A stretch of 64,000 nt of DNA from Sulfurimonas sp. (GCF_026196735.1 NZ_JAPHUF010000012.1:186001-250000), one strand, 5' to 3'. Shown: positions 1-64,000, counted from the stretch's first letter. The notes: generated by a model from the sequence alone, not told the origin. Numbers and translations are program-made.

Positions 1-531
1 ATTGCTTCAAAAAAGCTTCTGTATAGTGTAGGTAAAAGAGGTGTAGAAGATGCGGAGTTTAACTACCCTACAAATGTTGCAGTAGATCAAAGAAACGGAA
101 ATATTGTAATTGTTGATACGCAAAACTTTCGAGTGCAGATTTTTGATAAAGATGGAAAATTTATAAGAAAGTTTGGAAATGTAGGTAACAAACCCGGAAC
201 CTTTGCTAGACCAAAAGGTGTCGGTATCGACAGTGATGGTAATATTTATGTAGCTGACAGTGCATTTAATAATGTTCAGATATTTAATGAAAATGGAACT
301 GCACTACTTATGTTTTTTGGCGGTGGAGGTTATGGTCCAACTCAGTTTCGCTTAATTACGGGAATATATATAGATGAGAATGACAAGATGATAATTGCTG
401 ATGGCTTTAGCGGAAGAGTACAAACCTTTCAATACATTAGTGATAAATGGATAAAAAACAACCCTCAAAAGTATAATGAAATAACCGCTCCACCAGAGAC
501 AAAAGCGGATAATAAAATAGAAAAAAAATAA
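1..531 (+). CDS. NHL-repeat beta-propeller protein (5' truncated)
   Basis: The reading frame is open from base 1, so the N-terminus lies outside the window. The visible part holds at least three NHL-type blades of the form 'P-x-G-V-x-I-D-x-x-G-N-I-Y-V-A-D', followed by a short charged Lys-rich tail. It is clearly related to the complete NHL protein at 3760-4770; both share a blade with 'FNN-(I/V)-QIFN'. NHL propellers usually serve as protein- or ligand-binding scaffolds. The partner is unknown, but the setting beside an isomerase, an outer-membrane barrel and a multiheme cytochrome suggests an envelope role in that assembly. The PpiC gene starts 11 bp after its stop, so the two are probably co-transcribed. 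An export signal cannot be checked because the start is missing. Confidence 0.85.
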   Translation: MASKKLLYSVGKRGVEDAEFNYPTNVAVDQRNGNIVIVDTQNFRVQIFDKDGKFIRKFGNVGNKPGTFARPKGVGIDSDGNIYVADSAFNNVQIFNENGTALLMFFGGGGYGPTQFRLITGIYIDENDKMIIADGFSGRVQTFQYISDKWIKNNPQKYNEITAPPETKADNKIEKK

Positions 532-541
532 GGTGTAAGTT

Positions 542-1474
542 TTGAATAAAATATTTTTAATAGCTGTTTTGGGTATATTTTTATACGCAGATAAGGTACT
601 TTTACCCGAGTCAACGGTCGCAGTTGTCAACGGCACTGCTATTTCAATAGATGAGAGAGACAAAGAGGTTGGAAAGCTGCTTCCAAAAGCATATTTTCAC
701 TCAACCGTAAATGATAAAAAACTTAAAGATTTACAAGAAAAAGCACTGGAATCACTGATTGAAAAAACACTGTTTTATTCATATGCAATTTCAAAAAACA
801 TAACAACAAGCGAGAGTGAAATAGATGATGTTATGACGAAACTAGCAGTAACCTACGGCTCTAAGAAAAACTTAGAAAATGCAATAAAGAAACTTGGATT
901 TACAAAAGAGACTTTTAGAGAGGTTGTTAAAAAAGATGAGACTCTAAAGAAACTTTACAAAAAAGAGATAAAGTATGATATTAGTGAAGATGAGTTAAAA
1001 GATTATTATGAAAAAAATATGTACAAGTTTAAAGAGCCTGAAAAAATAAGAGTTAGACTGATACATGTTAGAAATAATCCTGAGGATCCAGAAGGTAAAA
1101 GTAAAGCCAAAAAAAGAATTGATGAAGCGATGGCTGAGATAAAAAAAGGAACTCCCTTTGGAGATGTAGCGGCAAAATACTCTACCGCTATGAGCCGAAT
1201 TAAAGGCGGAGATATGGGATTTCTTCACAGAGGAAGATTAGATATGGCGGTTGAAGAGGTTGCTTTTGCTATGGAAATTGGGCAAGTAAGTGAGATAATT
1301 GAACAAGACATAGGCTATTTTATAGTAAAAGTAGAAAATAAAAAGAAGCAAAATCAGTTATCTTTTGAAAAGGTCAAAAAAGGGCTAAAAAGAGATTTGA
1401 AAAATAAAGAAGAAGATAAACGAAAAGCTGCACTGCTTGAAAAGTTAATGGCAACTGCGGTGATTATAAAGTAA
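542..1474 (+). CDS. Parvulin-type peptidyl-prolyl cis-trans isomerase (PpiC/SurA-like)
   Basis: The 310-residue product begins at a TTG codon and has a hydrophobic N-terminal export segment (residues about 3-16). An alpha-helical, SurA_N-like chaperone region covers about 25-160. A parvulin domain covers about 168-265, with the hallmark 'GGDMGFLHRGRLD' stretch near residue 220 and 'IGYFIVKVE' at its end. Proteins of this build assist folding of periplasmic and outer-membrane proteins. Its place between an NHL protein and a 755-residue barrel suggests it serves the folding of that barrel or of the cytochromes; this is inferred. The next gene starts 4 bp after its stop. Family assignment is firm, the client is not known. 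Confidence 0.88.
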   Translation: MNKIFLIAVLGIFLYADKVLLPESTVAVVNGTAISIDERDKEVGKLLPKAYFHSTVNDKKLKDLQEKALESLIEKTLFYSYAISKNITTSESEIDDVMTKLAVTYGSKKNLENAIKKLGFTKETFREVVKKDETLKKLYKKEIKYDISEDELKDYYEKNMYKFKEPEKIRVRLIHVRNNPEDPEGKSKAKKRIDEAMAEIKKGTPFGDVAAKYSTAMSRIKGGDMGFLHRGRLDMAVEEVAFAMEIGQVSEIIEQDIGYFIVKVENKKKQNQLSFEKVKKGLKRDLKNKEEDKRKAALLEKLMATAVIIK

Positions 1475-1478
1475 AAAA

Positions 1479-3746
1479 TTGAAAATAAAAATTGTAACAA
1501 TTGCTATACTTAGCAGTATCCTTTCATGGAGTGCTATAAAATTTGTTACTACTTCTGATGAGCCCGGTATAAGCAGGACTAAAGTTTTAAGCAATATAGA
1601 TACACTAAAAAGCAGTGTATCAACAAAAGAAAATGTAGAATATATCTTTAAAGATGAAAATTTGTCAAACGAAATAGATATTGGCAAAATTGAGACAAGT
1701 TTTGGTGCAGAGAGTGTTGATAGTGTTGAGTCGAACAACAATATAAAAAAACTTGATGTAGCTATAAACAATACTGAAGCTTCACCGATACTCAAGGCTT
1801 TAGCAAGCCTGCCCAATGATGCACCGCCCAATACAAGCAATGCTGTTATTTTGGCTTCAAGCCAAACTCCTTTGTATGCAGACTCTCCTCCTGTAGGTAG
1901 AGATATACTTCCTGCGACTTATTCTGCTGGTGATAATAATCAAGAAAATTCTAAAGATAGTGTCTTGGACTCAATTGTTCAGGGAGTCTCATCGGTGGCT
2001 AACTTTGTAAGTTCTGGCATGGGAATTAAATCAAGGTATCCAGATAAGGGCTTTTATGGAAGTTTAAATTTTTTATATGTCCAAGATGATTATACAAATA
2101 GTACAAGAAAAAATTCAAAAGAGAACTTTACACAGGAGTATAAACTCGGCTACAAGGGTAATATCTACAGCCCGCGTTTGCTTGAATATACGCTAGAGGG
2201 TCTGTTTAGGTTTGACACAGAGGAGCTTAAAACAAACGAAGATACATCCAAACAGAAAACTACCGGTAAAGACTATAAAGTTTATCTCAATTTTATTAAA
2301 GAAACAAAAACTCCTTTTACTATATATGCTAACAAAACACAAAGACCGGTAAATACGGTATATAGTGCCTACTCAACAAACTATGAGTATGAAACAAGCG
2401 GTGAAGGGATAACCGGTTCTTTAAATTTTGAGCCGTTTATGGTTACCTATGGAGCTACAACAACAAAAACAGTTGCGGAGTTTAGTGATAGAATGCAAGA
2501 CTCTCAAACTACAACATACAATAGTTCATTTCGTTATAGTGAAAAAAAACATAATGTACAAGCAAATTATTCACACTCTGTATTGGAAAATGAACAAAAC
2601 TATCTTAATGGCGAAATTATAAGTGTTAATCAAGTAAAAGATAGATTTGCAATATCTCATGACTGGAAAGCTATTGAAGATTTAAGTGTTGTCTCTACCG
2701 CATCATATGAAAATGATGATTTTTATCTAAGAGAGACTATTGATGCCGGAGTAAATCTAAGCTACAGACCAAAAGATGCCGACTACAACACTTATTTGTC
2801 GTTTTTAGCAACAACAATGGAGTATGGAGATTCGACAGGAGATGAAAAAAGTGTTTTTGATTCATTAAATATTAATCAAGGCTTTACCTATAAGCTGACT
2901 CCGAGTATTACTTTAACAGAGTCTGCTATGGCGTACATATATGATACCACGACCTCAAAAGGTAGCAATACATATATTAACCTAGACGCTAGACATAATT
3001 ATGAAACTACAATATTTTCGGATGTTCCTTTTACTCTTGTAAGTAGTGTGGGTGTTCAAAGAAACGATTCTGTAATAAAAACTATCTTAGATGCAAACTC
3101 AACAACAACTAAAACAAGCACGGATAGATATAACCTTAACCTTACCGCGAGAGGGAGAAAAAGTTTCCCTTCTATTAACTCAAATCTAAATGTGGATGGT
3201 AGTTACTATCACTATTTGTACTCTACAAAAAGAGAAGAGCAGAGATATAACTTCGGGTTTTATTTTATATCAAAGATTTTTAATATTGTAAATAATAATA
3301 TCACAGCAAGATATAGCCAAACAGATATTCTCTCAGAGCCGACATTATCAATGCCCGCAGAAAGAAGCAGCAACTCAAAGACAAGTATAACGGATACTAT
3401 AGATTTTCATTACAGACTCGGTGTAAGAGGACGAATTGGATTTAAAATCGGAGCAGAGTATATAAATACAAAAACCGATAGCGCAACGGATAGTAATGTT
3501 AATCCAAGAGCAGAGATGAATATGAACTATAGATTTTTCAGCAGATGGATGTTTGACGCTTCTGCAAGAGTGAGTGAGGCATACAACACTCTTGAGCATT
3601 CAGGAAGTGCAAATTTGACATTTAGAGCAGGAAAAACCTCTTTTTTAATGGGATATCAGTATAATAAGAGTGAGATAGAGAGTGTTTTAAATACAATACG
3701 AAATGATCGTTCAATTTTTAAAATACAATTAACGCGAACATTCTAA
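1479..3746 (+). CDS. Large outer-membrane beta-barrel protein
   Basis: The 755-residue product starts at TTG. It has a hydrophobic signal segment at about residues 4-20, a low-complexity Ser/Asn-rich linker to about 190, then about 560 residues of alternating polar/hydrophobic, aromatic-rich strands. The C-terminus is 'FKIQLTRTF', ending in the Phe typical of proteins inserted by the BAM machinery. I do not recognise a named family. Size and strand pattern would allow a barrel of more than 20 strands, as in the porins of porin-cytochrome conduits. The neighbours (PpiC isomerase, NHL propellers, 692-residue multiheme cytochrome) fit such a conduit. No heme motif lies in this protein itself. 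Function is inferred from context only. Confidence 0.75.
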   Translation: MKIKIVTIAILSSILSWSAIKFVTTSDEPGISRTKVLSNIDTLKSSVSTKENVEYIFKDENLSNEIDIGKIETSFGAESVDSVESNNNIKKLDVAINNTEASPILKALASLPNDAPPNTSNAVILASSQTPLYADSPPVGRDILPATYSAGDNNQENSKDSVLDSIVQGVSSVANFVSSGMGIKSRYPDKGFYGSLNFLYVQDDYTNSTRKNSKENFTQEYKLGYKGNIYSPRLLEYTLEGLFRFDTEELKTNEDTSKQKTTGKDYKVYLNFIKETKTPFTIYANKTQRPVNTVYSAYSTNYEYETSGEGITGSLNFEPFMVTYGATTTKTVAEFSDRMQDSQTTTYNSSFRYSEKKHNVQANYSHSVLENEQNYLNGEIISVNQVKDRFAISHDWKAIEDLSVVSTASYENDDFYLRETIDAGVNLSYRPKDADYNTYLSFLATTMEYGDSTGDEKSVFDSLNINQGFTYKLTPSITLTESAMAYIYDTTTSKGSNTYINLDARHNYETTIFSDVPFTLVSSVGVQRNDSVIKTILDANSTTTKTSTDRYNLNLTARGRKSFPSINSNLNVDGSYYHYLYSTKREEQRYNFGFYFISKIFNIVNNNITARYSQTDILSEPTLSMPAERSSNSKTSITDTIDFHYRLGVRGRIGFKIGAEYINTKTDSATDSNVNPRAEMNMNYRFFSRWMFDASARVSEAYNTLEHSGSANLTFRAGKTSFLMGYQYNKSEIESVLNTIRNDRSIFKIQLTRTF

Positions 3747-3759
3747 AGGGAGGAGAGAG

Positions 3760-4770
3760 ATGAAAAAGTTTTTATATGTGCTTGTTTTTATAGTGGGCGT
3801 CGATGCTTTTCATGCTGCACAAAAAGCAAAATTGGTATGGCCACCACCACCTGATGAAGCTAAGATAGAGTATGTATCTTCTGTTCATAACTCTAATGAT
3901 TTAGGGATAAAAAAAAGTTTTTTCTCAAAAGCTTTTGATTTTCTCTTTGGAGAAGAGGAGAGAAGTCTTCGAGCTCCCTTTGGTGTTCATGCTCATGATG
4001 AGAGAGTTTATACTACTGATATATCTACAAAATCACTCTATATATTTGATAAAAAAGAAAACGAGATGATTACGATTAGAGGTTCTGAAAAAGAGCAGTT
4101 TTTATATCCCATTGATGTTACGGCTGACGAAGATGAAAATATTTATATCTCAGACTCTGTAAGAGCAAAAATATATGTTTTTGAAGAAGATGGAGATTAC
4201 CTACGCACTATAGCACCAAAAATGATGCAAAGACCTGTTGGAATTGCAATAAGTCCAGATAAAAAACTCTATATCGTAGATGCACTTTTAAGCCAGATAC
4301 ATGTAACATCTCTAAAGGGTGACTATTTAGGCTCTATCGGTAAAAAAGGCTTAGGTGACGGAGAGTTTAACAGACCTACTTTTATGGATATCGGGGATGA
4401 TGGAAAGCTTTATGTGTCAGACTCTATGAATCATCGTGTGCAGATACTTAGCAGTGACGGAAGCTTTATAGACAAATTTGGTAAGCTAGGACAAGAGATA
4501 GGGAGTTTCGGAAGCCCTAGAGGTATCTCGATAGATTCTCACAACAACATCTATGTAAGTGATACGATGTTTAACAACATACAGATATTTAATCAAAATA
4601 AAGAGTTATTGATGGTGCTTGGTCATTATGGAAACAAAAGAGGAGAGTTTGCCCTAGCAGAAGATATCTCAATAACAAAAGACAATATGATATATGTTAC
4701 GGATACTAATAATAACCGTATTCAAGTCTTTAAGCTTATTAACTCAGCACAGACAAGGAGTTCAAAATGA
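3760..4770 (+). CDS. Six-bladed NHL beta-propeller protein, exported
   Basis: The 336-residue product starts at ATG behind a strong ribosome-binding site (GGGAGGAGAGAG). Residues 1-19 form a signal peptide. A short 'LVWPPPPDEAKIEYV' segment follows, then six NHL blades from about residue 70 to 330, each with a 'D-x-x-x-x-(I/L)-Y-(I/V)-(S/T)-D' core. It is a paralogue of the partial gene at 1-531. The first codon of the following multiheme cytochrome overlaps its stop (ATGA), which implies translational coupling and perhaps a stoichiometric complex. NHL-repeat proteins recur next to multiheme cytochromes in metal-reducing bacteria, but their biochemical role there is unknown. Confidence 0.87.
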   Translation: MKKFLYVLVFIVGVDAFHAAQKAKLVWPPPPDEAKIEYVSSVHNSNDLGIKKSFFSKAFDFLFGEEERSLRAPFGVHAHDERVYTTDISTKSLYIFDKKENEMITIRGSEKEQFLYPIDVTADEDENIYISDSVRAKIYVFEEDGDYLRTIAPKMMQRPVGIAISPDKKLYIVDALLSQIHVTSLKGDYLGSIGKKGLGDGEFNRPTFMDIGDDGKLYVSDSMNHRVQILSSDGSFIDKFGKLGQEIGSFGSPRGISIDSHNNIYVSDTMFNNIQIFNQNKELLMVLGHYGNKRGEFALAEDISITKDNMIYVTDTNNNRIQVFKLINSAQTRSSK

Positions 4771-6845
4771 AATCTTTAATACTTACTTTATCAGTTTTTT
4801 TGTTTTTTTCAACTATTGAGTTGACAGCTTCGATAGTCAATACAAAACATAACCTCTCAGTAACAAGTACGGCAGGAACCATAAAAGCTACAAGCGAGAC
4901 AGAAGTTTGCGTTTTTTGTCACATACCGCACTTCTCACAGTCTGTTGGAAAGCCGCTTTGGAACAGAAGTATGCCCACAACAGAGTATGTTATGTATGAT
5001 AGTGATTATTTAAGACGAATGGGTTATCCTGCTATTGCCTCCGATCTTGGTTCGGCAAATGATACCCCCGGTGCACTCTCTCGTCAATGTCTTAGTTGTC
5101 ATGATGGAACGATTGCCGTAGGTGCAGTCTCTAAGCTTAGACGAGATTATGACGGCTCTTCAACCATAGATATGAGCGGCGATGCTCCCGATGGCACTAT
5201 TCCCGATACTGCAACTGGATTTATTGGAGCAGACCTCTCAAATCACCATCCGGTAGGAATTATTTATGATCCGACAGTAAGTAAAACATTCGGTAATGGC
5301 GGAATTCGTGGTATGGAGTTAAAAGCTGTGCCGGATAGTTCTGTAAAACTTTATGAGTATGCGGGATATAGTGGAAAATATGTAGAGTGTTCATCATGTC
5401 ATGATCCGCATAAAGATAATAGTAAGTTTTTACATGTAGATTCTGGAGCAAATCATGCGCAAAACTTTGTAAATACATGTACAGCATGTCATGAAAAAAC
5501 AAATTGGGTAGGAAGTGTACATCAAAGTCCTCCGGGTAGTCCAACATATACCGATGCAGATCTTATTGCAAAGTATGGAACAGGTGCCGTAGGAGAGCTT
5601 GGATGTGTAAATTGTCATGTACCTCACAATGGAGAGGGTGTTGGATACCTAAACAGACAAGTTAACGAGCAGACATGTTTTCAAGGAGCAGCTTCTACTG
5701 AGGGTGGTGCTGCTTGTCACGGTGTAGGCGGAGCAAAAGATATAAAAACTATTTTAAGCAGAACATATACACACCCTGTTTTAGCAGAGGACAATCTTCC
5801 CGGAACTCAGCATACAAATCTAGATACGCTTTATGGAACCGGTGTAGTCGGTGATCCTGCCGGCATAAACAAGGGCATGTCTTGGACTGATAATAAGCAT
5901 GCCGTTTGTATGGATTGTCACAATCCGCATCAAGCACAAGCCGGTACACATATAGTTGATGGTTCATGGTATGGTCAGCCTGGAGGATCTACAAATCTTG
6001 TCTCTAATGTACTTAAAGGAGTCTCAGGAGTTGAGCCGACATGGCCTGCAGAGTGGACACAGCCTGATACATTTACAACAATGGAGTCTTCGGAGAAAGA
6101 GTACCAAATCTGCTTTAAGTGTCACTCATATTGGGGGATGGGTCTTGTAGCTGATAAATATGCTCCTTCAACTTATACTTCAGCAGGCGGTACTTTACTT
6201 ACAGATGTGGCGTGGGAGATGAATATAAACAATAAATCGGGACATCCTGTTGTCATAAATCAGACTGCTCGTTCAGGCTCATACGCTCCAAAAGAGTTGC
6301 ACTCAAGTCAGTTATTGACCCCTTGGACAGAAAATCCGGGACTCAATAGTATGTACTGCTCGGATTGTCACGGAGCGGATAATGAGCTTGGTGGTGACCC
6401 AAAAGGACCACATGGCTCAAACCTAAAGTATATTTTAAAAGGAGTAAATCATCAGTGGCCGCATAAGTCAGACAATGTAACGCTTTATACAATGGATGAT
6501 ATTGGAACAGCGGGAGATAGTGACCTATTTTGCAAAAACTGTCATGATGTAGCTCATCCTCACGATAAGTGGAGAAATCAAATGGCTAATAAAGGTTATG
6601 CCTGTGTAGAGTGCCATGTTGTAGTTCCTCACGGCTCACCTGTCTCAAGATTGATGGGATATTACACATTTCCTGAGCCATATAACTACAACGGAAATAT
6701 GCTTAAAATGACAGGATGGAAGAAAAAAGCGTATGATCCAAATGATGTAGGTACTAGGACAAATGCATACTCTCCGGGCTGTGGCGGCGGTGGTATGTGT
6801 CATAATTCAAATGCCGGCGGTTATGACCTTAATGTGATGCCGTAG
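4767..6845 (+). CDS. Multiheme cytochrome c, 10 CXXCH plus two atypical heme motifs
   Basis: The 692-residue product has a signal peptide (about residues 1-21) and ten standard CXXCH sites whose first Cys are at 48, 108, 208, 238, 280, 381, 449, 531, 589 and 613. Two widely spaced variants are also visible: CX12CH starting at Cys304 and CX5CH starting at Cys672. Several sites have the 'CXXCHxPH' form of the doubled-CXXCH cytochrome family. The N-terminal third matches the layout of the separate tetraheme protein at 50720-51412. A role in periplasmic or cell-surface electron transfer is expected. The gene is embedded between an NHL protein and CcsBA, so it was probably acquired and is expressed with its maturation machinery. 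Whether the atypical sites bind heme is unknown. Confidence 0.9.
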   Translation: MKSLILTLSVFLFFSTIELTASIVNTKHNLSVTSTAGTIKATSETEVCVFCHIPHFSQSVGKPLWNRSMPTTEYVMYDSDYLRRMGYPAIASDLGSANDTPGALSRQCLSCHDGTIAVGAVSKLRRDYDGSSTIDMSGDAPDGTIPDTATGFIGADLSNHHPVGIIYDPTVSKTFGNGGIRGMELKAVPDSSVKLYEYAGYSGKYVECSSCHDPHKDNSKFLHVDSGANHAQNFVNTCTACHEKTNWVGSVHQSPPGSPTYTDADLIAKYGTGAVGELGCVNCHVPHNGEGVGYLNRQVNEQTCFQGAASTEGGAACHGVGGAKDIKTILSRTYTHPVLAEDNLPGTQHTNLDTLYGTGVVGDPAGINKGMSWTDNKHAVCMDCHNPHQAQAGTHIVDGSWYGQPGGSTNLVSNVLKGVSGVEPTWPAEWTQPDTFTTMESSEKEYQICFKCHSYWGMGLVADKYAPSTYTSAGGTLLTDVAWEMNINNKSGHPVVINQTARSGSYAPKELHSSQLLTPWTENPGLNSMYCSDCHGADNELGGDPKGPHGSNLKYILKGVNHQWPHKSDNVTLYTMDDIGTAGDSDLFCKNCHDVAHPHDKWRNQMANKGYACVECHVVVPHGSPVSRLMGYYTFPEPYNYNGNMLKMTGWKKKAYDPNDVGTRTNAYSPGCGGGGMCHNSNAGGYDLNVMP

Positions 6846-6854
6846 GTATAAAGA

Positions 6855-7391
6855 ATGAGACTTTTTTTATTGATATTATTTTTAGTACAGCTTTGTGTAG
6901 CCAGCACAAATGTAAATGATGACAAGCGCATAAAGGATGCGCTGTTAAAATATAACTACGGAATCATAAAGATGACAAAAAGCGGCAATACAAAACTTCT
7001 AAAAAATATGCTTCCTAAAGAGCTTTATTTGAAGTTAATGGTTTGGGCAGACTCTTGGAAATTTAGCAACCTTGCAATGGTGGCTCAAATAAACGATTTA
7101 AGATTCTCTCCGATAGCCTACAGTGAGAACAATGCTACTATAAGAACTATGGAGAACTGGACATTTGGGTATGCAGATTTAGTCAAAAAAGATTATGCGC
7201 TTGAGCCTATGACGATATTTTACAAGATGAAATATACACTTAAAAAACATCACGGTCAGTGGATGATAGTCGCTGTTGAAAACCTTCAAGAAGAAGTTTT
7301 TACAGAACAAAATAATGATAAAGTAGATGTTGAAGTAAAAAAAGATGAACCTAAAGAGAGTGTCGCACAAGAAAAAAAAGAGACACATTAA
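6855..7391 (+). CDS. Exported protein of unknown function
   Basis: This is a 178-residue protein with a clear signal peptide (residues 1-16, 'LFLLILFLVQLCVAS'). A compact alpha/beta segment of about 120 residues ends in 'KKHHGQWMIVAVENL', and the tail (about 145-178) is rich in Lys and Glu. The helix-then-strand pattern with a terminal 'W-x-I' strand is reminiscent of NTF2-like folds, but I cannot assign a family. It starts 9 bp after the multiheme cytochrome stop and precedes CcsBA by 95 bp, so it probably belongs to the same operon and may be an accessory to cytochrome assembly. That role is inferred from position only. Confidence 0.75.
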   Translation: MRLFLLILFLVQLCVASTNVNDDKRIKDALLKYNYGIIKMTKSGNTKLLKNMLPKELYLKLMVWADSWKFSNLAMVAQINDLRFSPIAYSENNATIRTMENWTFGYADLVKKDYALEPMTIFYKMKYTLKKHHGQWMIVAVENLQEEVFTEQNNDKVDVEVKKDEPKESVAQEKKETH

Positions 7392-7448
7392 CCGTTGTGT
7401 AACAACTCTGTGATAGACTTTTTACATCATAAGAGTATTATAAACTAT

Positions 7449-7454
7449 TATAAT
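7449..7454 (+). promoter_or_regulatory. Possible -10 element upstream of ccsBA
   Basis: The hexamer TATAAT lies 33 bp before the ccsBA start in the 95-bp gap after the 178-residue exported protein gene. No convincing -35 is visible, which is common in Campylobacterota. It suggests ccsBA can be transcribed separately from the upstream conduit genes. Confidence 0.4.
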
Positions 7455-7486
7455 ACGATGTAATATTTAAAATTTTAAGGAAAAGT

Positions 7487-10400
7487 ATGACATATATTAA
7501 AAAAGTGTGGTCATTTTTGATTTCAATGAAATTGATGGCTGTTCTAGTTCTACTATTTGGAGCAGCAAGCGGTATAGGAACATTCATAGAAAATGATTAC
7601 GGCGTAAATACATCTTGGGCTGTTATATATGCAAGTAGATGGTTTGAAGTAATACAGGTGCTACTTGGAATAAGTATCTTGGGAAATATTTTTAAATATA
7701 AAATGATTCAGAAAAAAAAGATTCCAGTTCTTATATTTCACTTGGGGTTTATAGTGATTCTGCTAGGTGCAGGTATAACTCGTTACTGGGGTTATGAAGG
7801 TGTCATGAGTATCCGCGAAGGTACAACTGAGCACCGCATGTTATCGTCTGATGCATTTTTACAGATAGAGGCAAAAAAAGGCTCTAAAGAGTTTGTCAAA
7901 CATAAAGTTGTTTATGTCTCCGAGCTAGGGGGAAGAAACTTTAGCGAGAGTTTAGATATTGATGACAAAGAACTAGAAGTAAGCTATAAAGGATTTATAG
8001 CAAAAGCAGTAAAAACCGTTGTCAAAGATCCAAAGGGAAAACCTATTGCAGGACTTGTGATAATGACACCTCAAGGACCTGAGAAGTATTTTATAAGCAG
8101 TAAAGAGTCGTTTGATGTAGGTCCGCTTGCTGTATTTTTTGATAAAGATGTCACTGTAAATAAACCTGCTATTCGTCTTATGAGTGATGGTGATAAAATA
8201 TCTTTTGTGTCTAATGTTGATATCGGATGGACAAAAATGAGTGATAGGACAGAGGGTGTTTACCAAGCGGGAGTAAAGTATCCGTTTAATGCAGGAGAGC
8301 TCTATAATGTTAGAGGTGTTCAGATGGTCGCAAAAGAGGTTTATGATAGAGGTAGGGTTAAGGTTGTTGATGCAGATGAGTATCATAAAACTGCAAAACA
8401 GGATCTAAATACGGACAAGAACCCTCTCTCTGCTCTTGTGGTAGATGTAACATACAACGGAGAAACACGCGAAGTTGCTATGATGGGAAAAGGTAAGCGA
8501 TATCAAGGCTTTGAAGAGATATTGAAAATGGATGATATAGAGTTAAAACTTGAGTGGGGTGCAAAGATTTTAAAACTTCCGTTTTCTCTTAAGCTAAATG
8601 ATTTTGTAATGCTAAAGTATCCAGGTTCAATGAGTCCATCTTCGTATGAGAGTTATATTACTCTTTTAGATCCTAAAAACAACATTAAAGAGGATCATAA
8701 GATTTTTATGAACAATGTACTTGACTATGGTGGATTTTTATTTTTTCAATCATCTTACGACAAAGATGAGAAGGGAACCGTACTATCTGTAAATCATGAT
8801 CCGGGAAAATGGCCTACTTATTTAGGGTATTTGATGCTTGGAATAGGAATGTTTTTAAACCTTTTAAATCCAAACAGCTATTTTGGAAAACTTGCTCGCA
8901 TAAAATATGAATACAAGGCTTCAGTTGTTGCAGCATTTGTAGTTTTTGCAACATTTTTTGGCACGCAATCGCTTGAGGCATCAGTTACCGATGTTGATCA
9001 TATAAAACATATTGATGCAGGGCATGCAAAACACTACGGAACTCTGCTTGTTCAGAGTCGTGACGGCAGGATTAAGCCTATTGATACAATGAGTATGGAG
9101 TATCTAAACAAAATTACCGGTAAAAGTAGTATGTTTGGACTCAACCATAATCAGATACTTTTAGGGATGGCGTCAAATCCGGATGCTTGGAAAGAGGTGG
9201 AGATGATTAAAATCTTCCACCCTAAATTAAAAAAAGTACTTGGAATAAAAGAGTCAAAAGATAGCTTTGCATATAGTAAAGTTTTTGATAAGTATGGCAA
9301 CTATATTTTAGGACCAATAGCAGAAGAGGCTCTAAGAAAACGCCCGGGAGAGAGAGGTACATACGAAAAAGAGGTTATTAAAGTAGATGAGAGAGTAAAT
9401 GTTGCTTATATGGTGTATTCAGGGCGATTTATGACTATCTTCCCATTAAAAGGAGACCAGAGCAACAAGTGGTACTATCCACAAGAAGCAATGGAAACCT
9501 TTCCTGGTGATATTGCAAATGAAGTTTTAGCTCTTTTAAGAAGCAACTCTTTAGGACTTTCTTATGGGCTGCAAAGTGGCAACTGGAGCGATGCAAACAA
9601 AGCAATAGATGATATAAAAGCATATCAGGCTAAGATAAATCCGGATATAATAGCAGATGATATGCTTATAAAAGCAGAACTGTTATACAATAAACTAAAA
9701 CTCTTTGAGAGACTATATCCTGTTTATCTGTTATCAGGTCTTCTTTTGCTTGTGCTGATTTTTGTACGATTAGCAAAACCTACTTTGGATTTAAAGAGAG
9801 TTGTGCGCGTGATTCTTGTGATTTTTGCAGTTGCATTTGTTGTGCATACATTTAACCTTGGACTTAGATGGTATATTGCAGGACATGCACCGTGGAGTAA
9901 CGGATATGAGGCGATGCTTTATATCTCATGGAGTATAATTTTAGCGGGTATCTTATTTGCACGCTCATCAGAACTTGCAGTTGCAACTACAGGTATCTTT
10001 TCCGGGATAACACTCTTTGTAGCACATTTAAGCTGGCTTGATCCTCAGATTACGACTTTGGCGCCGGTACTTAAATCATACTGGCTGACCATACATGTAT
10101 CTGTCATTACAGCTAGTTATGGGTTCCTTGGGCTTAGTACGCTGCTTGGCTTTATATCGCTGATATTTTATATCATGCTTTCAAAAGAGAGCACAAGAGA
10201 ACAAATCAGCATTAATATTATGGAATCTGCTCGAATAAGTCAAATGTCAATGATTGTAGGACTCTCTCTTCTTACGCTTGGAAACTTTATCGGAGGCGTT
10301 TGGGCAAATGAGTCGTGGGGAAGATACTGGGGATGGGACCCTAAAGAGACATGGACAATAGTTACGATAGCTGTTTATGTTTTTGCAACGCATTTGCGTT

Positions 10401-10645
10401 TCGTTCCAGCTCTTAAGTCAAACTTTTTATATAATGTAGTATCCGTTATAGCGTATGCTTCAGTTATTATGACTTACTTTGGAGTAAATTATTATCTCTC
10501 AGGTATGCACTCTTATGCGTCGGGAGATCCTGTTCCGATACCGGAGTGGATATACTATGTTATTTCTGTAATAGCACTAGTTATTATAGCAGCATCGTTT
10601 AATCGTGATAAGTTGGTAAAAGTAAAACCAATATCCACAAAGTAG
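7487..10645 (+). CDS. ccsBA: Fused cytochrome c synthase CcsBA (ResB-ResC type, system II)
   Basis: The 1052-residue product attaches heme to apocytochromes outside the inner membrane. The N-terminal ResB/CcsB half has membrane segments near residues 10-110, including 'FHLGF' with a conserved membrane His, then a large periplasmic domain and a helix near 440-460. The C-terminal CcsA half has several helices and the Trp-rich heme-handling motif 'WGRYWGWDPKETW' at about 942-955, with flanking His in 'VAHLSW', 'TIHVSV' and 'GMHSYASG'. Fused CcsBA is typical of Campylobacterota. Wolinella encodes several isoenzymes specialised for unusual heme motifs (NrfI, CcsA1), and the atypical CX12CH and CX5CH sites in the upstream cytochrome raise the same possibility here. 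Confidence 0.93.
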   Translation: MTYIKKVWSFLISMKLMAVLVLLFGAASGIGTFIENDYGVNTSWAVIYASRWFEVIQVLLGISILGNIFKYKMIQKKKIPVLIFHLGFIVILLGAGITRYWGYEGVMSIREGTTEHRMLSSDAFLQIEAKKGSKEFVKHKVVYVSELGGRNFSESLDIDDKELEVSYKGFIAKAVKTVVKDPKGKPIAGLVIMTPQGPEKYFISSKESFDVGPLAVFFDKDVTVNKPAIRLMSDGDKISFVSNVDIGWTKMSDRTEGVYQAGVKYPFNAGELYNVRGVQMVAKEVYDRGRVKVVDADEYHKTAKQDLNTDKNPLSALVVDVTYNGETREVAMMGKGKRYQGFEEILKMDDIELKLEWGAKILKLPFSLKLNDFVMLKYPGSMSPSSYESYITLLDPKNNIKEDHKIFMNNVLDYGGFLFFQSSYDKDEKGTVLSVNHDPGKWPTYLGYLMLGIGMFLNLLNPNSYFGKLARIKYEYKASVVAAFVVFATFFGTQSLEASVTDVDHIKHIDAGHAKHYGTLLVQSRDGRIKPIDTMSMEYLNKITGKSSMFGLNHNQILLGMASNPDAWKEVEMIKIFHPKLKKVLGIKESKDSFAYSKVFDKYGNYILGPIAEEALRKRPGERGTYEKEVIKVDERVNVAYMVYSGRFMTIFPLKGDQSNKWYYPQEAMETFPGDIANEVLALLRSNSLGLSYGLQSGNWSDANKAIDDIKAYQAKINPDIIADDMLIKAELLYNKLKLFERLYPVYLLSGLLLLVLIFVRLAKPTLDLKRVVRVILVIFAVAFVVHTFNLGLRWYIAGHAPWSNGYEAMLYISWSIILAGILFARSSELAVATTGIFSGITLFVAHLSWLDPQITTLAPVLKSYWLTIHVSVITASYGFLGLSTLLGFISLIFYIMLSKESTREQISINIMESARISQMSMIVGLSLLTLGNFIGGVWANESWGRYWGWDPKETWTIVTIAVYVFATHLRFVPALKSNFLYNVVSVIAYASVIMTYFGVNYYLSGMHSYASGDPVPIPEWIYYVISVIALVIIAASFNRDKLVKVKPISTK

Positions 10646-10659
10646 ACATCAGAAAATAG

Positions 10660-13029
10660 ATGCATAAAGAGCAAAGCAGCAAGTTTTTTTTAAAGTGGAT
10701 AGTTTCACTTTTTTTGCTGCTCTCGGGAGCTTCTGCCCTCATCTATCAAGTTCTTTGGGTTCGTCTACTTTCGCTTAGCATAGGCTCTACCTCTGTTTCC
10801 ATAAGTATAGTTTTAGCAGTTTTTTTTCTTGGATTGGGACTTGGTAGTTACTATGCCGGTGCGCTTATTGATAGATTTAAAAATGCACTTAAGATATACA
10901 TTGTAGCGGAGACAATAATCGCACTAAGTGCGCTCGTTTTACTTCCTACGCTTTTAAATCTAGATTATTTTATATCATTTGTGCCAATTGTTGAGACCGG
11001 AATATGGCTGAAATTTTTTATTGTGACTCTCCTGCTTTTCATTCCGACATTTTTTATCGGTACGACATTTCCTCTGCTAATGGCTGTTGCAATTAGGCAC
11101 AAAAGTGAGTTAAGAGAAAGACTTGCACACTTTTATGCATTTAATAGTGTGGGTGCTGTTGCCGGAGTTTTATGCTCCGGTGTTTATCTTATTCCTTATT
11201 TTGGTCTTGACGGTACGATGTATATTGCTGTTTTTATCAATATTTTGATAGCCTTAATCGGGATTTTGTTTTATAATCGAATCAGTACATTTGATAGTGC
11301 AAACACTCTTTCTTTAGAAACTAAACAAGATAGAGTCAAACCAAACAACAAAGCTCTTGTCGTACTTTTTGTGACAGGCTTGGCCGCTATTGCAACAGAA
11401 GTCGGCTGGATGAAATTTTTGATTATATATACCGGAAGTACAATATATGGCTTTTCTTTTATTTTGGCTATGTTTTTAACCGGCTTAAGCATAGGTTCAT
11501 TTGTTGCCAAATTGCCCATTTTTTCAAAGATAAATACACAAAAGACAATCTTTTTTGGTTTAATTTTACTTGCTCTTTCTCTTATCGGTGCTCGTATGGG
11601 TTTAGGAGTTTTTCCGGAGTTTTATGAGCAGTTAAACAGTTTTGATGTTAGCCCGTTTATATATAGATGGAGTAAATATCTTGCAATGTTTTTAATTTTA
11701 CTGCCGCCAACGGTAATCTTTGGCGCGCTTTTTCCCATAACTCTTAAATACTATACAAATGATACAAACAGAGCTTACGATTATGTGGGTAGAGCTTATG
11801 CGCTTAATATAGCCGCAGGAGTAATTGGCTCGGTTATAGCCGGATTTTGGATTATTCCGCACTATTCAACTGATTTTTTGTTGACGGCTATTGCTATATT
11901 TGTTCTATTGTCATCTCTTGTTTTTATAAAAAGCATAAAAATCAAAAGAGCTGTCTTGGTGTGGAGCGGGTTTGGCTCGTTTATTTTATTTTTAAGTTTT
12001 TATGGCGTACATGTAGATTACCGTAAGATGATTAAAATTGTTATAGAACGAAATAATAAATATGTTCCTCAAAATGCTAAATTAAATATTCAGTATTTAA
12101 AAGAGGGGCAAACAGGAATAATAGGGCTGCATAGTTATGAAAATACTCCATGTATAGTAAAGCTATCAAACAACGGCATGAATGAGTCATGGATTGATAC
12201 ATGTAATCCTAACAATATGGTTTTGAGCGAATTTTTATTGGCACAGATAGCATTGATGTTAAATCCAAATGCAAATGATGCTTTTGTTTTAGGTTATGGA
12301 GGTGCAACTACTGTTAGAGCTATGGGCATGAGTGAATTAAGAAGCATTGATGTGGTAGAGCTTGACGAAGCAGTGATAGAAGCCGTAAAAACTCTCTATA
12401 GCGGTAGATTGCCGACAGATAGTGACAGCAGAGTCAACATAAAGATAAATGATGCGCGAAATAGTTTGCTTATCTCTAATAAAGTCTATGATATTATTGT
12501 ATCACAGCCTTCTCATCCTTGGCTTATGGGAGCATCAAATATAATGAACAAGGATTTTTTTGAGATAGCAAAATCAAGACTTTCAAAAGGAGGAGTCAAC
12601 GGACAATGGGTGCCGTTGTTCAAGATAGACATAGCAACTCTAAAAGGTATCATCAAGGCTTATACAAGTACATTTGAGCATGTGGTTAGTTTTGTAAATG
12701 TCTCAACAAGAGATTTTTTAATGTTTGGCTCAAATGAGCCGATAGTTATTAGTTATGAAGCGGTAAAAAAACAGATGCAAAACCCTATGACAAGAGCAGT
12801 GTTGCATGAAAATGGCATAAAAGAGCCAGAAGATATTATGGAGTTTTTTGCACTCTCAAGAGAGGAGCTTGTCCTAATTTCGGCTAATGCAGAGACGGCA
12901 ACAGATAAAAATCTACTCACTGAGACATTTTTATCTAAGTATCAAGAGAGAGAAGATAACAGTTTTGATACACTTGGTTTTTTAAGAAAACATTTTTCGC
13001 ATGATGTGAAGTCTTATCTTAGAAACTAA
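10660..13029 (+). CDS. Membrane-bound spermidine synthase-like protein (MFS-like plus SAM-dependent domain)
   Basis: This 789-residue protein has an N-terminal region of about 430 residues with a dozen or more hydrophobic helices. A soluble Rossmann-type domain of the spermidine synthase family follows. The nucleotide-binding turn 'VLGYGGATTVRAM' and the acidic 'VDVVELDEAVIEAV' strand lie near residues 545-575, and 'NDARNSL' follows at about 605. The aminopropyltransferase 'D-S/T-D-P' active-site segment reads 'SQPSHPW', so classical spermidine synthesis is doubtful. Such fusions occur near cytochrome genes in various bacteria without an established function. The gene starts 15 bp after ccsBA and is probably co-transcribed with it. 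Confidence 0.82.
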   Translation: MHKEQSSKFFLKWIVSLFLLLSGASALIYQVLWVRLLSLSIGSTSVSISIVLAVFFLGLGLGSYYAGALIDRFKNALKIYIVAETIIALSALVLLPTLLNLDYFISFVPIVETGIWLKFFIVTLLLFIPTFFIGTTFPLLMAVAIRHKSELRERLAHFYAFNSVGAVAGVLCSGVYLIPYFGLDGTMYIAVFINILIALIGILFYNRISTFDSANTLSLETKQDRVKPNNKALVVLFVTGLAAIATEVGWMKFLIIYTGSTIYGFSFILAMFLTGLSIGSFVAKLPIFSKINTQKTIFFGLILLALSLIGARMGLGVFPEFYEQLNSFDVSPFIYRWSKYLAMFLILLPPTVIFGALFPITLKYYTNDTNRAYDYVGRAYALNIAAGVIGSVIAGFWIIPHYSTDFLLTAIAIFVLLSSLVFIKSIKIKRAVLVWSGFGSFILFLSFYGVHVDYRKMIKIVIERNNKYVPQNAKLNIQYLKEGQTGIIGLHSYENTPCIVKLSNNGMNESWIDTCNPNNMVLSEFLLAQIALMLNPNANDAFVLGYGGATTVRAMGMSELRSIDVVELDEAVIEAVKTLYSGRLPTDSDSRVNIKINDARNSLLISNKVYDIIVSQPSHPWLMGASNIMNKDFFEIAKSRLSKGGVNGQWVPLFKIDIATLKGIIKAYTSTFEHVVSFVNVSTRDFLMFGSNEPIVISYEAVKKQMQNPMTRAVLHENGIKEPEDIMEFFALSREELVLISANAETATDKNLLTETFLSKYQEREDNSFDTLGFLRKHFSHDVKSYLRN

Positions 13030-13082
13030 ATGTTTAATAAATACTGTTTTAATTTTCATTACTATAACAAAGGAGAAAAAAC

Positions 13083-13682
13083 ATGAAAAATTGGTTTATA
13101 GCGGTAATAATTACGGTTTTATTTGGAGGGTGTTCTACACTTGAAGTTCAAGTCGATTACAATCCAAAGTATGATTTCTCATCACTTTCAACTTTTGCGG
13201 TTGTATATACGAATAAAAATGATCAAAGAGACTTTAGCAGAGCTCGTATAAGTCAATTAATAGAGGCGTTCATGCAAGACAAAGGTTACAAGAGTGTAGA
13301 TAAAAGCAAAGCGGATTTTTATATAACAATGCATCTTGATGTTCAACAAAAGAGTCAGGTAGAGACTAACTATGAGACTATGGGTATAAGACCTATGCCT
13401 TATATGTATACCGGGATACATAGACCTCTTGGTGCTTATCCCGGCACATATCCATCAGGTGCAATAATAGCCCTAGAACCGGATGTCAGAGTTACGACAA
13501 GTACACATGAGTATGAAGAGGGAAGACTAGTTTTAGAAGTTTTTGATGTTAAACAAAATGAAGTTGTTTGGCAAGGTATAGCAAAAGATGAGCTTTCTGC
13601 AGAATATTCTCAAAAACAAAAGAGTGACTACATAAACAATGTAATTGCAAAGCTGTTTAAAGATTTTCCCCTAAAGAAGTAA
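13083..13682 (+). CDS. DUF4136-family lipoprotein
   Basis: The 199-residue product starts behind AAAGGAG and has a lipoprotein signal ending in 'LFGGC', so Cys16 is likely lipidated. The sequence 'VQVDYNPKYDFSSLSTFAV' directly after it, and 'VLEVFDVKQNEVVWQGIA' near residue 160, are typical of DUF4136 outer-membrane lipoproteins of unknown function. It ends the plus-strand block that began at base 1. A perfect 9-bp hairpin terminator follows within 11 bases and is shared with the converging minus-strand genes. Confidence 0.82.
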   Translation: MKNWFIAVIITVLFGGCSTLEVQVDYNPKYDFSSLSTFAVVYTNKNDQRDFSRARISQLIEAFMQDKGYKSVDKSKADFYITMHLDVQQKSQVETNYETMGIRPMPYMYTGIHRPLGAYPGTYPSGAIIALEPDVRVTTSTHEYEEGRLVLEVFDVKQNEVVWQGIAKDELSAEYSQKQKSDYINNVIAKLFKDFPLKK

Positions 13683-13692
13683 AGAGAAGTTA

Positions 13693-13716
13693 TTGGGCAT
13701 CTTTTAGGATGCCCAA
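13693..13716. terminator. Bidirectional intrinsic terminator
   Basis: A perfect 9-bp stem (TTGGGCATC / GATGCCCAA) with a 6-base loop lies between converging genes and is followed by GTTGTTTATTT on the plus strand. It probably stops transcription of the DUF4136 gene and, read on the other strand, of the NrfJ-like gene. Confidence 0.8.
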
Positions 13717-13721
13717 GTTGT

Positions 13722-14567
13722 TTATTTGATAGAAGTGAATTTTGCTTCTTCAATAAGTATAGCAAATTGGTAACCGTATCCAAGGTCAACATTTGTTTTG
13801 ACTATTCCATCAGTAGTAACTTTGTCTCCAACTTGTACAGTTGAGTTGACAGAAGTTGCTATGATATCGCTAGTATCTGCAACACCGGAGCCATCTTGTA
13901 AATGAATCCAGTCTTTACCCATAATATTCTTTGATACTTTTACTACTTGAGCATCTACTTTTATATTTTTTTCATTAAGAGAGTCTTTTTTGGCATATAA
14001 CTCTTCTATAGTGAATCCGTTTGCATTTTTAGCAATATTTATTGCAACCGGCGTAGTTGCAGCGGCTGTTTCTTGTGTAGAGTGGTCATAATTTGCATGA
14101 GGGTCGTCATTGGTAGATGTATCTGCAACGCTTCCATCTGCAGGCACAATAGCACTTACAAAAATAAGTTGATCAAAATGTTTATTTAACGATTTGCTTG
14201 TAAAATCATTCATAACCATTTGCTCAATAAAAGAGATAGATGTGCCGACAGTTATCTTTGACTGAGGACCGGCTATCCAGTAAACATTGCCTTTTTCATC
14301 TACTTTAGCATATGTATAACCACCAGCATTCACAGTCTCCAATACATCAGCAATATGCGGAGTATTTAACTGTATATCAGCATCACTCGGAGCTTGTACC
14401 GGCGCTTGTTGCGCTGAAGCACCGTAAAGTGTTTGAGGCTCAGTAGCCATTTCACTAGAATCTTGAACTTTTTGTGTTTTAGCACTCTCATCTTGTTCTT
14501 TTGGTTTATCACTACAACCATACATTAATAGTACAGCAACACTAATCGCTATTGAAATCTTACTCAT
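13722..14567 (-). CDS. NrfJ-like OB-fold lipoprotein
   Basis: The 281-residue product has a lipobox ending in 'VLLMYGC' (Cys18). The C-terminal half, from about residue 190, reads as an OB-fold module: 'NGFTIEELYAKKDSLNEKNI', 'VDAQVVKVSKNIMGKDWIHL', 'DGSG...D', 'VQVGDKVTTDGIV'. This matches the NrfJ-type/nucleic-acid-binding OB-fold proteins found at the end of nrfHAIJ operons in Campylobacterota, where they are exported and of uncertain role. The middle region contains a second related segment ('SFIEQMVMNDFTSKSL'). Its start overlaps the stop of the upstream diheme cytochrome by 8 bp. No nrfA is visible nearby, so association with another cytochrome system is likely. Confidence 0.78.
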   Translation of the reverse strand: MSKISIAISVAVLLMYGCSDKPKEQDESAKTQKVQDSSEMATEPQTLYGASAQQAPVQAPSDADIQLNTPHIADVLETVNAGGYTYAKVDEKGNVYWIAGPQSKITVGTSISFIEQMVMNDFTSKSLNKHFDQLIFVSAIVPADGSVADTSTNDDPHANYDHSTQETAAATTPVAINIAKNANGFTIEELYAKKDSLNEKNIKVDAQVVKVSKNIMGKDWIHLQDGSGVADTSDIIATSVNSTVQVGDKVTTDGIVKTNVDLGYGYQFAILIEEAKFTSIK

Positions 14568-15306
14568 TTTTTTCCTTTAATTTTTGTTTATGTTCTTGAT
14601 ATTTCTTTTTTGCAGCTTCAAATGTTTCATTTGGATTTGTTGAGTCTCTAAAATAAGCATCCATAAAAGAATTATAATCAATTTCCTCTTGTGTTATCTT
14701 TCTTGCAGGTTTAACTGATTTGCTGGTATCAACTACAGGAGGAAGTGATTCAATGTATTTAGCAATAATTTTAATTTTTTCATGTGAAAGCTTAGTAGCT
14801 TGTCCTCGCATCATGTTTCCATAGCTGTATATATCTCTTTTTCCAACTCTGTATTGCTCTAATATTTTAATAACATCTTCTGCCTTCATTCCGGCTATTG
14901 TTTTACTTACATCCAAAGAGCGCTTTTCACCTTTTTTACCATGACAGACCGCACATTTTTGAAATATTTTTTCAGGTGAGACTTCTGTTTCTTCTTTTGG
15001 TTTAAGAACTATTTCAACAGGAGGCAGAGACTCTATATAAGCCGCTATAGTTTTAATATCCTCGTCTGAAAGCTTACTCGCTTGACCCTTCATCATAGTT
15101 CCAAAACCATAGGTATTTCTTGTTCCTGCTTTATACTCTTTCATTATTTTAGCAACATCTTCAGCCTTCATTCCAGCTATAGGTTTTGTTAAATTTAGAG
15201 AGTGTTTTTCACCTTTTTTACCATGACATGTACCACATCTCTCAAATAATTGAGTTGCTGATAAGATACTCGTTATTGAAACTATTAGTAATAAAATTCT
15301 TTTCAT
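14560..15306 (-). CDS. Diheme cytochrome c with duplicated class I domains
   Basis: The 248-residue product has a signal peptide (residues 1-16) and two tandem cytochrome c553-like domains. Each has a CXXCH followed by 'GKKGE' (CGTCH near residue 24, CAVCH near residue 117) and a distal Met ligand in 'MMKGQASKLS' and 'MMRGQATKLS'. The two halves are nearly identical in layout, so it arose by internal duplication. A charged Lys/Glu tail of about 50 residues follows. It is a periplasmic electron carrier in a minus-strand operon with a Sel1 protein upstream and an NrfJ-like lipoprotein downstream. Confidence 0.9.
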   Translation of the reverse strand: MKRILLLIVSITSILSATQLFERCGTCHGKKGEKHSLNLTKPIAGMKAEDVAKIMKEYKAGTRNTYGFGTMMKGQASKLSDEDIKTIAAYIESLPPVEIVLKPKEETEVSPEKIFQKCAVCHGKKGEKRSLDVSKTIAGMKAEDVIKILEQYRVGKRDIYSYGNMMRGQATKLSHEKIKIIAKYIESLPPVVDTSKSVKPARKITQEEIDYNSFMDAYFRDSTNPNETFEAAKKKYQEHKQKLKEKNE

Positions 15307-15309
15307 TTG

Positions 15310-16038
15310 TTACTCCTCGGGCAGTGTTGCATCTTGTGGTGCAGCAAGCCAATCTTCTTGGTCTAAAAGCGTTTTTGCTTCCATTTTACCGTTAATGTAA
15401 GCATCTTTTAATAGGTCTTCAGCCTCTTTTTTATTTCTAGCTATTCCATCACCTTCAAGATACATTTTACCAAGAGCGTATTGAGATTCTGAGCAACTCT
15501 GCATTGCAGATCTACTTAAATAGTCTTTAGCTTTTTCAATATTTTTTTGTGTACCTTTACCTTTTTTATACATCATGGCAACTTTATATTGAGCCATCGG
15601 GTATCCGGCATCTGCTACTTGTTTATACAAAACAAATGCCTTATCGTAGTCCTTATCTACACCATGGCCTCTGTAGTATATGTCTGCAAGATGAATAGCA
15701 GATTTATTATCTCCCGCTTCTGAAGCTTTTTTAAATAAAACTACAGCTTTTTCATTGCTTTTTTCGACACCATCACCTTTATGATACATAACAGCTAGGT
15801 TAAACATAGCTTTTACATATCCTTGGTCTGCTGCTTTTTGATACATCTGCGCTGCTTTTTTAGGATCTTTTGTGGTAATTATTCCTTGATAATACATACC
15901 ACCTAGTGCAAACTGACTTCTTGCGTCACCTTGTTGTGCTTTTTTTAGAAGTGAGCCGAAAACTTTTTGATTCATATTTACTTGTTCTCCAGCAAATACA
16001 ACAGTGGCAACTAACAAAATTAGTAATAATTTTTTCAT
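15310..16038 (-). CDS. Sel1-repeat (TPR-like) exported protein
   Basis: I place the start at the ATG at 16038, which follows GGAG at proper distance and begins a clean signal peptide ('KKLLLILLVATVVFAGE'); the longer frame to 16071 adds 11 residues lacking these features. The mature protein (about 240 residues in total) consists of about six Sel1-like repeats with the pattern 'A-x-x-x-A-(M/I)-x-x-L-(A/G)-x-M-Y-x-x-G'. It resembles the Helicobacter cysteine-rich Hcp family, but has only one Cys. Sel1 proteins mediate protein contacts. It is first in the operon with the diheme cytochrome and the NrfJ-like lipoprotein. Confidence 0.88.
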   Translation of the reverse strand: MKKLLLILLVATVVFAGEQVNMNQKVFGSLLKKAQQGDARSQFALGGMYYQGIITTKDPKKAAQMYQKAADQGYVKAMFNLAVMYHKGDGVEKSNEKAVVLFKKASEAGDNKSAIHLADIYYRGHGVDKDYDKAFVLYKQVADAGYPMAQYKVAMMYKKGKGTQKNIEKAKDYLSRSAMQSCSESQYALGKMYLEGDGIARNKKEAEDLLKDAYINGKMEAKTLLDQEDWLAAPQDATLPEE

Positions 16039-16217
16039 TATTTTCTCCAATGTAACTATAAATTTTAACAATTATTAGAAGTTATTATATCAGCAGTAAT
16101 CAAAGTTATTTCTTAAAAACCGCAATGTAATGAGCATTAGCTAAGTATGACAATTATAAATAAATTTGATTATATTATTTATTTTTATATTTATTATAAT
16201 TATAAGTAAAAAAGGGT

Positions 16218-16234
16218 ATCACAAAGAAATCACA
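16218..16234. promoter_or_regulatory. Putative operator, direct repeat ATCACA-N5-ATCACA
   Basis: Two ATCACA half-sites at 16218-16223 and 16229-16234 have an 11-bp period, about 80 bp before the NapC gene. The same repeat occurs upstream of the tetraheme cytochrome at 51482-51501. This 277-bp gap between divergent operons holds no gene that I can see. Confidence 0.45.
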
Positions 16235-16315
16235 TTCAATCAAAAAGTTATCTATTGTTTAAAATTTAGTTTAATTTAATCAAAATAATTTAATAATAGG
16301 GGTAAGGATATACAA

Positions 16316-16948
16316 ATGGAAGAAAAAAAAGAATTAAATACGCCAAAGAAGAAAAAATATTCTCTTGGTATATGGGTTATTGTTGCTATGATTGTAGCTG
16401 GTGTTGTTATAGGTATGGGGACAGGCTTTGTTACAGTTGTTGCTGTTAAACATACATCTGATGTAAATTTTTGTGGCGCGTGCCACTCGATGAAACCAAT
16501 GGCAAAAGCATATCGCAATAGTGTGCATGGCGGTTTTGGGGATAGCGGTATAATGGCTACATGTGCTGATTGTCATCTTCCGCATAAATCTACAGTCGGG
16601 TATATGGTTCAAAAAGTAAAAACCGGTCTGTGGGATGTTTGGGTTGAGACTACTCATGATACTTCAAAAATAGATTGGCATGAAAAGCGTAGAAATCGCC
16701 GTAATTGGGTTTACGACAGCGGATGTCTGCATTGTCATGAAAACTTGTTACTTGGTACTAGACCAAATGAAAAAGCATTTACTGCTCACAAAGCTTACTT
16801 TTCTAAAAAGCTTTTAGTAGAAGTTGAAGGTAAAAAAGAACCTGCTAAATGTGTAGATTGTCACAGAAATGTAGGTCATTATGAATTAGAAAAACATCTC
16901 CCTGACTCACCAGTAGAAGTGTATAACACGCAAAATGATGAGAATTAA
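16316..16948 (+). CDS. NapC/NrfH-type tetraheme quinol dehydrogenase
   Basis: The 210-residue product has one N-terminal membrane anchor (about 17-43) and four CXXCH sites with first Cys at 53, 83, 137 and 179. 'CGACHSMKPM' at the first site is characteristic of NapC/NirT/NrfH proteins, which take electrons from menaquinol and pass them to periplasmic partners. Four multiheme cytochrome genes follow at spacings of 6 bp, 42 bp and two 4-bp overlaps, so these are the likely acceptors. No nrfA, napA or other known terminal reductase is seen, so the final acceptor is unknown. It opens an operon running to about 20978. Confidence 0.9.
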   Translation: MEEKKELNTPKKKKYSLGIWVIVAMIVAGVVIGMGTGFVTVVAVKHTSDVNFCGACHSMKPMAKAYRNSVHGGFGDSGIMATCADCHLPHKSTVGYMVQKVKTGLWDVWVETTHDTSKIDWHEKRRNRRNWVYDSGCLHCHENLLLGTRPNEKAFTAHKAYFSKKLLVEVEGKKEPAKCVDCHRNVGHYELEKHLPDSPVEVYNTQNDEN

Positions 16949-16954
16949 GGAGCT

Positions 16955-17479
16955 ATGATGGAACCGAAATATATTAAACCAGCAATAGCTGGGGGTTTAG
17001 TCGTTATTCTTATTGTCTTTCTTGTTATGGTTGATGCCGGTGAAAAATTTGGCCGCTTGATAAAAGTCGGAGGACAGATTGCGACGGCACTTGCTAATGC
17101 TCCTCACGGGGATCCTCGTTCTCTTGATGAGATGGATAAAGAAAAAATTAAAGCTACAACCGGTAGCTCTAATGTTGTAGATGTTAGTGAGTTGCCAAAA
17201 GCATTTGTTCCAATGAAAAAGTATGGACATCCACCTTTTACTCTTGGTGCTTGTAATGTATGTCATGCATCAAGAACAGATAAACCGGCTGCGATTACTA
17301 CTCGTACCGTAGCCGAGTTATGTTATACATGTCACTATCCTAAAGATGATATTGACAAGCGTATGGCAGCACTGGATTGTAATAAGTGTCACAGTCCTCA
17401 CCATGCGGATAGAAAGAAACTTGTACGAAATAAAGTTACCGAGAGAGATTGTCCGGTAGGTAAATTTCAATCAAATTAA
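16955..17479 (+). CDS. Membrane-anchored triheme cytochrome c, probably truncated
   Basis: The 174-residue product starts at tandem ATGs behind AAGGAG. One N-terminal helix (about 6-28) is followed by 'GRLIKVGGQIATALANAPH', then three CXXCH sites (CNVCH, CYTCH, CNKCH). It aligns with the start of the 505-residue neighbour, which has 'GRFVVVMGNITHALQNAKH' and 'GACQICH...CYSCH...CMDCHDPH'. At the place of that protein's fourth heme site (CMKCH) this one reads 'CPVGKFQSN' and stops. It therefore looks like a shortened paralogue whose fourth site has been lost, though the remaining three are intact and the frame is clean. Confidence 0.82.
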   Translation: MMEPKYIKPAIAGGLVVILIVFLVMVDAGEKFGRLIKVGGQIATALANAPHGDPRSLDEMDKEKIKATTGSSNVVDVSELPKAFVPMKKYGHPPFTLGACNVCHASRTDKPAAITTRTVAELCYTCHYPKDDIDKRMAALDCNKCHSPHHADRKKLVRNKVTERDCPVGKFQSN

Positions 17480-17521
17480 ATGTTATCATTTTAAAAACAT
17501 TTAAATTATAGGAGTGCGTTA

Positions 17522-19039
17522 GTGAAGCAACATATTGGGAAAATAATAGCAATATTCTTTGTATTAATAAGTGTATATTTATTTATTTCATATGATGTTT
17601 CGCAAAAGCTCGGTCGGTTTGTTGTCGTTATGGGTAATATAACTCATGCTCTTCAAAACGCGAAACATGCCTATGAAGAAGAGTTTTTTGAGATTAGTGA
17701 TGATGAGCTAAAAGATATCAACATCACTAAAATGGCCAAAGAATTTAAAAGCCTGATTGATAAGAAAAAAGAGGCTAAAGTTGTTGGTTCAAAAGCCCCA
17801 TCAGAAATTCAAGCTGATGAAATCAGAGAAGAAGAAATTCCTACACACGATAGAACACGAGCAGTAAAAGCAAAAATAGTAAAGCTTGAAGATCTGCCTG
17901 ATAAATTCAAACCGCTTAAACAATTTTTACATGAGCCATTTAAAATGGGAGCATGTCAAATATGTCATACTTCTAAAAATAACAAACCCGGCGAACTTGT
18001 TAAAAAGAATATTACAGATATATGTTATTCGTGTCACAAAACAAGATATACGAAAAAATTTGATCACAAGCCTGTAAAAGACGGTAAATGTATGGATTGT
18101 CACGATCCGCATCAGGCAAATACTAAAAGTCTTTTAAAATCTGATTCTGTAAATAATCTATGTATGAAGTGCCATGATCAAAAAAGCACATTTAAAGCAA
18201 AAGCCAAAAAACAGTTTGTAGATATGAGTTTGGGTGTTAAGCATAAACCTATAGTTGAAAAGAGTTGTTTAGAGTGTCATGATGCGCATACGGCGGATCA
18301 TAAATCACTTCTGAATTTTGATGCTAAAATGGATCTATGTTTAGACTGTCATGATGATGAAAAAGAGGCTGTTACTCATTCTAAGTTTAAACACGGCGGT
18401 GTTAATACGAGTAAAAAACGATGTTTAGAGTGTCATGATCCTCATGCTACTAAATATAAAAAACTGCTTAAAATTGACCCGGTAGCTACATGTTTAAATT
18501 GTCATGATAAAGAAGTCAAATCTGATGAAGATGGCGGAATGCTTATGAATATGAAAAAGCATTTAGAAGAAAATCCAAACTGGCATAAACCAATCAAAGA
18601 TTTCAAAAAAGAGGGTGGCTGTTCTGCATGTCATGCTCCTCACGGTTCAGATAACTTTAGTATTTTGAAGAAATCATTTACTAAAAATTTCTATGCTGAT
18701 TTAGAGAATAAAGACTTTTTCTGTTTTGAGTGTCATACAGAAAAGAAAATTACTAAGCAGTTTATTACTAATTCATCAGAGCATAATATTACCGGCTTTA
18801 GAGATGGCGAAGTTAATCTGCATTATCTACATGTAAATGATAGAAAAGGCAGATCTTGTAAAGCGTGTCATGATGAACATGCGTCCAAGTACAATAATCT
18901 GATTCGTGATTATACAGATTTTAACGGTGTAAGATTTCCACTACGATATATAGAGACAACAGAGGGTGGATCATGTGCTCCAGCTTGTCATAAAAAGTTT
19001 GGATATGACCGCGTCAATCCGGTAGGAATTGGCCAGTGA
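17522..19039 (+). CDS. Membrane-anchored multiheme cytochrome c (11 CXXCH plus CX3CH)
   Basis: The 505-residue product starts at GTG behind AGGAG. An N-terminal helix (about 5-25) anchors it. A charged coiled region to about residue 125 follows. The heme region has eleven CXXCH motifs (CQICH, CYSCH, CMDCH, CMKCH, CLECH, CLDCH, CLECH, CLNCH, CSACH, CFECH, CKACH) and a final CX3CH ('CAPACHKKFG'). Most are of the doubled-CXXCH 'CHDPH' type. It presumably relays electrons from the NapC-type protein along the periplasm. The next gene overlaps its stop by 4 bp. Confidence 0.9.
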   Translation: MKQHIGKIIAIFFVLISVYLFISYDVSQKLGRFVVVMGNITHALQNAKHAYEEEFFEISDDELKDINITKMAKEFKSLIDKKKEAKVVGSKAPSEIQADEIREEEIPTHDRTRAVKAKIVKLEDLPDKFKPLKQFLHEPFKMGACQICHTSKNNKPGELVKKNITDICYSCHKTRYTKKFDHKPVKDGKCMDCHDPHQANTKSLLKSDSVNNLCMKCHDQKSTFKAKAKKQFVDMSLGVKHKPIVEKSCLECHDAHTADHKSLLNFDAKMDLCLDCHDDEKEAVTHSKFKHGGVNTSKKRCLECHDPHATKYKKLLKIDPVATCLNCHDKEVKSDEDGGMLMNMKKHLEENPNWHKPIKDFKKEGGCSACHAPHGSDNFSILKKSFTKNFYADLENKDFFCFECHTEKKITKQFITNSSEHNITGFRDGEVNLHYLHVNDRKGRSCKACHDEHASKYNNLIRDYTDFNGVRFPLRYIETTEGGSCAPACHKKFGYDRVNPVGIGQ

Positions 19040-19971
19040 AGCAAGTAAGCTCGTTTGTAGGGGTATTTATACTCCTGTGTATGAGCTTTGCTAACCTGTT
19101 TGCACAAGGCAAATTCATCGAAATTATCTCTCCTGAAGATAATAAACTGCAAACTGAATTGACAATGAATGTTGTTGTCAGTATTAAAAAGCAGAGTGCA
19201 GATTATATTAAAATAATTACGCCCGTAGAGCAAATAATTATGGATATTAACAGTTCCAAAGCACTACAGTGTAAAAACATTTCATTAAAATTAGGTGAAA
19301 ATACTGTTATAGTCCGTACATATAAAAATAAAGCATTGGTTGAAGAAAAAAGAAGACATATTTATGTCTCATCAGAACTTTATCATCAGTTTAAATACCC
19401 TCCCATAAAGTACAAACAGAGCTACTTTCATAATGATGCCAATGAAAAACTATGCGCTACATGTCATGATATGAGTGTTAATGAGGTTAAAGGTGTAGCA
19501 TTTAAAGATGTTACGAAATCAAATTGTTACCAATGCCATAAAAATGTTACAAAAGGGAAATTTGCTCATGCACCTGCGGTTAATTGGTTATGTACATCTT
19601 GTCATAAAACAAACAATAAAGATAAGACCAAGTATACTACGCCAAAGGTTGTTAATGAATCATGTTTTGAGTGCCATAAAGATAATAAAAAGCTGTGGAG
19701 CAGTGCCAAATACAAACATGAACCTCTAGATGCCGGTAACTGTAGTAAATGCCATAACTCACATGCCTCTCCTTATAGTATGTTTTTGCGTAAACCTGTT
19801 AATGAGATATGTGTGGGATGCCATGCGGATAAACATATTCAAGCAAGAGAGAGTAAAAACTCAAAATGTGGATATAATGACACTAAGTTGTGTACAAGTT
19901 GTCACACACCGCATGCATCAAATAAGCCATTTTTTGTAAAAAATGCATCAGAAAAAAAGGAGAAAAAGTGA
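19036..19971 (+). CDS. Exported heptaheme cytochrome c with N-terminal Ig-like domain
   Basis: The 311-residue product starts at a GTG overlapping the previous stop. After a signal peptide (about 1-23) comes an all-beta domain of about 90 residues ('FIEIISPEDNKLQTELTMNV...LGENTVIVRTY'), resembling Ig-like/carbohydrate-active accessory folds. Seven CXXCH sites follow (CATCH, CYQCH, CTSCH, CFECH, CSKCH, CVGCH, CTSCH). The protein is a tandem paralogue of the next one; they share 'CHDMSVNEVKGVAFKDVT' exactly. The combination of a beta domain and doubled-CXXCH hemes suggests docking to a surface or partner plus electron transfer. No membrane anchor is seen apart from the signal peptide. Confidence 0.88.
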   Translation: MKQVSSFVGVFILLCMSFANLFAQGKFIEIISPEDNKLQTELTMNVVVSIKKQSADYIKIITPVEQIIMDINSSKALQCKNISLKLGENTVIVRTYKNKALVEEKRRHIYVSSELYHQFKYPPIKYKQSYFHNDANEKLCATCHDMSVNEVKGVAFKDVTKSNCYQCHKNVTKGKFAHAPAVNWLCTSCHKTNNKDKTKYTTPKVVNESCFECHKDNKKLWSSAKYKHEPLDAGNCSKCHNSHASPYSMFLRKPVNEICVGCHADKHIQARESKNSKCGYNDTKLCTSCHTPHASNKPFFVKNASEKKEKK

Positions 19972-20978
19972 GACGCAGTATGTTGTTAAGCTATATGGTG
20001 TTTATAATGCTGTTTTCACTATCGCTTTTTGCTCAGCAAGCACAACTCTTAAAGATTGTCGCTCCATCTCCAACTCAAATAAGTCAAGAGAATATTGTCT
20101 CATTTGTAATTGAAGCTGACAAGTCCACAGTCGACTTGATAACAATCACTACAGATGCGAATGCAACATTTAATATTCAAGTAAACCCAAATAAAACTCA
20201 CTATTGTAAAACCATAAATTTGCATTTGGGAGAGAATATAATAGATGTAGCGGGATACAAGAGCAACACTCTCGTATCAGAACAAAAACGAAAAGTTTTT
20301 TTAGAATCTAAAGTTCATAAAGAGTACAGGTATCCACCACAGCAATACAAGCGTGAGTATTTTCATAATGAAACAAATGAAAAAGTTTGTGCTTCGTGTC
20401 ATGATATGAGTGTCAACGAGGTTAAAGGTGTGGCATTTAAAGATGTTACAAAATCTAACTGTTATCAGTGTCACAATCAAGTTGCATCAAAGAAGCATGC
20501 TCATGCTCCATCGGTTAACTGGCTTTGTACTTCTTGCCATAACGGTAAAGTTGGAACATTTAATGAAGCTGATAGAAATAAGTCAAAATATACAGTCCCT
20601 GATCCTATCGGGCCTCTGTGTTTTTCATGTCATGAAAAAAACGAAGAAAAGTGGGGCGATAAACGCTTTACCCACGAACCAACTGAAGCTGGGCGATGTA
20701 ACAAATGTCATAATTCGCACTCCGAGGAAAATGAATTTTATCTGAGAAAAGATTCTTGGAACTTATGTACAGGTTGTCATAAAGACAAAATAGAGGGTAT
20801 GCATATTGTAAAAACATTTGGAAGAAAGGCACATCCTACTCATAATGTTAAGGATCCCTCAAGACCCGGTAAAGATTTATCTTGTATAAGTTGTCACAAT
20901 CCTCACGCATCAAATGCTTCATTTCTTCTACAAAGTGAATCGGTAATGGGAATATGTTCTCGTTGCCATAAAAAGTAA
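19968..20978 (+). CDS. Exported octaheme cytochrome c with N-terminal Ig-like domain
   Basis: The 336-residue product starts at a GTG overlapping the previous stop by 4 bp. It repeats the architecture of its neighbour: signal peptide (about 1-22), beta domain to about residue 112, then eight CXXCH sites (CASCH, CYQCH, CTSCH, CFSCH, CNKCH, CTGCH, CISCH, CSRCH). The extra heme lies at the C-terminus. A weak hairpin follows the stop, so it ends the NapC operon. As a likely periplasmic or extracellular electron carrier it has no assigned acceptor. Confidence 0.88.
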   Translation: MRRSMLLSYMVFIMLFSLSLFAQQAQLLKIVAPSPTQISQENIVSFVIEADKSTVDLITITTDANATFNIQVNPNKTHYCKTINLHLGENIIDVAGYKSNTLVSEQKRKVFLESKVHKEYRYPPQQYKREYFHNETNEKVCASCHDMSVNEVKGVAFKDVTKSNCYQCHNQVASKKHAHAPSVNWLCTSCHNGKVGTFNEADRNKSKYTVPDPIGPLCFSCHEKNEEKWGDKRFTHEPTEAGRCNKCHNSHSEENEFYLRKDSWNLCTGCHKDKIEGMHIVKTFGRKAHPTHNVKDPSRPGKDLSCISCHNPHASNASFLLQSESVMGICSRCHKK

Positions 20979-20979
20979 G

Positions 20980-20996
20980 AACTGATTTAAACAGTT
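20980..20996 (+). terminator. Weak hairpin after the NapC/multiheme operon
   Basis: A 5-bp stem (AACTG / CAGTT) with a 7-base loop immediately follows the stop codon and is followed by T-rich sequence. It may end the cytochrome operon before the alaS promoter. Confidence 0.4.
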
Positions 20997-21013
20997 TTAT
21001 CATCATTTTTAGA

Positions 21014-21019
21014 TATAAT
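21014..21019 (+). promoter_or_regulatory. -10 element of alaS
   Basis: A consensus TATAAT lies 29 bp before the chosen alaS start. Initiation near 21026 leaves a leader long enough for the ATG at 21048 but almost none for the in-frame ATG at 21033, which supports the downstream start. Confidence 0.6.
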
Positions 21020-21047
21020 CGCGTAATTTTTTATGCGAGAAGCAATT

Positions 21048-23597
21048 ATGGATATTAGAGAAGAATTTTTAAAATTTTTTGAGTCAAAAAACCACGAGAG
21101 AATAGCAAGTGCCCCTCTTGTTCCTGATGATGCAACACTGCTTTTTAACAATGCAGGCATGGTACCTTTTAAATCAATTTTTACAGGAGAGATACCTACT
21201 CCTGCAAACCCGCGTGCCACTTCGTGTCAGACATGTATCAGAGCCGGTGGAAAACACAATGATTTGGAAAATGTCGGACATACTGCGAGACATCATACAT
21301 TTTTTGAGATGCTTGGTAATTTCAGCTTTGGAGATTACTTCAAAGAAGAAGCTATAGCTTATGCTTGGGAGTTCATCACTGAGGTTATTAAACTTCCAGT
21401 TGATAAACTTTGGGTTACTGTTCATGAGAGTGATGATGAGGCTGAAGAGTTGTGGCAAAAACATGTCTCTAAAGATAGAATCATGAGATTTGGTGATGCA
21501 GACAACTTCTGGTCTATGGGTGATACAGGAGCATGCGGTCCTTGTAGTGAGATATTTTATGACCAAGGCGAAGAGAACTTCAATGGTCCCGAAGATAAAA
21601 TGGGCGGTGAAGGTGATAGATTTTTAGAGATTTGGAACCTTGTTTTTATGCAGTATGAAAAAAATGCAAAGGGAGAGATGACACCGCTTCCAAAACCTTC
21701 AATAGATACAGGTATGGGACTTGAGAGAGTTGTAGCAATAAAAGAGGGAAAAACAAGTAATTATGACTCATCTCTTTTTATGCCGATTATTCTAAGTGTA
21801 GAAAAATTAATAGGCAAAGAGTATGAGTATGCTAGCGGAGCTTCTTACCGTGTAATCGCAGACCACATCAGAACGGCACTTTTTCTTTTAGCTCAAGGTA
21901 TTAACTTCTCAAACGAAGGGCGCGGATATGTTCTTCGCCGTATACTTAGACGCGCAGTAAGACATGGTTACCTACTTGGTTTTAGAGAACCGTTTATGCA
22001 TAAACTAGTTTATGATGTTATAGCTATTATGGGCGGTGAATATGATTATCTGGCTGTTAAATCTGCAGCAGTTAAAGAGCAGATAGAACTTGAAGAGGCT
22101 AGATTTTTTAAGACTATTGAGTCTGGAATTGAGCTGTTTAATGAAGAGCTAAAAAATACTAAAGAGACTTTTAGCGGCGAAGTAGCATTTAAACTTTATG
22201 ACACCTTTGGTTTTCCATTAGACTTAACAGAAGATATGTTAAAAGAGAAAAATCTTAAGCTTGACTCTGCTAAATTTGAAGAGTTGATGACAGAGCAGAG
22301 AACTCGCGCTAAAGCTGCTTGGAAAGGCAGTGGAGATGACGCAGTTCATGGAGACTTTAAAGAACTTTTAGAAAAATTTGGGGAGAACACTTTTGTCGGT
22401 TATGAATTTTTAGAGCACTCAGGGGAAGTGCTAGCACTTCTTGATGAGAACTTTAAACATGTAGATGTCTTAAAGGAAAACTCAAAAGGCTGGGTACTTT
22501 TAGATATTACTCCTTTTTATGCTGAATCCGGTGGACAGACAGGAGATATAGGCGAGTTAAAAGGGTATGCAAAAGTAGAAGATACAAGAAAGTTTTTTGA
22601 TCTTAATCTTTCACAAATCTCTGTAAGTGGTGAGATTAAAGTTGGAGATGTTGTCGATTCAATAGTTGATATTTCCAGAAATGAGATCATCAAACACCAC
22701 TCGGCAACTCACCTTTTACATGCTGTTCTTTATGATGTTTTAGGAGACCATATCTCTCAGGCGGGTTCATTGGTTGATACGGATAAACTAAGATTTGATT
22801 TTTCTCATCCAAAAGCACTTACAGAGGCTGAATTAGCCGAAATAGAGACAAGAGTAAACAATGATGTGCTCAGAGCAATAGATACTAAAACAGAAGTTAT
22901 GGGTATTGAAGATGCTAAAGAGTCCGGTGCAAAAGCTCAGTTTGGCGAGAAGTACGGAGATGAGGTTAGAGTTGTTAGTTTTGCAGATGCTTCTGTAGAG
23001 TTTTGTGGCGGAGTACATGTAAGTAACTCTGCGCAAATCGGCTCATTTATAATCACAAAAGAGAGTGGTGTAAGTGCCGGTGTTCGCCGTATAGAAGCAG
23101 TTTGCGGAAATGCAGCGTATAAGCACTTCACTGAGCAGAGAAGACTTATAAAAGAGGCTCAAACAGAGGTTAAAAACTTGGATATCTTAGCAGGTATCAA
23201 CAGAATGAAATCAAATATTAAAGAGTTAAAAGATGAACTTGTAGAAGCTCAAAACTCTGCAAAAGTAGAGATAACTACTAATGAAATCAACGGTGTTTCA
23301 GTTGTAGTTGAAGAACTGACAAGCGGTGATATCAAAGAAGCTATAGATGAGCTTAAAAATAAAAATGAAAAACTTTGCGCAATGTTATTTCAAGTTAAGG
23401 GCGATAAAATTCTAATCGCAGCCGGCGTTAAAAATGCTGAGGCAAAAGCAGGTGACTGGATCAAGAAAATTGCTCCAATACTTGGAGGCGGCGGTGGTGG
23501 CCGTCCAGATTTCGCTCAAGCGGGCGGAAAAGATGTTTCTAAATTGGCAGAGGCTAAAGAAGAAGCATTAAAATTTATAACAGAGGTTTTATCTTAG
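21048..23597 (+). CDS. alaS: Alanyl-tRNA synthetase
   Basis: The enzyme charges tRNA-Ala. I choose the ATG at 21048 (849 residues, protein beginning [11 protein letters not shown]), because it follows GAGAAG and gives the usual AlaRS N-terminus; an ATG five codons upstream is possible. The class II catalytic core covers about 1-240 ('[22 protein letters not shown]', '[12 protein letters not shown]'). The editing domain has '[12 protein letters not shown]' near residue 550 and 'CGGVHV' near 650. The C-terminal DHHA1 domain ends in '[15 protein letters not shown]'. Length and motifs are complete. The downstream membrane gene overlaps its last base. Confidence 0.97.
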
Positions 23598-24079
23598 TGC
23601 AAGAAATATTTTTAGAAAATAAAACAATTATAGTTTTTTTACATGTTATTAGTGCGGTAGTGTGGGTTGGTGGTATGATAGCGATGCGTTTTGCTGCTCA
23701 TCAGTCATTTATGACAATTGAGTCTCCGCAAAAAAGATTAGAACATATAGCACATGCCCTAAAGAGATTATTTACTATAGTTTTTCCATTTGTGATTATC
23801 TTAATTATTACAGCCGTTTTTATGCTGATAGGTTATGACATAAAAAACACTGATTTTAATTCAATAGCTCATGCTAAAGAAGGCATATGGGTTGTTATGT
23901 TTATAAGTCTTATGGTTATGATTAGCAGAAGAAATAAAGGTGTAAAGTTTTTAAACAGCGGCGATACTTTTAGGGCTAAAGAGCAGATAGAAATCATTGG
24001 TAAATATATGGTTCCTATAAATATTATACTTGGCATATGTGCAATCTTCTTGGGAACTTTAGTATCTAGTTCTATCTAA
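23597..24079 (+). CDS. Four-helix inner-membrane protein, CopD-like
   Basis: The 160-residue product starts at a GTG that overlaps the alaS stop by one base. Four hydrophobic segments lie at about 10-30, 53-78, 92-108 and 133-157. The first contains 'LHVISAVVWVGGMIAMRF', which resembles the His/Trp signature of CopD-type and related small cytochrome b-like membrane proteins. The function is unknown; a heme or metal role would be speculative. It is sandwiched between alaS and maf with single-base overlaps, an arrangement that suggests co-expression. Confidence 0.75.
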   Translation: MQEIFLENKTIIVFLHVISAVVWVGGMIAMRFAAHQSFMTIESPQKRLEHIAHALKRLFTIVFPFVIILIITAVFMLIGYDIKNTDFNSIAHAKEGIWVVMFISLMVMISRRNKGVKFLNSGDTFRAKEQIEIIGKYMVPINIILGICAIFLGTLVSSSI

Positions 24080-24624
24080 TGATACGACTTGCTTCTTCTT
24101 CACAAACTCGTGCTCAGCTTCTTTTGGGCACGGGCATAGAGTTCATTCAAGAAGCAAAAGATTTTGATGAAGACAGCATAATAGCAACATCCGCAAAAAA
24201 CTTTGTATATCAAGCAACACTCGGAAAATATGAAACAAATCTAAAAGCTTTTGGATTCAGCGATTATCCGCTTTTAGTTGCAGATACGGTTGTAACATCT
24301 CAAGGTCAAATCCTTCGTAAAGCAAAGTGTATTGACGATGCTAGAAATATATTAATGACTCAAAGCGGAAGTATCACCAGCATAATTACATGTATGATTT
24401 ACCAAAGTTGTAAAATGAAACTTATTGATATATCTTCAACGGATTATATTTTTAGTGATTTTGATATGGATGATTTAGAAGATTATCTATCTAGCGGTGA
24501 GTGGCGAGGAAAAGCCGGAGCATGCATGGTTGAGGGTTTTTGCAAGCCTTATATCAAAGAAGTTAGAGGTTTTGAGTCTACAGCGATGGGCTTAAATACT
24601 GAAGTTTTAAAGAGATTTATATAA
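24079..24624 (+). CDS. maf: Maf-like nucleotide pyrophosphatase
   Basis: The 181-residue product belongs to the Maf/HAM1-like family, which hydrolyses non-canonical or canonical nucleoside triphosphates to monophosphates and is linked to cell-division arrest. Visible motifs are the N-terminal 'LASSSQTRAQLL' loop, 'VADTVVTSQGQILRKAK' with the catalytic Asp, 'DARNILMTQSGS' and 'SGEWRGKAGACMVEG'. Length matches the family. Its start overlaps the preceding stop by one base. Confidence 0.93.
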   Translation: MIRLASSSQTRAQLLLGTGIEFIQEAKDFDEDSIIATSAKNFVYQATLGKYETNLKAFGFSDYPLLVADTVVTSQGQILRKAKCIDDARNILMTQSGSITSIITCMIYQSCKMKLIDISSTDYIFSDFDMDDLEDYLSSGEWRGKAGACMVEGFCKPYIKEVRGFESTAMGLNTEVLKRFI

Positions 24625-24669
24625 GTTAAACAAATTTAGTGATAAAATATTACAAAAAAAGGTCATGTC

Positions 24670-26484
24670 ATTTTTAAGCATTATAGATTATTTTTATTGA
24701 TATTCTCAATTTCTATGTTCCTAGTCTTTGTTGCTTGGAAATATGTGGATGTTTTAAAATCAAAAAGAATTCAATTGGAGACATCAATACAGGCAAAAGA
24801 AGCTATGTCGATGCACCAAAAAGCTGAAAACCTGATCTTACAAAAGCAAAAAGCAACAGTTGCAATTGCGTTGAGTATTGCAAATGATAAAAAATTAATT
24901 GAAAATATTGAAAATAAAAAGATACCAAGTAAATATTATGAAGAACTTGTTAAAAATTTGAGCGAAAGTACGCTATACAAAAATGTATGGATACAAGTAT
25001 TAGACAAAGACGCAACATCGCTTTATAGAAGCTGGAGCGATAAAAAAGGTGATAATTTATTGGATATAAGAGAAGATCTGCTTGAGGCTATTAAGTCGAA
25101 GAAAATCACTTGTTCCATAAGTGTTGGAAAGTTTAATCTCTCCATAAAAGCTATTGTCCCAGTATTTAAAAATGAGAAATTTATAGGCATTATAGAAGTG
25201 ATTTCACATTTCAACTCCATATCAAAAAATCTAAAAAAATCTAAAACAGACTCTATAGTCGTAGTGGCAAAAAAAGAGTATAAAAAACAGTTGACAAATC
25301 CATTTACAAAACTTTTTATTGATGATTATTATGTTGCCAACTTTGACGCACCTAAAGAGCTGATGAAGTATTTAGAAGATAATGGCATTGAAAATTACTT
25401 TAATGATGATTATAAAATAGAAAATGGTTATATTATAACTTCACATGAGTTACTTGATATCAAAAATGCCCCAATCGCTTATTTGATTATGTTTAAGAAG
25501 ATAAGTAATATTTCAAGTGTGGATTTGGATTTTTATGTATATAAATGGTTTACTATAGGAATAATTATTTTAATGAGTATAGCAATAATTATTATCGCTG
25601 TTATGTTTTATATCTACACAAGAGATAAAGATTATTATAAAGACATTATTGACACATCAAAAAATATGATTATAGTACATGACAAAAATGGAATGAAGCA
25701 AGTAAATAGAACTTTTTTCAAATACTTCAGTATGTATAGTTCACTTGAGGAGTTCAAGAAAGAACATAATTATATCTGTGATTTTTTTATCGATGAAGAT
25801 GGTTACCTGCAAAAAAATATAGACGGTATAGAGTGGGTTAAAGCTGTAGTGCAAAACAGTGAACAACATCATAAAGTAAAACTCAAAATAGGCGATAAAG
25901 AGTATTATTTTTCTGTGAGTGCCTCTATAGTTTCACAAGAAAGTAATCACATAGCTATTATTATGTCAAATATCAGTGAGCAAGAGAAATATAAAAATGA
26001 ATTGGAACATTTAAGTATCACAGACTCTTTAACAGGTATCGGAAACCGTAGATACTTTCAACAAAAAATAGAAGAAGAAACACTCAGAGCAAAACGCTAT
26101 GTAAATCCATTGTCTTTAATAATATTTGATGTTGATCATTTTAAGAAGGTTAATGACAAGTATGGACATAATGTTGGGGATGAAGTACTCAAAGAGTATA
26201 CTAAATTGGTCGCATCCATGCTTAGAACGAATGATATATTTTGTAGAATCGGTGGTGAGGAGTTTATCATCATACTTCCTCATGCAACAAAAGATGATGC
26301 CAAATCAATAGCAGAAAAATTAAGAGTAAAAATACAAGAAAGTAAAAAAATAATACCAATCACAATGAGTTTTGGTGTTGTTGAGTATATAAAGGGTGAA
26401 GATTCCGAGGCTATATTTAAAAGAGCCGATCAGGCACTATATAAAGCAAAAGATAGTGGAAGAAATATAGTAGTCACAGGATAA
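24670..26484 (+). CDS. Membrane-bound diguanylate cyclase with PAS-like and GGDEF domains
   Basis: The protein makes cyclic di-GMP. A membrane helix near the N-terminus and another near residue 290-310 bracket a periplasmic sensor region of about 240 residues. A PAS-like stretch ('MIIVHDKNGMKQVNRTFFKYF') precedes the GGDEF domain with 'DSLTGIGNRRYF', the 'RTND' inhibitory I-site and an intact 'GGEEF' active site five residues later. The start is unclear. TTG at 24697 has no ribosome-binding site and clips the helix, whereas an in-frame ATT at 24670 follows AAAAAAAGG at 7 bp and restores 'FKHYRLFLLIFSISMFL'. I use the ATT; a homopolymer error after the ATG at 24665 is the alternative. Confidence 0.87.
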   Translation: MFKHYRLFLLIFSISMFLVFVAWKYVDVLKSKRIQLETSIQAKEAMSMHQKAENLILQKQKATVAIALSIANDKKLIENIENKKIPSKYYEELVKNLSESTLYKNVWIQVLDKDATSLYRSWSDKKGDNLLDIREDLLEAIKSKKITCSISVGKFNLSIKAIVPVFKNEKFIGIIEVISHFNSISKNLKKSKTDSIVVVAKKEYKKQLTNPFTKLFIDDYYVANFDAPKELMKYLEDNGIENYFNDDYKIENGYIITSHELLDIKNAPIAYLIMFKKISNISSVDLDFYVYKWFTIGIIILMSIAIIIIAVMFYIYTRDKDYYKDIIDTSKNMIIVHDKNGMKQVNRTFFKYFSMYSSLEEFKKEHNYICDFFIDEDGYLQKNIDGIEWVKAVVQNSEQHHKVKLKIGDKEYYFSVSASIVSQESNHIAIIMSNISEQEKYKNELEHLSITDSLTGIGNRRYFQQKIEEETLRAKRYVNPLSLIIFDVDHFKKVNDKYGHNVGDEVLKEYTKLVASMLRTNDIFCRIGGEEFIIILPHATKDDAKSIAEKLRVKIQESKKIIPITMSFGVVEYIKGEDSEAIFKRADQALYKAKDSGRNIVVTG

Positions 26485-26488
26485 TCGT

Positions 26489-27583
26489 TTGTACTATGAA
26501 AATGAGCTAAAGGCACTAAAAAAGTCTGCAAGATATAGAACAAGAGAGGTTTATGATAACACCACCTTGGATTTTGCGTCAAATGACTACCTTGGTCTGG
26601 CTCACGACAAAGAACTTCATAACTCTACATGTCAAACTCTCTCAAAACTTCCGCTTCACAGTTCAAAGGCTTCACTCTTGGTAAATGGTTATCATCAGAT
26701 ACATAAGGACTTTGAGAGAGCTTTATGTGATGCAAACGGCTTTGAAGACGGAGTTATTTTAGGCAGCGGATTTAATGCCAATATAGCTCTTATAGAATCA
26801 CTTGTTCGAAGAGGGGATACTCTTTTTATGGATGAGAAGTACCACGCTTCCGGTGTGCTTGCATCAAATCTGAACAATATGCATGTAGAGTTTTTTGCTC
26901 ATAATGATATGGATGAGCTGAGAAAGCTTTTAGAAAAATCTAATGCAAAAAGAAAAATAGTTGCAGTTGAGGGAGTATACTCAATGGATGGTGACTTACT
27001 CCATAGAGATGTATTTGATATATGTGATACCCACGATGCACTTCTTATTGTAGATGAGGCGCATAGCAGCGGAGTAATAGGAGATAAACTTATGGGGGTT
27101 TATGATTATTACAATATAACAATCAAGCCTAACCATATTAAAATGGGAACACTGGGGAAAGCTTATGGAAGTTTTGGAGCTTTCATATTGGCATCTTCGC
27201 ACATTGTGGAGTACTTGATTAATCGTGCAAAGCCGATTATCTACGCTACTTCTTTATCTCTTTATGATACTCTTTTAGCACACAATGCACTTATCTACAT
27301 GTTAGAAAATGCAGATACTGTAAAAAGTGAAATTAAAAAAAGACAAACAATAGTTTTTGAAGAACTTGGGATAAAAATAGATGCTTTAATTGTGCCGATT
27401 TTAATAGATGACAATAAAAAAGTGATAGAGATTCGGGATGAGTTAAAAAAACAGGGTTACTCTGTCGGCGGTATCAGACAGCCTACGGTTGATAGAGCGA
27501 TTATACGACTAATAGCAAGATTGGGAACTTCTTGTGATGAGTTAAGAGCGCTGTGTATAAATTTGGCTAAAATAAATAAATGA
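26489..27583 (+). CDS. bioF: 8-amino-7-oxononanoate synthase-like PLP enzyme
   Basis: The 364-residue product starts at TTG. It belongs to the alpha-oxoamine synthase family; BioF condenses pimeloyl thioester and alanine in biotin synthesis. Visible features are 'DFASNDYLGLAHD' at the N-terminus, 'LLVDEAHSSGVIG' (Asp-x-x-His pairing with PLP) near residue 185, and 'KMGTLGKAYGSFGAF' with the Schiff-base Lys near residue 230. The protein is somewhat short for the family but has all core motifs. Other family members (KBL, HemA) are possible, yet BioF fits best. It overlaps the following ABC ATPase gene by 4 bp. Confidence 0.85.
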   Translation: MYYENELKALKKSARYRTREVYDNTTLDFASNDYLGLAHDKELHNSTCQTLSKLPLHSSKASLLVNGYHQIHKDFERALCDANGFEDGVILGSGFNANIALIESLVRRGDTLFMDEKYHASGVLASNLNNMHVEFFAHNDMDELRKLLEKSNAKRKIVAVEGVYSMDGDLLHRDVFDICDTHDALLIVDEAHSSGVIGDKLMGVYDYYNITIKPNHIKMGTLGKAYGSFGAFILASSHIVEYLINRAKPIIYATSLSLYDTLLAHNALIYMLENADTVKSEIKKRQTIVFEELGIKIDALIVPILIDDNKKVIEIRDELKKQGYSVGGIRQPTVDRAIIRLIARLGTSCDELRALCINLAKINK

Positions 27584-28269
27584 AAATATCTAAACTAAAA
27601 ATAACCCTCCAAGAGACAATATTAGTAGATATAGAATTTGAGATATTATCTTCATTGGCACTTGTGGGTCAGAGTGGCAGTGGAAAAAGTTTAACCCTCA
27701 AAGCTCTTTTGGGCATGTTGCCAGAGAGTATGGAGTGTGAGTTAGAGTCTAAAAGCGATTTTGAATTAAAGGCTGGGAAAACATTGGCTTTTGTACCTCA
27801 AAATCCCTTTACGGCACTCTCGCCACTTACAAAAATTAAAAAGCAGTTTTTCATCCCACAAGAGAAGATTGAAGCTTTGTTTGTACAGGTTGGATTAGAT
27901 GTCGGGCTTTTAGAGAGGTTTCCTCCTGAGCTTTCAGGCGGGCAGCTTCAACGCGTTGTAATTGCTATGGCATTGGAGTCTCAGCCAAAGCTGATTTTGC
28001 TAGATGAGCCGACAACGGCACTTGACCCTAAAACAACAACTATGATTTTAGAACTTTTAAAATCTCTGCAGAGCGAGTTTGGCTTTAAGATGCTGTTTGT
28101 TACTCACGATATGTTCTCTGCTAAGAGTTTGTGTGAAGATATCTGTGTTATAAAAAACGGAAAAGTCGTTGAGAGTGGAAATATGCATGAAGTTATGAGC
28201 AACCCGCATAAACAATATACAAAAACTTTAATAGATGCAAATTTTGCAAACAGGAATTTTAGAACATGA
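27580..28269 (+). CDS. Orphan ABC-transporter ATPase (oligopeptide/nickel type)
   Basis: The 229-residue ATPase has Walker A 'GQSGSGKS' near residue 32, a Q-loop in 'VPQNPFTALSP', the signature 'LSGGQLQRVVIA', Walker B 'LILLDEPTTALDP' and the switch His in 'FVTHD'. The 'ALSP' after the Q-loop and the C-terminal 'NPHKQYTKTLIDA' are typical of DppD/OppD/NikD-type ATPases, but the protein is short. No permease or binding protein lies next to it: it is wedged between bioF and a penicillin-binding protein gene with 4-bp overlaps on both sides. The transported substrate is unknown. Confidence 0.85.
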   Translation: MKISKLKITLQETILVDIEFEILSSLALVGQSGSGKSLTLKALLGMLPESMECELESKSDFELKAGKTLAFVPQNPFTALSPLTKIKKQFFIPQEKIEALFVQVGLDVGLLERFPPELSGGQLQRVVIAMALESQPKLILLDEPTTALDPKTTTMILELLKSLQSEFGFKMLFVTHDMFSAKSLCEDICVIKNGKVVESGNMHEVMSNPHKQYTKTLIDANFANRNFRT

Positions 28270-30266
28270 GAATTGTTAAAAAAATATTTTTTTCACTTGT
28301 GTTACTCGGGTTTTTAACACCCTTTTTAGTATTGGGATATTTTCTCACAGTAGAAGATTATGATATCTCATCTTTAGTAGATTATAAACCAGCGATTACA
28401 ACTAGAATATATGATAAAAATGGCGATAAAATAGCAAATCTTTTTGATACTAAACATAGATACTATGCTTCGTTTGAAGAGATACCTCCTAGAGTAATAG
28501 AAGCCCTTGTTGCCATAGAAGACACAACTTTTTTTGAACATCCAGGTATAAATGTTGATGCAATTTTTCGTGCAATAATAAAAGATGTCAAAGCTAGAAA
28601 AATGGTTGAGGGTGCGAGTACTATTACACAACAGCTAGTAAAAAACAAGCTCTTAACTAGAGAGAAAAAGCTCTCAAGAAAAATAAAAGAGGTTATTTAT
28701 TCTATAAAATTAGAAAAGGTTTTGAGTAAAGAGCAGATACTGGAGCGTTACTTAAACGAGATATATTTTGGTCATGGATATTATGGTATAAAAACAGCGG
28801 CTGATGGATATTTTCATAAAAATTTAAATGAGTTGACACTTAAAGAGATGGCAATACTTGTTGGACTTCCAAAAGCACCGAGCACTTATGCGCCTACAAA
28901 AAATTATGAAATATCTATGGGCAGGGCAAACAGAGTAATTCAAAGAATGTATGTTCTTGGTTGGATTGATGAGGAGACTTACAATGAGTCATTAGTTGAA
29001 GCTCCGCAAGTTTACGACGATACATTAACACAAAATTTAGCTCCGTTTATAGTTGATGAAGTGACAAGGCGAACATCGGACTTGGGAATAGATGATATAA
29101 AAACAGGTGGTTATGAGATATACACAACAATAGATATGCGACTTCAAGAAGCTGCACGCGAGTCACTTAAAAAAGCTTATGACATGTCACTAGAGAGGAT
29201 AGAAGGGTACAGACTTTCTGATCAGCGAAAGTTAGAAAAAAATCCAAACTACGAAGTCGCTCCAGATGTTAATACAAGTCTTTTAAACGGGGCACTTGTG
29301 TCACTTGACTCAAAAAGCGGAGATATTTTAGCCTTAGTCGGTAGTGTAGATTACAAGACTTCACCATATAACCGTGCTACTCAGGGCCGCCGTCAGCCCG
29401 GTTCTGCATTTAAGCCATTTATCTATCAAGTTGCAGTTGACCTTGGTTACTCAGGAGCAACCGAGCTTGTTGATATGGCAAGAACATATACATATGAAAA
29501 AAATGGAGAAGAGCTTAAGTGGCAGCCAAGAAATTATGAGAAGAATTATAAAGGTCTCATAAGTTTAAGAGAAGCTCTTGTGCATTCAAGAAATCTTGCA
29601 ACAATCAATCTTGTAAATGACATCGGTCTTAGAGACTTGCTAAATGAGTTTAAAAAATTTGGTATAGAAAATCTTCCACCTGACCTATCTATCTCACTTG
29701 GAACTATTTCATTGTCGCCTTTGCAGTTAGCAAAATATTATACTTCCTTCGCAAATTCAGGTATTCAGGTTGAACCTCATTTGATTAGGTATATAGATAA
29801 AAATTTAAATACAATATATGAAAAGCAAGAAAAAAGCCGTTTTATTACAGAAGCGACTCAGGCGTACATAATGACAACAATATTAAGAGATGTTGTTAAA
29901 AGAGGAACAGGAAGAAGAGCCAGAGCAAGAGGGATAGAACTTGCAGGAAAAACAGGAACGACCAATAATAATGTTGATGGATGGTTTGCAGGTTACTCGC
30001 CGACAATTGAGACAGTTGTTTGGTTTGGAAATGATGATAATACACCAATGCACAAAAAAGAGACGGGTGGTAAGATTGCCGGTCCGGCTTTTTCAATGTA
30101 CTATCAAAATGTACTAAAGCTTTATCCTCAAATTCAGAGAAAGTTTGAAGCACCTGAGGGGATTATTGAAGTAGATATGAATGGTAAAAAAGAGTACTTT
30201 AGTGAAATATCAAAACCACCTCGGTCTAAGACAAAAGTAGAGGTGGAAGAGGAGTTATTATTTTAA
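28266..30266 (+). CDS. mrcA: Class A penicillin-binding protein (PBP1A)
   Basis: The 666-residue product is a bifunctional peptidoglycan synthase. A single N-terminal membrane helix (about 8-28) is followed by the GT51 glycosyltransferase domain ('AIEDTTFFEHPG', 'GASTITQQLVKN', about 55-230). The transpeptidase domain carries 'SAFK' near residue 380, an 'SRN' motif near 440 and 'KTGTT' near 560, all intact. It is somewhat shorter than E. coli PBP1A, as usual in this phylum. It ends the plus-strand run and its stop overlaps that of a converging gene by 4 bp. Confidence 0.95.
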   Translation: MRIVKKIFFSLVLLGFLTPFLVLGYFLTVEDYDISSLVDYKPAITTRIYDKNGDKIANLFDTKHRYYASFEEIPPRVIEALVAIEDTTFFEHPGINVDAIFRAIIKDVKARKMVEGASTITQQLVKNKLLTREKKLSRKIKEVIYSIKLEKVLSKEQILERYLNEIYFGHGYYGIKTAADGYFHKNLNELTLKEMAILVGLPKAPSTYAPTKNYEISMGRANRVIQRMYVLGWIDEETYNESLVEAPQVYDDTLTQNLAPFIVDEVTRRTSDLGIDDIKTGGYEIYTTIDMRLQEAARESLKKAYDMSLERIEGYRLSDQRKLEKNPNYEVAPDVNTSLLNGALVSLDSKSGDILALVGSVDYKTSPYNRATQGRRQPGSAFKPFIYQVAVDLGYSGATELVDMARTYTYEKNGEELKWQPRNYEKNYKGLISLREALVHSRNLATINLVNDIGLRDLLNEFKKFGIENLPPDLSISLGTISLSPLQLAKYYTSFANSGIQVEPHLIRYIDKNLNTIYEKQEKSRFITEATQAYIMTTILRDVVKRGTGRRARARGIELAGKTGTTNNNVDGWFAGYSPTIETVVWFGNDDNTPMHKKETGGKIAGPAFSMYYQNVLKLYPQIQRKFEAPEGIIEVDMNGKKEYFSEISKPPRSKTKVEVEEELLF

Positions 30267-31069
30267 AAGTAATACCCTAAACGAAGTGTAACGGAGTTAT
30301 CGCTTGCGCTGTCACTTAAGCCATATTCGTAACTAAAGCTTGTAAACCAACTTATATTTATATTATAAAAACCGTACAAAGAGAGTGTGTCGATATCATC
30401 TGTACCTTGGTATATGCTCTCGCTGCTGTTGTATGAGCCGCTTACATAAAAATCTTTTTCCGGATAAAATCCAATACCCATGCTGAATGAGCTTGTGTTT
30501 TGGTATGAAGCAATCCCTGCGACATCATCATCATTTACCAATGTGTAACTATATCCTGCAAAGATATTTGAATTTTCTAACATGTAGCTTGCGTTTATAG
30601 ATGATGTCAGATCAAGATTATTATTATCTAACTCTGATTTATAAGTCGGTAGGATGATTCCGGCACCTAATCTCAAAGTTAATTTATCCATAGGAAATAG
30701 TCTGTAATACGCACCAACATATGAGTCGTTTGTCCCACTGTCATCATCGGAAGTGTAGTAAGATGTGCTTACTTGAACAGAGAAGTCTTTGTCATAATAA
30801 TCTACTTGTAAACTTTGTGTTATGGTGTCTGTTTTTTTGGTAGTTGTATAATTTGCTTGAGAAAGATTAACGCCGTATATTATGTCAAAGTGCTGTTCAC
30901 CTTTTAGCTCTAAAGTTTTTATAGTACACCCATTTGGGCCTACTAGTTCGCTAAAGAGTGTATTTGGGCATTGATCTATTTTATCATCTACGCCATCCAT
31001 GTCATAATCACTGTAGGCTAAAAGATTTAGTGATGTAATTGTTAAAAGTATCAGTAATTTTTTGTTCAT
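30263..31069 (-). CDS. Outer-membrane barrel protein with thrombospondin type 3 repeat
   Basis: The 268-residue product has a signal peptide (about 1-18), then one TSP3-like calcium-binding segment ('DYDMDGVDDKIDQCPNT' with a second Cys at 'GPNGC'). A barrel of alternating strands follows and ends in 'SVTLRLGYYF', with the C-terminal aromatic typical of outer-membrane proteins. Eight to ten strands would fit. The function is unknown. A hairpin immediately upstream of its ribosome-binding site (31081-31103) separates it from the upstream small exported protein gene. Confidence 0.8.
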   Translation of the reverse strand: MNKKLLILLTITSLNLLAYSDYDMDGVDDKIDQCPNTLFSELVGPNGCTIKTLELKGEQHFDIIYGVNLSQANYTTTKKTDTITQSLQVDYYDKDFSVQVSTSYYTSDDDSGTNDSYVGAYYRLFPMDKLTLRLGAGIILPTYKSELDNNNLDLTSSINASYMLENSNIFAGYSYTLVNDDDVAGIASYQNTSSFSMGIGFYPEKDFYVSGSYNSSESIYQGTDDIDTLSLYGFYNINISWFTSFSYEYGLSDSASDNSVTLRLGYYF

Positions 31070-31080
31070 TTATATCCTTT

Positions 31081-31103
31081 TGTACCATCTAGATGATGGT
31101 ACA
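31081..31103 (-). promoter_or_regulatory. Hairpin in the leader of the TSP3 barrel gene
   Basis: A perfect 9-bp stem (TGTACCATC / GATGGTACA) with a 5-base loop lies just upstream of the AAGGAT ribosome-binding site of the gene starting at 31069. No T-run follows on either strand, so it is not a clear terminator. It could stabilise or process the message or control translation. Confidence 0.5.
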
Positions 31104-31126
31104 TAATTAATAGTTTTAAAAACTTG

Positions 31127-31525
31127 TTATTTGTTCATAAATTTACCTGAACCGCCTGGATTAGAGCCGGCACCGGGATTTTGTTGTATGTATTGTGATC
31201 CAACTTGATTTTGGTTCATTCTTTGATTCTCTTGTCTTTGTTGAGTCTCATTCATTTGGTTTATACGACTTCTTTCTCTGATTTGAGCTCTTGTTCTGGT
31301 TTGTTTTGCATCAGTAGAAATTGTAGAGCGCAGTTGATCAATAGCATCAGATCTCTCCTGAGCACTCATAGTTGACAGAGTTGTCTTGAATTCATTCATA
31401 AGATCTACTCTTTCTTGACCGGTAGCCGATTGAATAGCTTCTATTTGCTCATCAATAGTAGCAGATATACCGAGTGTTAAAGCTCCAAGCAACATTAAAG
31501 TTGCACTTAATTTTAAAGTTTTCAT
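31127..31525 (-). CDS. Small exported Gln/Asn/Arg-rich protein
   Basis: I place the start at the ATG at 31525, which follows AGGAG and opens a signal peptide ('KTLKLSATLMLLGALTLGISA'); the longer frame to 31567 has no such features. The 132-residue product has a helical central part ('EQIEAIQSATGQERVDLMNEF', 'MSAQERSDAIDQLRSTIS') recalling the helical hairpins of small periplasmic stress chaperones, then a Gln/Asn/Arg-rich and Gly-rich tail. No family is recognised. It lies directly behind the two-component genes, and repeats matching the regulator's own promoter lie upstream (31571-31604), so it is a likely target. Confidence 0.75.
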   Translation of the reverse strand: MKTLKLSATLMLLGALTLGISATIDEQIEAIQSATGQERVDLMNEFKTTLSTMSAQERSDAIDQLRSTISTDAKQTRTRAQIRERSRINQMNETQQRQENQRMNQNQVGSQYIQQNPGAGSNPGGSGKFMNK

Positions 31526-31570
31526 CTTAACTCCTTGTGTTTTGATGGTGTAAGTATCGCATATCAATGT

Positions 31571-31604
31571 AAGTGTTAAATAAGTGAAGTATTACTTAAG
31601 TGTT
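31571..31604 (-). promoter_or_regulatory. Putative response-regulator operator, two direct-repeat pairs
   Basis: On the minus strand AACACTT-N4-AATACTT and TTCACTT-N4-AACACTT follow each other, each with an 11-bp period. The same AACACTT-N4-AACACTT pair precedes the adjacent response regulator gene. Direct repeats of 10-11 bp are what OmpR-family dimers bind. The site overlaps the end of the histidine kinase gene and lies 46 bp before the small exported protein gene. Confidence 0.55.
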
Positions 31605-32647
31605 AGTTTGGATAAATCTAAGGAGAACTCAGATCCTTTGTTTAGCTCACTCTTAACATTTATAATAATACCCAACTCATCACATAATTTTTTAACAATA
31701 TGCAGACCTATACCTATTCCTCTTTCTTGTTCTTTATAAAACCTATTAAATATTCGTTTTGGGTTTTTTATTCCTTTGCCTATGTCGATAACATACAGAG
31801 TATCAGTCTTAGAATTATAGCTTATCTCAACAAAGCCGTGAGACTTGTTGTATTTGGCGGCATTTGTCAAAAGGTTGCTTATTATACGACTTAGAGCATC
31901 TTTGTTTGTGAAGAGATATTTGCTTTTTAAAAAGATTTTGAACTTGATATCAGGATAGTTTTTTTCTAGCATGTTTATTTGAGTTTCTACAATACTTTTT
32001 AAGTCAAATTTTTCATTTTCCAAGGTGTGATTATGTAAGTATGAGCGGAGGTGCTGTTGCAAGTTTAGTATATTTTCAACGCTCTGCTCAATCCTTTGCA
32101 TCTTTTTGGATTCCCCCATCTCTTTTTTGAGCATAGAAGTGTTTAGTCTAAGTGATGATAGCGGAGTATTAAAATCATGAAGGATATCTTTAATAAACTC
32201 TTGCGTTAGAAGCAGAGCATTTCTAAGAGGGTAAAGTGCATAGATAGAGAAGATAACAGAGAGTATTATAACTATCACTAAAACTGCCAAAAAATCAAAA
32301 AGTGCACTTTGTTGGAGTTTTTGAAGTTCTTGGTTATAACTCTTTTGACTAAAAGTGAGAGACATTATATATTTTTGTGAATTTGGGATAGGGTAGTAGC
32401 TGCTCAAGCCGTTCATGTCTTTATATAGGGTATATAGTTTTTGACCTCTTGGTGTAACAAAATCTACTTTAAACTGGTCACAGCTCAAGCTAAAACTGCA
32501 AACTCGCATCTGAGAAAAGAGTTTTTCATCAAGAGTTTGAATCTCTTTTGTATAATTGAGATAAAAGAGTGTTGCAATCAAAATACCCAAAGAGCTAAAA
32601 AAGAGTGTAAAACTTTTGAAAAATGACTCTAATTCTACTCTACTCAA
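31592..32647 (-). CDS. Sensor histidine kinase
   Basis: The 351-residue membrane kinase has helices at about 11-31 and 117-140 enclosing a periplasmic sensor of about 85 residues. The H-box is 'DILHDFNTPLSSL' with His157. The N-box 'NLLTNAAKYN', G1 'DIGKGIKNP' and G2 'GIGIGLHIVKKL' are all present, so the catalytic domain is intact. It overlaps the upstream response regulator gene by 8 bp, the usual arrangement of a cognate pair. The signal is unknown; the surrounding genes encode envelope proteins, which suggests envelope or lipid sensing. Confidence 0.92.
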   Translation of the reverse strand: MSRVELESFFKSFTLFFSSLGILIATLFYLNYTKEIQTLDEKLFSQMRVCSFSLSCDQFKVDFVTPRGQKLYTLYKDMNGLSSYYPIPNSQKYIMSLTFSQKSYNQELQKLQQSALFDFLAVLVIVIILSVIFSIYALYPLRNALLLTQEFIKDILHDFNTPLSSLRLNTSMLKKEMGESKKMQRIEQSVENILNLQQHLRSYLHNHTLENEKFDLKSIVETQINMLEKNYPDIKFKIFLKSKYLFTNKDALSRIISNLLTNAAKYNKSHGFVEISYNSKTDTLYVIDIGKGIKNPKRIFNRFYKEQERGIGIGLHIVKKLCDELGIIINVKSELNKGSEFSLDLSKLTLK

Positions 32648-33272
32648 TAATATATCCTATAGAACGAAGGTTCTTTATATTTAAGCCTGTTGTCTGCTTT
32701 AGTTTTGTAATAGCAACTCTAAGTGCGGCAGGAGATGGTTTTTCTAAACAATCCAACAGTACATCAGCACTAACAACTTGCCCAATATTGTGGATGAAAA
32801 GGCTAAATAGCTGCTCTTGCACCTCTCCAAGTGCTATTGTATGACCATCTTTTTTCAGGGTTTTGGTACTAGGGTCGTATTCTAAATTATTATATATAAT
32901 TTTAGAAGCTTTACGCGAGAGTTTTGCATTTACTCTTATGAGAAGTTCTTCGGGGAAAAACGGTTTTTTAATGTAGTCATCCGCCCCTATTTTAAAAGCA
33001 TTTGATATAGACTCTAAATCAACCATTGCGCTTATAAATATAGTGGGAGTTTTATCATCAGCATCTCTAAGAGATTTGAGAAGTTCAAGCCCATCAATGT
33101 CGGGCACATTAATATCAAAAATATAAAGGTCAAAAATATCATCATAGCTTTCATCGAGCGCTTTAGTACCGCTTGTAACAAGTTTTACGCTGTAACCATT
33201 AAGTTCCAAAAGTTCAACTAGCGTCTGACCTAAGAGATTATCGTCTTCTAAAAGTAGTATTCTTTTGCTCAT
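32640..33272 (-). CDS. OmpR-family response regulator
   Basis: I use the ATG at 33272 (MSKRILLLEDD); a GTG two codons upstream is the alternative. The receiver domain (1-115) has 'LEDD' acidic residues, phospho-acceptor Asp53 in 'IFDINVPDIDG', the switch Ser/Thr region and 'KKPF' with the conserved Lys. The C-terminal winged-helix domain covers about 125-211. A consensus TATAAT ends only 5 bases before the ATG, so transcription would start at or next to the initiator codon and the message may be leaderless. The paired direct repeats just upstream of this -10 suggest autoregulation. Confidence 0.92.
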   Translation of the reverse strand: MSKRILLLEDDNLLGQTLVELLELNGYSVKLVTSGTKALDESYDDIFDLYIFDINVPDIDGLELLKSLRDADDKTPTIFISAMVDLESISNAFKIGADDYIKKPFFPEELLIRVNAKLSRKASKIIYNNLEYDPSTKTLKKDGHTIALGEVQEQLFSLFIHNIGQVVSADVLLDCLEKPSPAALRVAITKLKQTTGLNIKNLRSIGYIIE

Positions 33273-33277
33273 ACACA

Positions 33278-33307
33278 ATTATATTGTAAAAGTGTTAGTA
33301 AAGTGTT
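33278..33307 (-). promoter_or_regulatory. Response-regulator promoter with direct-repeat operator
   Basis: Read on the minus strand, two AACACTT repeats (33307-33301 and 33296-33290, 11-bp period) precede TATAAT (33283-33278) by 6 bp. The ATG of the response regulator follows 5 bases later. The site lies between this gene and the divergent LolA-like gene and could control both. Confidence 0.6.
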
Positions 33308-33399
33308 AGCGAGTATTTATCTTAGGGTTCAACAACAACATAATTTTTAATAAAGACAATAGATAGTAGAATAAGTTTAAGTGTAAAAGGAGATGTCAT

Positions 33400-34128
33400 A
33401 TGAAGAGAATAATAGTACTTATGTTTATGATGACAACTCTATTAATTGCAGGGGAAGCTCAAGAAATCATCAAAAAACTAGATGATAATATGCGGGGTAA
33501 AAACATCTACATGCAGATAAGCATGAAAGTAGCTTCACTCTCCCATGAGCGAATCATGAAGATACAAAGCTATTCACAAGGAACTAAAAAAAGTTTTGTA
33601 AAAATAACCTACCCTCCAAGAGACAAGGGTATAACTTTTTTAAGCCTTGACAACCAGATGTGGCAGTATGTGCCAAAAATCGAGAGAATCATAAAAATCC
33701 CGCCGTCTATGATGCTTCAAAAATGGATGGGAAGCGACATCACAAATGACGACATGGTCAAGCAAAGCTCCATTGTTGAAGACTACAACCCTAAAATTAT
33801 AAAACGAGAGGGCACCGTGGTAACAATAGAGTTAATCCCAAAAGAAAATGCTGCTGTTGTCTGGGGAAAAATCATAACCAATATAGATACGACAACTTAC
33901 ACATCCAACAAAGATATATTTTACGATGAAGAGGGTAAAGAGGTAAGATATTTTATATATGACAAGGTTAAAAAATTTGGCAAATATTATCTCCCTACTT
34001 ATTGGAGAGTGCAGTCAAGCGATAAAGAAAACAGATACACCGAGATAATTTTAGAAGAGGTTGAGTATGACAAAGATATCTCTGACATGTACTTTCAAAA
34101 AAGCGCACTAAAGAGATTCTCAAGATAA
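33400..34128 (+). CDS. LolA-like outer-membrane lipoprotein-sorting protein
   Basis: The 242-residue product has a signal peptide (about 1-18) and then a LolA/LolB-like fold, with 'MQISMKV', 'KSFVKITYPPRDKGITFLSL', 'MWQYVPKIERIIKIPPSMM' and 'WMGSDITNDDMV' as in the DUF4292/'outer membrane lipoprotein-sorting protein' family. Such proteins ferry lipids or lipoproteins across the periplasm. Two FtsX-type permeases, a LolD-like ATPase and an outer-membrane barrel follow in the same operon, so it probably acts as the periplasmic carrier of that exporter. A good AAGGAG site precedes the ATG. Cargo is unknown. Confidence 0.87.
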   Translation: MKRIIVLMFMMTTLLIAGEAQEIIKKLDDNMRGKNIYMQISMKVASLSHERIMKIQSYSQGTKKSFVKITYPPRDKGITFLSLDNQMWQYVPKIERIIKIPPSMMLQKWMGSDITNDDMVKQSSIVEDYNPKIIKREGTVVTIELIPKENAAVVWGKIITNIDTTTYTSNKDIFYDEEGKEVRYFIYDKVKKFGKYYLPTYWRVQSSDKENRYTEIILEEVEYDKDISDMYFQKSALKRFSR

Positions 34129-34144
34129 ATGGAGGGGGTGAAAA

Positions 34145-35365
34145 ATGTTTAATTTCGCTCTTAAAAATATTTTATTTTACAAGGGTCGTTCTATAACGAC
34201 TTTCATACTCACCTTTGTATCTGCTATGTTGTTTGTGGTCTTTGTGTCATGGCAGGACGGCTCTCACAACTCTATGCTTGAAAACTCACTTAAAATCTAT
34301 ACAGGTGCTATTGAGATTTATCACAAAGATTATCGTGATGTAGGTGGCAATGAATACTTGATTCGTGATGCTAAAAGCATTACAGATAAACTCTTACATG
34401 TAAAAGGCATAGAAGCATTTACAACACGATATGAGACTTATGGTCTGCTTTCATCCAAAGAGCACTCTGGGGCTTCTATGATAGCAGGTATAGAGCCAGA
34501 TAAAGAGAAGCTTTTAAGTTCAATTGCACAAGCCTTAAGAGAGGGTGAGTTTTTAGATGAAACTAACGGCAATTGTCTCTATATGGGCAGTGGTTTAGTT
34601 AAAAAACTGAAACTACATGTAGGCGATGAGGTGAGTTTTGTCGGAGGGGCGAGTGATGACTCTTTTGCGGCAGATATCTTCAAAGTATGCGGAACATTTA
34701 AAACAGGTTCGTTTGAGTTTGATTCGAGTGCTTCGTTTGTAAACCGTTCATATTTTGATGAGTTGATGTATGCGAAAAATATGGCTTCATATATAACGAT
34801 AAAAGTAGAAAATTTAGATGATGTTGATAGAGTCAATAGTGAGATTATAAAAATTTTGGATGATGAAAATTTGGAGTCTTTGACATGGAAGACTTTGATG
34901 AAGACTATGGTTGAAGCTATGGAGGTTGACAATATATTTGGATATATCTCTCTATCGCTGTTTTTAGTAGTAATATTTTTTGTGATTATGATATACGGTT
35001 TTATAAATGTGAGTTCTCGCATAAAAGAGTTTGGTGTTCTTAAGTGCATAGGTCTCTCAAAACAAAATATATTTTTACTATTGTTTTATGAGATATTTAT
35101 ATTATCATCCGCTGCATTTGTTATAGCGGTGCCGCTAGCCTCGTACATCTGTTACTACTATAGTATAAATCCTATCGTCATAGAGGGCATTGCCGAGATG
35201 TACAAAGACTACGGGATTGTCTCAGACGAGATACCTTTTAACTTTGACATGTATACAATTTCTTGGAACATAGGACTTATATATCTTCTTAACTTTTTGA
35301 GTATTTTATATCCGTACATGTATATAAATTCTTTTGGACCAATTGAAGCGAGCCGACATGTATAA
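34145..35365 (+). CDS. FtsX/LolC-type ABC permease
   Basis: The 406-residue product has the MacB/LolCE layout: one N-terminal helix (about 17-37), a periplasmic domain of about 220 residues, and three C-terminal helices within about 268-390. 'YGFINVSSRIKEFGVLKCIGLSK' is the typical cytoplasmic coupling segment of the FtsX fold. It forms a pair with the next permease, suggesting a heterodimeric exporter of the LolCDE kind that extracts substrate from the inner membrane and hands it to the LolA-like protein. It starts behind GGAGGGGG. Confidence 0.9.
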   Translation: MFNFALKNILFYKGRSITTFILTFVSAMLFVVFVSWQDGSHNSMLENSLKIYTGAIEIYHKDYRDVGGNEYLIRDAKSITDKLLHVKGIEAFTTRYETYGLLSSKEHSGASMIAGIEPDKEKLLSSIAQALREGEFLDETNGNCLYMGSGLVKKLKLHVGDEVSFVGGASDDSFAADIFKVCGTFKTGSFEFDSSASFVNRSYFDELMYAKNMASYITIKVENLDDVDRVNSEIIKILDDENLESLTWKTLMKTMVEAMEVDNIFGYISLSLFLVVIFFVIMIYGFINVSSRIKEFGVLKCIGLSKQNIFLLLFYEIFILSSAAFVIAVPLASYICYYYSINPIVIEGIAEMYKDYGIVSDEIPFNFDMYTISWNIGLIYLLNFLSILYPYMYINSFGPIEASRHV

Positions 35366-36569
35366 GCTGATACTCAAGATGGCTTGGAAGAACTCATTTA
35401 CAAGACCTGCACGCACACTTCTTGTTATAACAATGATAGCAGTCAGCATGAGTATGATGTTGGCAATTCAAGGCTTATACGATGGTATGGTCAAAAATAT
35501 GGTAGATAAAAACAAAAGAAGTGACAGCGGAGATGTGAGTCTGTATGCAAAAGATTACAGAGTTGAAAAAGATATAAAATATATAATCAAAGATGCTGTA
35601 AAAATGAAAGAGGATATAGAGAAGTTAGAAGGTGTTGAAGCTGTTGTTTTAAGAGTTATGGCAGACGGACTGCTATCAACTGCCAGAAAATCATCTTTTG
35701 CTTCTGTTTACGGTATAGATTTAAAAGCAGAGGAAGAATTTGGAGAGTTTAGCGGGTTTTTAAAAGAAGGTGAGATTAACCTTGATAAACGAGGTGCTGT
35801 TATAGGAATAGAGCTTGCAAAAACACTTAAAGTCGGTATCGGCTCAAAGCTCGTCTTTTCTACCCAAGACACTTTAGGAAACATAAACTCAATTGCTCTA
35901 AAAATCAAAGCCATTGTACAAACTACAAATATCTTGCTTGATTCAAATGCAATATTTGTGGATATTGCATTACTTCACAAATTTTTAGGTACTTCGCCTT
36001 TAGATGCAACGCAGATTGCAGTGATGGGTGAAGATAAAAACTTAGTAAAGCTTCTCAAGGCTAAATACTCAAATCTTGATGTTAAAAGTTTTTTAGAACT
36101 CCAACCTATGATAAAGCAGATGCAGGAGATGATGGTTATATTTAACTCTATTACTTTTTTTATAGTGATGAGTGTTGTTTTTATCGGAATTTTCGGAGTG
36201 GTGTATGTTTCTATACTTGATAGGATTCGTGAGTTTGGCATTGTTCTTGGCATTGGGATGCAGTATAAGTACATAAAAGCTCAGATATTTTTAGAGTCTG
36301 TAATCGTTGGCTTGCTTGGATACATAAGCGGGGCACTGCTTGGGGCTATACTCTTGGTTTATTTGAGAGATTATGGGCTTGATTTGAGTTCTTTTTCGGA
36401 TGCTTTAGAGATGTGGGGTTATGAAGCCATCATTACCGGTACTATAAAAGTCTCATACTTTACTACCACCTTTGTGGCAATATTAGCCGCATCTGTTTTA
36501 AGTGTGCTGATACCCATAAGAAAGATTAAAAAACTAAACCCAATAGATGTTATAAAGGCCGAGAAATGA
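35358..36569 (+). CDS. FtsX/LolE-type ABC permease
   Basis: I take the ATG at 35358 as start (MYKLILKMAWKNSF), overlapping the previous gene by 8 bp; a TTG at 35334 would add eight polar residues. The protein of 403 residues has one N-terminal helix, a periplasmic domain to about 255, and three C-terminal helices with 'SILDRIREFGIVLGIGMQ' as coupling segment. It is the second permease of the exporter. The ATPase gene overlaps its stop by 4 bp. Confidence 0.9.
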   Translation: MYKLILKMAWKNSFTRPARTLLVITMIAVSMSMMLAIQGLYDGMVKNMVDKNKRSDSGDVSLYAKDYRVEKDIKYIIKDAVKMKEDIEKLEGVEAVVLRVMADGLLSTARKSSFASVYGIDLKAEEEFGEFSGFLKEGEINLDKRGAVIGIELAKTLKVGIGSKLVFSTQDTLGNINSIALKIKAIVQTTNILLDSNAIFVDIALLHKFLGTSPLDATQIAVMGEDKNLVKLLKAKYSNLDVKSFLELQPMIKQMQEMMVIFNSITFFIVMSVVFIGIFGVVYVSILDRIREFGIVLGIGMQYKYIKAQIFLESVIVGLLGYISGALLGAILLVYLRDYGLDLSSFSDALEMWGYEAIITGTIKVSYFTTTFVAILAASVLSVLIPIRKIKKLNPIDVIKAEK

Positions 36570-37246
36570 TTAGATTAGAAAATGTAAATAAGTATTTTTA
36601 TAAAGATGACCCAAGAGAAGTTCATGCGTTACGCGATATAAACTTACATGTACAAGAGGGGGAGTTTACACTTTTTAACGGACCCTCAGGATGTGGAAAG
36701 ACAACACTTCTAAATGTTATAGGTGCTCTTGACAGCATAGACAGCGGAAAGATATATCTGGATGATACAGAGATAACAACTTTGAGTGAAGAAGCGCGTA
36801 CTCAGTTGAGACTGACTCAAATGGGCTTTGTATTTCAGTCTTATAATCTTGTTCCGGTTTTAAGCGTGGAAGAAAATATAGGTTTTATTATGAAGCTTCG
36901 AGGTTTTAGTGACAAAGAGATAAGCGAGAGAGTTATGGAAGTTGCATCACTCTTGGAGATAGACAGTAAGCTGAAGCTGCTACCAAATAAACTAAGCGGC
37001 GGACAGCAGCAAAGAGTTGCTGTGGCAAGAGCAGTTGCTGCAAAACCAAAAATAATTTTGGCAGATGAGCCCACCGCAAACCTAGACTCTAAAAACTCGC
37101 AAATTCTAATAGATATGATGAGAGAACTCAATAAAAAAGAGGGTATGAGCATTTTGTTTGCTTCTCATGATAAGCTTATTATGGATAGTGCTCTGAGAGT
37201 TGTAGAGCTTAACGATGGTGCTATAGTAGATGATAATAAACGCTAA
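36566..37246 (+). CDS. LolD-like ABC ATPase
   Basis: The 226-residue ATPase has Walker A 'GPSGCGKTT', Q-loop 'FVFQSYNLVPVLSVEENI', signature '[14 protein letters not shown]', Walker B 'IILADEPTANLD' and switch His 'FASHD'. 'FQSYNLVPVLSVEEN' and 'ADEPTANLDSKNS' are hallmarks of the MacB/LolD/FtsE subgroup, which works with FtsX-fold permeases such as the two encoded just upstream. It energises the export system. The following barrel gene begins 17 bp before its stop. Confidence 0.94.
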   Translation: MIRLENVNKYFYKDDPREVHALRDINLHVQEGEFTLFNGPSGCGKTTLLNVIGALDSIDSGKIYLDDTEITTLSEEARTQLRLTQMGFVFQSYNLVPVLSVEENIGFIMKLRGFSDKEISERVMEVASLLEIDSKLKLLPNKLSGGQQQRVAVARAVAAKPKIILADEPTANLDSKNSQILIDMMRELNKKEGMSILFASHDKLIMDSALRVVELNDGAIVDDNKR

Positions 37247-38381
37247 AATAGCTCTAGTTGGGATTTTACTAGCAAGTTCTTTATTTGGAGAATATGAATA
37301 TAAAGTAGAAAATACAAATATCACTATATCTGAGGGTTCAGCCTATCAAAACAAAACCTACATGTATAACTATAATAGACTTAGGTTTCGTGGGGATTAT
37401 ATAGATGATGGCTACTTTGGTACTCTTATCGCTGATGGCGTAAACTACCTCGGACATAACTATATAAAATCAAGCGAGTTTGAGTACTTAAAATCAACAC
37501 GATCAGATACTCCCTTTACAACTCAATCAAACTTCGAAGATTACGGCGATGGCTCAGTATATGCAAAACTTTACAGGCTTTACGGCGGTTACGAGGACAG
37601 ATACAACAGAGTTGTAGTAGGTTTGCAGAATATATCGATGGGAGTTGGTCGGATTTGGACACCTACAAACCTCTTTAACCATAAAAATGTTTATGCTCTG
37701 GAACCTGACGAGGTTTTTAGTGTTATGGCAGTTTCGTACACAAGACATATAGATGATACCTCACATGTGAGCGTTGTTGTGTCTCAAAAGCGTGACCATA
37801 GTTTTAAATATGCGGCTCGTTATAAAACATTTTTAAATTTTGCTGATTTTGCTTTTAACGCGGTAAGTTCAAACGATACAAAAATGATAGGTTATGAGAT
37901 AGAGGGAAATTTGGCAGATACAGGAGTTTTACTTAGAAGTGAAGGAGCGTTCATAGAAAGCACTTTTAACACACAAGCAGGCGAAGAAAAAGAAGACTTT
38001 TTTCAGGGAATCATCGGAGCTGACTATGGGTTTCAAAATGGCGTAACAGCAGTTATTGAAGCACTATATAGTTCTAGAGAATTTTCATATGATGAGATGG
38101 CTCTAAACCTTGATTCAGAAATAATGTCTAATTTGACTAGCTCACATTTTTATACGGGGCTTACGCTATCATACAGTTTTAACATCTTTTTAGATGCTTC
38201 TTTGCTTTACATAGAAAGCTTTAACGATAAGAACTCCCGTTTTATATCACCCAGTCTTACATATACTCTAAATGATAATAACTCATTTACGCTTGGAGCC
38301 ATGATACAAAACGGAGATAGTGGCAGTGAATTTGGAGCAGTTGATAATACCTACTATTTTAAGTGGGCATTATCATTTTAG
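37230..38381 (+). CDS. Outer-membrane barrel protein of the LolA/ABC operon
   Basis: The 383-residue product starts at an ATG inside the ATPase gene (17-bp overlap). It has a signal peptide (about 1-20, 'KIALVGILLASSLFGEYEY') and an alternating-strand barrel that ends in 'YYFKWALSF' with a C-terminal Phe. I recognise no named family. Being last in an operon with a LolA-like carrier and an FtsX-type exporter, it may be the outer-membrane end of a lipid or lipoprotein route or a substrate of it. Both readings are inferred. Confidence 0.78.
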   Translation: MIINAKIALVGILLASSLFGEYEYKVENTNITISEGSAYQNKTYMYNYNRLRFRGDYIDDGYFGTLIADGVNYLGHNYIKSSEFEYLKSTRSDTPFTTQSNFEDYGDGSVYAKLYRLYGGYEDRYNRVVVGLQNISMGVGRIWTPTNLFNHKNVYALEPDEVFSVMAVSYTRHIDDTSHVSVVVSQKRDHSFKYAARYKTFLNFADFAFNAVSSNDTKMIGYEIEGNLADTGVLLRSEGAFIESTFNTQAGEEKEDFFQGIIGADYGFQNGVTAVIEALYSSREFSYDEMALNLDSEIMSNLTSSHFYTGLTLSYSFNIFLDASLLYIESFNDKNSRFISPSLTYTLNDNNSFTLGAMIQNGDSGSEFGAVDNTYYFKWALSF

Positions 38382-38388
38382 GAAAGGA

Positions 38389-40044
38389 CTAAAACGCTCT
38401 GTTTAAAGCACAAAAGAGTGCTTTGATTGAAGCTGTTGCAATGTCGTTATCTGAACCCACACCAAAACAAGATATTGTGTCGGCTGTTTGTATTTCTATG
38501 TAAGCAACCGCTTCTGCAGAACTTTTATCTCCAAGAGAGTGCTCTGCATATGAGTTTATGGTAAATTCATTTTGATAATCTTTCATCAATGCTTTTTTAC
38601 AGGCATCAACAGGACCGTTTCCTTCACCATCTGCCACAATCTCTTCGCCGTTATAGATATATGTCAAAGTACATTTTGACACACCCTTAACAGATGTTAA
38701 AGTAAAGTCTACTAAAGATACATGTTCTTTAATATTAAAATAATTCTCTTTAAAAATATCAAATATCTCATCAGCACTTAACTCTATGCCTTTTGCATCA
38801 CTTACCGCTTGGACTAGCTTACCTACTTCAGGATGCATTGCTTTTGGCAGTTGATAACCAAAGTTGTTGTCCAAGATATAGGCTACTCCGCCTTTTCCAG
38901 ATTGTGAGTTGATACGGATTATGCTCTCATAAGTTCTTCCAACATCCTCTGGGTCTATAGGTAAATATGGAACTTCCCAGTGGCTCTCAGGAGTATTCTT
39001 TCTGTGAGCTAAGCCTTTGTTTATCGCATCTTGATGAGAACCTGAAAATGCAGTATAGACTAGTTCTCCTACATATGGATGACGAGCGTGAGTTACCATC
39101 TCTGTGCATCTCTCTACAACTTCTAAAACCTCATTTATATCTGAAAAGTCTAGCTTAGGGTCAACCCCTTGAGTTAACATGTTAAGAGCAAGTGTGATGA
39201 TGTCAACATTGCCTGTTCTTTCGCCATTACTCAAAAGTGTACCCTCAACTCTATCAGCTCCAGCTAATAATGCCAACTCTGTAGCAGCTATACTTGTCCC
39301 ACGGTCATTATGAGTATGAGTTGAGATAATCACATTTTCTCTGTTATCCAAATGATTTGCCATCCACTCTATCTGGTCTGCATATACATTTGGCGTAGCC
39401 ATCTCTACAGTTGCCGGCAGGTTTATGATGACTTTTCTAGTATCGCTTATGCCCCAGCGAGCAGTTACAGCATTTGAAATCTCTGCAGCAAATTCCAGCT
39501 CTGTTCCAGTAAAACTCTCAGGTGAATACTCTAAGAAAATCTCTCCGTCATGCTCTTTTTCATACTTTTTAACTAAATCAACACCTTTAAGTGCAAGGGC
39601 AATTATCTCTTCTTTGCTTTTTTTAAACACTATTTTTCTTTGAGCAGTAGAAGTTGAGTTGTAAAGATGAACAGTTGCTTTTTTAACACCTTTTAATGAC
39701 TCAAATGTTTTAGCTATTAGATGTTCTCGTGCTTGGACAAGAACCTGAATAGTTACATCATCAGGAATAAGCTTATCATCAACCAAACGGCGTAAAAAGT
39801 CAAATTCTACTGCAGAAGCTGATGGAAATCCAACCTCTATCTCTTTAAACCCGAGCTTAAGTAAGAGTGCAAATAATTCAAGTTTTTTATCCATGTCCAT
39901 TGGGTTGATAAGTGCTTGATTACCATCGCGTAAATCTACACTACACCACGCAGGAGCTTTTGTTATAGTTTTATTTGGCCAAGTACGATTTGGCAAATCT
40001 ATTTGTGGATATGGGCGATATTTGCCCGTTTGAATATTCTTCAC
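38389..40044 (-). CDS. leuA: 2-isopropylmalate synthase
   Basis: The 551-residue enzyme condenses acetyl-CoA with 2-oxoisovalerate, the first step of leucine synthesis. It starts at GTG behind AAGGA. The N-terminal 'YRPYPQIDLPNRTWPNKTITKAPAWCSVDLRDGNQAL' region shows the DRE-TIM-type metal site ('DLRDGNQ') and the longer class II LeuA form, while 'STHTHNDRGTS' supplies metal-binding His. A C-terminal allosteric LeuA_dimer domain covers about 430-551, so leucine feedback control is expected. It converges on the barrel gene with an 8-bp gap. Confidence 0.95.
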   Translation of the reverse strand: MKNIQTGKYRPYPQIDLPNRTWPNKTITKAPAWCSVDLRDGNQALINPMDMDKKLELFALLLKLGFKEIEVGFPSASAVEFDFLRRLVDDKLIPDDVTIQVLVQAREHLIAKTFESLKGVKKATVHLYNSTSTAQRKIVFKKSKEEIIALALKGVDLVKKYEKEHDGEIFLEYSPESFTGTELEFAAEISNAVTARWGISDTRKVIINLPATVEMATPNVYADQIEWMANHLDNRENVIISTHTHNDRGTSIAATELALLAGADRVEGTLLSNGERTGNVDIITLALNMLTQGVDPKLDFSDINEVLEVVERCTEMVTHARHPYVGELVYTAFSGSHQDAINKGLAHRKNTPESHWEVPYLPIDPEDVGRTYESIIRINSQSGKGGVAYILDNNFGYQLPKAMHPEVGKLVQAVSDAKGIELSADEIFDIFKENYFNIKEHVSLVDFTLTSVKGVSKCTLTYIYNGEEIVADGEGNGPVDACKKALMKDYQNEFTINSYAEHSLGDKSSAEAVAYIEIQTADTISCFGVGSDNDIATASIKALFCALNRAF

Positions 40045-40103
40045 GAATAATCCTTTTTGACTTGAAAATTTGATAGCACTCTTACATATCTATCATAAAT
40101 GGA

Positions 40104-40109
40104 ATTATA
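40104..40109 (-). promoter_or_regulatory. -10 element of leuA
   Basis: On the minus strand a TATAAT preceded by GA lies about 60 bp before the leuA GTG, within the gap to the histidine kinase gene. No leader peptide or attenuator was recognised in the leader. Confidence 0.5.
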
Positions 40110-40147
40110 TCAAATTTGTGGTTATATAATGTTTAGCGATTTTGAAG

Positions 40148-41104
40148 CTATTGTGTTGGGATACGAAGTTTAAAACAAGCGCCTCTGTTTAAATTTTCCA
40201 CAGAGAGCGAACCGTCGAATTTTTGTGCAATTTGTGTGCTCATATATAGACCGATGCCGGTGCCCTTTCCAATCTCTTTTGTTGTTACCTCGGGCTTAAA
40301 AATATCTTTTATAACATTGTTTGGAATACCGCCTGCAGTGTCCTCGATATCTAAGTTTATGTAGCTTTGCTCTTTATAAAAGCTTATATTTATATATCGC
40401 TCTTTAATATCTCTTTCGTTAAATGCATCTTTTGCATTATTGATTATATTAAGAACCAAATGCTTGAACTCGTTTTCTATTCCATAAATAATAATTTCTT
40501 TATCGCTTTTAATATTTATGTTTATATTGTTTTTCATAAATTCATCATTTACCAAAAGCATAACAGATTGGACACAGCGTTTAATTCCAAAATTTTCTTT
40601 AGTCTCTTTTGGTCTGAAAAAATTTCTAAACTCATTAAGCGTTGTAACCATATGCTCGATTTGAGTCTGTGTGTTAAGGGAGAGTTCATCTACATAAGCT
40701 TGATCTACATCTCCGGTTCTGAAATCATCAACTAACATGTCAGACATCATAGATAGAGCGTTTAATGGCTGCTTCCATTGATGTGCAACAGCGTCCATCA
40801 TCTCGCCCATAGCAGCCATTTTTGCCTGCTGTTCATACCGTTTGTAGTTTTTTTTACCGATGTTTACTTCTATTTCAATGCGCTCTTCTAGTTCACGATT
40901 TAAACTGTCCAATTCTTTTTGACGAGCATCATATCTCTCTAAAAAAACATCAAGCAGTATATCTAAGTCGGCACGGTGAGTGGAATGAGCACTCTGCCTT
41001 ACAGCGTCAAGCAACTCTTTGGTATTGAGGTGATAGTACTCACCTTTTGGATTTTTTCGGCGTTTAATTTCTATTGTAGGCTGTGAAAAAGGATTTTTAT
41101 TCAT
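40148..41104 (-). CDS. Soluble sensor histidine kinase
   Basis: The 318-residue kinase has no membrane segment. The N-terminal 105 residues are helical and charged and probably form a coiled coil (about 60-100). The H-box 'AVAHQWKQPLNALSMMSDML' with His108 is the form common in Campylobacterota. The N-box 'NIINNAKDAF', G1 'DTAGGIP' and G2 'GKGTGIGLYMS' are intact. No response regulator is adjacent, so it is an orphan here. It lies between leuA and glnA, but no link to nitrogen control can be read from the sequence. Confidence 0.9.
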   Translation of the reverse strand: MNKNPFSQPTIEIKRRKNPKGEYYHLNTKELLDAVRQSAHSTHRADLDILLDVFLERYDARQKELDSLNRELEERIEIEVNIGKKNYKRYEQQAKMAAMGEMMDAVAHQWKQPLNALSMMSDMLVDDFRTGDVDQAYVDELSLNTQTQIEHMVTTLNEFRNFFRPKETKENFGIKRCVQSVMLLVNDEFMKNNININIKSDKEIIIYGIENEFKHLVLNIINNAKDAFNERDIKERYINISFYKEQSYINLDIEDTAGGIPNNVIKDIFKPEVTTKEIGKGTGIGLYMSTQIAQKFDGSLSVENLNRGACFKLRIPTQ

Positions 41105-41173
41105 AATATATTATTATATCGAAGTTGCGTAAGAATTTTATAAGAAGTTTAAATATTTTTTGATTTTTGTGAG

Positions 41174-41199
41174 AAAAAGCGAGCAGAAGCTCACTTTTT
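41174..41199 (-). terminator. Intrinsic terminator of glnA
   Basis: An 11-bp stem (AAAAAGCGAGC / GCTCACTTTTT) with a 4-base loop lies 6 bp after the glnA stop. The single mismatch becomes a G-U pair in the minus-strand RNA, which ends in a run of U, so it should act on glnA transcripts. Confidence 0.8.
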
Positions 41200-41204
41200 C
41201 ATGG

Positions 41205-42635
41205 CTAGCATTGATAAGTTGTTTTAAACTCATAGGCAGTTGGACGACCTTCATCTGGCCATACATCACGCGCAAATCTATAGTGTTGGTAAGCGTTAAT
41301 AAACTCTTTTGTAAACACAGGCTGCAAAAACTCATTGTCACGAATAAGAGCTTCTAGCGAACCACGAAGCGTATGAGGCATTTGAGGGATTTTTTTCTCG
41401 CGAATCTCATCAAGAGAAAGCTCAAATAAATCTTCATCCATTGGACCAATAGGAATATCTTTATTTTGAATACCATCAAGACCAGCCATCATCATTACAG
41501 CAAATGCAAGGTAAGGACAAGCAGTAGAATCCGGGAAACGCATCTCTACACGAGTAGCCATTTCGCCCGCACCGTAAGGGATACGACAAGCAGCTGAACG
41601 ATTTTGAGAAGAGTAAGTCAAAATGCTTGGAGCTTCAAAACCAGGGATAAGTCTTTTGTATGAGTTAGTTGAAGGGTTAGTAAACGCTGCAACTGCACGA
41701 GCATGTTTAAAGATACCGGCTGTATAGTTAAGTGCCATTTCAGAAAGGTTAGCATAATTTCCTTCTTGATAGAAAAGGTTTTTACCGTCTTTCCATAATG
41801 ATTGGTGAACATGCATACCGTTACCATTGTCGCCATAAAGAGGTTTTGGCATAAATGTAGCAGTTTTACCATTTAAGTGAGCTACCATCTTAATTACATA
41901 TTTGTATTTTTGAACATTATCAGCAGCACCGATTATGTCAGAGAAAACTATACCAATTTCGTGTTGACCTTGAGCAACTTCGTGGTGACCAAGAACAACT
42001 TCAAGACCAACTTGCTCTAAAACCTGCATCATCTCAGCACGGATATCTACAGCAGAATCAGTTGGTGCAACTGGGAAGTAACCACCTTTTGTTCCAGGTC
42101 TGTGACCTGTATTGTACATATCTGGATATGGATTATTTGAATTCCACTCACCCTCTTCAGTATCAACTTTATAACCAGATTCATTGATATTATCAACAAA
42201 AGTTACAGAGTCAAACATAAAAAACTCATTTTCCGGACCAAAGTATGCAGTGTCTGCTATTCCTAATGATTCTGCATGTTTAAGTGCAGCTTTTGCAATT
42301 GAACGAGGACATCTCTCATAAGCTTGTTTTTTATAAATATCGTAAACATCACAAAATACGATTATTGTTGGGTCTGCAGTAAATGGGTCTAAAAAAGCAG
42401 TAGCTATATCAGGCTTAAGCAGCATATCAGATTTATTTATTGGCTGCCATGCTTCAACCGAAGAACCATCAAAAGGCAATCCATTTTCTAATTGAGCAGT
42501 ACTAACAGCACTCATTCTATAGCTGATATGATGCCATGTACCTTTAATGTCTGTAAATCTAAAGTCTACAAATCCAACATCATTTTCTTCACAAAAAGCA
42601 AAAAACTCTTCTGTATTATTAACAAATTTTCCCAT
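41205..42635 (-). CDS. glnA: Glutamine synthetase type I
   Basis: The 476-residue enzyme makes glutamine from glutamate, ammonia and ATP. Motifs include '[11 protein letters not shown]' at residue 53-63, '[10 protein letters not shown]' (metal-binding Glu), '[18 protein letters not shown]', '[17 protein letters not shown]' and 'NRSAACRIP'. Length is that of GSI. It starts behind AGGAGA. The upstream 228-bp gap (42636-42863) is very AT-rich and contains an imperfect palindrome near 42690-42722 but no recognisable NtrC site or glnB/amtB gene. It appears to be transcribed alone. Confidence 0.97.
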
Positions 42636-42832
42636 TCATTTCTCCTGAATTTAATCTTTTGTTAGTATATCTGATTTCAACTCAATAAAGTAATAATCAA
42701 TGATTAAAAATTAATCAATTATTATGTTGTTTCATATAGTTATACAGATTTTGCGGTGTCATATATAGAATATATTATTTTATTTAAATGGCTGAGATTT
42801 TAGTTTTTAAATCATTTTAGCTAAGATTGAGA

Positions 42833-42838
42833 TATAAT
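42833..42838 (+). promoter_or_regulatory. -10 element of the nucleotidyltransferase-like gene
   Basis: A consensus TATAAT lies 26 bp before the ATG at 42864, and a GGAGGG ribosome-binding site is in between. It supports independent transcription of this gene. Confidence 0.5.
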
Positions 42839-42863
42839 TTAATCTATTAAATTTGGAGGGTAT

Positions 42864-43604
42864 ATGGTTTACGATTTTTGGAAAGATTATGAAGAATTAC
42901 TCTCTTATGAACAAGCATCTCTATTGGATTATCGATTAGATAATATAGCTATTAAATTAAACGAGTTTTTTCAAAGAATGATCATAACAAATGTGAAAAA
43001 AAGATATATTAAGATTTTTCTTGCAGGTTCTTGTTTAAAAGCTGACTCATTTAGAGATTTGGATATGTTTTTTCCCTCCAATGAAGATAGAGAACTTTTA
43101 AATAGTGCTATGAATCAAGATTTTTTTGAATATGAGAACAACTCATATACATACAAATATAAAAATGATATATATCAGCTTGTTTTTCGAGAGAGGTTTG
43201 AAAATGCCACTTTAAAAGAGCTTGTGGACGGGTTTGATTTTGATTCGACAAAGATAGCTTTTGAATGTAAGTATGATACAAAAAAGAGACTTTTTAGTAT
43301 CATGAAGTGTGATATGAGAATGGAGTTTATAAACTATATCAATACTAGAATTAATCATCTCACAAGAGTTAGTGTAAATCCATTTGTATCACTACAGCGA
43401 GCTATTTATTTTTTGAAGCGCGGTGATGATGTTCCTTATGAGGTTTTTCTTCAGGTTTGCTCAAGTATTGCGGATTTGAAAGTAGAAAATGACAAAGACA
43501 TATCTAAACATTTTAAAAATCTACAGGGAAATCCAAACAAATTGAGCAATATAAAAGATGCAATTGCGCATTATATTGATGACCAAAAAGACAACAATAA
43601 TTAA
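42864..43604 (+). CDS. Nucleotidyltransferase-like protein of unknown function
   Basis: The 246-residue product has an N-terminal region with 'IKIFLAGSCLKADSFRDLDMFFPS' near residue 50, which matches the Gly-Ser...Asp-x-Asp metal site of the polymerase-beta-type nucleotidyltransferase fold. A later segment 'VSVNPFVSLQRAIYFLKRG' recalls the helix that follows the catalytic head in tRNA nucleotidyltransferases and poly(A) polymerases. The protein is too short for a CCA-adding enzyme. No toxin-antitoxin partner lies beside it. The substrate is unknown. A strong ribosome-binding site precedes it and a hairpin follows. Confidence 0.72.
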   Translation: MVYDFWKDYEELLSYEQASLLDYRLDNIAIKLNEFFQRMIITNVKKRYIKIFLAGSCLKADSFRDLDMFFPSNEDRELLNSAMNQDFFEYENNSYTYKYKNDIYQLVFRERFENATLKELVDGFDFDSTKIAFECKYDTKKRLFSIMKCDMRMEFINYINTRINHLTRVSVNPFVSLQRAIYFLKRGDDVPYEVFLQVCSSIADLKVENDKDISKHFKNLQGNPNKLSNIKDAIAHYIDDQKDNNN

Positions 43605-43652
43605 TAAATGAACTGTAATCGATATTATATTTATTTATGGGAGCAGAGCACG

Positions 43653-43670
43653 ACGCTACTACAGCGTTTT
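43653..43670 (+). terminator. Intrinsic terminator after the nucleotidyltransferase-like gene
   Basis: A 5-bp stem (ACGCT / AGCGT) with a 5-base loop is followed by TTTGTTG. The stem is short but GC-rich for this genome. Confidence 0.5.
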
Positions 43671-43757
43671 GTTGACAAATTGTAATAAATCATATATAAT
43701 GATTATAATTTATTACTATTTGTTAAGTGATAAGTGAATTAACTTAAGGAGCTGCCT

Positions 43758-43991
43758 ATGGCAAAAGTTTTAAAGAAAAAAGTTGTAAAAAAAGTGGCTA
43801 AAAAAGCTGTTAAAAAAGCAGTAGCTAAAAAAGCAATAGATAAAAAAGCTGCAAAGAAAGTAACTAAGAAAATCGTTAAAGTTGCTAAAAAGAAAAAACC
43901 GACAGCTAAAAAAGATGTTAAAAAAGTGGCTAAAAAAGTAGTAAAAAAAGCTGCGTCTAAAAAAGCTGTAAAAAAACCAACTAAGAAATAA
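43758..43991 (+). CDS. Histone H1-like Lys/Ala-rich basic protein
   Basis: The 77-residue product is almost entirely Lys, Ala and Val in imperfect 'K-K-(A/V)-x-K-K' repeats, like the C-terminal tail of histone H1 and the small basic nucleoid proteins Hc1/AlgP type. It starts behind TAAGGAG. A protein of this kind would bind DNA, RNA or polyphosphate nonspecifically. It converges on phoU and lies in the phosphate gene cluster, but no Pho box is visible upstream. The antisense frame is a shadow of its low-complexity sequence. Confidence 0.82.
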   Translation: MAKVLKKKVVKKVAKKAVKKAVAKKAIDKKAAKKVTKKIVKVAKKKKPTAKKDVKKVAKKVVKKAASKKAVKKPTKK

Positions 43992-44001
43992 TTTCTTAGT
44001 T
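43979..44001 (-). terminator. Intrinsic terminator serving phoU
   Basis: A perfect 10-bp inverted repeat (AACTAAGAAA / TTTCTTAGTT, 3-base loop) spans the stop codon of the histone-like gene. Read on the minus strand it is followed by GGTTTTTTT, so it should terminate the pst-phoU transcript inside the neighbouring coding sequence. Confidence 0.7.
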
Positions 44002-44012
44002 CATTCGGGGGA

Positions 44013-44684
44013 TTAGCTATAAACGCTAATCTCCCCACCTTCGTTAGCATACATCATTAAGTTTGCTATGTTTACACTTCTATCACATGAACGCTCAAGT
44101 TTACGAAGAGTTCCTAGAACTTTTACATACTCTATAGAAAGCTCTTTTTCCCCTATTATTTGGTTCAATATATCTTTTTCAAGAACTGAAAACAGATCGT
44201 CATTCATGCTCTCTTCAACAACAACTTTGCGATAGTTGTCTTCAAAATTACACTTATCATTTTGATTAAAGCACTCTAGGATATATTTTAGAGCATTAAT
44301 TGTACTTTTATGAAGAAGTATGATGCTTGGTTTTAAAGGTGACAAATCACAGCCACTTTGTTCATGTTCTTTCATTCGACGAGAATACTTTTTTACTCCC
44401 TCACCAATAAGAACAATCTCATTAGTCATCTTAAGGTAAGCCACTAAAAAGCGAAGTTCTTTCGCCTCAGGACCAAAAAGGGCAAAAGTTTTGATAATCT
44501 CATTATCAATAGCATCACCTTGCGCACCTATCTTGCTAAGGTTAGTTTGAACCTCTTTGTATTTTGCTTCATCACTATTTTTACAAGCCTCTAAAGACAT
44601 CTCATTAGCAGTTGTTATAGTTTGTAATAGTGAACGAATTTTTTCTCTTATTTCATCAATTTTGTTATCGTATTTTGTTGACAT
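44013..44684 (-). CDS. phoU: PhoU-family phosphate signalling protein
   Basis: The 223-residue all-helical product is made of two PhoU-type three-helix bundles ('IDEIREKIRSLLQTITTANEMSLEACKN...', then 'LLHKSTINALKYIL...ERSCDRSVNIANLMMY'). The final 'RSCDRSVNIAN' corresponds to the conserved metal-binding 'ER-x-x-D-x-x-x-N-I' motif. PhoU connects the Pst transporter to the phosphate two-component system and restrains uptake. It follows pstB by 23 bp at the end of the pstCAB operon. Confidence 0.88.
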   Translation of the reverse strand: MSTKYDNKIDEIREKIRSLLQTITTANEMSLEACKNSDEAKYKEVQTNLSKIGAQGDAIDNEIIKTFALFGPEAKELRFLVAYLKMTNEIVLIGEGVKKYSRRMKEHEQSGCDLSPLKPSIILLHKSTINALKYILECFNQNDKCNFEDNYRKVVVEESMNDDLFSVLEKDILNQIIGEKELSIEYVKVLGTLRKLERSCDRSVNIANLMMYANEGGEISVYS

Positions 44685-44707
44685 GTCAACTCCTTTTATT
44701 ATTTTTA

Positions 44708-45493
44708 TTAACCAAACTTACCGGTTATGTACTCTTCTGTCAGCTTCTCTTTTGGTGTTACAAAAAGCTCCTCTGTTTTACCTAACTCTATAAGTTCACC
44801 AAGATACATAAAGCCTGTATAGTCACTTACTCTTGCGGCTTGTTGCATATTGTGTGTAACTATAATAATAGAGACTTTTTCTCTCAGTTCAACTATAAGC
44901 TCTTCAATCCCAGAAGTTGAGATAGGGTCAAGCGCAGAAGTCGGCTCATCAAAGAGTAAAACTTCAGGCTCAACAGCAACTGCGCGGGCAATACAAAGCC
45001 TTTGTTGTTGTCCACCTGAAAGACCATTTGCATCATGCTTGAGCCTATCTTTGACTTCCTTCCAAATAGCAGCATCTTGAAGTGCTTTTTCAACTCTGTC
45101 TTGAAGTTCTGTTTTGTTTTTCATACCTTGCAGCCTTAATCCATAAGCAACATTATCAAATATACTCATTGGAAAGGCTGTAGGTTTTTGAAAGATCATA
45201 CCTATTTGTATTCTCAGTTTAATCAAATCTTCTTCTTTAGCCAAAATATTTCTATCTTTAAATAGAATCTCTCCAGAATACTCATTCCCCAGATAGAGGT
45301 CATGCATACGGTTAAAACTCCTAAGTAAAGTTGTCTTACCGCATCCTGATGGACCGATAAGAGCCGTTATAGAGTTTTTTGCGACGGGCATAGTTAGTTT
45401 TTGTATGCTTGGTGCATCTGCACTTGCGTAAGTAAACTCAAAGTCTTTTACTTCAAGTGCTTTTTCCTCTGTTATATCAACAATTGTTGCCAT
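44708..45493 (-). CDS. pstB: Phosphate ABC transporter ATPase PstB
   Basis: The 261-residue ATPase has Walker A '[20 protein letters not shown]', '[20 protein letters not shown]' as Q-loop, signature '[14 protein letters not shown]', Walker B '[13 protein letters not shown]' and '[15 protein letters not shown]'. The 'FNRMHDL' and '[10 protein letters not shown]' segments are specific to PstB. It overlaps pstA by one base. Confidence 0.97.
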
Positions 45494-46335
45494 TATTTGC
45501 CTTTCTTCTTTAGTAAAAATAATCTACCGATTATATTTAGAGATAAAATAAACATACTCAGTATAAATGCTGCAGCCCAGCCAAGTTTTTGCCAATCTTC
45601 ATAAGGGCTTGTCGCATAGTTGTACATAGTAACCGTTAGTGAAGCCATTGGCTCCATCATGTCTGTGTTTAAAAAATTGTCATTAAATGATGTAAAAAGA
45701 AGAGGTGCTGTCTCTCCTGCCACACGAGCAACTCCCAGTAAAACTCCTGTTAGTATCCCGGATTTTGCTCCACGATAAACAACTTGGATAATGACCTTGT
45801 ACTTTGGAGCGCCTAAAGCAAAAGCAGCTTCACGGAGTGTTGATGGAACAAGTTGCAACATGTCATCCGTAGTTCTTAATATAATAGGCAGCATTATAAT
45901 AGTCAGCGCAACAGAACCGGCCCAGCCGCTAAAGTGTCCCATAGGTGCAACAACGATTGCGTAAACAAAAGCGCCGATAACAATACTAGGTGCTGACATC
46001 ATGATGTCAGAAATATCACGAATAGTCTCAGCAAGTTTTGCTTTTTGACCATACTCACTAAGGTATGTCCCGGCAAGTATTCCAAGAGGAACACCAAACA
46101 GAGTTGCTACGCCTACAATCATAAATTGACCGATTAGTGCATGTTTTAGTCCACTGTTTTCATATCCTGGAGGAGCACCTTCCTCAGTAAAAATACTCAT
46201 ACTAAGAGCATCCACGCCATTTATAACTAAAACACCTAATATCCAGATTAAAAAACCTATACCTACCACCGCTGAGATAGTTGAGAGAATCATAACGATC
46301 CTGCTCATGATTATTCTTTTTTGAGTATGAGTCAT
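45493..46335 (-). CDS. pstA: Phosphate ABC transporter permease PstA
   Basis: The 280-residue inner-membrane protein has six hydrophobic segments and the EAA-type loop '[20 protein letters not shown]'. '[15 protein letters not shown]' and '[14 protein letters not shown]' are typical of PstA. It pairs with PstC to form the channel. It overlaps pstC and pstB by one base each, indicating tight coupling. Confidence 0.95.
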
Positions 46336-47192
46336 TATACTGCCCTTTTTCTTCGCAAAAAGTAGAATTTAGCAACAGAGATAATTGTAAAGCTGATTAC
46401 TAATAGAAGCAATGAGAGTTCAAATAGAGATGAGTAATAAAGTCCTGAATCCGCTTCTGTAAATTCATTTGCAAGTGTTACCGGTATAGAAGTAGCAGGT
46501 GCAGTTAAATCTGTTGTAATCTTATGAACATTACCCATAACAAAAGTAACAGCCATGGTTTCACCTATTGCACGACCAAGAGCTAAGATAAATGAACCTA
46601 TTATTCCGGCTTTTGCGTAAGGAATAATAATATCTTTTATAACATCCCATTTTGTACCGCCAAGAGCATAAGCGGACTCTTTAAGTATATCTGGAGTTGT
46701 ATTCATCGCATCACGAGTTACTGCAGCCATAAAAGGTAAAATCATGATTGATAGAACAATACCGGCAGTAAGCATACTGATGCCAATACCGCCAAAGGTG
46801 TCACGGATAATAGGAACGAAGTAAAAAAGTCCCCACATACCGTATATTACAGATGGAATGGCTGCTAAAAGTTCTATGGAAACACCAACTGGAGCCTTTA
46901 ACTTTTGATGTGCGATTTCACTCAAAAAGATTGCGACACCAATTGCTAGCGGAACTGCTAATATCATTGCAAGAAAAGTTGATACAACAGAGCCGTAGAT
47001 TGCAGGAAGTGCTCCAAATTTTTCTAAGTTTGGAGCCCATTTTGTTTCACGGATAAAGTCAAACCCAAAAGCTTCTAATGATTCCATGGAGTGTTGAAAT
47101 AGAGTTGCAAAAATCCAAGCAACTAAGAGTAGTATAGAAATTGCCACAAATTTACTGAAATTTGCGAAGAGTTTATCTATAAAATTATCCAT
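46335..47192 (-). CDS. pstC: Phosphate ABC transporter permease PstC
   Basis: The 285-residue permease has about six helices, the EAA loop 'LKESAYALGGTKWDVIKDI' and 'GRAIGETMAVTFVMGN', both characteristic of PstC. It is the first gene of the minus-strand pstCAB-phoU operon and starts behind GGAGG. A GTAAC-N6-GTAAC box with a -10 10 bp later lies just upstream, matching those of pstS and the porin gene. Confidence 0.95.
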   Translation of the reverse strand: MDNFIDKLFANFSKFVAISILLLVAWIFATLFQHSMESLEAFGFDFIRETKWAPNLEKFGALPAIYGSVVSTFLAMILAVPLAIGVAIFLSEIAHQKLKAPVGVSIELLAAIPSVIYGMWGLFYFVPIIRDTFGGIGISMLTAGIVLSIMILPFMAAVTRDAMNTTPDILKESAYALGGTKWDVIKDIIIPYAKAGIIGSFILALGRAIGETMAVTFVMGNVHKITTDLTAPATSIPVTLANEFTEADSGLYYSSLFELSLLLLVISFTIISVAKFYFLRRKRAV

Positions 47193-47222
47193 AATTGCCT
47201 CCTTAAGTTTTTAAAGTTTGAA

Positions 47223-47260
47223 ACTTTATAAAAATTTGGTTACAAATAGGTTACTATAAT
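47223..47260. promoter_or_regulatory. Divergent pstC/ppk2 promoter region with Pho-type box
   Basis: On the minus strand GTAAC-N6-GTAAC (47254-47239) is followed after 10 bp by TAAAGT, a -10 for pstC. On the plus strand a consensus TATAAT (47255-47260) directly abuts the box and would serve ppk2. Bound regulator could therefore activate pstC and affect ppk2 at once. Confidence 0.65.
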
Positions 47261-47307
47261 AAAAGCATTGAAGATATTATAAAGATGAGTGTTTGTATAC
47301 TATAAGC

Positions 47308-47314
47308 AGGAGGA
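47308..47314 (+). promoter_or_regulatory. Ribosome-binding site deciding the ppk2 start
   Basis: CAGGAGG lies 5 bp before the ATG at 47320. It decides for this start over the upstream in-frame ATA/ATG-containing extension beginning at 47293. Confidence 0.75.
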
Positions 47315-47319
47315 AGATT

Positions 47320-48189
47320 ATGAAAGAAGAAAAAAGAAAAAGTAAAGAAGACAGAAGAAAGTTAGACAAAGAACGAAGAAAAAGTAAAGACGGGAAGATA
47401 AGAGTTTGGAAAAAATTAGAAACGATAGCTTACGAAGAAGAGTTGCAAAAGCTTCAAGTTGAGCTTCTTAAATTTCAAAATCATGTTAAAGAGACTGGGC
47501 TTAGAGTTTTGATGATTTTTGAAGGACGGGATGCCGGGGGCAAAGGCGGCACGATAAAGAGGATTACCGAGCATCTAAATCCAAGAGGTGCTAGGGTGGT
47601 GGCACTTGAAAAACCAAGTGATATGGAGAGGTCACAATGGTACTTTCAAAGATATGTAGAACATTTGCCAAGTGCCGGTGAAATTGTACTCTTTGACAGA
47701 AGCTGGTATAACAGAGCAATGGTAGAACCGGTTATGGGTTTTTGTACAGAGAGAGAGCACCATAAATTTTTAAAAGATGCTCCTGAATTTGAGAAAATGA
47801 TAGTAGATGAAGATATAAAAATATTTAAATTTTATTTTTCAGTATCAAAGAAAGAACAGGCAAAAAGATTTGAAGCGAGGGAAACAGACCCATTAAAACA
47901 GTATAAACTCTCAACAGTAGATAAAGAATCACAAAGACTTTGGAATGAATACTCCTTAGCTAAATTTATGATGTTGAGTGCTACACATACGGAAGTTGCT
48001 CCATGGACCATTGTTAAAGCTGATGACAAGAAAAAAGCAAGATTAAATACAATAAAACATATTTTAAATTTTGTAGAATATCCGAACAAAATTGCTGAGA
48101 GTGAAATAGCTGTAGATAAAAAAGTGATAATATTTGGGCGAGATGAAGCTATAAGCATGGAAAAGAAATTCAAGTTTTCGCTTAAATAA
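47320..48189 (+). CDS. ppk2: Polyphosphate kinase 2
   Basis: The 289-residue enzyme transfers phosphate between polyphosphate and nucleotides. The N-terminal 30 residues are highly charged (Lys/Arg/Glu). The kinase core shows Walker A 'FEGRDAGGKGGTIKRI', 'HLNPRGARVVALEKPSDMERSQWYFQRYVEHLP', Walker B-like 'IVLFDRSWYNRAMVEPVMGFC' and the lid 'FEARETDPLKQYKLSTVD', all typical of one-domain class I PPK2. The start follows CAGGAGG. It diverges from pstC and shares its Pho-type promoter region, which links polyphosphate turnover to phosphate supply. Confidence 0.94.
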   Translation: MKEEKRKSKEDRRKLDKERRKSKDGKIRVWKKLETIAYEEELQKLQVELLKFQNHVKETGLRVLMIFEGRDAGGKGGTIKRITEHLNPRGARVVALEKPSDMERSQWYFQRYVEHLPSAGEIVLFDRSWYNRAMVEPVMGFCTEREHHKFLKDAPEFEKMIVDEDIKIFKFYFSVSKKEQAKRFEARETDPLKQYKLSTVDKESQRLWNEYSLAKFMMLSATHTEVAPWTIVKADDKKKARLNTIKHILNFVEYPNKIAESEIAVDKKVIIFGRDEAISMEKKFKFSLK

Positions 48190-48193
48190 TTTT

Positions 48194-48225
48194 GTAATCA
48201 GACTGTAACATTTTAAATTTATAAT
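48194..48225 (+). promoter_or_regulatory. pstS promoter with Pho-type box
   Basis: GTAAT-N6-GTAAC (48194-48209, 11-bp period) lies exactly 10 bp before a consensus TATAAT (48220-48225). Box and spacing are the same as at the porin promoter and, on the minus strand, at pstC. The arrangement is that of a Pho box replacing the -35 element. Confidence 0.7.
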
Positions 48226-48255
48226 TTCGCATCTTAAAAAATAAAAGGTACGAAA

Positions 48256-49260
48256 ATGTTAAAAAAACTAGCTTTAGTTGCACTTGTTACAGCTGCATCA
48301 GTAAGTTCTGCATTCGCAGCAGATAAAATTAATGGTGCAGGTGCATCTTTTCCAGCTCCTTTATATTATGATTGGGCATATAACTATAAAAAAGAGACTA
48401 AAAATCGTGTTAACTATCAGTCAATAGGTTCAGGTGGTGGTATCAAACAAATCACTAAGCGTGTTGTAGATTTTGGTGCGTCTGACAAGCCTCTTAACTC
48501 TAAAAAATTAGCAGAGGCGAAACTCTTTCAGTTTCCTGCGGTAATCGGTTCAATCGTTATTGCATTTAATGTTGATGGCATTGCTGATGAGACTTTAAAA
48601 CTTTCTAATGAAGTTGTTGCAGATATTTTTGCTGGAAAAATCACAAAATGGAATGATGCAAAGATTGCAGCTGACAATAGCGGTATAAGTCTTCCAAATC
48701 AAAAAATTATTGTTGTTCACCGTTCAGACGGAAGCGGTACTACATATAACTTTACTTACTACCTAAGCGGAAGTTCTAAAAACTGGAAAGATAATTTTGG
48801 TACCGGTAAAGCAATAGACTGGGCTGTTGGTATTGGTGGAAAAGGTAACGAGGGTGTTGCTAACTTAGTTAAGCAGACTCCTTACTCTATCGGTTACATC
48901 GAAAATGCATATAAAGAGAAAAACAATCTTTCAGCTGCTGTACTTAAAACTGCAAACGGTAAATGGGTTGTTGCAAATGAAGAAAACTTCAAAGCTGCTG
49001 CAAAATATGCAAGCTGGACAAAAGAAGATAATTTTTATGCAATGTTAGCATTACAGCCAGGTGATACTTCTTACCCGATTGTTGCAGCAACTTTCATTTT
49101 GCTTCCAACTGAAAAAACTGAGACTAATAAGAAATCAATCGCATTTTATGATTACGCTTTTAAAAATGGTGATGCTTCGTGCAAAAAGCTAGGTTATATT
49201 CCACTTCCAGAGGCAACTAAAAAAATGATTAGAGAGTATTGGGCAACTAATATAAAATAG
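48256..49260 (+). CDS. pstS: Periplasmic phosphate-binding protein PstS
   Basis: The 334-residue product has a signal peptide (about 1-21) and the PstS fold. Phosphate-contacting motifs are visible: 'GAGASFPAPLY' near the mature N-terminus, 'SIGSGGGIKQI', 'FGASDKPL' and 'VHRSDGSGTTYNFTYYLS'. It delivers phosphate to PstCA. It is encoded apart from pstCAB-phoU, on the opposite strand and behind ppk2, with its own Pho-type promoter. Confidence 0.97.
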   Translation: MLKKLALVALVTAASVSSAFAADKINGAGASFPAPLYYDWAYNYKKETKNRVNYQSIGSGGGIKQITKRVVDFGASDKPLNSKKLAEAKLFQFPAVIGSIVIAFNVDGIADETLKLSNEVVADIFAGKITKWNDAKIAADNSGISLPNQKIIVVHRSDGSGTTYNFTYYLSGSSKNWKDNFGTGKAIDWAVGIGGKGNEGVANLVKQTPYSIGYIENAYKEKNNLSAAVLKTANGKWVVANEENFKAAAKYASWTKEDNFYAMLALQPGDTSYPIVAATFILLPTEKTETNKKSIAFYDYAFKNGDASCKKLGYIPLPEATKKMIREYWATNIK

Positions 49261-49310
49261 TCACTTTATATAAATGACTCAGTATTTTAAGGTAAACAAA
49301 CTTGTGTTTT

Positions 49311-49342
49311 GTAATAATTATGTAACCTAAGTATTTTATACT
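49311..49342 (+). promoter_or_regulatory. Porin promoter with Pho-type box
   Basis: GTAAT-N6-GTAAC (49311-49326) lies exactly 10 bp before TATACT (49337-49342). This is the same layout as at pstS and indicates that the porin belongs to the phosphate regulon. Confidence 0.65.
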
Positions 49343-49370
49343 TCACTCAACAAAAAAAGGGAATAAGAGA

Positions 49371-50576
49371 ATGAAAAAAATCGTTTTATCAACTATCGCA
49401 GCTTTAGCAGTTGCAACAACTAGTTTAAGTGCTACACAATTTTATCAAGATAAAAATGGTCAGGTTTTTACAACAGCCGCTGAAGGACGAGTAGCTATTG
49501 ATTTAGAAGAAGCAGCTAAAGTTCTTAACTCAGTAGAAGAACCAAAGGAAAAAATTCTTGGTGGATTTTTTGATAGATTTCATGCAAAAGGTGATCTTAG
49601 ATTAAGACAAGAGACAATAGAAAAAGAGGGCAGTGCTGATGTAAACCGTGAAAGATATAGGTTTAGATACTCTTTAGATGTTGATGTTACTGATAATATT
49701 ACACTAGAAACAGGTATCTCGAGTGGTAAATATAATCCGACATCAGGAAATGTAAGCTTTAAATCTGGTGAAAATATTCAAGAATACTTTATTGATGAAC
49801 TTAAAATCGATATACTTGATATTAAATACGCGCTTGAGAACTCATGGATTAGAGTTGGTAAGCAAAAACACAACATCTATAGACCTAATAAAACACAGCT
49901 TGTATGGGATAATGATATCCGTTTAGAAGGTGTGAACTACGGCTATGAAGATGAGAACACTATGATTAGAGTCGGTGCTAACAGAGTGCATAGAGAAAAA
50001 GACAACAGAGATGGCGGTAATATCAATATTTTCCTAGCTCAGTATGTTCATACTCAAAAACTTGAGGATGCTAAGTTAAACTTGGGTGCTGCATACTACC
50101 ATTATGATAATGTTAAAGGTAACACTGACCCATATGGAAGTTTTAAAGGTAACACAAGCGAAGTAGTAAATGGTGTTACCGTATATAAAGAAGATTATGG
50201 AATTGTGGAAGCTTTTGCAGAGTTAAAAGTTAAAGATTTAGTAATGGGAATGCCATTTAAAACATCGTTGAGTTTAGCGTATAATGCACAAGCAAGTGAT
50301 GATAATTTTGGATATGATATAAGCGCAGAACTTGCTATGACTAAGAAGTGGAAGGCGGCTGCTACTTATAGAGATGTTGAAAAAGATGCAGTGTTTGGAG
50401 CACATAACGACTCTGACTTTAGTGGCGGTGGAACAGATAGTAATGGTTACTATGTTAAAACAAAATATGCATTCGCTAAAAATGTAGATGTTGCTGGATG
50501 GTGGAACTGGAGTGAACTAGGTGATACTGGATTAGATTACCACCGTGTACAACTGGATGTTATCCTTAAGTTCTAA
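49371..50576 (+). CDS. Outer-membrane porin, probably phosphate-starvation induced
   Basis: The 401-residue product has a signal peptide (about 1-21, 'TTSLSA'), a short helical segment ('RVAIDLEEAAKVLNSVEE') and a beta-barrel of about 330 residues, ending in 'LDVILKF' with C-terminal Phe. 'AKGDLRLRQETIE...RERYRFRYSL' is typical of the putative porin family common in Campylobacterota. Charged residues line several predicted strands. The Pho-type box in front and position behind pstS suggest a phosphate or phosphate-ester channel analogous in role to PhoE/OprP. Substrate is inferred. Confidence 0.85.
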   Translation: MKKIVLSTIAALAVATTSLSATQFYQDKNGQVFTTAAEGRVAIDLEEAAKVLNSVEEPKEKILGGFFDRFHAKGDLRLRQETIEKEGSADVNRERYRFRYSLDVDVTDNITLETGISSGKYNPTSGNVSFKSGENIQEYFIDELKIDILDIKYALENSWIRVGKQKHNIYRPNKTQLVWDNDIRLEGVNYGYEDENTMIRVGANRVHREKDNRDGGNINIFLAQYVHTQKLEDAKLNLGAAYYHYDNVKGNTDPYGSFKGNTSEVVNGVTVYKEDYGIVEAFAELKVKDLVMGMPFKTSLSLAYNAQASDDNFGYDISAELAMTKKWKAAATYRDVEKDAVFGAHNDSDFSGGGTDSNGYYVKTKYAFAKNVDVAGWWNWSELGDTGLDYHRVQLDVILKF

Positions 50577-50583
50577 TACTTTT

Positions 50584-50601
50584 AAGGCCTCTCCTGGCCT
50601 T
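50584..50601 (+). terminator. Hairpin after the porin gene
   Basis: A 6-bp GC-rich stem (AAGGCC / GGCCTT) with a 6-base loop lies 8 bp after the stop and is followed by GTCTGTTCTT. It is a plausible but weak terminator. Confidence 0.5.
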
Positions 50602-50611
50602 GTCTGTTCTT

Positions 50612-50684
50612 ACATGTAGAAATATAAATTTCATTTTCTCCTAAAAATAAAACTTTACCCCATAAAGTCAATATTTCTACATGT
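50612..50684. repeat. 14-bp perfect inverted repeat, ATATTTCTACATGT family
   Basis: ACATGTAGAAATAT at 50612-50625 is the exact inverse of ATATTTCTACATGT at 50671-50684, with 45 bp between. A third copy is at 51545-51558. The gap holds no gene. Confidence 0.6.
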
Positions 50685-50719
50685 TAAAATAAATCTATTC
50701 AAATTGAAGTTTTAAAATC

Positions 50720-51412
50720 TTATTTATCATGACATCCAATACACAAAGAACTGCCGGTGTTGCCATTTCTAAGGTATGTATTATACGGTGTTTCATGTGG
50801 ATCGTGACAACTAGTGCATTGCACTTTTCCATCTTTTAATAAATCAGATACAAGAACAGCTCCAAAAAAATCTGTAAGTGGTTCATTCAATGGTTTTAGG
50901 CTTGCTTTTCCCGGAATGTATTCTATTGAAATTGGATGATCATCTGTTAAATCTCCATTTAAACCAATAGATTTATATGCAACTTCAGGCATCGTGGTGG
51001 AGAGCGGAGGGTTTGTTCCTATGTAAGAACCTAAAGCATTATAATTTCCTGAACCAGGAGCATTAATAACACTATTCATAGCACTTACACCGTCATGACA
51101 GCTCAAGCATGCCATACTAGAACCACTTGGCACTGCATCAGTGCTGGTATTGGCAATTGTTGTACCGCTTGTGCTTTCGCTTGTTGCTCCATACATCGTA
51201 AATGTTGTGGAAGCTGTTGGTTTATTCCAAAGTGGTGCAGGAGAAAGATCGGAATTTCCACCATGCGGGGTATGACAATATACACAAGTCTCACCATTGT
51301 CAGTAGTAGTATCACTAGAGCTTGTAATATCAGCATGAGGTCCACTTAAAGCAAAAAGTTCAATAGTGAAATAAAAAATTAATACAAAGATATAAAGTAG
51401 TTTTTTAATCAT
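50720..51412 (-). CDS. Exported tetraheme cytochrome c
   Basis: The start is the ATG at 51412, which follows AAGGTG and opens a signal peptide (MIKKLLYIFVLIFYF, cleaved near residue 21); the frame to 51439 lacks these. The 230-residue protein has CVYCH, CLSCH, CTSCH and CIGCH. Its order of motifs ('CVYCHTPH', 'PLWN', 'CLSCHDG', 'DDHPISIEY', 'CTSCHDPHE') closely follows the N-terminal third of the 692-residue cytochrome at 4767-6845. It is a likely periplasmic electron carrier standing alone on the minus strand, with an ATCACA-type repeat upstream. Confidence 0.88.
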   Translation of the reverse strand: MIKKLLYIFVLIFYFTIELFALSGPHADITSSSDTTTDNGETCVYCHTPHGGNSDLSPAPLWNKPTASTTFTMYGATSESTSGTTIANTSTDAVPSGSSMACLSCHDGVSAMNSVINAPGSGNYNALGSYIGTNPPLSTTMPEVAYKSIGLNGDLTDDHPISIEYIPGKASLKPLNEPLTDFFGAVLVSDLLKDGKVQCTSCHDPHETPYNTYLRNGNTGSSLCIGCHDK

Positions 51413-51481
51413 GGTTTGCACCTTAAAGTAAGTTATCATAATAATAGCATAATATTTTAATTTTTAACAGTAAAAAATATC

Positions 51482-51501
51482 AATGTGATAATAATGTGAT
51501 A
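51482..51501 (-). promoter_or_regulatory. Putative operator, direct repeat TATCACATT with 11-bp period
   Basis: On the minus strand TATCACATT occurs twice (51501-51493 and 51490-51482), about 70 bp before the tetraheme cytochrome. The core ATCACA pair with the same period precedes the NapC operon at 16218-16234. The 269-bp gap 51413-51681 also holds one ATATTTCTACATGT repeat and no gene. Confidence 0.5.
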
Positions 51502-51544
51502 TTTTTCCTCTCTTTGAATTGATTTTGTGGATAATTGCTAAGTA

Positions 51545-51558
51545 ATATTTCTACATGT
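51545..51558 (+). repeat. Third copy of the ATATTTCTACATGT repeat
   Basis: This copy is in direct orientation relative to 50671-50684 and also shares the preceding A, giving 15 identical bases. Together the copies flank the tetraheme cytochrome gene. Confidence 0.6.
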
Positions 51559-51681
51559 AGTTTAATTTTTTCTTCTAAAATGAAACATAATAAAAAAATT
51601 AATATAAAAAAAAGAAATATGTCTATTAATAATACATCTATATGTTAAAATCATAAAAATATATTATAAAAGGTAAAAGCT

Positions 51682-52947
51682 ATGTTTAACAAAAGAAATT
51701 TTGCTTCTGCAGTACTGTTTAGTGCTCTTACATGTGTATTGGTTCCTGGGCAGTTGATGGCTGATGAAAATGGTTTAAGAATTATCAGTATTTTAGACAA
51801 AGAAAATATAAGTGAAGGTGCTATAGAAACAGTTGAGAGTTTGATAAGAGACGGAGCTGATGTAAACACCGTAGATGAAGATGGATATACTCCTTTGATG
51901 TCAGCTGCTGCAGCCGGAAAAAATGAAATCATAAAGTTGCTTTTAAAAAAAGGTGCAAAGATTGACACCCAAAATAATGGCTTCACCCCATTGATGTTTG
52001 CAAGTCGTGGTGGACATGCCAAAGCTGCCAAATTGCTCATAGACAGAGGGGCAAAAATAAATCTTAAAAATAAGTATGGAGAAAATGCACTTCATAGTGC
52101 AGCTCAAGGAATGCTTGAAGATATAGTAGTTTTGTTGATTAAAAAAGGTGCCGACATTAATGCCAAAGATAGAGATGGTATAACACCGCTTCTTTTGACA
52201 ACACAAAATTGGCTTCCAGATGCATCACTGCAACTTATAAAAAAAGGTGCTGATGTTAACGCAAAAGATATCAACGGCAACACACCATTGCTGTATGCAG
52301 CTAAGAGTTCTTTTTCTGATGTTGCAATTAGTTTAATCGATAAAGGTGCTGATGTAAATGTAAAAGATGAGCAAGGCAATACACCTCTGTTTTTTGCAAT
52401 GGAATTTGATTTGCCAAAACTTTTTGAAAAATTAATAAACAAAGGTGCAGATACCAATGTCTTTACCTCTCATCATGACACAGCTATATTTTATGCGGCA
52501 CAAAAGGGTTTAACAAAAACTATTGAGACATTGCTTAAAAAAGGCTATGGCATAAATGATGAAAATAAATATGCAAAAACTACACTGATTGTTGCACTTC
52601 AAAATTCTAAACCTGATACAGCTAAATATTTGATAACTAAAGGTGCTGATGTTAATGCAATAGATAAGGATAAAGGAACGCCTTTATTATATTCAACGCG
52701 TCTTGGTCTTTCAGAGGTATCAATTATGTTAATCAATAAAGGTGCTGATATAAATGTAAGAGACAAATATAAAGAGACACCGCTTATTAATGCTGCTGAA
52801 AAAGGAATGACTTCTGTTGTGAAACTTTTAATTAAGAAGGGTGCTGATGTTAATGAAAAAGATAGAGATGGCGAAACAGCACTGGATTATGCAACAAAAA
52901 ACAAACATAATGAAGTCATAAAAATATTAAAATCTGCTACAAAATAA
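51682..52947 (+). CDS. Exported ankyrin-repeat protein
   Basis: The 421-residue product has a signal peptide (about 1-29, ending 'GQLMADE') and then eleven to twelve 33-residue ankyrin repeats with the 'G-x-T-P-L-x-x-A-x-x-x-G-x-x-x-x-x-x-x-L-(I/L)-x-K-G-A-D-(V/I)-N' pattern. Repeats in the middle and near the end deviate ('HHDTAIFYAA', 'YAKTTLIVAL'). It should form a solenoid in the periplasm that binds a protein partner. Exported ankyrin proteins such as AnkB near catalase are known, but nothing here identifies the partner. A short AAAGG site precedes the ATG. Confidence 0.9.
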   Translation: MFNKRNFASAVLFSALTCVLVPGQLMADENGLRIISILDKENISEGAIETVESLIRDGADVNTVDEDGYTPLMSAAAAGKNEIIKLLLKKGAKIDTQNNGFTPLMFASRGGHAKAAKLLIDRGAKINLKNKYGENALHSAAQGMLEDIVVLLIKKGADINAKDRDGITPLLLTTQNWLPDASLQLIKKGADVNAKDINGNTPLLYAAKSSFSDVAISLIDKGADVNVKDEQGNTPLFFAMEFDLPKLFEKLINKGADTNVFTSHHDTAIFYAAQKGLTKTIETLLKKGYGINDENKYAKTTLIVALQNSKPDTAKYLITKGADVNAIDKDKGTPLLYSTRLGLSEVSIMLINKGADINVRDKYKETPLINAAEKGMTSVVKLLIKKGADVNEKDRDGETALDYATKNKHNEVIKILKSATK

Positions 52948-53067
52948 AACTTTTTACCTCTACTTATTTCCCGCTCTTCTTGGAGTTGTGGAAATGATTA
53001 ATACAATATAAACATCATTTTAGATAGAATACCAATAATTTTAGTGTAATAATTATTGGAGAAATAT

Positions 53068-53988
53068 ATGGACGCAGCCAAATATATTTGGATGAATGGA
53101 GAATTTGTAGCTTGGGAGGATGCTAAGGTACATGTTCTTTCACACACACTTCACTATGGAAATGGTGTAATTGAAGGTACAAAAGCTTACAAGACGCAAA
53201 AGGGTTATGCGATTTTTCGTTTAAATGAGCATACAGCAAGACTTAAAGAGTCTGCAAAGATGACTCTAATCGATATTCCTTATACAATCGAGGAGATGAA
53301 TCAAGCACAGATTGATTTATTGAAAAAGAACGAGTTTACTGGTGATAATGTTTATATAAGACCATTCGCATTTTTAGGCTACGGCGTAATGGGTGTTTAC
53401 CATAAAGATGCTCCGGTTGAGACTGTTATGTCTGCTTGGGAATGGGGTGCTTACCTTGGTGAAGAGGGTATGAGAAAAGGTATAAAGCTCAAAATTGCAT
53501 CTATGACTAGACCTGCTAACACTTCAAATATGGGTAAAGCAAAAGCGACAGCAAACTATTTAAACTCTCAAATGGCTAAGTATGAAGCAATAGATTGCGG
53601 ATATGACGAGGCACTTCTTTTAGATGACCAAGGTTATGTAGCAGAAGCTTCTGGAGCTAGTTTTTTTATGGTAGTTGATAAAAAATTAATATCTCCGCCA
53701 AGTGATAATGCATTAGTATCAATTACTCAAAAGACAGTTATTGAAATAGCTCAGAACATGGGCATAGAAGTTGAGCGCCGCCGTATTACAAGAGAAGAGT
53801 TATATATAGCAGATGAAGCATTTTTAACAGGAACAGCGGCTGAGATAACACCTGTTCGTATTATAGATGCAAGAGAGATAGGGTCTGGTTCTCGCGGAGA
53901 GATTACAGAGAAAATTCAAAGTACTTACTTTGATATAGTTTTTGGTCGTAACAAAGAGTACGAGCATTACTTAACATATATCGATTAG
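53068..53988 (+). CDS. ilvE: Branched-chain amino acid aminotransferase
   Basis: I choose the ATG at 53068, directly behind TTGGAG; a TTG four codons upstream would place the ribosome-binding site inside the gene. The 306-residue fold-type IV PLP enzyme shows 'WMNGEFVAWEDAKVHVLSHT', 'HYGNGVIEGTKAYKT', the Schiff-base Lys in 'NMGKAKATANY' and 'GYVAEASGASFFMV'. It catalyses the last step of valine, leucine and isoleucine synthesis. The SPFH gene starts 9 bp later. Confidence 0.95.
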   Translation: MDAAKYIWMNGEFVAWEDAKVHVLSHTLHYGNGVIEGTKAYKTQKGYAIFRLNEHTARLKESAKMTLIDIPYTIEEMNQAQIDLLKKNEFTGDNVYIRPFAFLGYGVMGVYHKDAPVETVMSAWEWGAYLGEEGMRKGIKLKIASMTRPANTSNMGKAKATANYLNSQMAKYEAIDCGYDEALLLDDQGYVAEASGASFFMVVDKKLISPPSDNALVSITQKTVIEIAQNMGIEVERRRITREELYIADEAFLTGTAAEITPVRIIDAREIGSGSRGEITEKIQSTYFDIVFGRNKEYEHYLTYID

Positions 53989-53997
53989 GAAATAAAA

Positions 53998-55110
53998 ATG
54001 AAAGAAGAGAATATAATAATGGCATCAGATATGAATGATTACTTTAACAAAAAAAAGAGCGAAGGCGGTGGTTTTAAAAAACCATCTGGGGGTGGTACCG
54101 GTGGCGGAGGCGGTGGACCTCAGATGCCTAAAATATACTTTAACATGAGTGGAAAATCAGGGATTGTTTATTTTTTAATAGCAGTTGTGATTTTACTTGT
54201 TTTAGCAAAACCATTTACGATTATCCAAGAGGGTGAGCGCGGTATTTTGAGCACAAACGGTAAGTATCAAGACCAAGCACTTCTTCCGGGACTTCATTTC
54301 ATTGTTCCTGTTATTCAAAAGGTTTATATAGTTGATACAAAAGTTCGTATTATAAACTATGCAACTCGTATAGAGGCAAGCGGCAGAGAATCTGGTATTA
54401 ATGTGAAACCTGCTATTACAGTTCTAGACAAACGCGGTCTTCCGGTTACAATTGAGCTTACTGTTCAGTATAGACTTAACTCTCAGTTTGCTGCACAGAC
54501 TATATCTAACTGGGGATTTAGCTGGGAAGATAAAATCATCAATCCTGTTGTGAGAGATGTTGTTCGTAATGTTGTTGGTAAGTATGATGCAGAGTCACTT
54601 CCACAAATGAGAAACCAGATAGCACAAGAGATAGACAAAAGTGTGAGAGAGAGCGTAACAGGTCTTAAAAATTCGCCTGCAGATCTTCAATCAGTTCAAC
54701 TTCGTGAGATTGGTCTGCCTCAAAAAGTAAAAGAGCAAATCGAGCGTGTTCAGGTTGCTAAACAAGAAGTTCAAAAAGCTGAACAAGATGTACAGCGTGC
54801 AAAACAAGAAGCTCTTAAACGCGCTGCAGAAGCTGAAGGTATAGCTCAAAAGAAAAGAATTGAAGCACAGGGTATTGCTGACTCTGTAACTATTCAAGCA
54901 GATGCAAAAGCAAAAGCAAATATTCTTATCTCTAAATCACTGACTACTCAACTTCTTCAGTTAGAGCAGATTCAGGTTCAGGGTCAATTTAATGATGCAC
55001 TTCGTGAAAACAAAGATGCAAAAATATTCTTAACTCCTGGTGGTTCAACTCCAAATATCTGGGTTGATATGAAAAATGGTCATCAGATGAAAACTTCTAC
55101 AGGCCAGTAA
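53998..55110 (+). CDS. SPFH/prohibitin-family membrane protein (HflK-like)
   Basis: The 370-residue product starts behind TAGGAAA; an ATG seven codons later is an alternative. A Gly-rich cytoplasmic N-terminus (about 20-42) is followed by one membrane helix (about 52-72), the SPFH/Band 7 domain ('EGERGILSTNGKYQDQALLPGLHFIVP', about 75-240) and a long Ala/Gln/Glu/Lys coiled coil (about 240-310). Prohibitin-like proteins of this form make ring-shaped membrane assemblies, often with FtsH. No ftsH or hflC is adjacent. Confidence 0.9.
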   Translation: MKEENIIMASDMNDYFNKKKSEGGGFKKPSGGGTGGGGGGPQMPKIYFNMSGKSGIVYFLIAVVILLVLAKPFTIIQEGERGILSTNGKYQDQALLPGLHFIVPVIQKVYIVDTKVRIINYATRIEASGRESGINVKPAITVLDKRGLPVTIELTVQYRLNSQFAAQTISNWGFSWEDKIINPVVRDVVRNVVGKYDAESLPQMRNQIAQEIDKSVRESVTGLKNSPADLQSVQLREIGLPQKVKEQIERVQVAKQEVQKAEQDVQRAKQEALKRAAEAEGIAQKKRIEAQGIADSVTIQADAKAKANILISKSLTTQLLQLEQIQVQGQFNDALRENKDAKIFLTPGGSTPNIWVDMKNGHQMKTSTGQ

Positions 55111-55118
55111 GCAAAAAT

Positions 55119-55799
55119 ATGCAAGCTGCAATAGAAAGAATAGACTGGCAAAAGATTAATCTTTTGCCGGTTATTGTTCAAGATATAAACAATAACGAAG
55201 TTCTAATGATGGCTTATATGGATAAGCAAGCTTTAGAACTTTCACTTAGTACAAAAATAGCACACTACTTTTCTCGTTCAAAACAACGCATCTGGAAAAA
55301 AGGCGAAAGCAGCGGGCATATTCAAAAAATTCACTCTTTTAATATTGACTGTGACAACGATACTCTTCTTATAAAAGTAACTCAAGAGGGCGTTGCATGT
55401 CATACAGGTCGTCGCTCTTGCTTTTTTACTGAACTAGAATCTGGTGAAGCAAACTCAGATGTTGAAGTTAGTTCTGAAGCTCTTTATGGAGTGATAGACA
55501 CACTTTACCACACTATACAAGAGCGAAAGAATGCAGATCCTGAATCGTCATGGACAGCAAAGCTTTTAAGCAAAGGTGATAATACAATTTTGAAAAAAAT
55601 TGTAGAAGAAGCCGGAGAATTTTCTTTTGCATATAAAGATAATGATGAAGGCGAGATGGTATATGAAGCAGCTGACTTGACATATCACATGTTAGTTGCA
55701 TTAGCGGCAAAAAATATATCTCCCGATAGAATAAAACAAGAGTTAGCTCGTAGATTTAACATGAGTGGAATAGCAGAGAAAAATTCAAGAGATGATTAA
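55119..55799 (+). CDS. hisIE: Bifunctional phosphoribosyl-AMP cyclohydrolase / phosphoribosyl-ATP pyrophosphatase
   Basis: The 226-residue enzyme catalyses steps two and three of histidine synthesis. The HisI domain (about 1-112) has 'VLMMAYMDKQALELS', 'YFSRSKQRIWKKGESSGH', 'DCDNDTLL' and the Zn/Mg-binding 'GVACHTGRRSCFF'. The HisE domain (about 125-226) has 'ERKNADPESSWTAKLL' and 'KIVEEAGEF...EAADLTYHMLV'. It lies in a run with ilvE and the SPFH gene, separated by 8 bp. Confidence 0.96.
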   Translation: MQAAIERIDWQKINLLPVIVQDINNNEVLMMAYMDKQALELSLSTKIAHYFSRSKQRIWKKGESSGHIQKIHSFNIDCDNDTLLIKVTQEGVACHTGRRSCFFTELESGEANSDVEVSSEALYGVIDTLYHTIQERKNADPESSWTAKLLSKGDNTILKKIVEEAGEFSFAYKDNDEGEMVYEAADLTYHMLVALAAKNISPDRIKQELARRFNMSGIAEKNSRDD

Positions 55800-55802
55800 A
55801 AG

Positions 55803-56315
55803 ATGACAGAAAAAATAACAACTTTTCTAAATGGTTTAATCATTTATGATTACATACTATTTGGAACTGTTTTTACAATTTTTCTTTTATTAATTATTCT
55901 TGGAATTGTTCAAAGACATAAGATAGTATTAGCATTATCTCTTATACTCTTATCATTTATTGTTCTGAGTGTAGGTTCAATAGTTGGTTATATTCAAATG
56001 CATAACTATCTGTTTAAAAATACATCTTCTATAACAAGTCAAAAAAAATTGACATATTCTCAAGCAGTCGTTGTTCACGGAGTGGTAAAAAATACATCAA
56101 AATTTGATTTTCAAAGTTGTAAGATAACCGTTAGCGCCCATAAAGTTAGTGAAAATTCATTGAAAAACTATTTGTTTCAATTTAAGCCATTGAAGAAAAT
56201 GTCGATTCTAGAGTATGATATTTTAAAAGCTCAAGAGCGAGAGTTTAAGCTTATTCTTGAGCCGTTTACATATACCAAAGAGTACAATATCTCGGTAGGA
56301 GCAAGCTGTAAATGA
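55803..56315 (+). CDS. DUF2393-family membrane protein (first of a pair)
   Basis: The 170-residue product has two hydrophobic segments (about 18-37 and 44-65) and a C-terminal all-beta extracytoplasmic domain of about 100 residues, with 'AVVVHGVVKNTSKFDFQSCKITVSA' near residue 95. This matches the DUF2393 proteins found as adjacent pairs in Campylobacterota. The function is unknown. It begins 3 bp after hisIE and overlaps the second member by 4 bp. Confidence 0.82.
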   Translation: MTEKITTFLNGLIIYDYILFGTVFTIFLLLIILGIVQRHKIVLALSLILLSFIVLSVGSIVGYIQMHNYLFKNTSSITSQKKLTYSQAVVVHGVVKNTSKFDFQSCKITVSAHKVSENSLKNYLFQFKPLKKMSILEYDILKAQEREFKLILEPFTYTKEYNISVGASCK

Positions 56316-56860
56316 GTACATTATTTAATATTTGGCACTATATTAGTCTAAGCGTTATATTATCTATTTTTATACTTTTTTTGCTAATTGCATTGAGAGA
56401 AGATAATCGTAAATTAGTAGTACAAATAATAATATCTGCATTTCTTGTTTGTGTGGTTATAGCTGGGTTTGCTATAGCGGCAGTTGATAAGTATACAAAA
56501 AAAGCAGGTCTCTATAAATTAGAAAATAAAAGAATTCTAAGTATAGAGAAAATAGCATACAGCGGGGTTGTGAAGAATGAAGGCAACTATGAGATAGGTG
56601 AGGTTACTTTTGAGATAAAGCTGGTAAACAAGGGACATGCTACAGGCAATGTAAGAGCAGGTTCATTTTTTAAACCAAGCGGCTTTTTTGATTTCTTTTC
56701 GGGTGGTTCAAACAGATCTGATAAACCGCAACAGATAACAAAAGAGTTTGTTGTAGCGAAAAACCTAAAGCCCGGAGAGGCAAAAGCATTTAAAGTATAT
56801 TTTGACTATCCGCCGTATTTTAAAAGTGTTTCACACTTTGCAAAGATTTATGCACATTAA
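56312..56860 (+). CDS. DUF2393-family membrane protein (second of a pair)
   Basis: The 182-residue product repeats the layout of its neighbour: two N-terminal helices (about 10-28 and 35-53) and a beta-rich C-terminal domain with 'KIAYSGVVKNEGNYEIGEVTFEI'. The pair therefore arose by duplication and the products may form a heterodimer. No function is known. A structured intergenic element follows. Confidence 0.82.
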   Translation: MSTLFNIWHYISLSVILSIFILFLLIALREDNRKLVVQIIISAFLVCVVIAGFAIAAVDKYTKKAGLYKLENKRILSIEKIAYSGVVKNEGNYEIGEVTFEIKLVNKGHATGNVRAGSFFKPSGFFDFFSGGSNRSDKPQQITKEFVVAKNLKPGEAKAFKVYFDYPPYFKSVSHFAKIYAH

Positions 56861-56865
56861 CCATT

Positions 56866-56950
56866 TATTAGTCCGCAAAAGAAACAAGTTCCTTTCACTT
56901 CGCTTTGGGCGCTGAGCCCACTGAAGCTAAAGTTTGTGTACAAACTTAGA
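56866..56950 (-). repeat. Structured intergenic element, copy A
   Basis: Three hairpins follow one another: AAAG...CTTT (56878-56895), GGGC-gctga-GCCC (56907-56919) and AAGTTTG-tgta-CAAACTT (56930-56947). They are linked by the conserved strings CACTGAAGCTAA and TTATTAGTCC. The element abuts the stop codon of the minus-strand radical SAM gene. Its skeleton matches copy B at 61264-61346 while stem sequences differ. Confidence 0.7.
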
Positions 56951-57910
56951 TTAATATTTAAGTCCTAACGGCTTTAGTGCTTTGTTGATTTTTTTGATTT
57001 GAGAATTTTTATCTCTGCACCAGTCTGGAGAGAGTAGGGAATTGTCATTTATGCCTGCTGTAACTCTCTGAACAGATACATTTTCAGGCTTCATTTGAAT
57101 TGACTTTACTAAGACATCGAGATAGTCATCTTCGGATATAGGAGTGAACTTTCCTTTGATAAAATCATTGGCCAAGGCTGTTTTTTTGACAACATATAGT
57201 GGGTGATATTTTACAGAGTCTATACCCCAAGAGTAAGCTTGTTTAGAGGTCTCTAGCATCATCTCTTTCGTCTCGTCCGGTAAACCGAAGATAAGATGTC
57301 CACATACATGTAAACCTTTAGCTTTGGACTTTAAAATCCACTCTTTAACATTTTGACTATCGTGTCCTCTGTTTATTTTTTCTAAAGTTTCATCATAAAC
57401 CGACTGAATTCCAAACTCTATCCAAATCTCTTTATTTTCATTGAGTTTAGCTAAGTAATCAAGAGTTTCGTCGGTAATACTGTCTGAGCGAGTACCTATG
57501 CTAAGCCCAACAACATTAGGAAACGATAATGCTTTATCATAAAGAGCTTTTAGTGTTTCAAAAGGAGCATAAGTATTTGTAAAAGATTGAAAATATACTA
57601 AGAATTTTTCGGCACCGTATTGGCTAGTTTGTCTTTTGCTAATAGCGTTAAATTGTTGCTCTAATTGCTCTAGTTGTTTTTGTAAGTTTGGATTTGATTT
57701 TGATTCTAAGTTGAGATAAAAACCTTTTAACTCTTGAACCTCTCCCGTACTTGCAGAAAAAGAGTCGTTTTCACAAAAAGTACAGCCGCCTTTAGCAACT
57801 GTTCCATCAATATTTGGACATGTGAAACCAGATATGTTAATGCCAACTTTGTAGACTTTGCAACCAAACTTGTTTTTTAAGTAATTGCCAAAGGTATAAA
57901 TTTGCTGCAC
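56951..57910 (-). CDS. TIGR01212-family radical SAM protein (YhcC-like)
   Basis: The 319-residue product starts at GTG. It has the cluster-binding arrangement 'GFTCPNIDGTVAKGGCTFC' (Cys-x11-Cys-x2-Cys) typical of the TIGR01212/YhcC branch of Elp3-like radical SAM proteins, then 'YFQSFTNTYAP', 'GLSIGTRSDSI' and 'WIEFGIQSVYDETLEKINRGHD'. The substrate of this family is not established; RNA or tRNA modification has been proposed by homology to Elp3. Structured intergenic elements lie on both sides of the gene. Confidence 0.9.
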   Translation of the reverse strand: MQQIYTFGNYLKNKFGCKVYKVGINISGFTCPNIDGTVAKGGCTFCENDSFSASTGEVQELKGFYLNLESKSNPNLQKQLEQLEQQFNAISKRQTSQYGAEKFLVYFQSFTNTYAPFETLKALYDKALSFPNVVGLSIGTRSDSITDETLDYLAKLNENKEIWIEFGIQSVYDETLEKINRGHDSQNVKEWILKSKAKGLHVCGHLIFGLPDETKEMMLETSKQAYSWGIDSVKYHPLYVVKKTALANDFIKGKFTPISEDDYLDVLVKSIQMKPENVSVQRVTAGINDNSLLSPDWCRDKNSQIKKINKALKPLGLKY

Positions 57911-57926
57911 TTCTAATTCTCTTTTC

Positions 57927-57980
57927 TTAGGATGTGAAATCCTAAAAAATTCCTCTCACTAAAGCTTTGCCTATCGGCAA
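57927..57980 (-). repeat. Structured intergenic element, copy C (shorter form)
   Basis: Two hairpins, TTAGGAT-gtgaa-ATCCTAA (57927-57945) and TTGCC-tatc-GGCAA (57967-57980), flank CACTAAAGC (57957-57965). It lies between purF and the radical SAM gene. The conserved string and the order hairpin-string-hairpin match copies A and B, but the middle hairpin is missing. Confidence 0.5.
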
Positions 57981-58001
57981 GAATAAAATATATTAGTTTC
58001 A

Positions 58002-59357
58002 TTAAACGATGTATTTACCGGTAAAACAAGCAGTACAATAATTTTCTTCTTCAGCATTTACGCTTCTAAGCAGTGCAGCTTCATTAAGATAAGCTAGAGA
58101 ATCAGCTTCTATATATTCACATATCTCATCTTCGCTCATATTGGCGGCGATAAGCTTGTCTTTGTTTGGTGTGTCAACACCATAATAGCAAGGGTCAGTT
58201 GTAGGCGGGCTTGATACTCTCATATGCACTTCGCTGGCACCGGCTTCTTTTAGCATTTTTACTATTCTTTTTGAAGTTGTACCACGAACTATCGAATCAT
58301 CGATTACAATAACTCTTTTTCCATTGATGATGTCAGTCATGGGTGAAAGTTTCATCTTAACTTTAAGATCTCTCATCTCTTGAGTCGGTTCAATAAAAGT
58401 ACGGCCTATATAATGGTTTCTCATTATTCCCATCTCGTAAGGAATGCCACTCTCTTGAGCGTATCCAATTGCAGATGGAACACCACCATCGGGAACCGGT
58501 ATAACTACATCAGCTTCAACAGGTTTTATGCGAGCAAGCTCTTTTCCCATATTTTTTCTAGTTTGGTAAACGCTCTGACCAAAAACTTTTGAATCAGGTC
58601 TTGCAAAATAAACATACTCAAATATACAATGTTTTGGAGTAGGTTCAAAAACTTTTATACTTTTTATTGCTTTACCCTCTTCAAATACCAGAAGCTCACC
58701 AGGTTCAACATCCCTTATAAACTCGGCACCGACAAGGTCAAATGCACAAGTCTCGGATGCTACTATAAATCCGCCATTTGGTAGTTTGCCAAGGCTTAGA
58801 GGACGAAATCCGTGACGATCACGCATTGCAAACATCTTGGTTCTGCTTAAAAATACAAGAGAAAAAGCACCTTCTATTCTTTCAACTGCATCTATTATTC
58901 TGTCAAGTAATTTTTTCTTTTCGCTTGTTGCTATAAGATGGATGAGATTTTCTGTATCCATAAAGGTTTGAAAAATCGCACCTTTGGCTATTAAACCATT
59001 TCTAACTTCTTCTGCATTTGTTAAGTTTCCATTATGGACTATCGCCATTTCACCTAAATCGTATCTTGCAAATACCGGCTGTGCATCTAAAATAGAGTCA
59101 TTTCCGGCAGTCGAATAACGAGTATGTCCAATAGCACTATTTCCGCTCAGTGTTTTTAGTTTAGCTTCATCAAAAACGCGCATAACCAAACCACGCTTTT
59201 TAATAGTATGAAGTTTTTCTCCGTCAGAAGAGCTTATACCGGCTGCTTCTTGACCACGATGCTGAAGAGCATGTAGCGAAAAGTAAGCTAATTTAGAAGC
59301 TTCTCTGTGACCATAAATTCCAACTACTGCACATTTTTCGTTAACATCTTCTAGCAC
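58002..59357 (-). CDS. purF: Amidophosphoribosyltransferase
   Basis: The 451-residue enzyme makes phosphoribosylamine, the first step of purine synthesis. The nucleophile Cys9 in 'EKCAVVGIYGH' follows a short propeptide that must be removed. The glutaminase domain shows 'ALQHRGQEAAGI', 'GHTRYSTAG' and 'AIVHNGNLTNA'. The phosphoribosyltransferase domain has 'VIVIDDSIVRGTTSKRIV'. Cys in 'KHCIFEYVYFARPDS', 'DPCYYGVDTP' and C-terminal 'NYCTACFTGKY' match the 4Fe-4S ligands of the Bacillus-type enzyme, suggesting oxygen sensitivity. Confidence 0.96.
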   Translation of the reverse strand: MLEDVNEKCAVVGIYGHREASKLAYFSLHALQHRGQEAAGISSSDGEKLHTIKKRGLVMRVFDEAKLKTLSGNSAIGHTRYSTAGNDSILDAQPVFARYDLGEMAIVHNGNLTNAEEVRNGLIAKGAIFQTFMDTENLIHLIATSEKKKLLDRIIDAVERIEGAFSLVFLSRTKMFAMRDRHGFRPLSLGKLPNGGFIVASETCAFDLVGAEFIRDVEPGELLVFEEGKAIKSIKVFEPTPKHCIFEYVYFARPDSKVFGQSVYQTRKNMGKELARIKPVEADVVIPVPDGGVPSAIGYAQESGIPYEMGIMRNHYIGRTFIEPTQEMRDLKVKMKLSPMTDIINGKRVIVIDDSIVRGTTSKRIVKMLKEAGASEVHMRVSSPPTTDPCYYGVDTPNKDKLIAANMSEDEICEYIEADSLAYLNEAALLRSVNAEEENYCTACFTGKYIV

Positions 59358-59430
59358 ATTTTTCTCCTCGAAAACAGTTCATAAAATAATTATGGAAGTA
59401 TACTAAAACCAAAGTAAAATAGAGTTGATA

Positions 59431-60198
59431 TTACAATTCCAAACAATCACTAATTGAATAAAGTCCGGCTTTTTTGTCTGCCAACCACGAAGCAGCTCTG
59501 ATTGCGCCTTTAGAAAAAGTATTTCTGCTTGTTGCAGTATGATTAAGCTCTATAAACTCACCATCATTGTAAAAACCTACAGTATGACGACCGACAATAT
59601 CCCCGCCACGAAGCGCCATTACAGATATTTCATCTTCTGTTCTCTCACCTATATTTCCGTCTCTGCCACTTACACGAACTTTGTTTAAATCTAAACCACG
59701 ACCGGCAGCAGCTGATTCACCTAAAGTAAGAGCAGTTCCACTAGGTGCATCTTTTTTGTGTTTATGATGCATTTCAACAATCTCTATATCAAAACCATCT
59801 AAAGCTGCAGAAGCTTGATGTACAAGTTTATTTAGAAGTGCTACTCCTAAAGACATATTTGTAGCGTATAATACAGGCATATTTTCGCTAGCTTGTTTTA
59901 GAAGATTTAACTGATGAGGGCTAAGACCGGTTGTTCCTACCACCAAAGGTTTTGGTGTTGTTAGGCATGCTTCAAGAAGAGCCTCACAAGCCTCTGGAAG
60001 TGAAAAGTCAATAACGATATCACATCCATTTAAAAATGATTTTATATCTGTTGAAACTAAAACAGATGGATCAATAGAGAAGTCTAGTGAAGTTCTTACA
60101 AATACTGAACTAAGACTAATGTCATCAGTTGCCTTTAAATCATCAATTATCAGTTTCCCAACTCTACCATTTGCCCCAAAAACACCTACTCTTACCAT
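59431..60198 (-). CDS. dapB: 4-hydroxy-tetrahydrodipicolinate reductase
   Basis: The 255-residue enzyme acts in lysine and diaminopimelate synthesis. It has the nucleotide-binding 'VGVFGANGRVGKLI' at the N-terminus, 'VVGTTGLSPHQ', the catalytic 'EMHHKHKKDAPSGTAL' and 'GRDGNIGERTEDEI'. Length matches the family. It lies in a minus-strand run between trxB and purF. Confidence 0.96.
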   Translation of the reverse strand: MVRVGVFGANGRVGKLIIDDLKATDDISLSSVFVRTSLDFSIDPSVLVSTDIKSFLNGCDIVIDFSLPEACEALLEACLTTPKPLVVGTTGLSPHQLNLLKQASENMPVLYATNMSLGVALLNKLVHQASAALDGFDIEIVEMHHKHKKDAPSGTALTLGESAAAGRGLDLNKVRVSGRDGNIGERTEDEISVMALRGGDIVGRHTVGFYNDGEFIELNHTATSRNTFSKGAIRAASWLADKKAGLYSISDCLEL

Positions 60199-60238
60199 CT
60201 GAATTACCTTTTATATTACTTTAAAAAGCCAATTATAA

Positions 60239-61180
60239 CTAATTTAACTTTTCATCAACATATGAGATAGCTTGAAGTGCAGCAACGGCACCGTCACCAG
60301 CCGCACTTACAACTTGTTTTGGGGCTGCTATACGCATGTCACCGGTTGCAAAAAGTCCATCAACAGAAGTTCTCATACTTATATCAACAATAACTTCACC
60401 CGCTTTATTCATATCGCATAAAAAACTGCCGTCTTCTTGGATAAGTGTTTGATTATTTACATCATTTCCAACAAATGTGAAAACACCCGGAACTGTAATA
60501 TCCCTAGTTTCACCGTCATTGTTTTTAACACGAAGACCTGTAACACCCATAGCATCACCATAAACTTCATCAGGAGAAGAGTTTAAAACAAGCTCTATAT
60601 TTTCAGTTCTTTTTATTCTAGCAACAGTATTTGGAGCTGCACGGAAAGTGTCGCGACGATGAACAAGATAAACTTTTGAGCATATTTTAGCAAGATAAAG
60701 AGCTTCTTCTAATGCAGTGTCACCACCGCCAATAACTGCGACTTCTTTGCCTTTATAGAAAAATCCGTCACATGTAGCACAAGTACTTACACCTTTTCCA
60801 AAAAACTCATCTTCTCCACTAAATCCGACTCTGCGAGGAGACGAACCTGTACCAATAATTACACTATGTGCTTGTACAGTTGTTCCATCTTCTTTATGTA
60901 TAGTAAAAATATCATTACTTTTAGTAACACGAACAATATTTACCATCTCATGTTTGAGACCAAATTTTTGACACTGCTCAGGCCATGGCATCATTAGATC
61001 CATACCTGTGATTTCTCCGGTAACACCAGGGTAGTTTTCTATCTCAGAAGAATTCATAATCTGCCCGCCTGGCATACCTTTTTCAAACATAGTTACATTT
61101 TCTAAACCACCGCGAGTTGTATATAATCCAGCAGTAAGTCCAGCAGGTCCACCACCAATAATCGCACAATCTAATATCAT
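60239..61180 (-). CDS. trxB: Thioredoxin reductase
   Basis: The 313-residue flavoenzyme has the FAD-binding '[15 protein letters not shown]', the redox-active Cys134-Ala-Thr-Cys137, the NADPH-binding '[17 protein letters not shown]' and C-terminal '[27 protein letters not shown]'. It reduces thioredoxin, encoded about 0.9 kb upstream on the same strand. The gap in between holds a hairpin element and a duplicated gene end. The protein length is standard. Confidence 0.96.
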
Positions 61181-61205
61181 TTATTTTCCTCTTAATTTGT
61201 ATTTA

Positions 61206-61259
61206 CAATGACTCTATTTGTTTTGATAACTCTTTTAAATTATCTAATTTTCGTATCAT
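61206..61259 (-). pseudogene. Orphan copy of the 3' end of the upstream thioredoxin-like gene
   Basis: Read on the minus strand this stretch encodes MIRKLDNLKELSKQIESL and a stop. The intact gene at 61347-61832 ends in the related MIRKLDNLKELSKNIDLL and a stop. The first 29 bases are identical (61231-61259 and 61375-61403). The remaining codons differ mostly by synonymous or conservative changes. Element B lies between the two copies. There is no start or upstream coding sequence, so it is a gene-end remnant. Confidence 0.75.
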
Positions 61260-61263
61260 TATA

Positions 61264-61346
61264 TTTATTAGTCCCATAAAGGAACAAGTCCCTTTATTCC
61301 GCTTGGACCGCTGTGGTCACTAAAGCTAAGCTCTTGAGAGCTAGAA
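61264..61346 (-). repeat. Structured intergenic element, copy B
   Basis: Hairpins AAAGG...CCTTT (61278-61295), GACC-gctgt-GGTC (61306-61318) and AGCTC-ttga-GAGCT (61329-61342) are linked by CACTAAAGCTAA (61318-61329) and by TTATTAGTCC upstream. The loop GCTG(A/T) and linkers agree with copy A while stem bases change in pairs. The element abuts the stop codon of the minus-strand gene at 61347. Confidence 0.7.
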
Positions 61347-61832
61347 TTATAATAAGTCAATATTTTTAGATAGTTCTTTTAAATTATCTAATTTTCGTAT
61401 CATACTATCTTGTTTATAAAGAGACTCTTTTGTTTTCTTTATAAAAAAAATAGATGGGGATTCATAGATGTTAAACCTCTGTATGAAGCTAAGCGATGTC
61501 TTTGTTCCAGCCCTTAAAAAGGTCGTATTTTCAGTGTTTGGATGGACTTCATTATAGTAGTCAATAGCAAGTATTGGTATATTTAAGTTTAAGTTTTTAA
61601 GAAGAGAAACAGTGCCTTTAGTTCTTGAGCTATAAAATACTACTATGTACTTTTCTTCTTTTGGTGTGAATACATCACTTTTTTCATAAAAAGTCCACTC
61701 TTTAAAGTCAATAAATTTATATTCTGAAAATTTGTAGTTGAAGTAAGCAAAGGCGACAGCAATCATAGCTGCGCCAAAGAATGAAGCAAGTAGTGTAGAT
61801 ATAGAAAAGAGGCTTTTGCCTCTTTTAGACAC
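61347..61832 (-). CDS. Membrane-anchored thioredoxin-like protein of unknown function
   Basis: The 161-residue product starts at GTG. One membrane helix (about 12-32) is followed by an extracytoplasmic domain with 'KYIVVFYSSRTKGTVSLLKNL', 'PILAIDYYNEVHP' and 'RFNIYESPSIFFIKK'. This order resembles a thioredoxin fold including a cis-Pro-like 'SPS', but the CXXC active site is absent ('SSRTKG' stands in its place). It lies just behind trxA, whose terminator hairpin overlaps codons 2-9 of this gene. A diverged second copy of its 3' end lies downstream. Confidence 0.75.
   Translation of the reverse strand: MSKRGKSLFSISTLLASFFGAAMIAVAFAYFNYKFSEYKFIDFKEWTFYEKSDVFTPKEEKYIVVFYSSRTKGTVSLLKNLNLNIPILAIDYYNEVHPNTENTTFLRAGTKTSLSFIQRFNIYESPSIFFIKKTKESLYKQDSMIRKLDNLKELSKNIDLL
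61805..61826 (-). terminator. Intrinsic terminator of trxA inside the next coding sequence
   Basis: A perfect 9-bp stem (AAAAGAGGC / GCCTCTTTT) with a 4-base loop lies 26 bp after the trxA stop. The descending arm supplies the U-tract. It occupies codons 2-9 of the following gene, so it can both end trxA messages and limit translation or read-through into that gene. Confidence 0.75.
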
Positions 61833-61851
61833 TTTTTAACTCTTTAAATAA

Positions 61852-62172
61852 TTACGCTAAAAGAGCGTCTATTTTTTCTGCTAGAGCAGCTTTAGATTGT
61901 GCTCCAACAACTTGGTCTACCATCTCGCCATTTTTGAAAAACATGATAGTAGGGATAGAACGAATACCAAATTTAACAGCGATTTCTTGCTCTTCATCAG
62001 TATTAACTTTACAGATTTTAGCTTTACCATCAAAGTCTTCAGCCAACTCTTCGATTACAGGAGCGATCATACGACAAGGTCCACACCATGGAGCCCAGAA
62101 GTCTACTAAAGATACGCCTTCGCTTAGTGTTGCTTCAAAATCTGAACCAGTTAATTCTATGTATTTACTCAT
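61852..62172 (-). CDS. trxA: Thioredoxin
   Basis: The start is the ATG at 62172, which follows GAGGA (62180-62184) and gives the standard 106-residue thioredoxin; the longer frame to 62205 adds 11 residues without support. The active site 'WAPWCGPCRM' has Cys30 and Cys33, and the cis-Pro lies in 'RSIPTIMFF'. It provides reducing power for ribonucleotide reductase and other enzymes and is recycled by the TrxB encoded downstream. Confidence 0.97.
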   Translation of the reverse strand: MSKYIELTGSDFEATLSEGVSLVDFWAPWCGPCRMIAPVIEELAEDFDGKAKICKVNTDEEQEIAVKFGIRSIPTIMFFKNGEMVDQVVGAQSKAALAEKIDALLA

Positions 62173-62293
62173 TATTATTTCCTCATTTAAGTTTAATACG
62201 GACATTATACAAGCCTAAGTCTTTGAAAATCCTTTATGACATTTTTATAAATAATTCTTAAAATAAAAAAAGACAAGCCTTATAAATAGCTAG

Positions 62294-63073
62294 TTAAAAA
62301 CTTATAAATTCTCTTTTTCTTTTACGATATAAAGCACATTCAGAGTAGCCAATACTTTTTGCAATTGCTAAGACTTCATCACTAAATAGCCCAACTTGTT
62401 CAGGCTTATGCGCATCCGAAGCAAAAGTTATAGGAATATCAAGTTTTTTTGCTTCTACTAAAAGTGATGTTGAAGGGTATATCTCACCTATGGGTTTTCT
62501 GAGACCGGCAACATTTATCTCTATTGTCATATCAGCTTCTTTAATTGCTAAAAGAGCATTTTTTGCAATATCGTTTATATCTCTATTTGGCATATATTTA
62601 AAAACTTTTATAAGGTCTAAATGACCGACAATGTCAAACAATCTACTCTGTGCCATTTCCTCTATTGCGTTGAAATACTTTTGCCAGATTTCATCTATAT
62701 CTTGATGCTCATAGTTGCCTATAAACTCAGGATTGTCAAACCCCCACTCATCTATAAAATGCACAGAGCCTATGAGGTAATCAACATTTGCATTTAAGAC
62801 TCTATCGTCCATATACCCTTTTAGATAGTCAACTTCATAGCCAAGTAGTACTTCTATCTTGTCTTTATATTTCTCTTTCGCGCTTAATACATCTTTTTCA
62901 TATTTATACATGTCATCAAAACTCATACGGTATTTTGTATCAAAATCCATGGGTGCATGATCAGAAAAGCCAAAATATTTTATATTACACTCTATTGCTT
63001 TTTCAATATACTCATTAATATCACCATCTGCATGATTACAAAGTGAAGTGTGATTGTGTAAATCTACCAACAT
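62294..63073 (-). CDS. hisK: PHP-family histidinol-phosphatase
   Basis: The 259-residue protein has the PHP metal-binding motifs 'VDLHNHTSLCNHADG' at the N-terminus, 'FGFSDHAPMDF', 'GYEVDY', 'GSVHFIDEWGFD', 'VGHLDLIKVFK' and 'FASDAHKPEQVG'. This order matches HisK-type histidinol-phosphatases, which remove phosphate from histidinol phosphate in histidine synthesis. hisIE lies about 7 kb away on the other strand. A different PHP phosphoesterase activity cannot be excluded. Confidence 0.87.
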   Translation of the reverse strand: MLVDLHNHTSLCNHADGDINEYIEKAIECNIKYFGFSDHAPMDFDTKYRMSFDDMYKYEKDVLSAKEKYKDKIEVLLGYEVDYLKGYMDDRVLNANVDYLIGSVHFIDEWGFDNPEFIGNYEHQDIDEIWQKYFNAIEEMAQSRLFDIVGHLDLIKVFKYMPNRDINDIAKNALLAIKEADMTIEINVAGLRKPIGEIYPSTSLLVEAKKLDIPITFASDAHKPEQVGLFSDEVLAIAKSIGYSECALYRKRKREFISF

Positions 63074-63150
63074 TTATGGACCTCTTAAAATTCTTTATAG
63101 ATATTTATGATATTATAGTGTTAAAAATTAAATTTAGCTAGGGATTTACG

Positions 63151-63837
63151 ATGACTCAAGAAGAATTAGATGCTTTGATGGATGGAGATGTTGAAGAGTT
63201 GGATTCATTGTCAGATGATGAGATAGATTCTTCATCGGATGAAGATTTAAATGAGAATGCTGAAGTAAAAGAATCACCAAAAGAAAATGACACATCTCAC
63301 CACTTGCCTCTTCCTGCTACAGATGAGCATAAAATGGTACATCAGCTTGATGATGTTACAAAAGAGAGTGAAGAGAAAGCTAGTGAGATTTTTGACATTA
63401 TTGAAGGTATCAGTACGGATTTGCTGGAAAAAGAAAAGAATGCAAATAATGTAATTGAAGTATTAAACAGCAATATTGAACTTTTTACAACTTTAAGTGA
63501 AAAATTCCCTGATGTTGAAGCTTTTAAGATTCAATTAGAGAAGAACAACTCTGCACTAAATGAGACTACAGAAGCTTTAGAGATGCTTCAAACAAGCGGC
63601 GATTCTATAATGAATGTTATGGATATTATGCAGTATCAAGATATTCACCGTCAAAAAATAGAGCGTGTTATAAATGTAATGCGAGCACTTTCAAACTATA
63701 TGAATAGTCTGTTTGAAGGCAAAATCGATGATAGTAAAAGAGCTTCATCTGCTCAACATATAGTTGGTGATACACATGATGACATAGCGTCAGTTGATGA
63801 TATAGAGGCACTTTTAGCACAATTCGGACAGAAATGA
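63151..63837 (+). CDS. cheZ: Remote CheZ homologue (epsilon-type chemotaxis phosphatase)
   Basis: The 228-residue product starts with an acidic N-terminus ('TQEELDALMDGDVEELDSL'), then a long helical hairpin (about 70-190). The segment 'MQYQDIHRQKIERV' aligns with the active-site helix of E. coli CheZ, giving Asp164 and Gln168 as catalytic residues. The C-terminal 'DDIASVDDIEALLAQFGQ' resembles the CheY-binding tail. CheZ removes phosphate from CheY-P. HP0170 of Helicobacter is the same type, and as there, a U32 peptidase gene follows directly. Confidence 0.88.
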   Translation: MTQEELDALMDGDVEELDSLSDDEIDSSSDEDLNENAEVKESPKENDTSHHLPLPATDEHKMVHQLDDVTKESEEKASEIFDIIEGISTDLLEKEKNANNVIEVLNSNIELFTTLSEKFPDVEAFKIQLEKNNSALNETTEALEMLQTSGDSIMNVMDIMQYQDIHRQKIERVINVMRALSNYMNSLFEGKIDDSKRASSAQHIVGDTHDDIASVDDIEALLAQFGQK

Positions 63838-64000
63838 AAAAAGTAGAACTACTCTCTCCCGCAGGAACACTCGAAAAATTAAAAATCGCTTTTGACTTTG
63901 GAGCTGACGCTGTTTATGGCGGTGTTAGCCACTTTTCTCTTCGCATACGCTCAGGTAAAGAGTTTAGTATGGAGGAGTTTGCTGAGGGTATAGAGTACGC
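63834..64000 (+). CDS. Peptidase U32 family protein (3' truncated by the window)
   Basis: The ATG overlaps the cheZ stop by 4 bp. The 55 visible residues begin 'MKKVELLSPAGTLEKLKIAF' and contain 'GADAVYGGVSHFSLR', the characteristic N-terminus of U32 peptidases (PrtC/YegQ/TrhP). Several members of this family act in tRNA 5-hydroxyuridine formation rather than as collagenases. The rest of the gene lies beyond the window. Confidence 0.9.
   Translation, partial: MKKVELLSPAGTLEKLKIAFDFGADAVYGGVSHFSLRIRSGKEFSMEEFAEGIEY

Follow-up and report, generated by a model that had tools for sequence, protein, structure and literature searches.

The window analysed here, a 64,000-nucleotide stretch of DNA from a sulfur-oxidising Sulfurimonas sp. 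(bases 186001-250000 of a 555-kb contig in a 2.19-Mb genome), opens inside a cluster of genes for multiheme cytochromes, NHL proteins and a very large predicted barrel. Reading the genes upstream of the window in a 20-kb segment around its start (L003) placed the beginning of the operon 4.3 kb upstream of the window. The upstream part encodes a monoheme cytochrome c (124 aa) and proteins with 11 (412 aa), 8 (342 aa) and 4 (250 aa) CXXCH motifs, followed by the full 367-aa NHL gene, which crosses the window edge. From 5' to 3' the order is monoheme c, 11-heme, 8-heme, tetraheme, NHL lipoprotein, PpiC, barrel, NHL, 10-CXXCH cytochrome, 178-aa protein and CcsBA, and the operon holds 34 CXXCH motifs in total, including those of the large cytochrome in the window. 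The features, all on the plus strand and given in window coordinates except where L003 is named, are as follows, with gene names that refer to the Uet pathway discussed below.

1-531 (+): C-terminal part of NHL propeller 1, UetH/I-like (conserved position)
L003:15428-16531 (+): full gene of NHL propeller 1, 367 aa, starting 573 bp before the window
542-1474 (+): PpiC/SurA-like peptidyl-prolyl isomerase, UetB-like (Pfam Rotamase E 3e-20, SurA_N_3 E 7e-10; conserved position)
1479-3746 (+): predicted large outer-membrane beta-barrel, UetC-like, 755 aa (AlphaFold2 model, Foldseek, relatives)
3760-4770 (+): NHL propeller 2, UetH/I-like, exported (conserved position)
4767-6845 (+): UetJ-like multiheme cytochrome, 692 aa (10 CXXCH, CX12CH and CX5CH)
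4845-5495 (+): OmcE-nanowire-fold domain of the UetJ-like protein, residues 27-243 (profile match, superposition, His conservation)
5676-5720 (+): sixth heme site of the UetJ-like protein, CFQGAASTEGGAACH (CX12CH), residues 304-318 (invariant Cys304, Cys317 and His318)
6780-6803 (+): possible twelfth heme site of the UetJ-like protein, CGGGGMCH (CX5CH), near the C-terminus (alignment)
6855-7391 (+): conserved 178-aa exported protein (gene order in relatives)
7487-10645 (+): second, cluster-specific CcsBA, a system II heme lyase (Cytochrom_C_asm E 4e-35, ResB E 1e-18)
10660-13029 (+): MFS-spermidine-synthase-like fusion (14 bp 3' of CcsBA)
16316-16948 (+): NapC/NirT/NrfH-like tetraheme quinol dehydrogenase, candidate inner-membrane end (linkage in relatives)
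16955-20978 (+): 3-heme, membrane-anchored 11-heme, 7-heme and 8-heme cytochromes, candidate periplasmic relay (paralogy)

The seven window genes from the first NHL protein to CcsBA are separated by 10, 4, 13, -4, 9 and 95 bp, and all were present as the first-pass annotation described them, on one strand with short gaps of which the largest precedes ccsBA. Its estimate of 10 to 12 hemes for the large cytochrome also agrees with the 10 CXXCH, one CX12CH and one CX5CH motifs of the 692-aa protein. The first NHL propeller carries a lipoprotein-type signal in most relatives. For the 178-aa exported protein, family and profile searches gave no confident family, only a weak NTF2-like or ARC6-IMS-like signal.

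Of 119 near relatives, 12 carry the barrel and 15 a member of the tetraheme family, and all 12 barrel genomes are among those 15; the chance probability of this overlap is 5e-14, although the related genomes are not independent of one another. The order tetraheme, NHL, PpiC, barrel, NHL, UetJ, 178-aa protein, CcsBA recurs in same-genus genomes and in two further families, f4 and f18, where some clusters have an extra tetraheme gene before PpiC, and a contig of family f7 keeps the same order as far as it runs. The expectation that relatives would keep the gene order was therefore borne out in the same genus and in other families, and its recurrence across several families of the order puts the gene set far beyond chance. 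Among 397 Campylobacteria genomes, 12 gave UetJ-family matches, and these belong to 6 of 68 genera. The cluster is thus rare and patchy in Campylobacteria, and the 12 genomes among 397 uphold the earlier view of a conduit type unusual for Campylobacterota. A scan with the OmcE family, to which the tetraheme protein belongs, returned 402 relatives; in the best 79 loci of the 402, which come from many phyla and were inspected, an NHL gene was present in 68 and a UetJ-like gene in 56. In many of the UetJ-bearing loci among these best 79, the second NHL gene is immediately preceded by an ORF of about 560-740 aa, and a number of these ORFs are related to the Campylobacterota barrel profile. Scanning the relatives' contigs with the barrel alone by short exact peptides gave no match, because the barrel is too divergent for such peptides.

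The 250-aa tetraheme protein upstream of the window matched the subunit of the OmcE nanowire of Geobacter sulfurreducens (7tfs; E 6e-22, about 36% identity) and a second solved multiheme cytochrome of 16 chains (9yuq; E 4.5e-19). The OmcE-type homology spans the whole subunit, and in the tetraheme-family alignment, which includes 7tfs and 9yuq, the four CXXCH motifs and four further histidines are invariant in 15 of 15 sequences. Four bis-His hemes need eight ligands, and the protein shares with OmcE both the four hemes and the eight conserved histidines. In sequence it is homologous to the subunit of the OmcE nanowire, and it may likewise polymerise into an extracellular filament. In OmcE, one heme ligand is supplied by the next subunit (PMC12307469). 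The cluster, known here from its genes, differs from OmcE in that the OmcE domain occurs also in fusion with a 7-8-heme extension.

The tetraheme gene is usually flanked by the widest gaps of the operon in the Campylobacterota clusters, and RNA folding placed a hairpin 3' of it in most of 14 genomes. The hairpins differ in sequence, have z values of -2 to -10 in most of the 14 genomes and are accompanied by a T-run in some; the hairpin of G051 is weak by z, and folding gave none 3' of the gene in G042. A strict terminator search missed most of the hairpins that folding revealed. The hairpins and gaps would be consistent with attenuation or a stabilised 3' end leading to higher expression of the tetraheme gene, and together they suggest that this subunit is made in excess.

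The large cytochrome carries the same fold at its N-terminus. Residues 6-226 matched OmcE 7tfs in the profile search (E 1.4e-23), and in an AlphaFold2 model built from 52 sequences (mean pLDDT 75, pTM 0.78) residues 27-243 superposed on OmcE with a VIA Z of 12.9, at 2.6 Å over 184 of 202 residues and with 35% identity over the aligned part. Each of the eight histidines conserved in the OmcE family is retained in this domain, and a Foldseek search with the model returned OmcE (E 5.8e-9) and no further significant match. The match and the superposition together imply that the UetJ-like protein consists of a subunit with the OmcE fold and, joined to it, a long multiheme extension. VIA comparison of the whole-protein model gave only a weak OcwA match for the C-terminal part (Z 2.6). 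In other phyla, most relatives carry 11 CXXCH motifs; one of these is the cytochrome of S. (L.) mobilis DSM 10617 (locus L105), which matches the protein of the window at E 8e-52. The CX12CH motif aligns to the position of their sixth CXXCH, and the possible twelfth site, CX5CH in the protein of the window, is CX3CH in most other phyla.

The identification of the 755-residue protein as a large barrel is supported by a single-chain AlphaFold2 model built from 12 sequences, with about 28 strands at residues 191-754 and pLDDT of at least 90 for most residues. Residues 15-184 form a low-confidence disordered extension absent from most relatives, and a C-terminal Phe is present in 11 of 12 aligned family members. 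Foldseek ranked MtrB (6r2q_B) first of 368 barrel-type matches (E 1e-11), with a TM of only 0.31, and VIA alignment gave generic barrel matches only, with Z of 13-17 over parts. The barrel has no match in Pfam or NCBIfam, and its family has no profile match to any solved chain, MtrB included. The search for the classic MtrB/OmbB family, which the first-pass annotation had proposed for this protein, gave no HMM match in any of these three sets, and the likeness to MtrB in size is loose.

A known pathway with the same combination of parts is Uet, the undecaheme electron transfer pathway of Ca. Tenderia electrophaga and Gallionella. The published Uet list comprises an undecaheme UetJ, an extracellular tetraheme UetA, triheme UetDEG, an isomerase UetB, NHL proteins UetHI and a barrel UetC (PMC10734462). 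Mobilis-type Leptothrix, of which DSM 10617 is a type strain, carries UetJ and its porin (PMC13386937). The cluster brings UetA-, UetB-, UetC-, UetHI- and UetJ-type genes together, and its large cytochrome has the eleven heme sites of UetJ if the CX12CH at the sixth CXXCH position is counted with the 10 CXXCH motifs. In contrast to the published list, the core cluster contains no triheme genes and has 11- and 8-heme cytochromes instead; it further differs in its CX12CH at heme site 6, its own CcsBA, its 178-aa protein and its host, a member of the Campylobacterota. Lacking triheme UetDEG in its core, it is a variant rather than a strict member, and its sequences are best read as a Campylobacterota variant of the Uet pathway. 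Homology also equates UetA with OmcE, a link that may already be in print. Our literature search found, among the papers it covered, none joining undecaheme/Uet or OmcE with Campylobacterota. The electron conduit or surface redox complex proposed in the first pass thus stands in its large barrel and conserved order; it does not stand as a classic MtrB/OmbB porin-cytochrome pair, given the OmcE-type tetraheme gene, the OmcE-fold domain of UetJ and the match to the Uet gene set.

We consider it probable that the cluster is such a variant and that Uet serves as a conduit through which OmcE-type cytochrome nanowires are exported and anchored. Electrons from quinol would pass through the NapC-like protein to the periplasmic 11- and 8-heme cytochromes and cross the outer membrane at the ~28-strand barrel, which would be occupied by a multiheme protein, namely the heme-rich C-terminal part of UetJ and/or the MtrA-like 11-heme protein. 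Their exit would be a filament built from the tetraheme subunit, and the OmcE-fold domain in the first third of UetJ may template or cap the growth of this filament. The PpiC/SurA-like UetB would act as chaperone for the barrel, the two NHL proteins, one of them a lipoprotein, may dock or scaffold the assembly, and the extra CcsBA would put heme on the CX12CH site of UetJ. More tentatively, barrel, NHL proteins and UetJ could form, in many bacterial phyla, a dedicated machine that exports, nucleates and anchors OmcE-type nanowires. UetJ would be its base, fused to a subunit and serving as template of the filament, and in Campylobacterota this base would carry a CX12CH heme attached by the cluster's own CcsBA. 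The route of cytochrome nanowires across the outer membrane, and their attachment to it, is poorly understood, and a nanowire subunit fused to a 7-8-heme region beside a very large barrel makes the question testable in a cultivable, small-genome group. The system is of a known kind. Worth following up are its branch in Campylobacterota, the CX12CH heme site together with the lyase, and the presence of the OmcE fold within UetJ.

The sixth heme site of UetJ separates the phyla. Cys304, Cys317 and His318 are invariant in an alignment of 52 sequences, and of the 18 Campylobacterota proteins 17 have CX12CH and one CX13CH, whereas outside Campylobacterota the spacing is CX2CH in 44 of 47, with spacings of 4, 4 and 7 in the remaining three. 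The 18 Campylobacterota UetJ proteins form a single clade (support 1.0). The genome encodes two CcsBA proteins, the cluster copy being 42% identical to the other, and each of four cluster-free relatives checked has a single one. All 16 cluster-type CcsBA and the 14 housekeeping CcsBA form two separate clades, each with support 1.0, in agreement with the earlier assignment of a CcsBA of its own to the cluster. An extra paralogue in a separate clade, adjoining a cytochrome with an unusual heme motif, is also what marks dedicated lyases of the CcsA1/NrfI type. In Wolinella, NrfI is dedicated to the CXXCK of NrfA and CcsA1 to the CX15CH of MccA, and Shewanella SirE serves a site in SirA similar to CX15CH (PMC6976685, PMC10663686). 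The separate clade, the CX12CH site and these precedents together make a dedicated lyase that attaches heme to the CX12CH of UetJ the natural reading of the cluster CcsBA. The cluster resembles the Wolinella and Shewanella pairs in linking an extra lyase gene to an unusual-motif cytochrome, and differs from them in that the CX12CH sits in a putative conduit cytochrome and their motifs in a reductase. Alternatively, the extra CcsBA might simply serve a large heme load, with no specificity for CX12CH. The heme demand of an operon with 34 CXXCH motifs would be consistent with this, as would a Cyclobacteriaceae contig (L078) in which CcsBA adjoins a UetJ with CX2CH only, the main caution on a dedicated lyase; the clean split of the motif by phylum, the separate CcsBA clade and the known lyases for unusual motifs make it the less likely account. 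If the dedicated role is true, this pairing of site and CcsBA would add a new case of a dedicated heme lyase. The CX12-13CH site and its paralogous CcsBA appear to be new. Also against the dedicated reading, two loci (L101 and L099) have UetJ genes with CX4CH/CX7CH, and no CcsBA was seen near them.

In G021, G042, G030 and G109 the NapC-like gene is a neighbour of the cluster or of the cluster's CcsBA; it was not found in the cluster genomes G002, G032, G051 and G063, and only weakly in G054. The 11-, 7- and 8-heme cytochromes within 16955-20978 are paralogues of the upstream 11- and 8-heme proteins and candidates for a periplasmic relay, and on two contigs (L196 and L198) the 7- and 11-heme relatives are inverted beside the cluster. 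A path from quinol to the cell surface through the NapC-like protein and the multiheme set is plausible. The system might instead gain electrons, with minerals, electrodes or partner cells as the donors, as has been proposed for Tenderia and iron oxidisers, and not discharge them to MnO2 or Fe(III). Such a direction would fit the organisms from which Uet is known, cathode-oxidising Tenderiales and iron-oxidising Gallionella (PMC10734462) and Leptothrix (PMC13386937). The linkage of a NapC-type quinol dehydrogenase to the cluster and the respiration of MnO2 with sulfide by a Sulfurimonas argue for discharge, and we regard uptake as possible but doubtful. In a 2024 study of Sulfurimonas, the porin-cytochrome sets reported were all incomplete, and a porin that had escaped detection was suspected (PMC11748539). 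If the proposed conduit is true, the cluster would be a concrete candidate for a system by which Sulfurimonas might exchange electrons with solid minerals or partner cells.

The cluster also resembles MtrCAB (6r2q), with its very large predicted barrel and, nearby, its cytochromes of paired CXXCH motifs that may be MtrA-like, and differs from it in a barrel family with no sequence match to MtrB, the absence of MtrC and the presence of NHL and PpiC proteins. An Mtr-type conduit, with the MtrA-like 11-heme protein in the barrel, UetJ as an MtrC-like outer terminal and the tetraheme protein as a non-polymerising soluble or surface-bound carrier, is unlikely: the first place of MtrB in Foldseek and the matches of the upstream proteins to MtrA 6r2q_A (E 3.5e-13 over part of MtrA for the 11-heme protein, which scores below the DmsE-family NCBIfam cut-off; E 8e-10 for the 8-heme protein) speak for it, but the OmcE homology of both the tetraheme gene and the UetJ domain, the missing MtrC-like protein and the signs of a tetraheme subunit in excess point away from it. 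Cluster membership is uncertain for the MFS-spermidine-synthase-like fusion, which is linked to the cluster in three genomes (G021, G042 and G051).

Most UetJ relatives from other phyla end in a conserved CX3CH motif, which is likely to bind a twelfth heme. The corresponding C-terminal site of the Campylobacterota UetJ-like cytochromes (window positions 6780-6803) is variable, ranging from CX1CH to CX5CH, and has no second cysteine in two of the loci extracted from relatives (L055 and L057).

Four further features of the window are:

1521-2030: extension of the barrel protein, some 170 disordered residues that follow the signal peptide and precede the barrel
10660-13029, plus strand: gene 14 bp 3' of CcsBA for a fusion protein that joins an MFS-type membrane domain with a spermidine-synthase-like domain
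16316-20978, plus strand: second cytochrome operon, encoding a NapC/NrfH-like tetraheme protein and 3-heme, 11-heme, 7-heme and 8-heme proteins
50720-51439, minus strand: lone gene for an OmcE-like tetraheme cytochrome of 239 aa

Extensions of the barrel were also found in loci L052 and L054 and were absent from the other nine barrels. The MFS-spermidine-synthase-like gene again adjoins the cluster in three related genomes (G021, G042 and G051), and the second cytochrome operon is linked to the Uet-like cluster in several relatives. A few kb downstream of this NapC operon lies a dCache_3-GGDEF diguanylate cyclase (24697-26484, plus strand).

The UetJ gene itself is present twice in G042 (L051:2156-10463, minus strand), the two copies being separated by the MFS-spermidine-synthase gene and NHL2, and a second UetJ was also present in G063 (L054). 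Another second UetJ-type gene, with 11 CXXCH motifs and the CX12CH site (L194:9594-14408, minus strand; G432:C41), is accompanied by PpiC, without the remaining cluster genes in their usual order. The lone OmcE-like gene has relatives in two genomes (G109:C1:1366930 and G032:C1:2458162), and the source genome carries additional OmcE-like genes at C4:33275 (five CXXCH motifs) and C13:216871.
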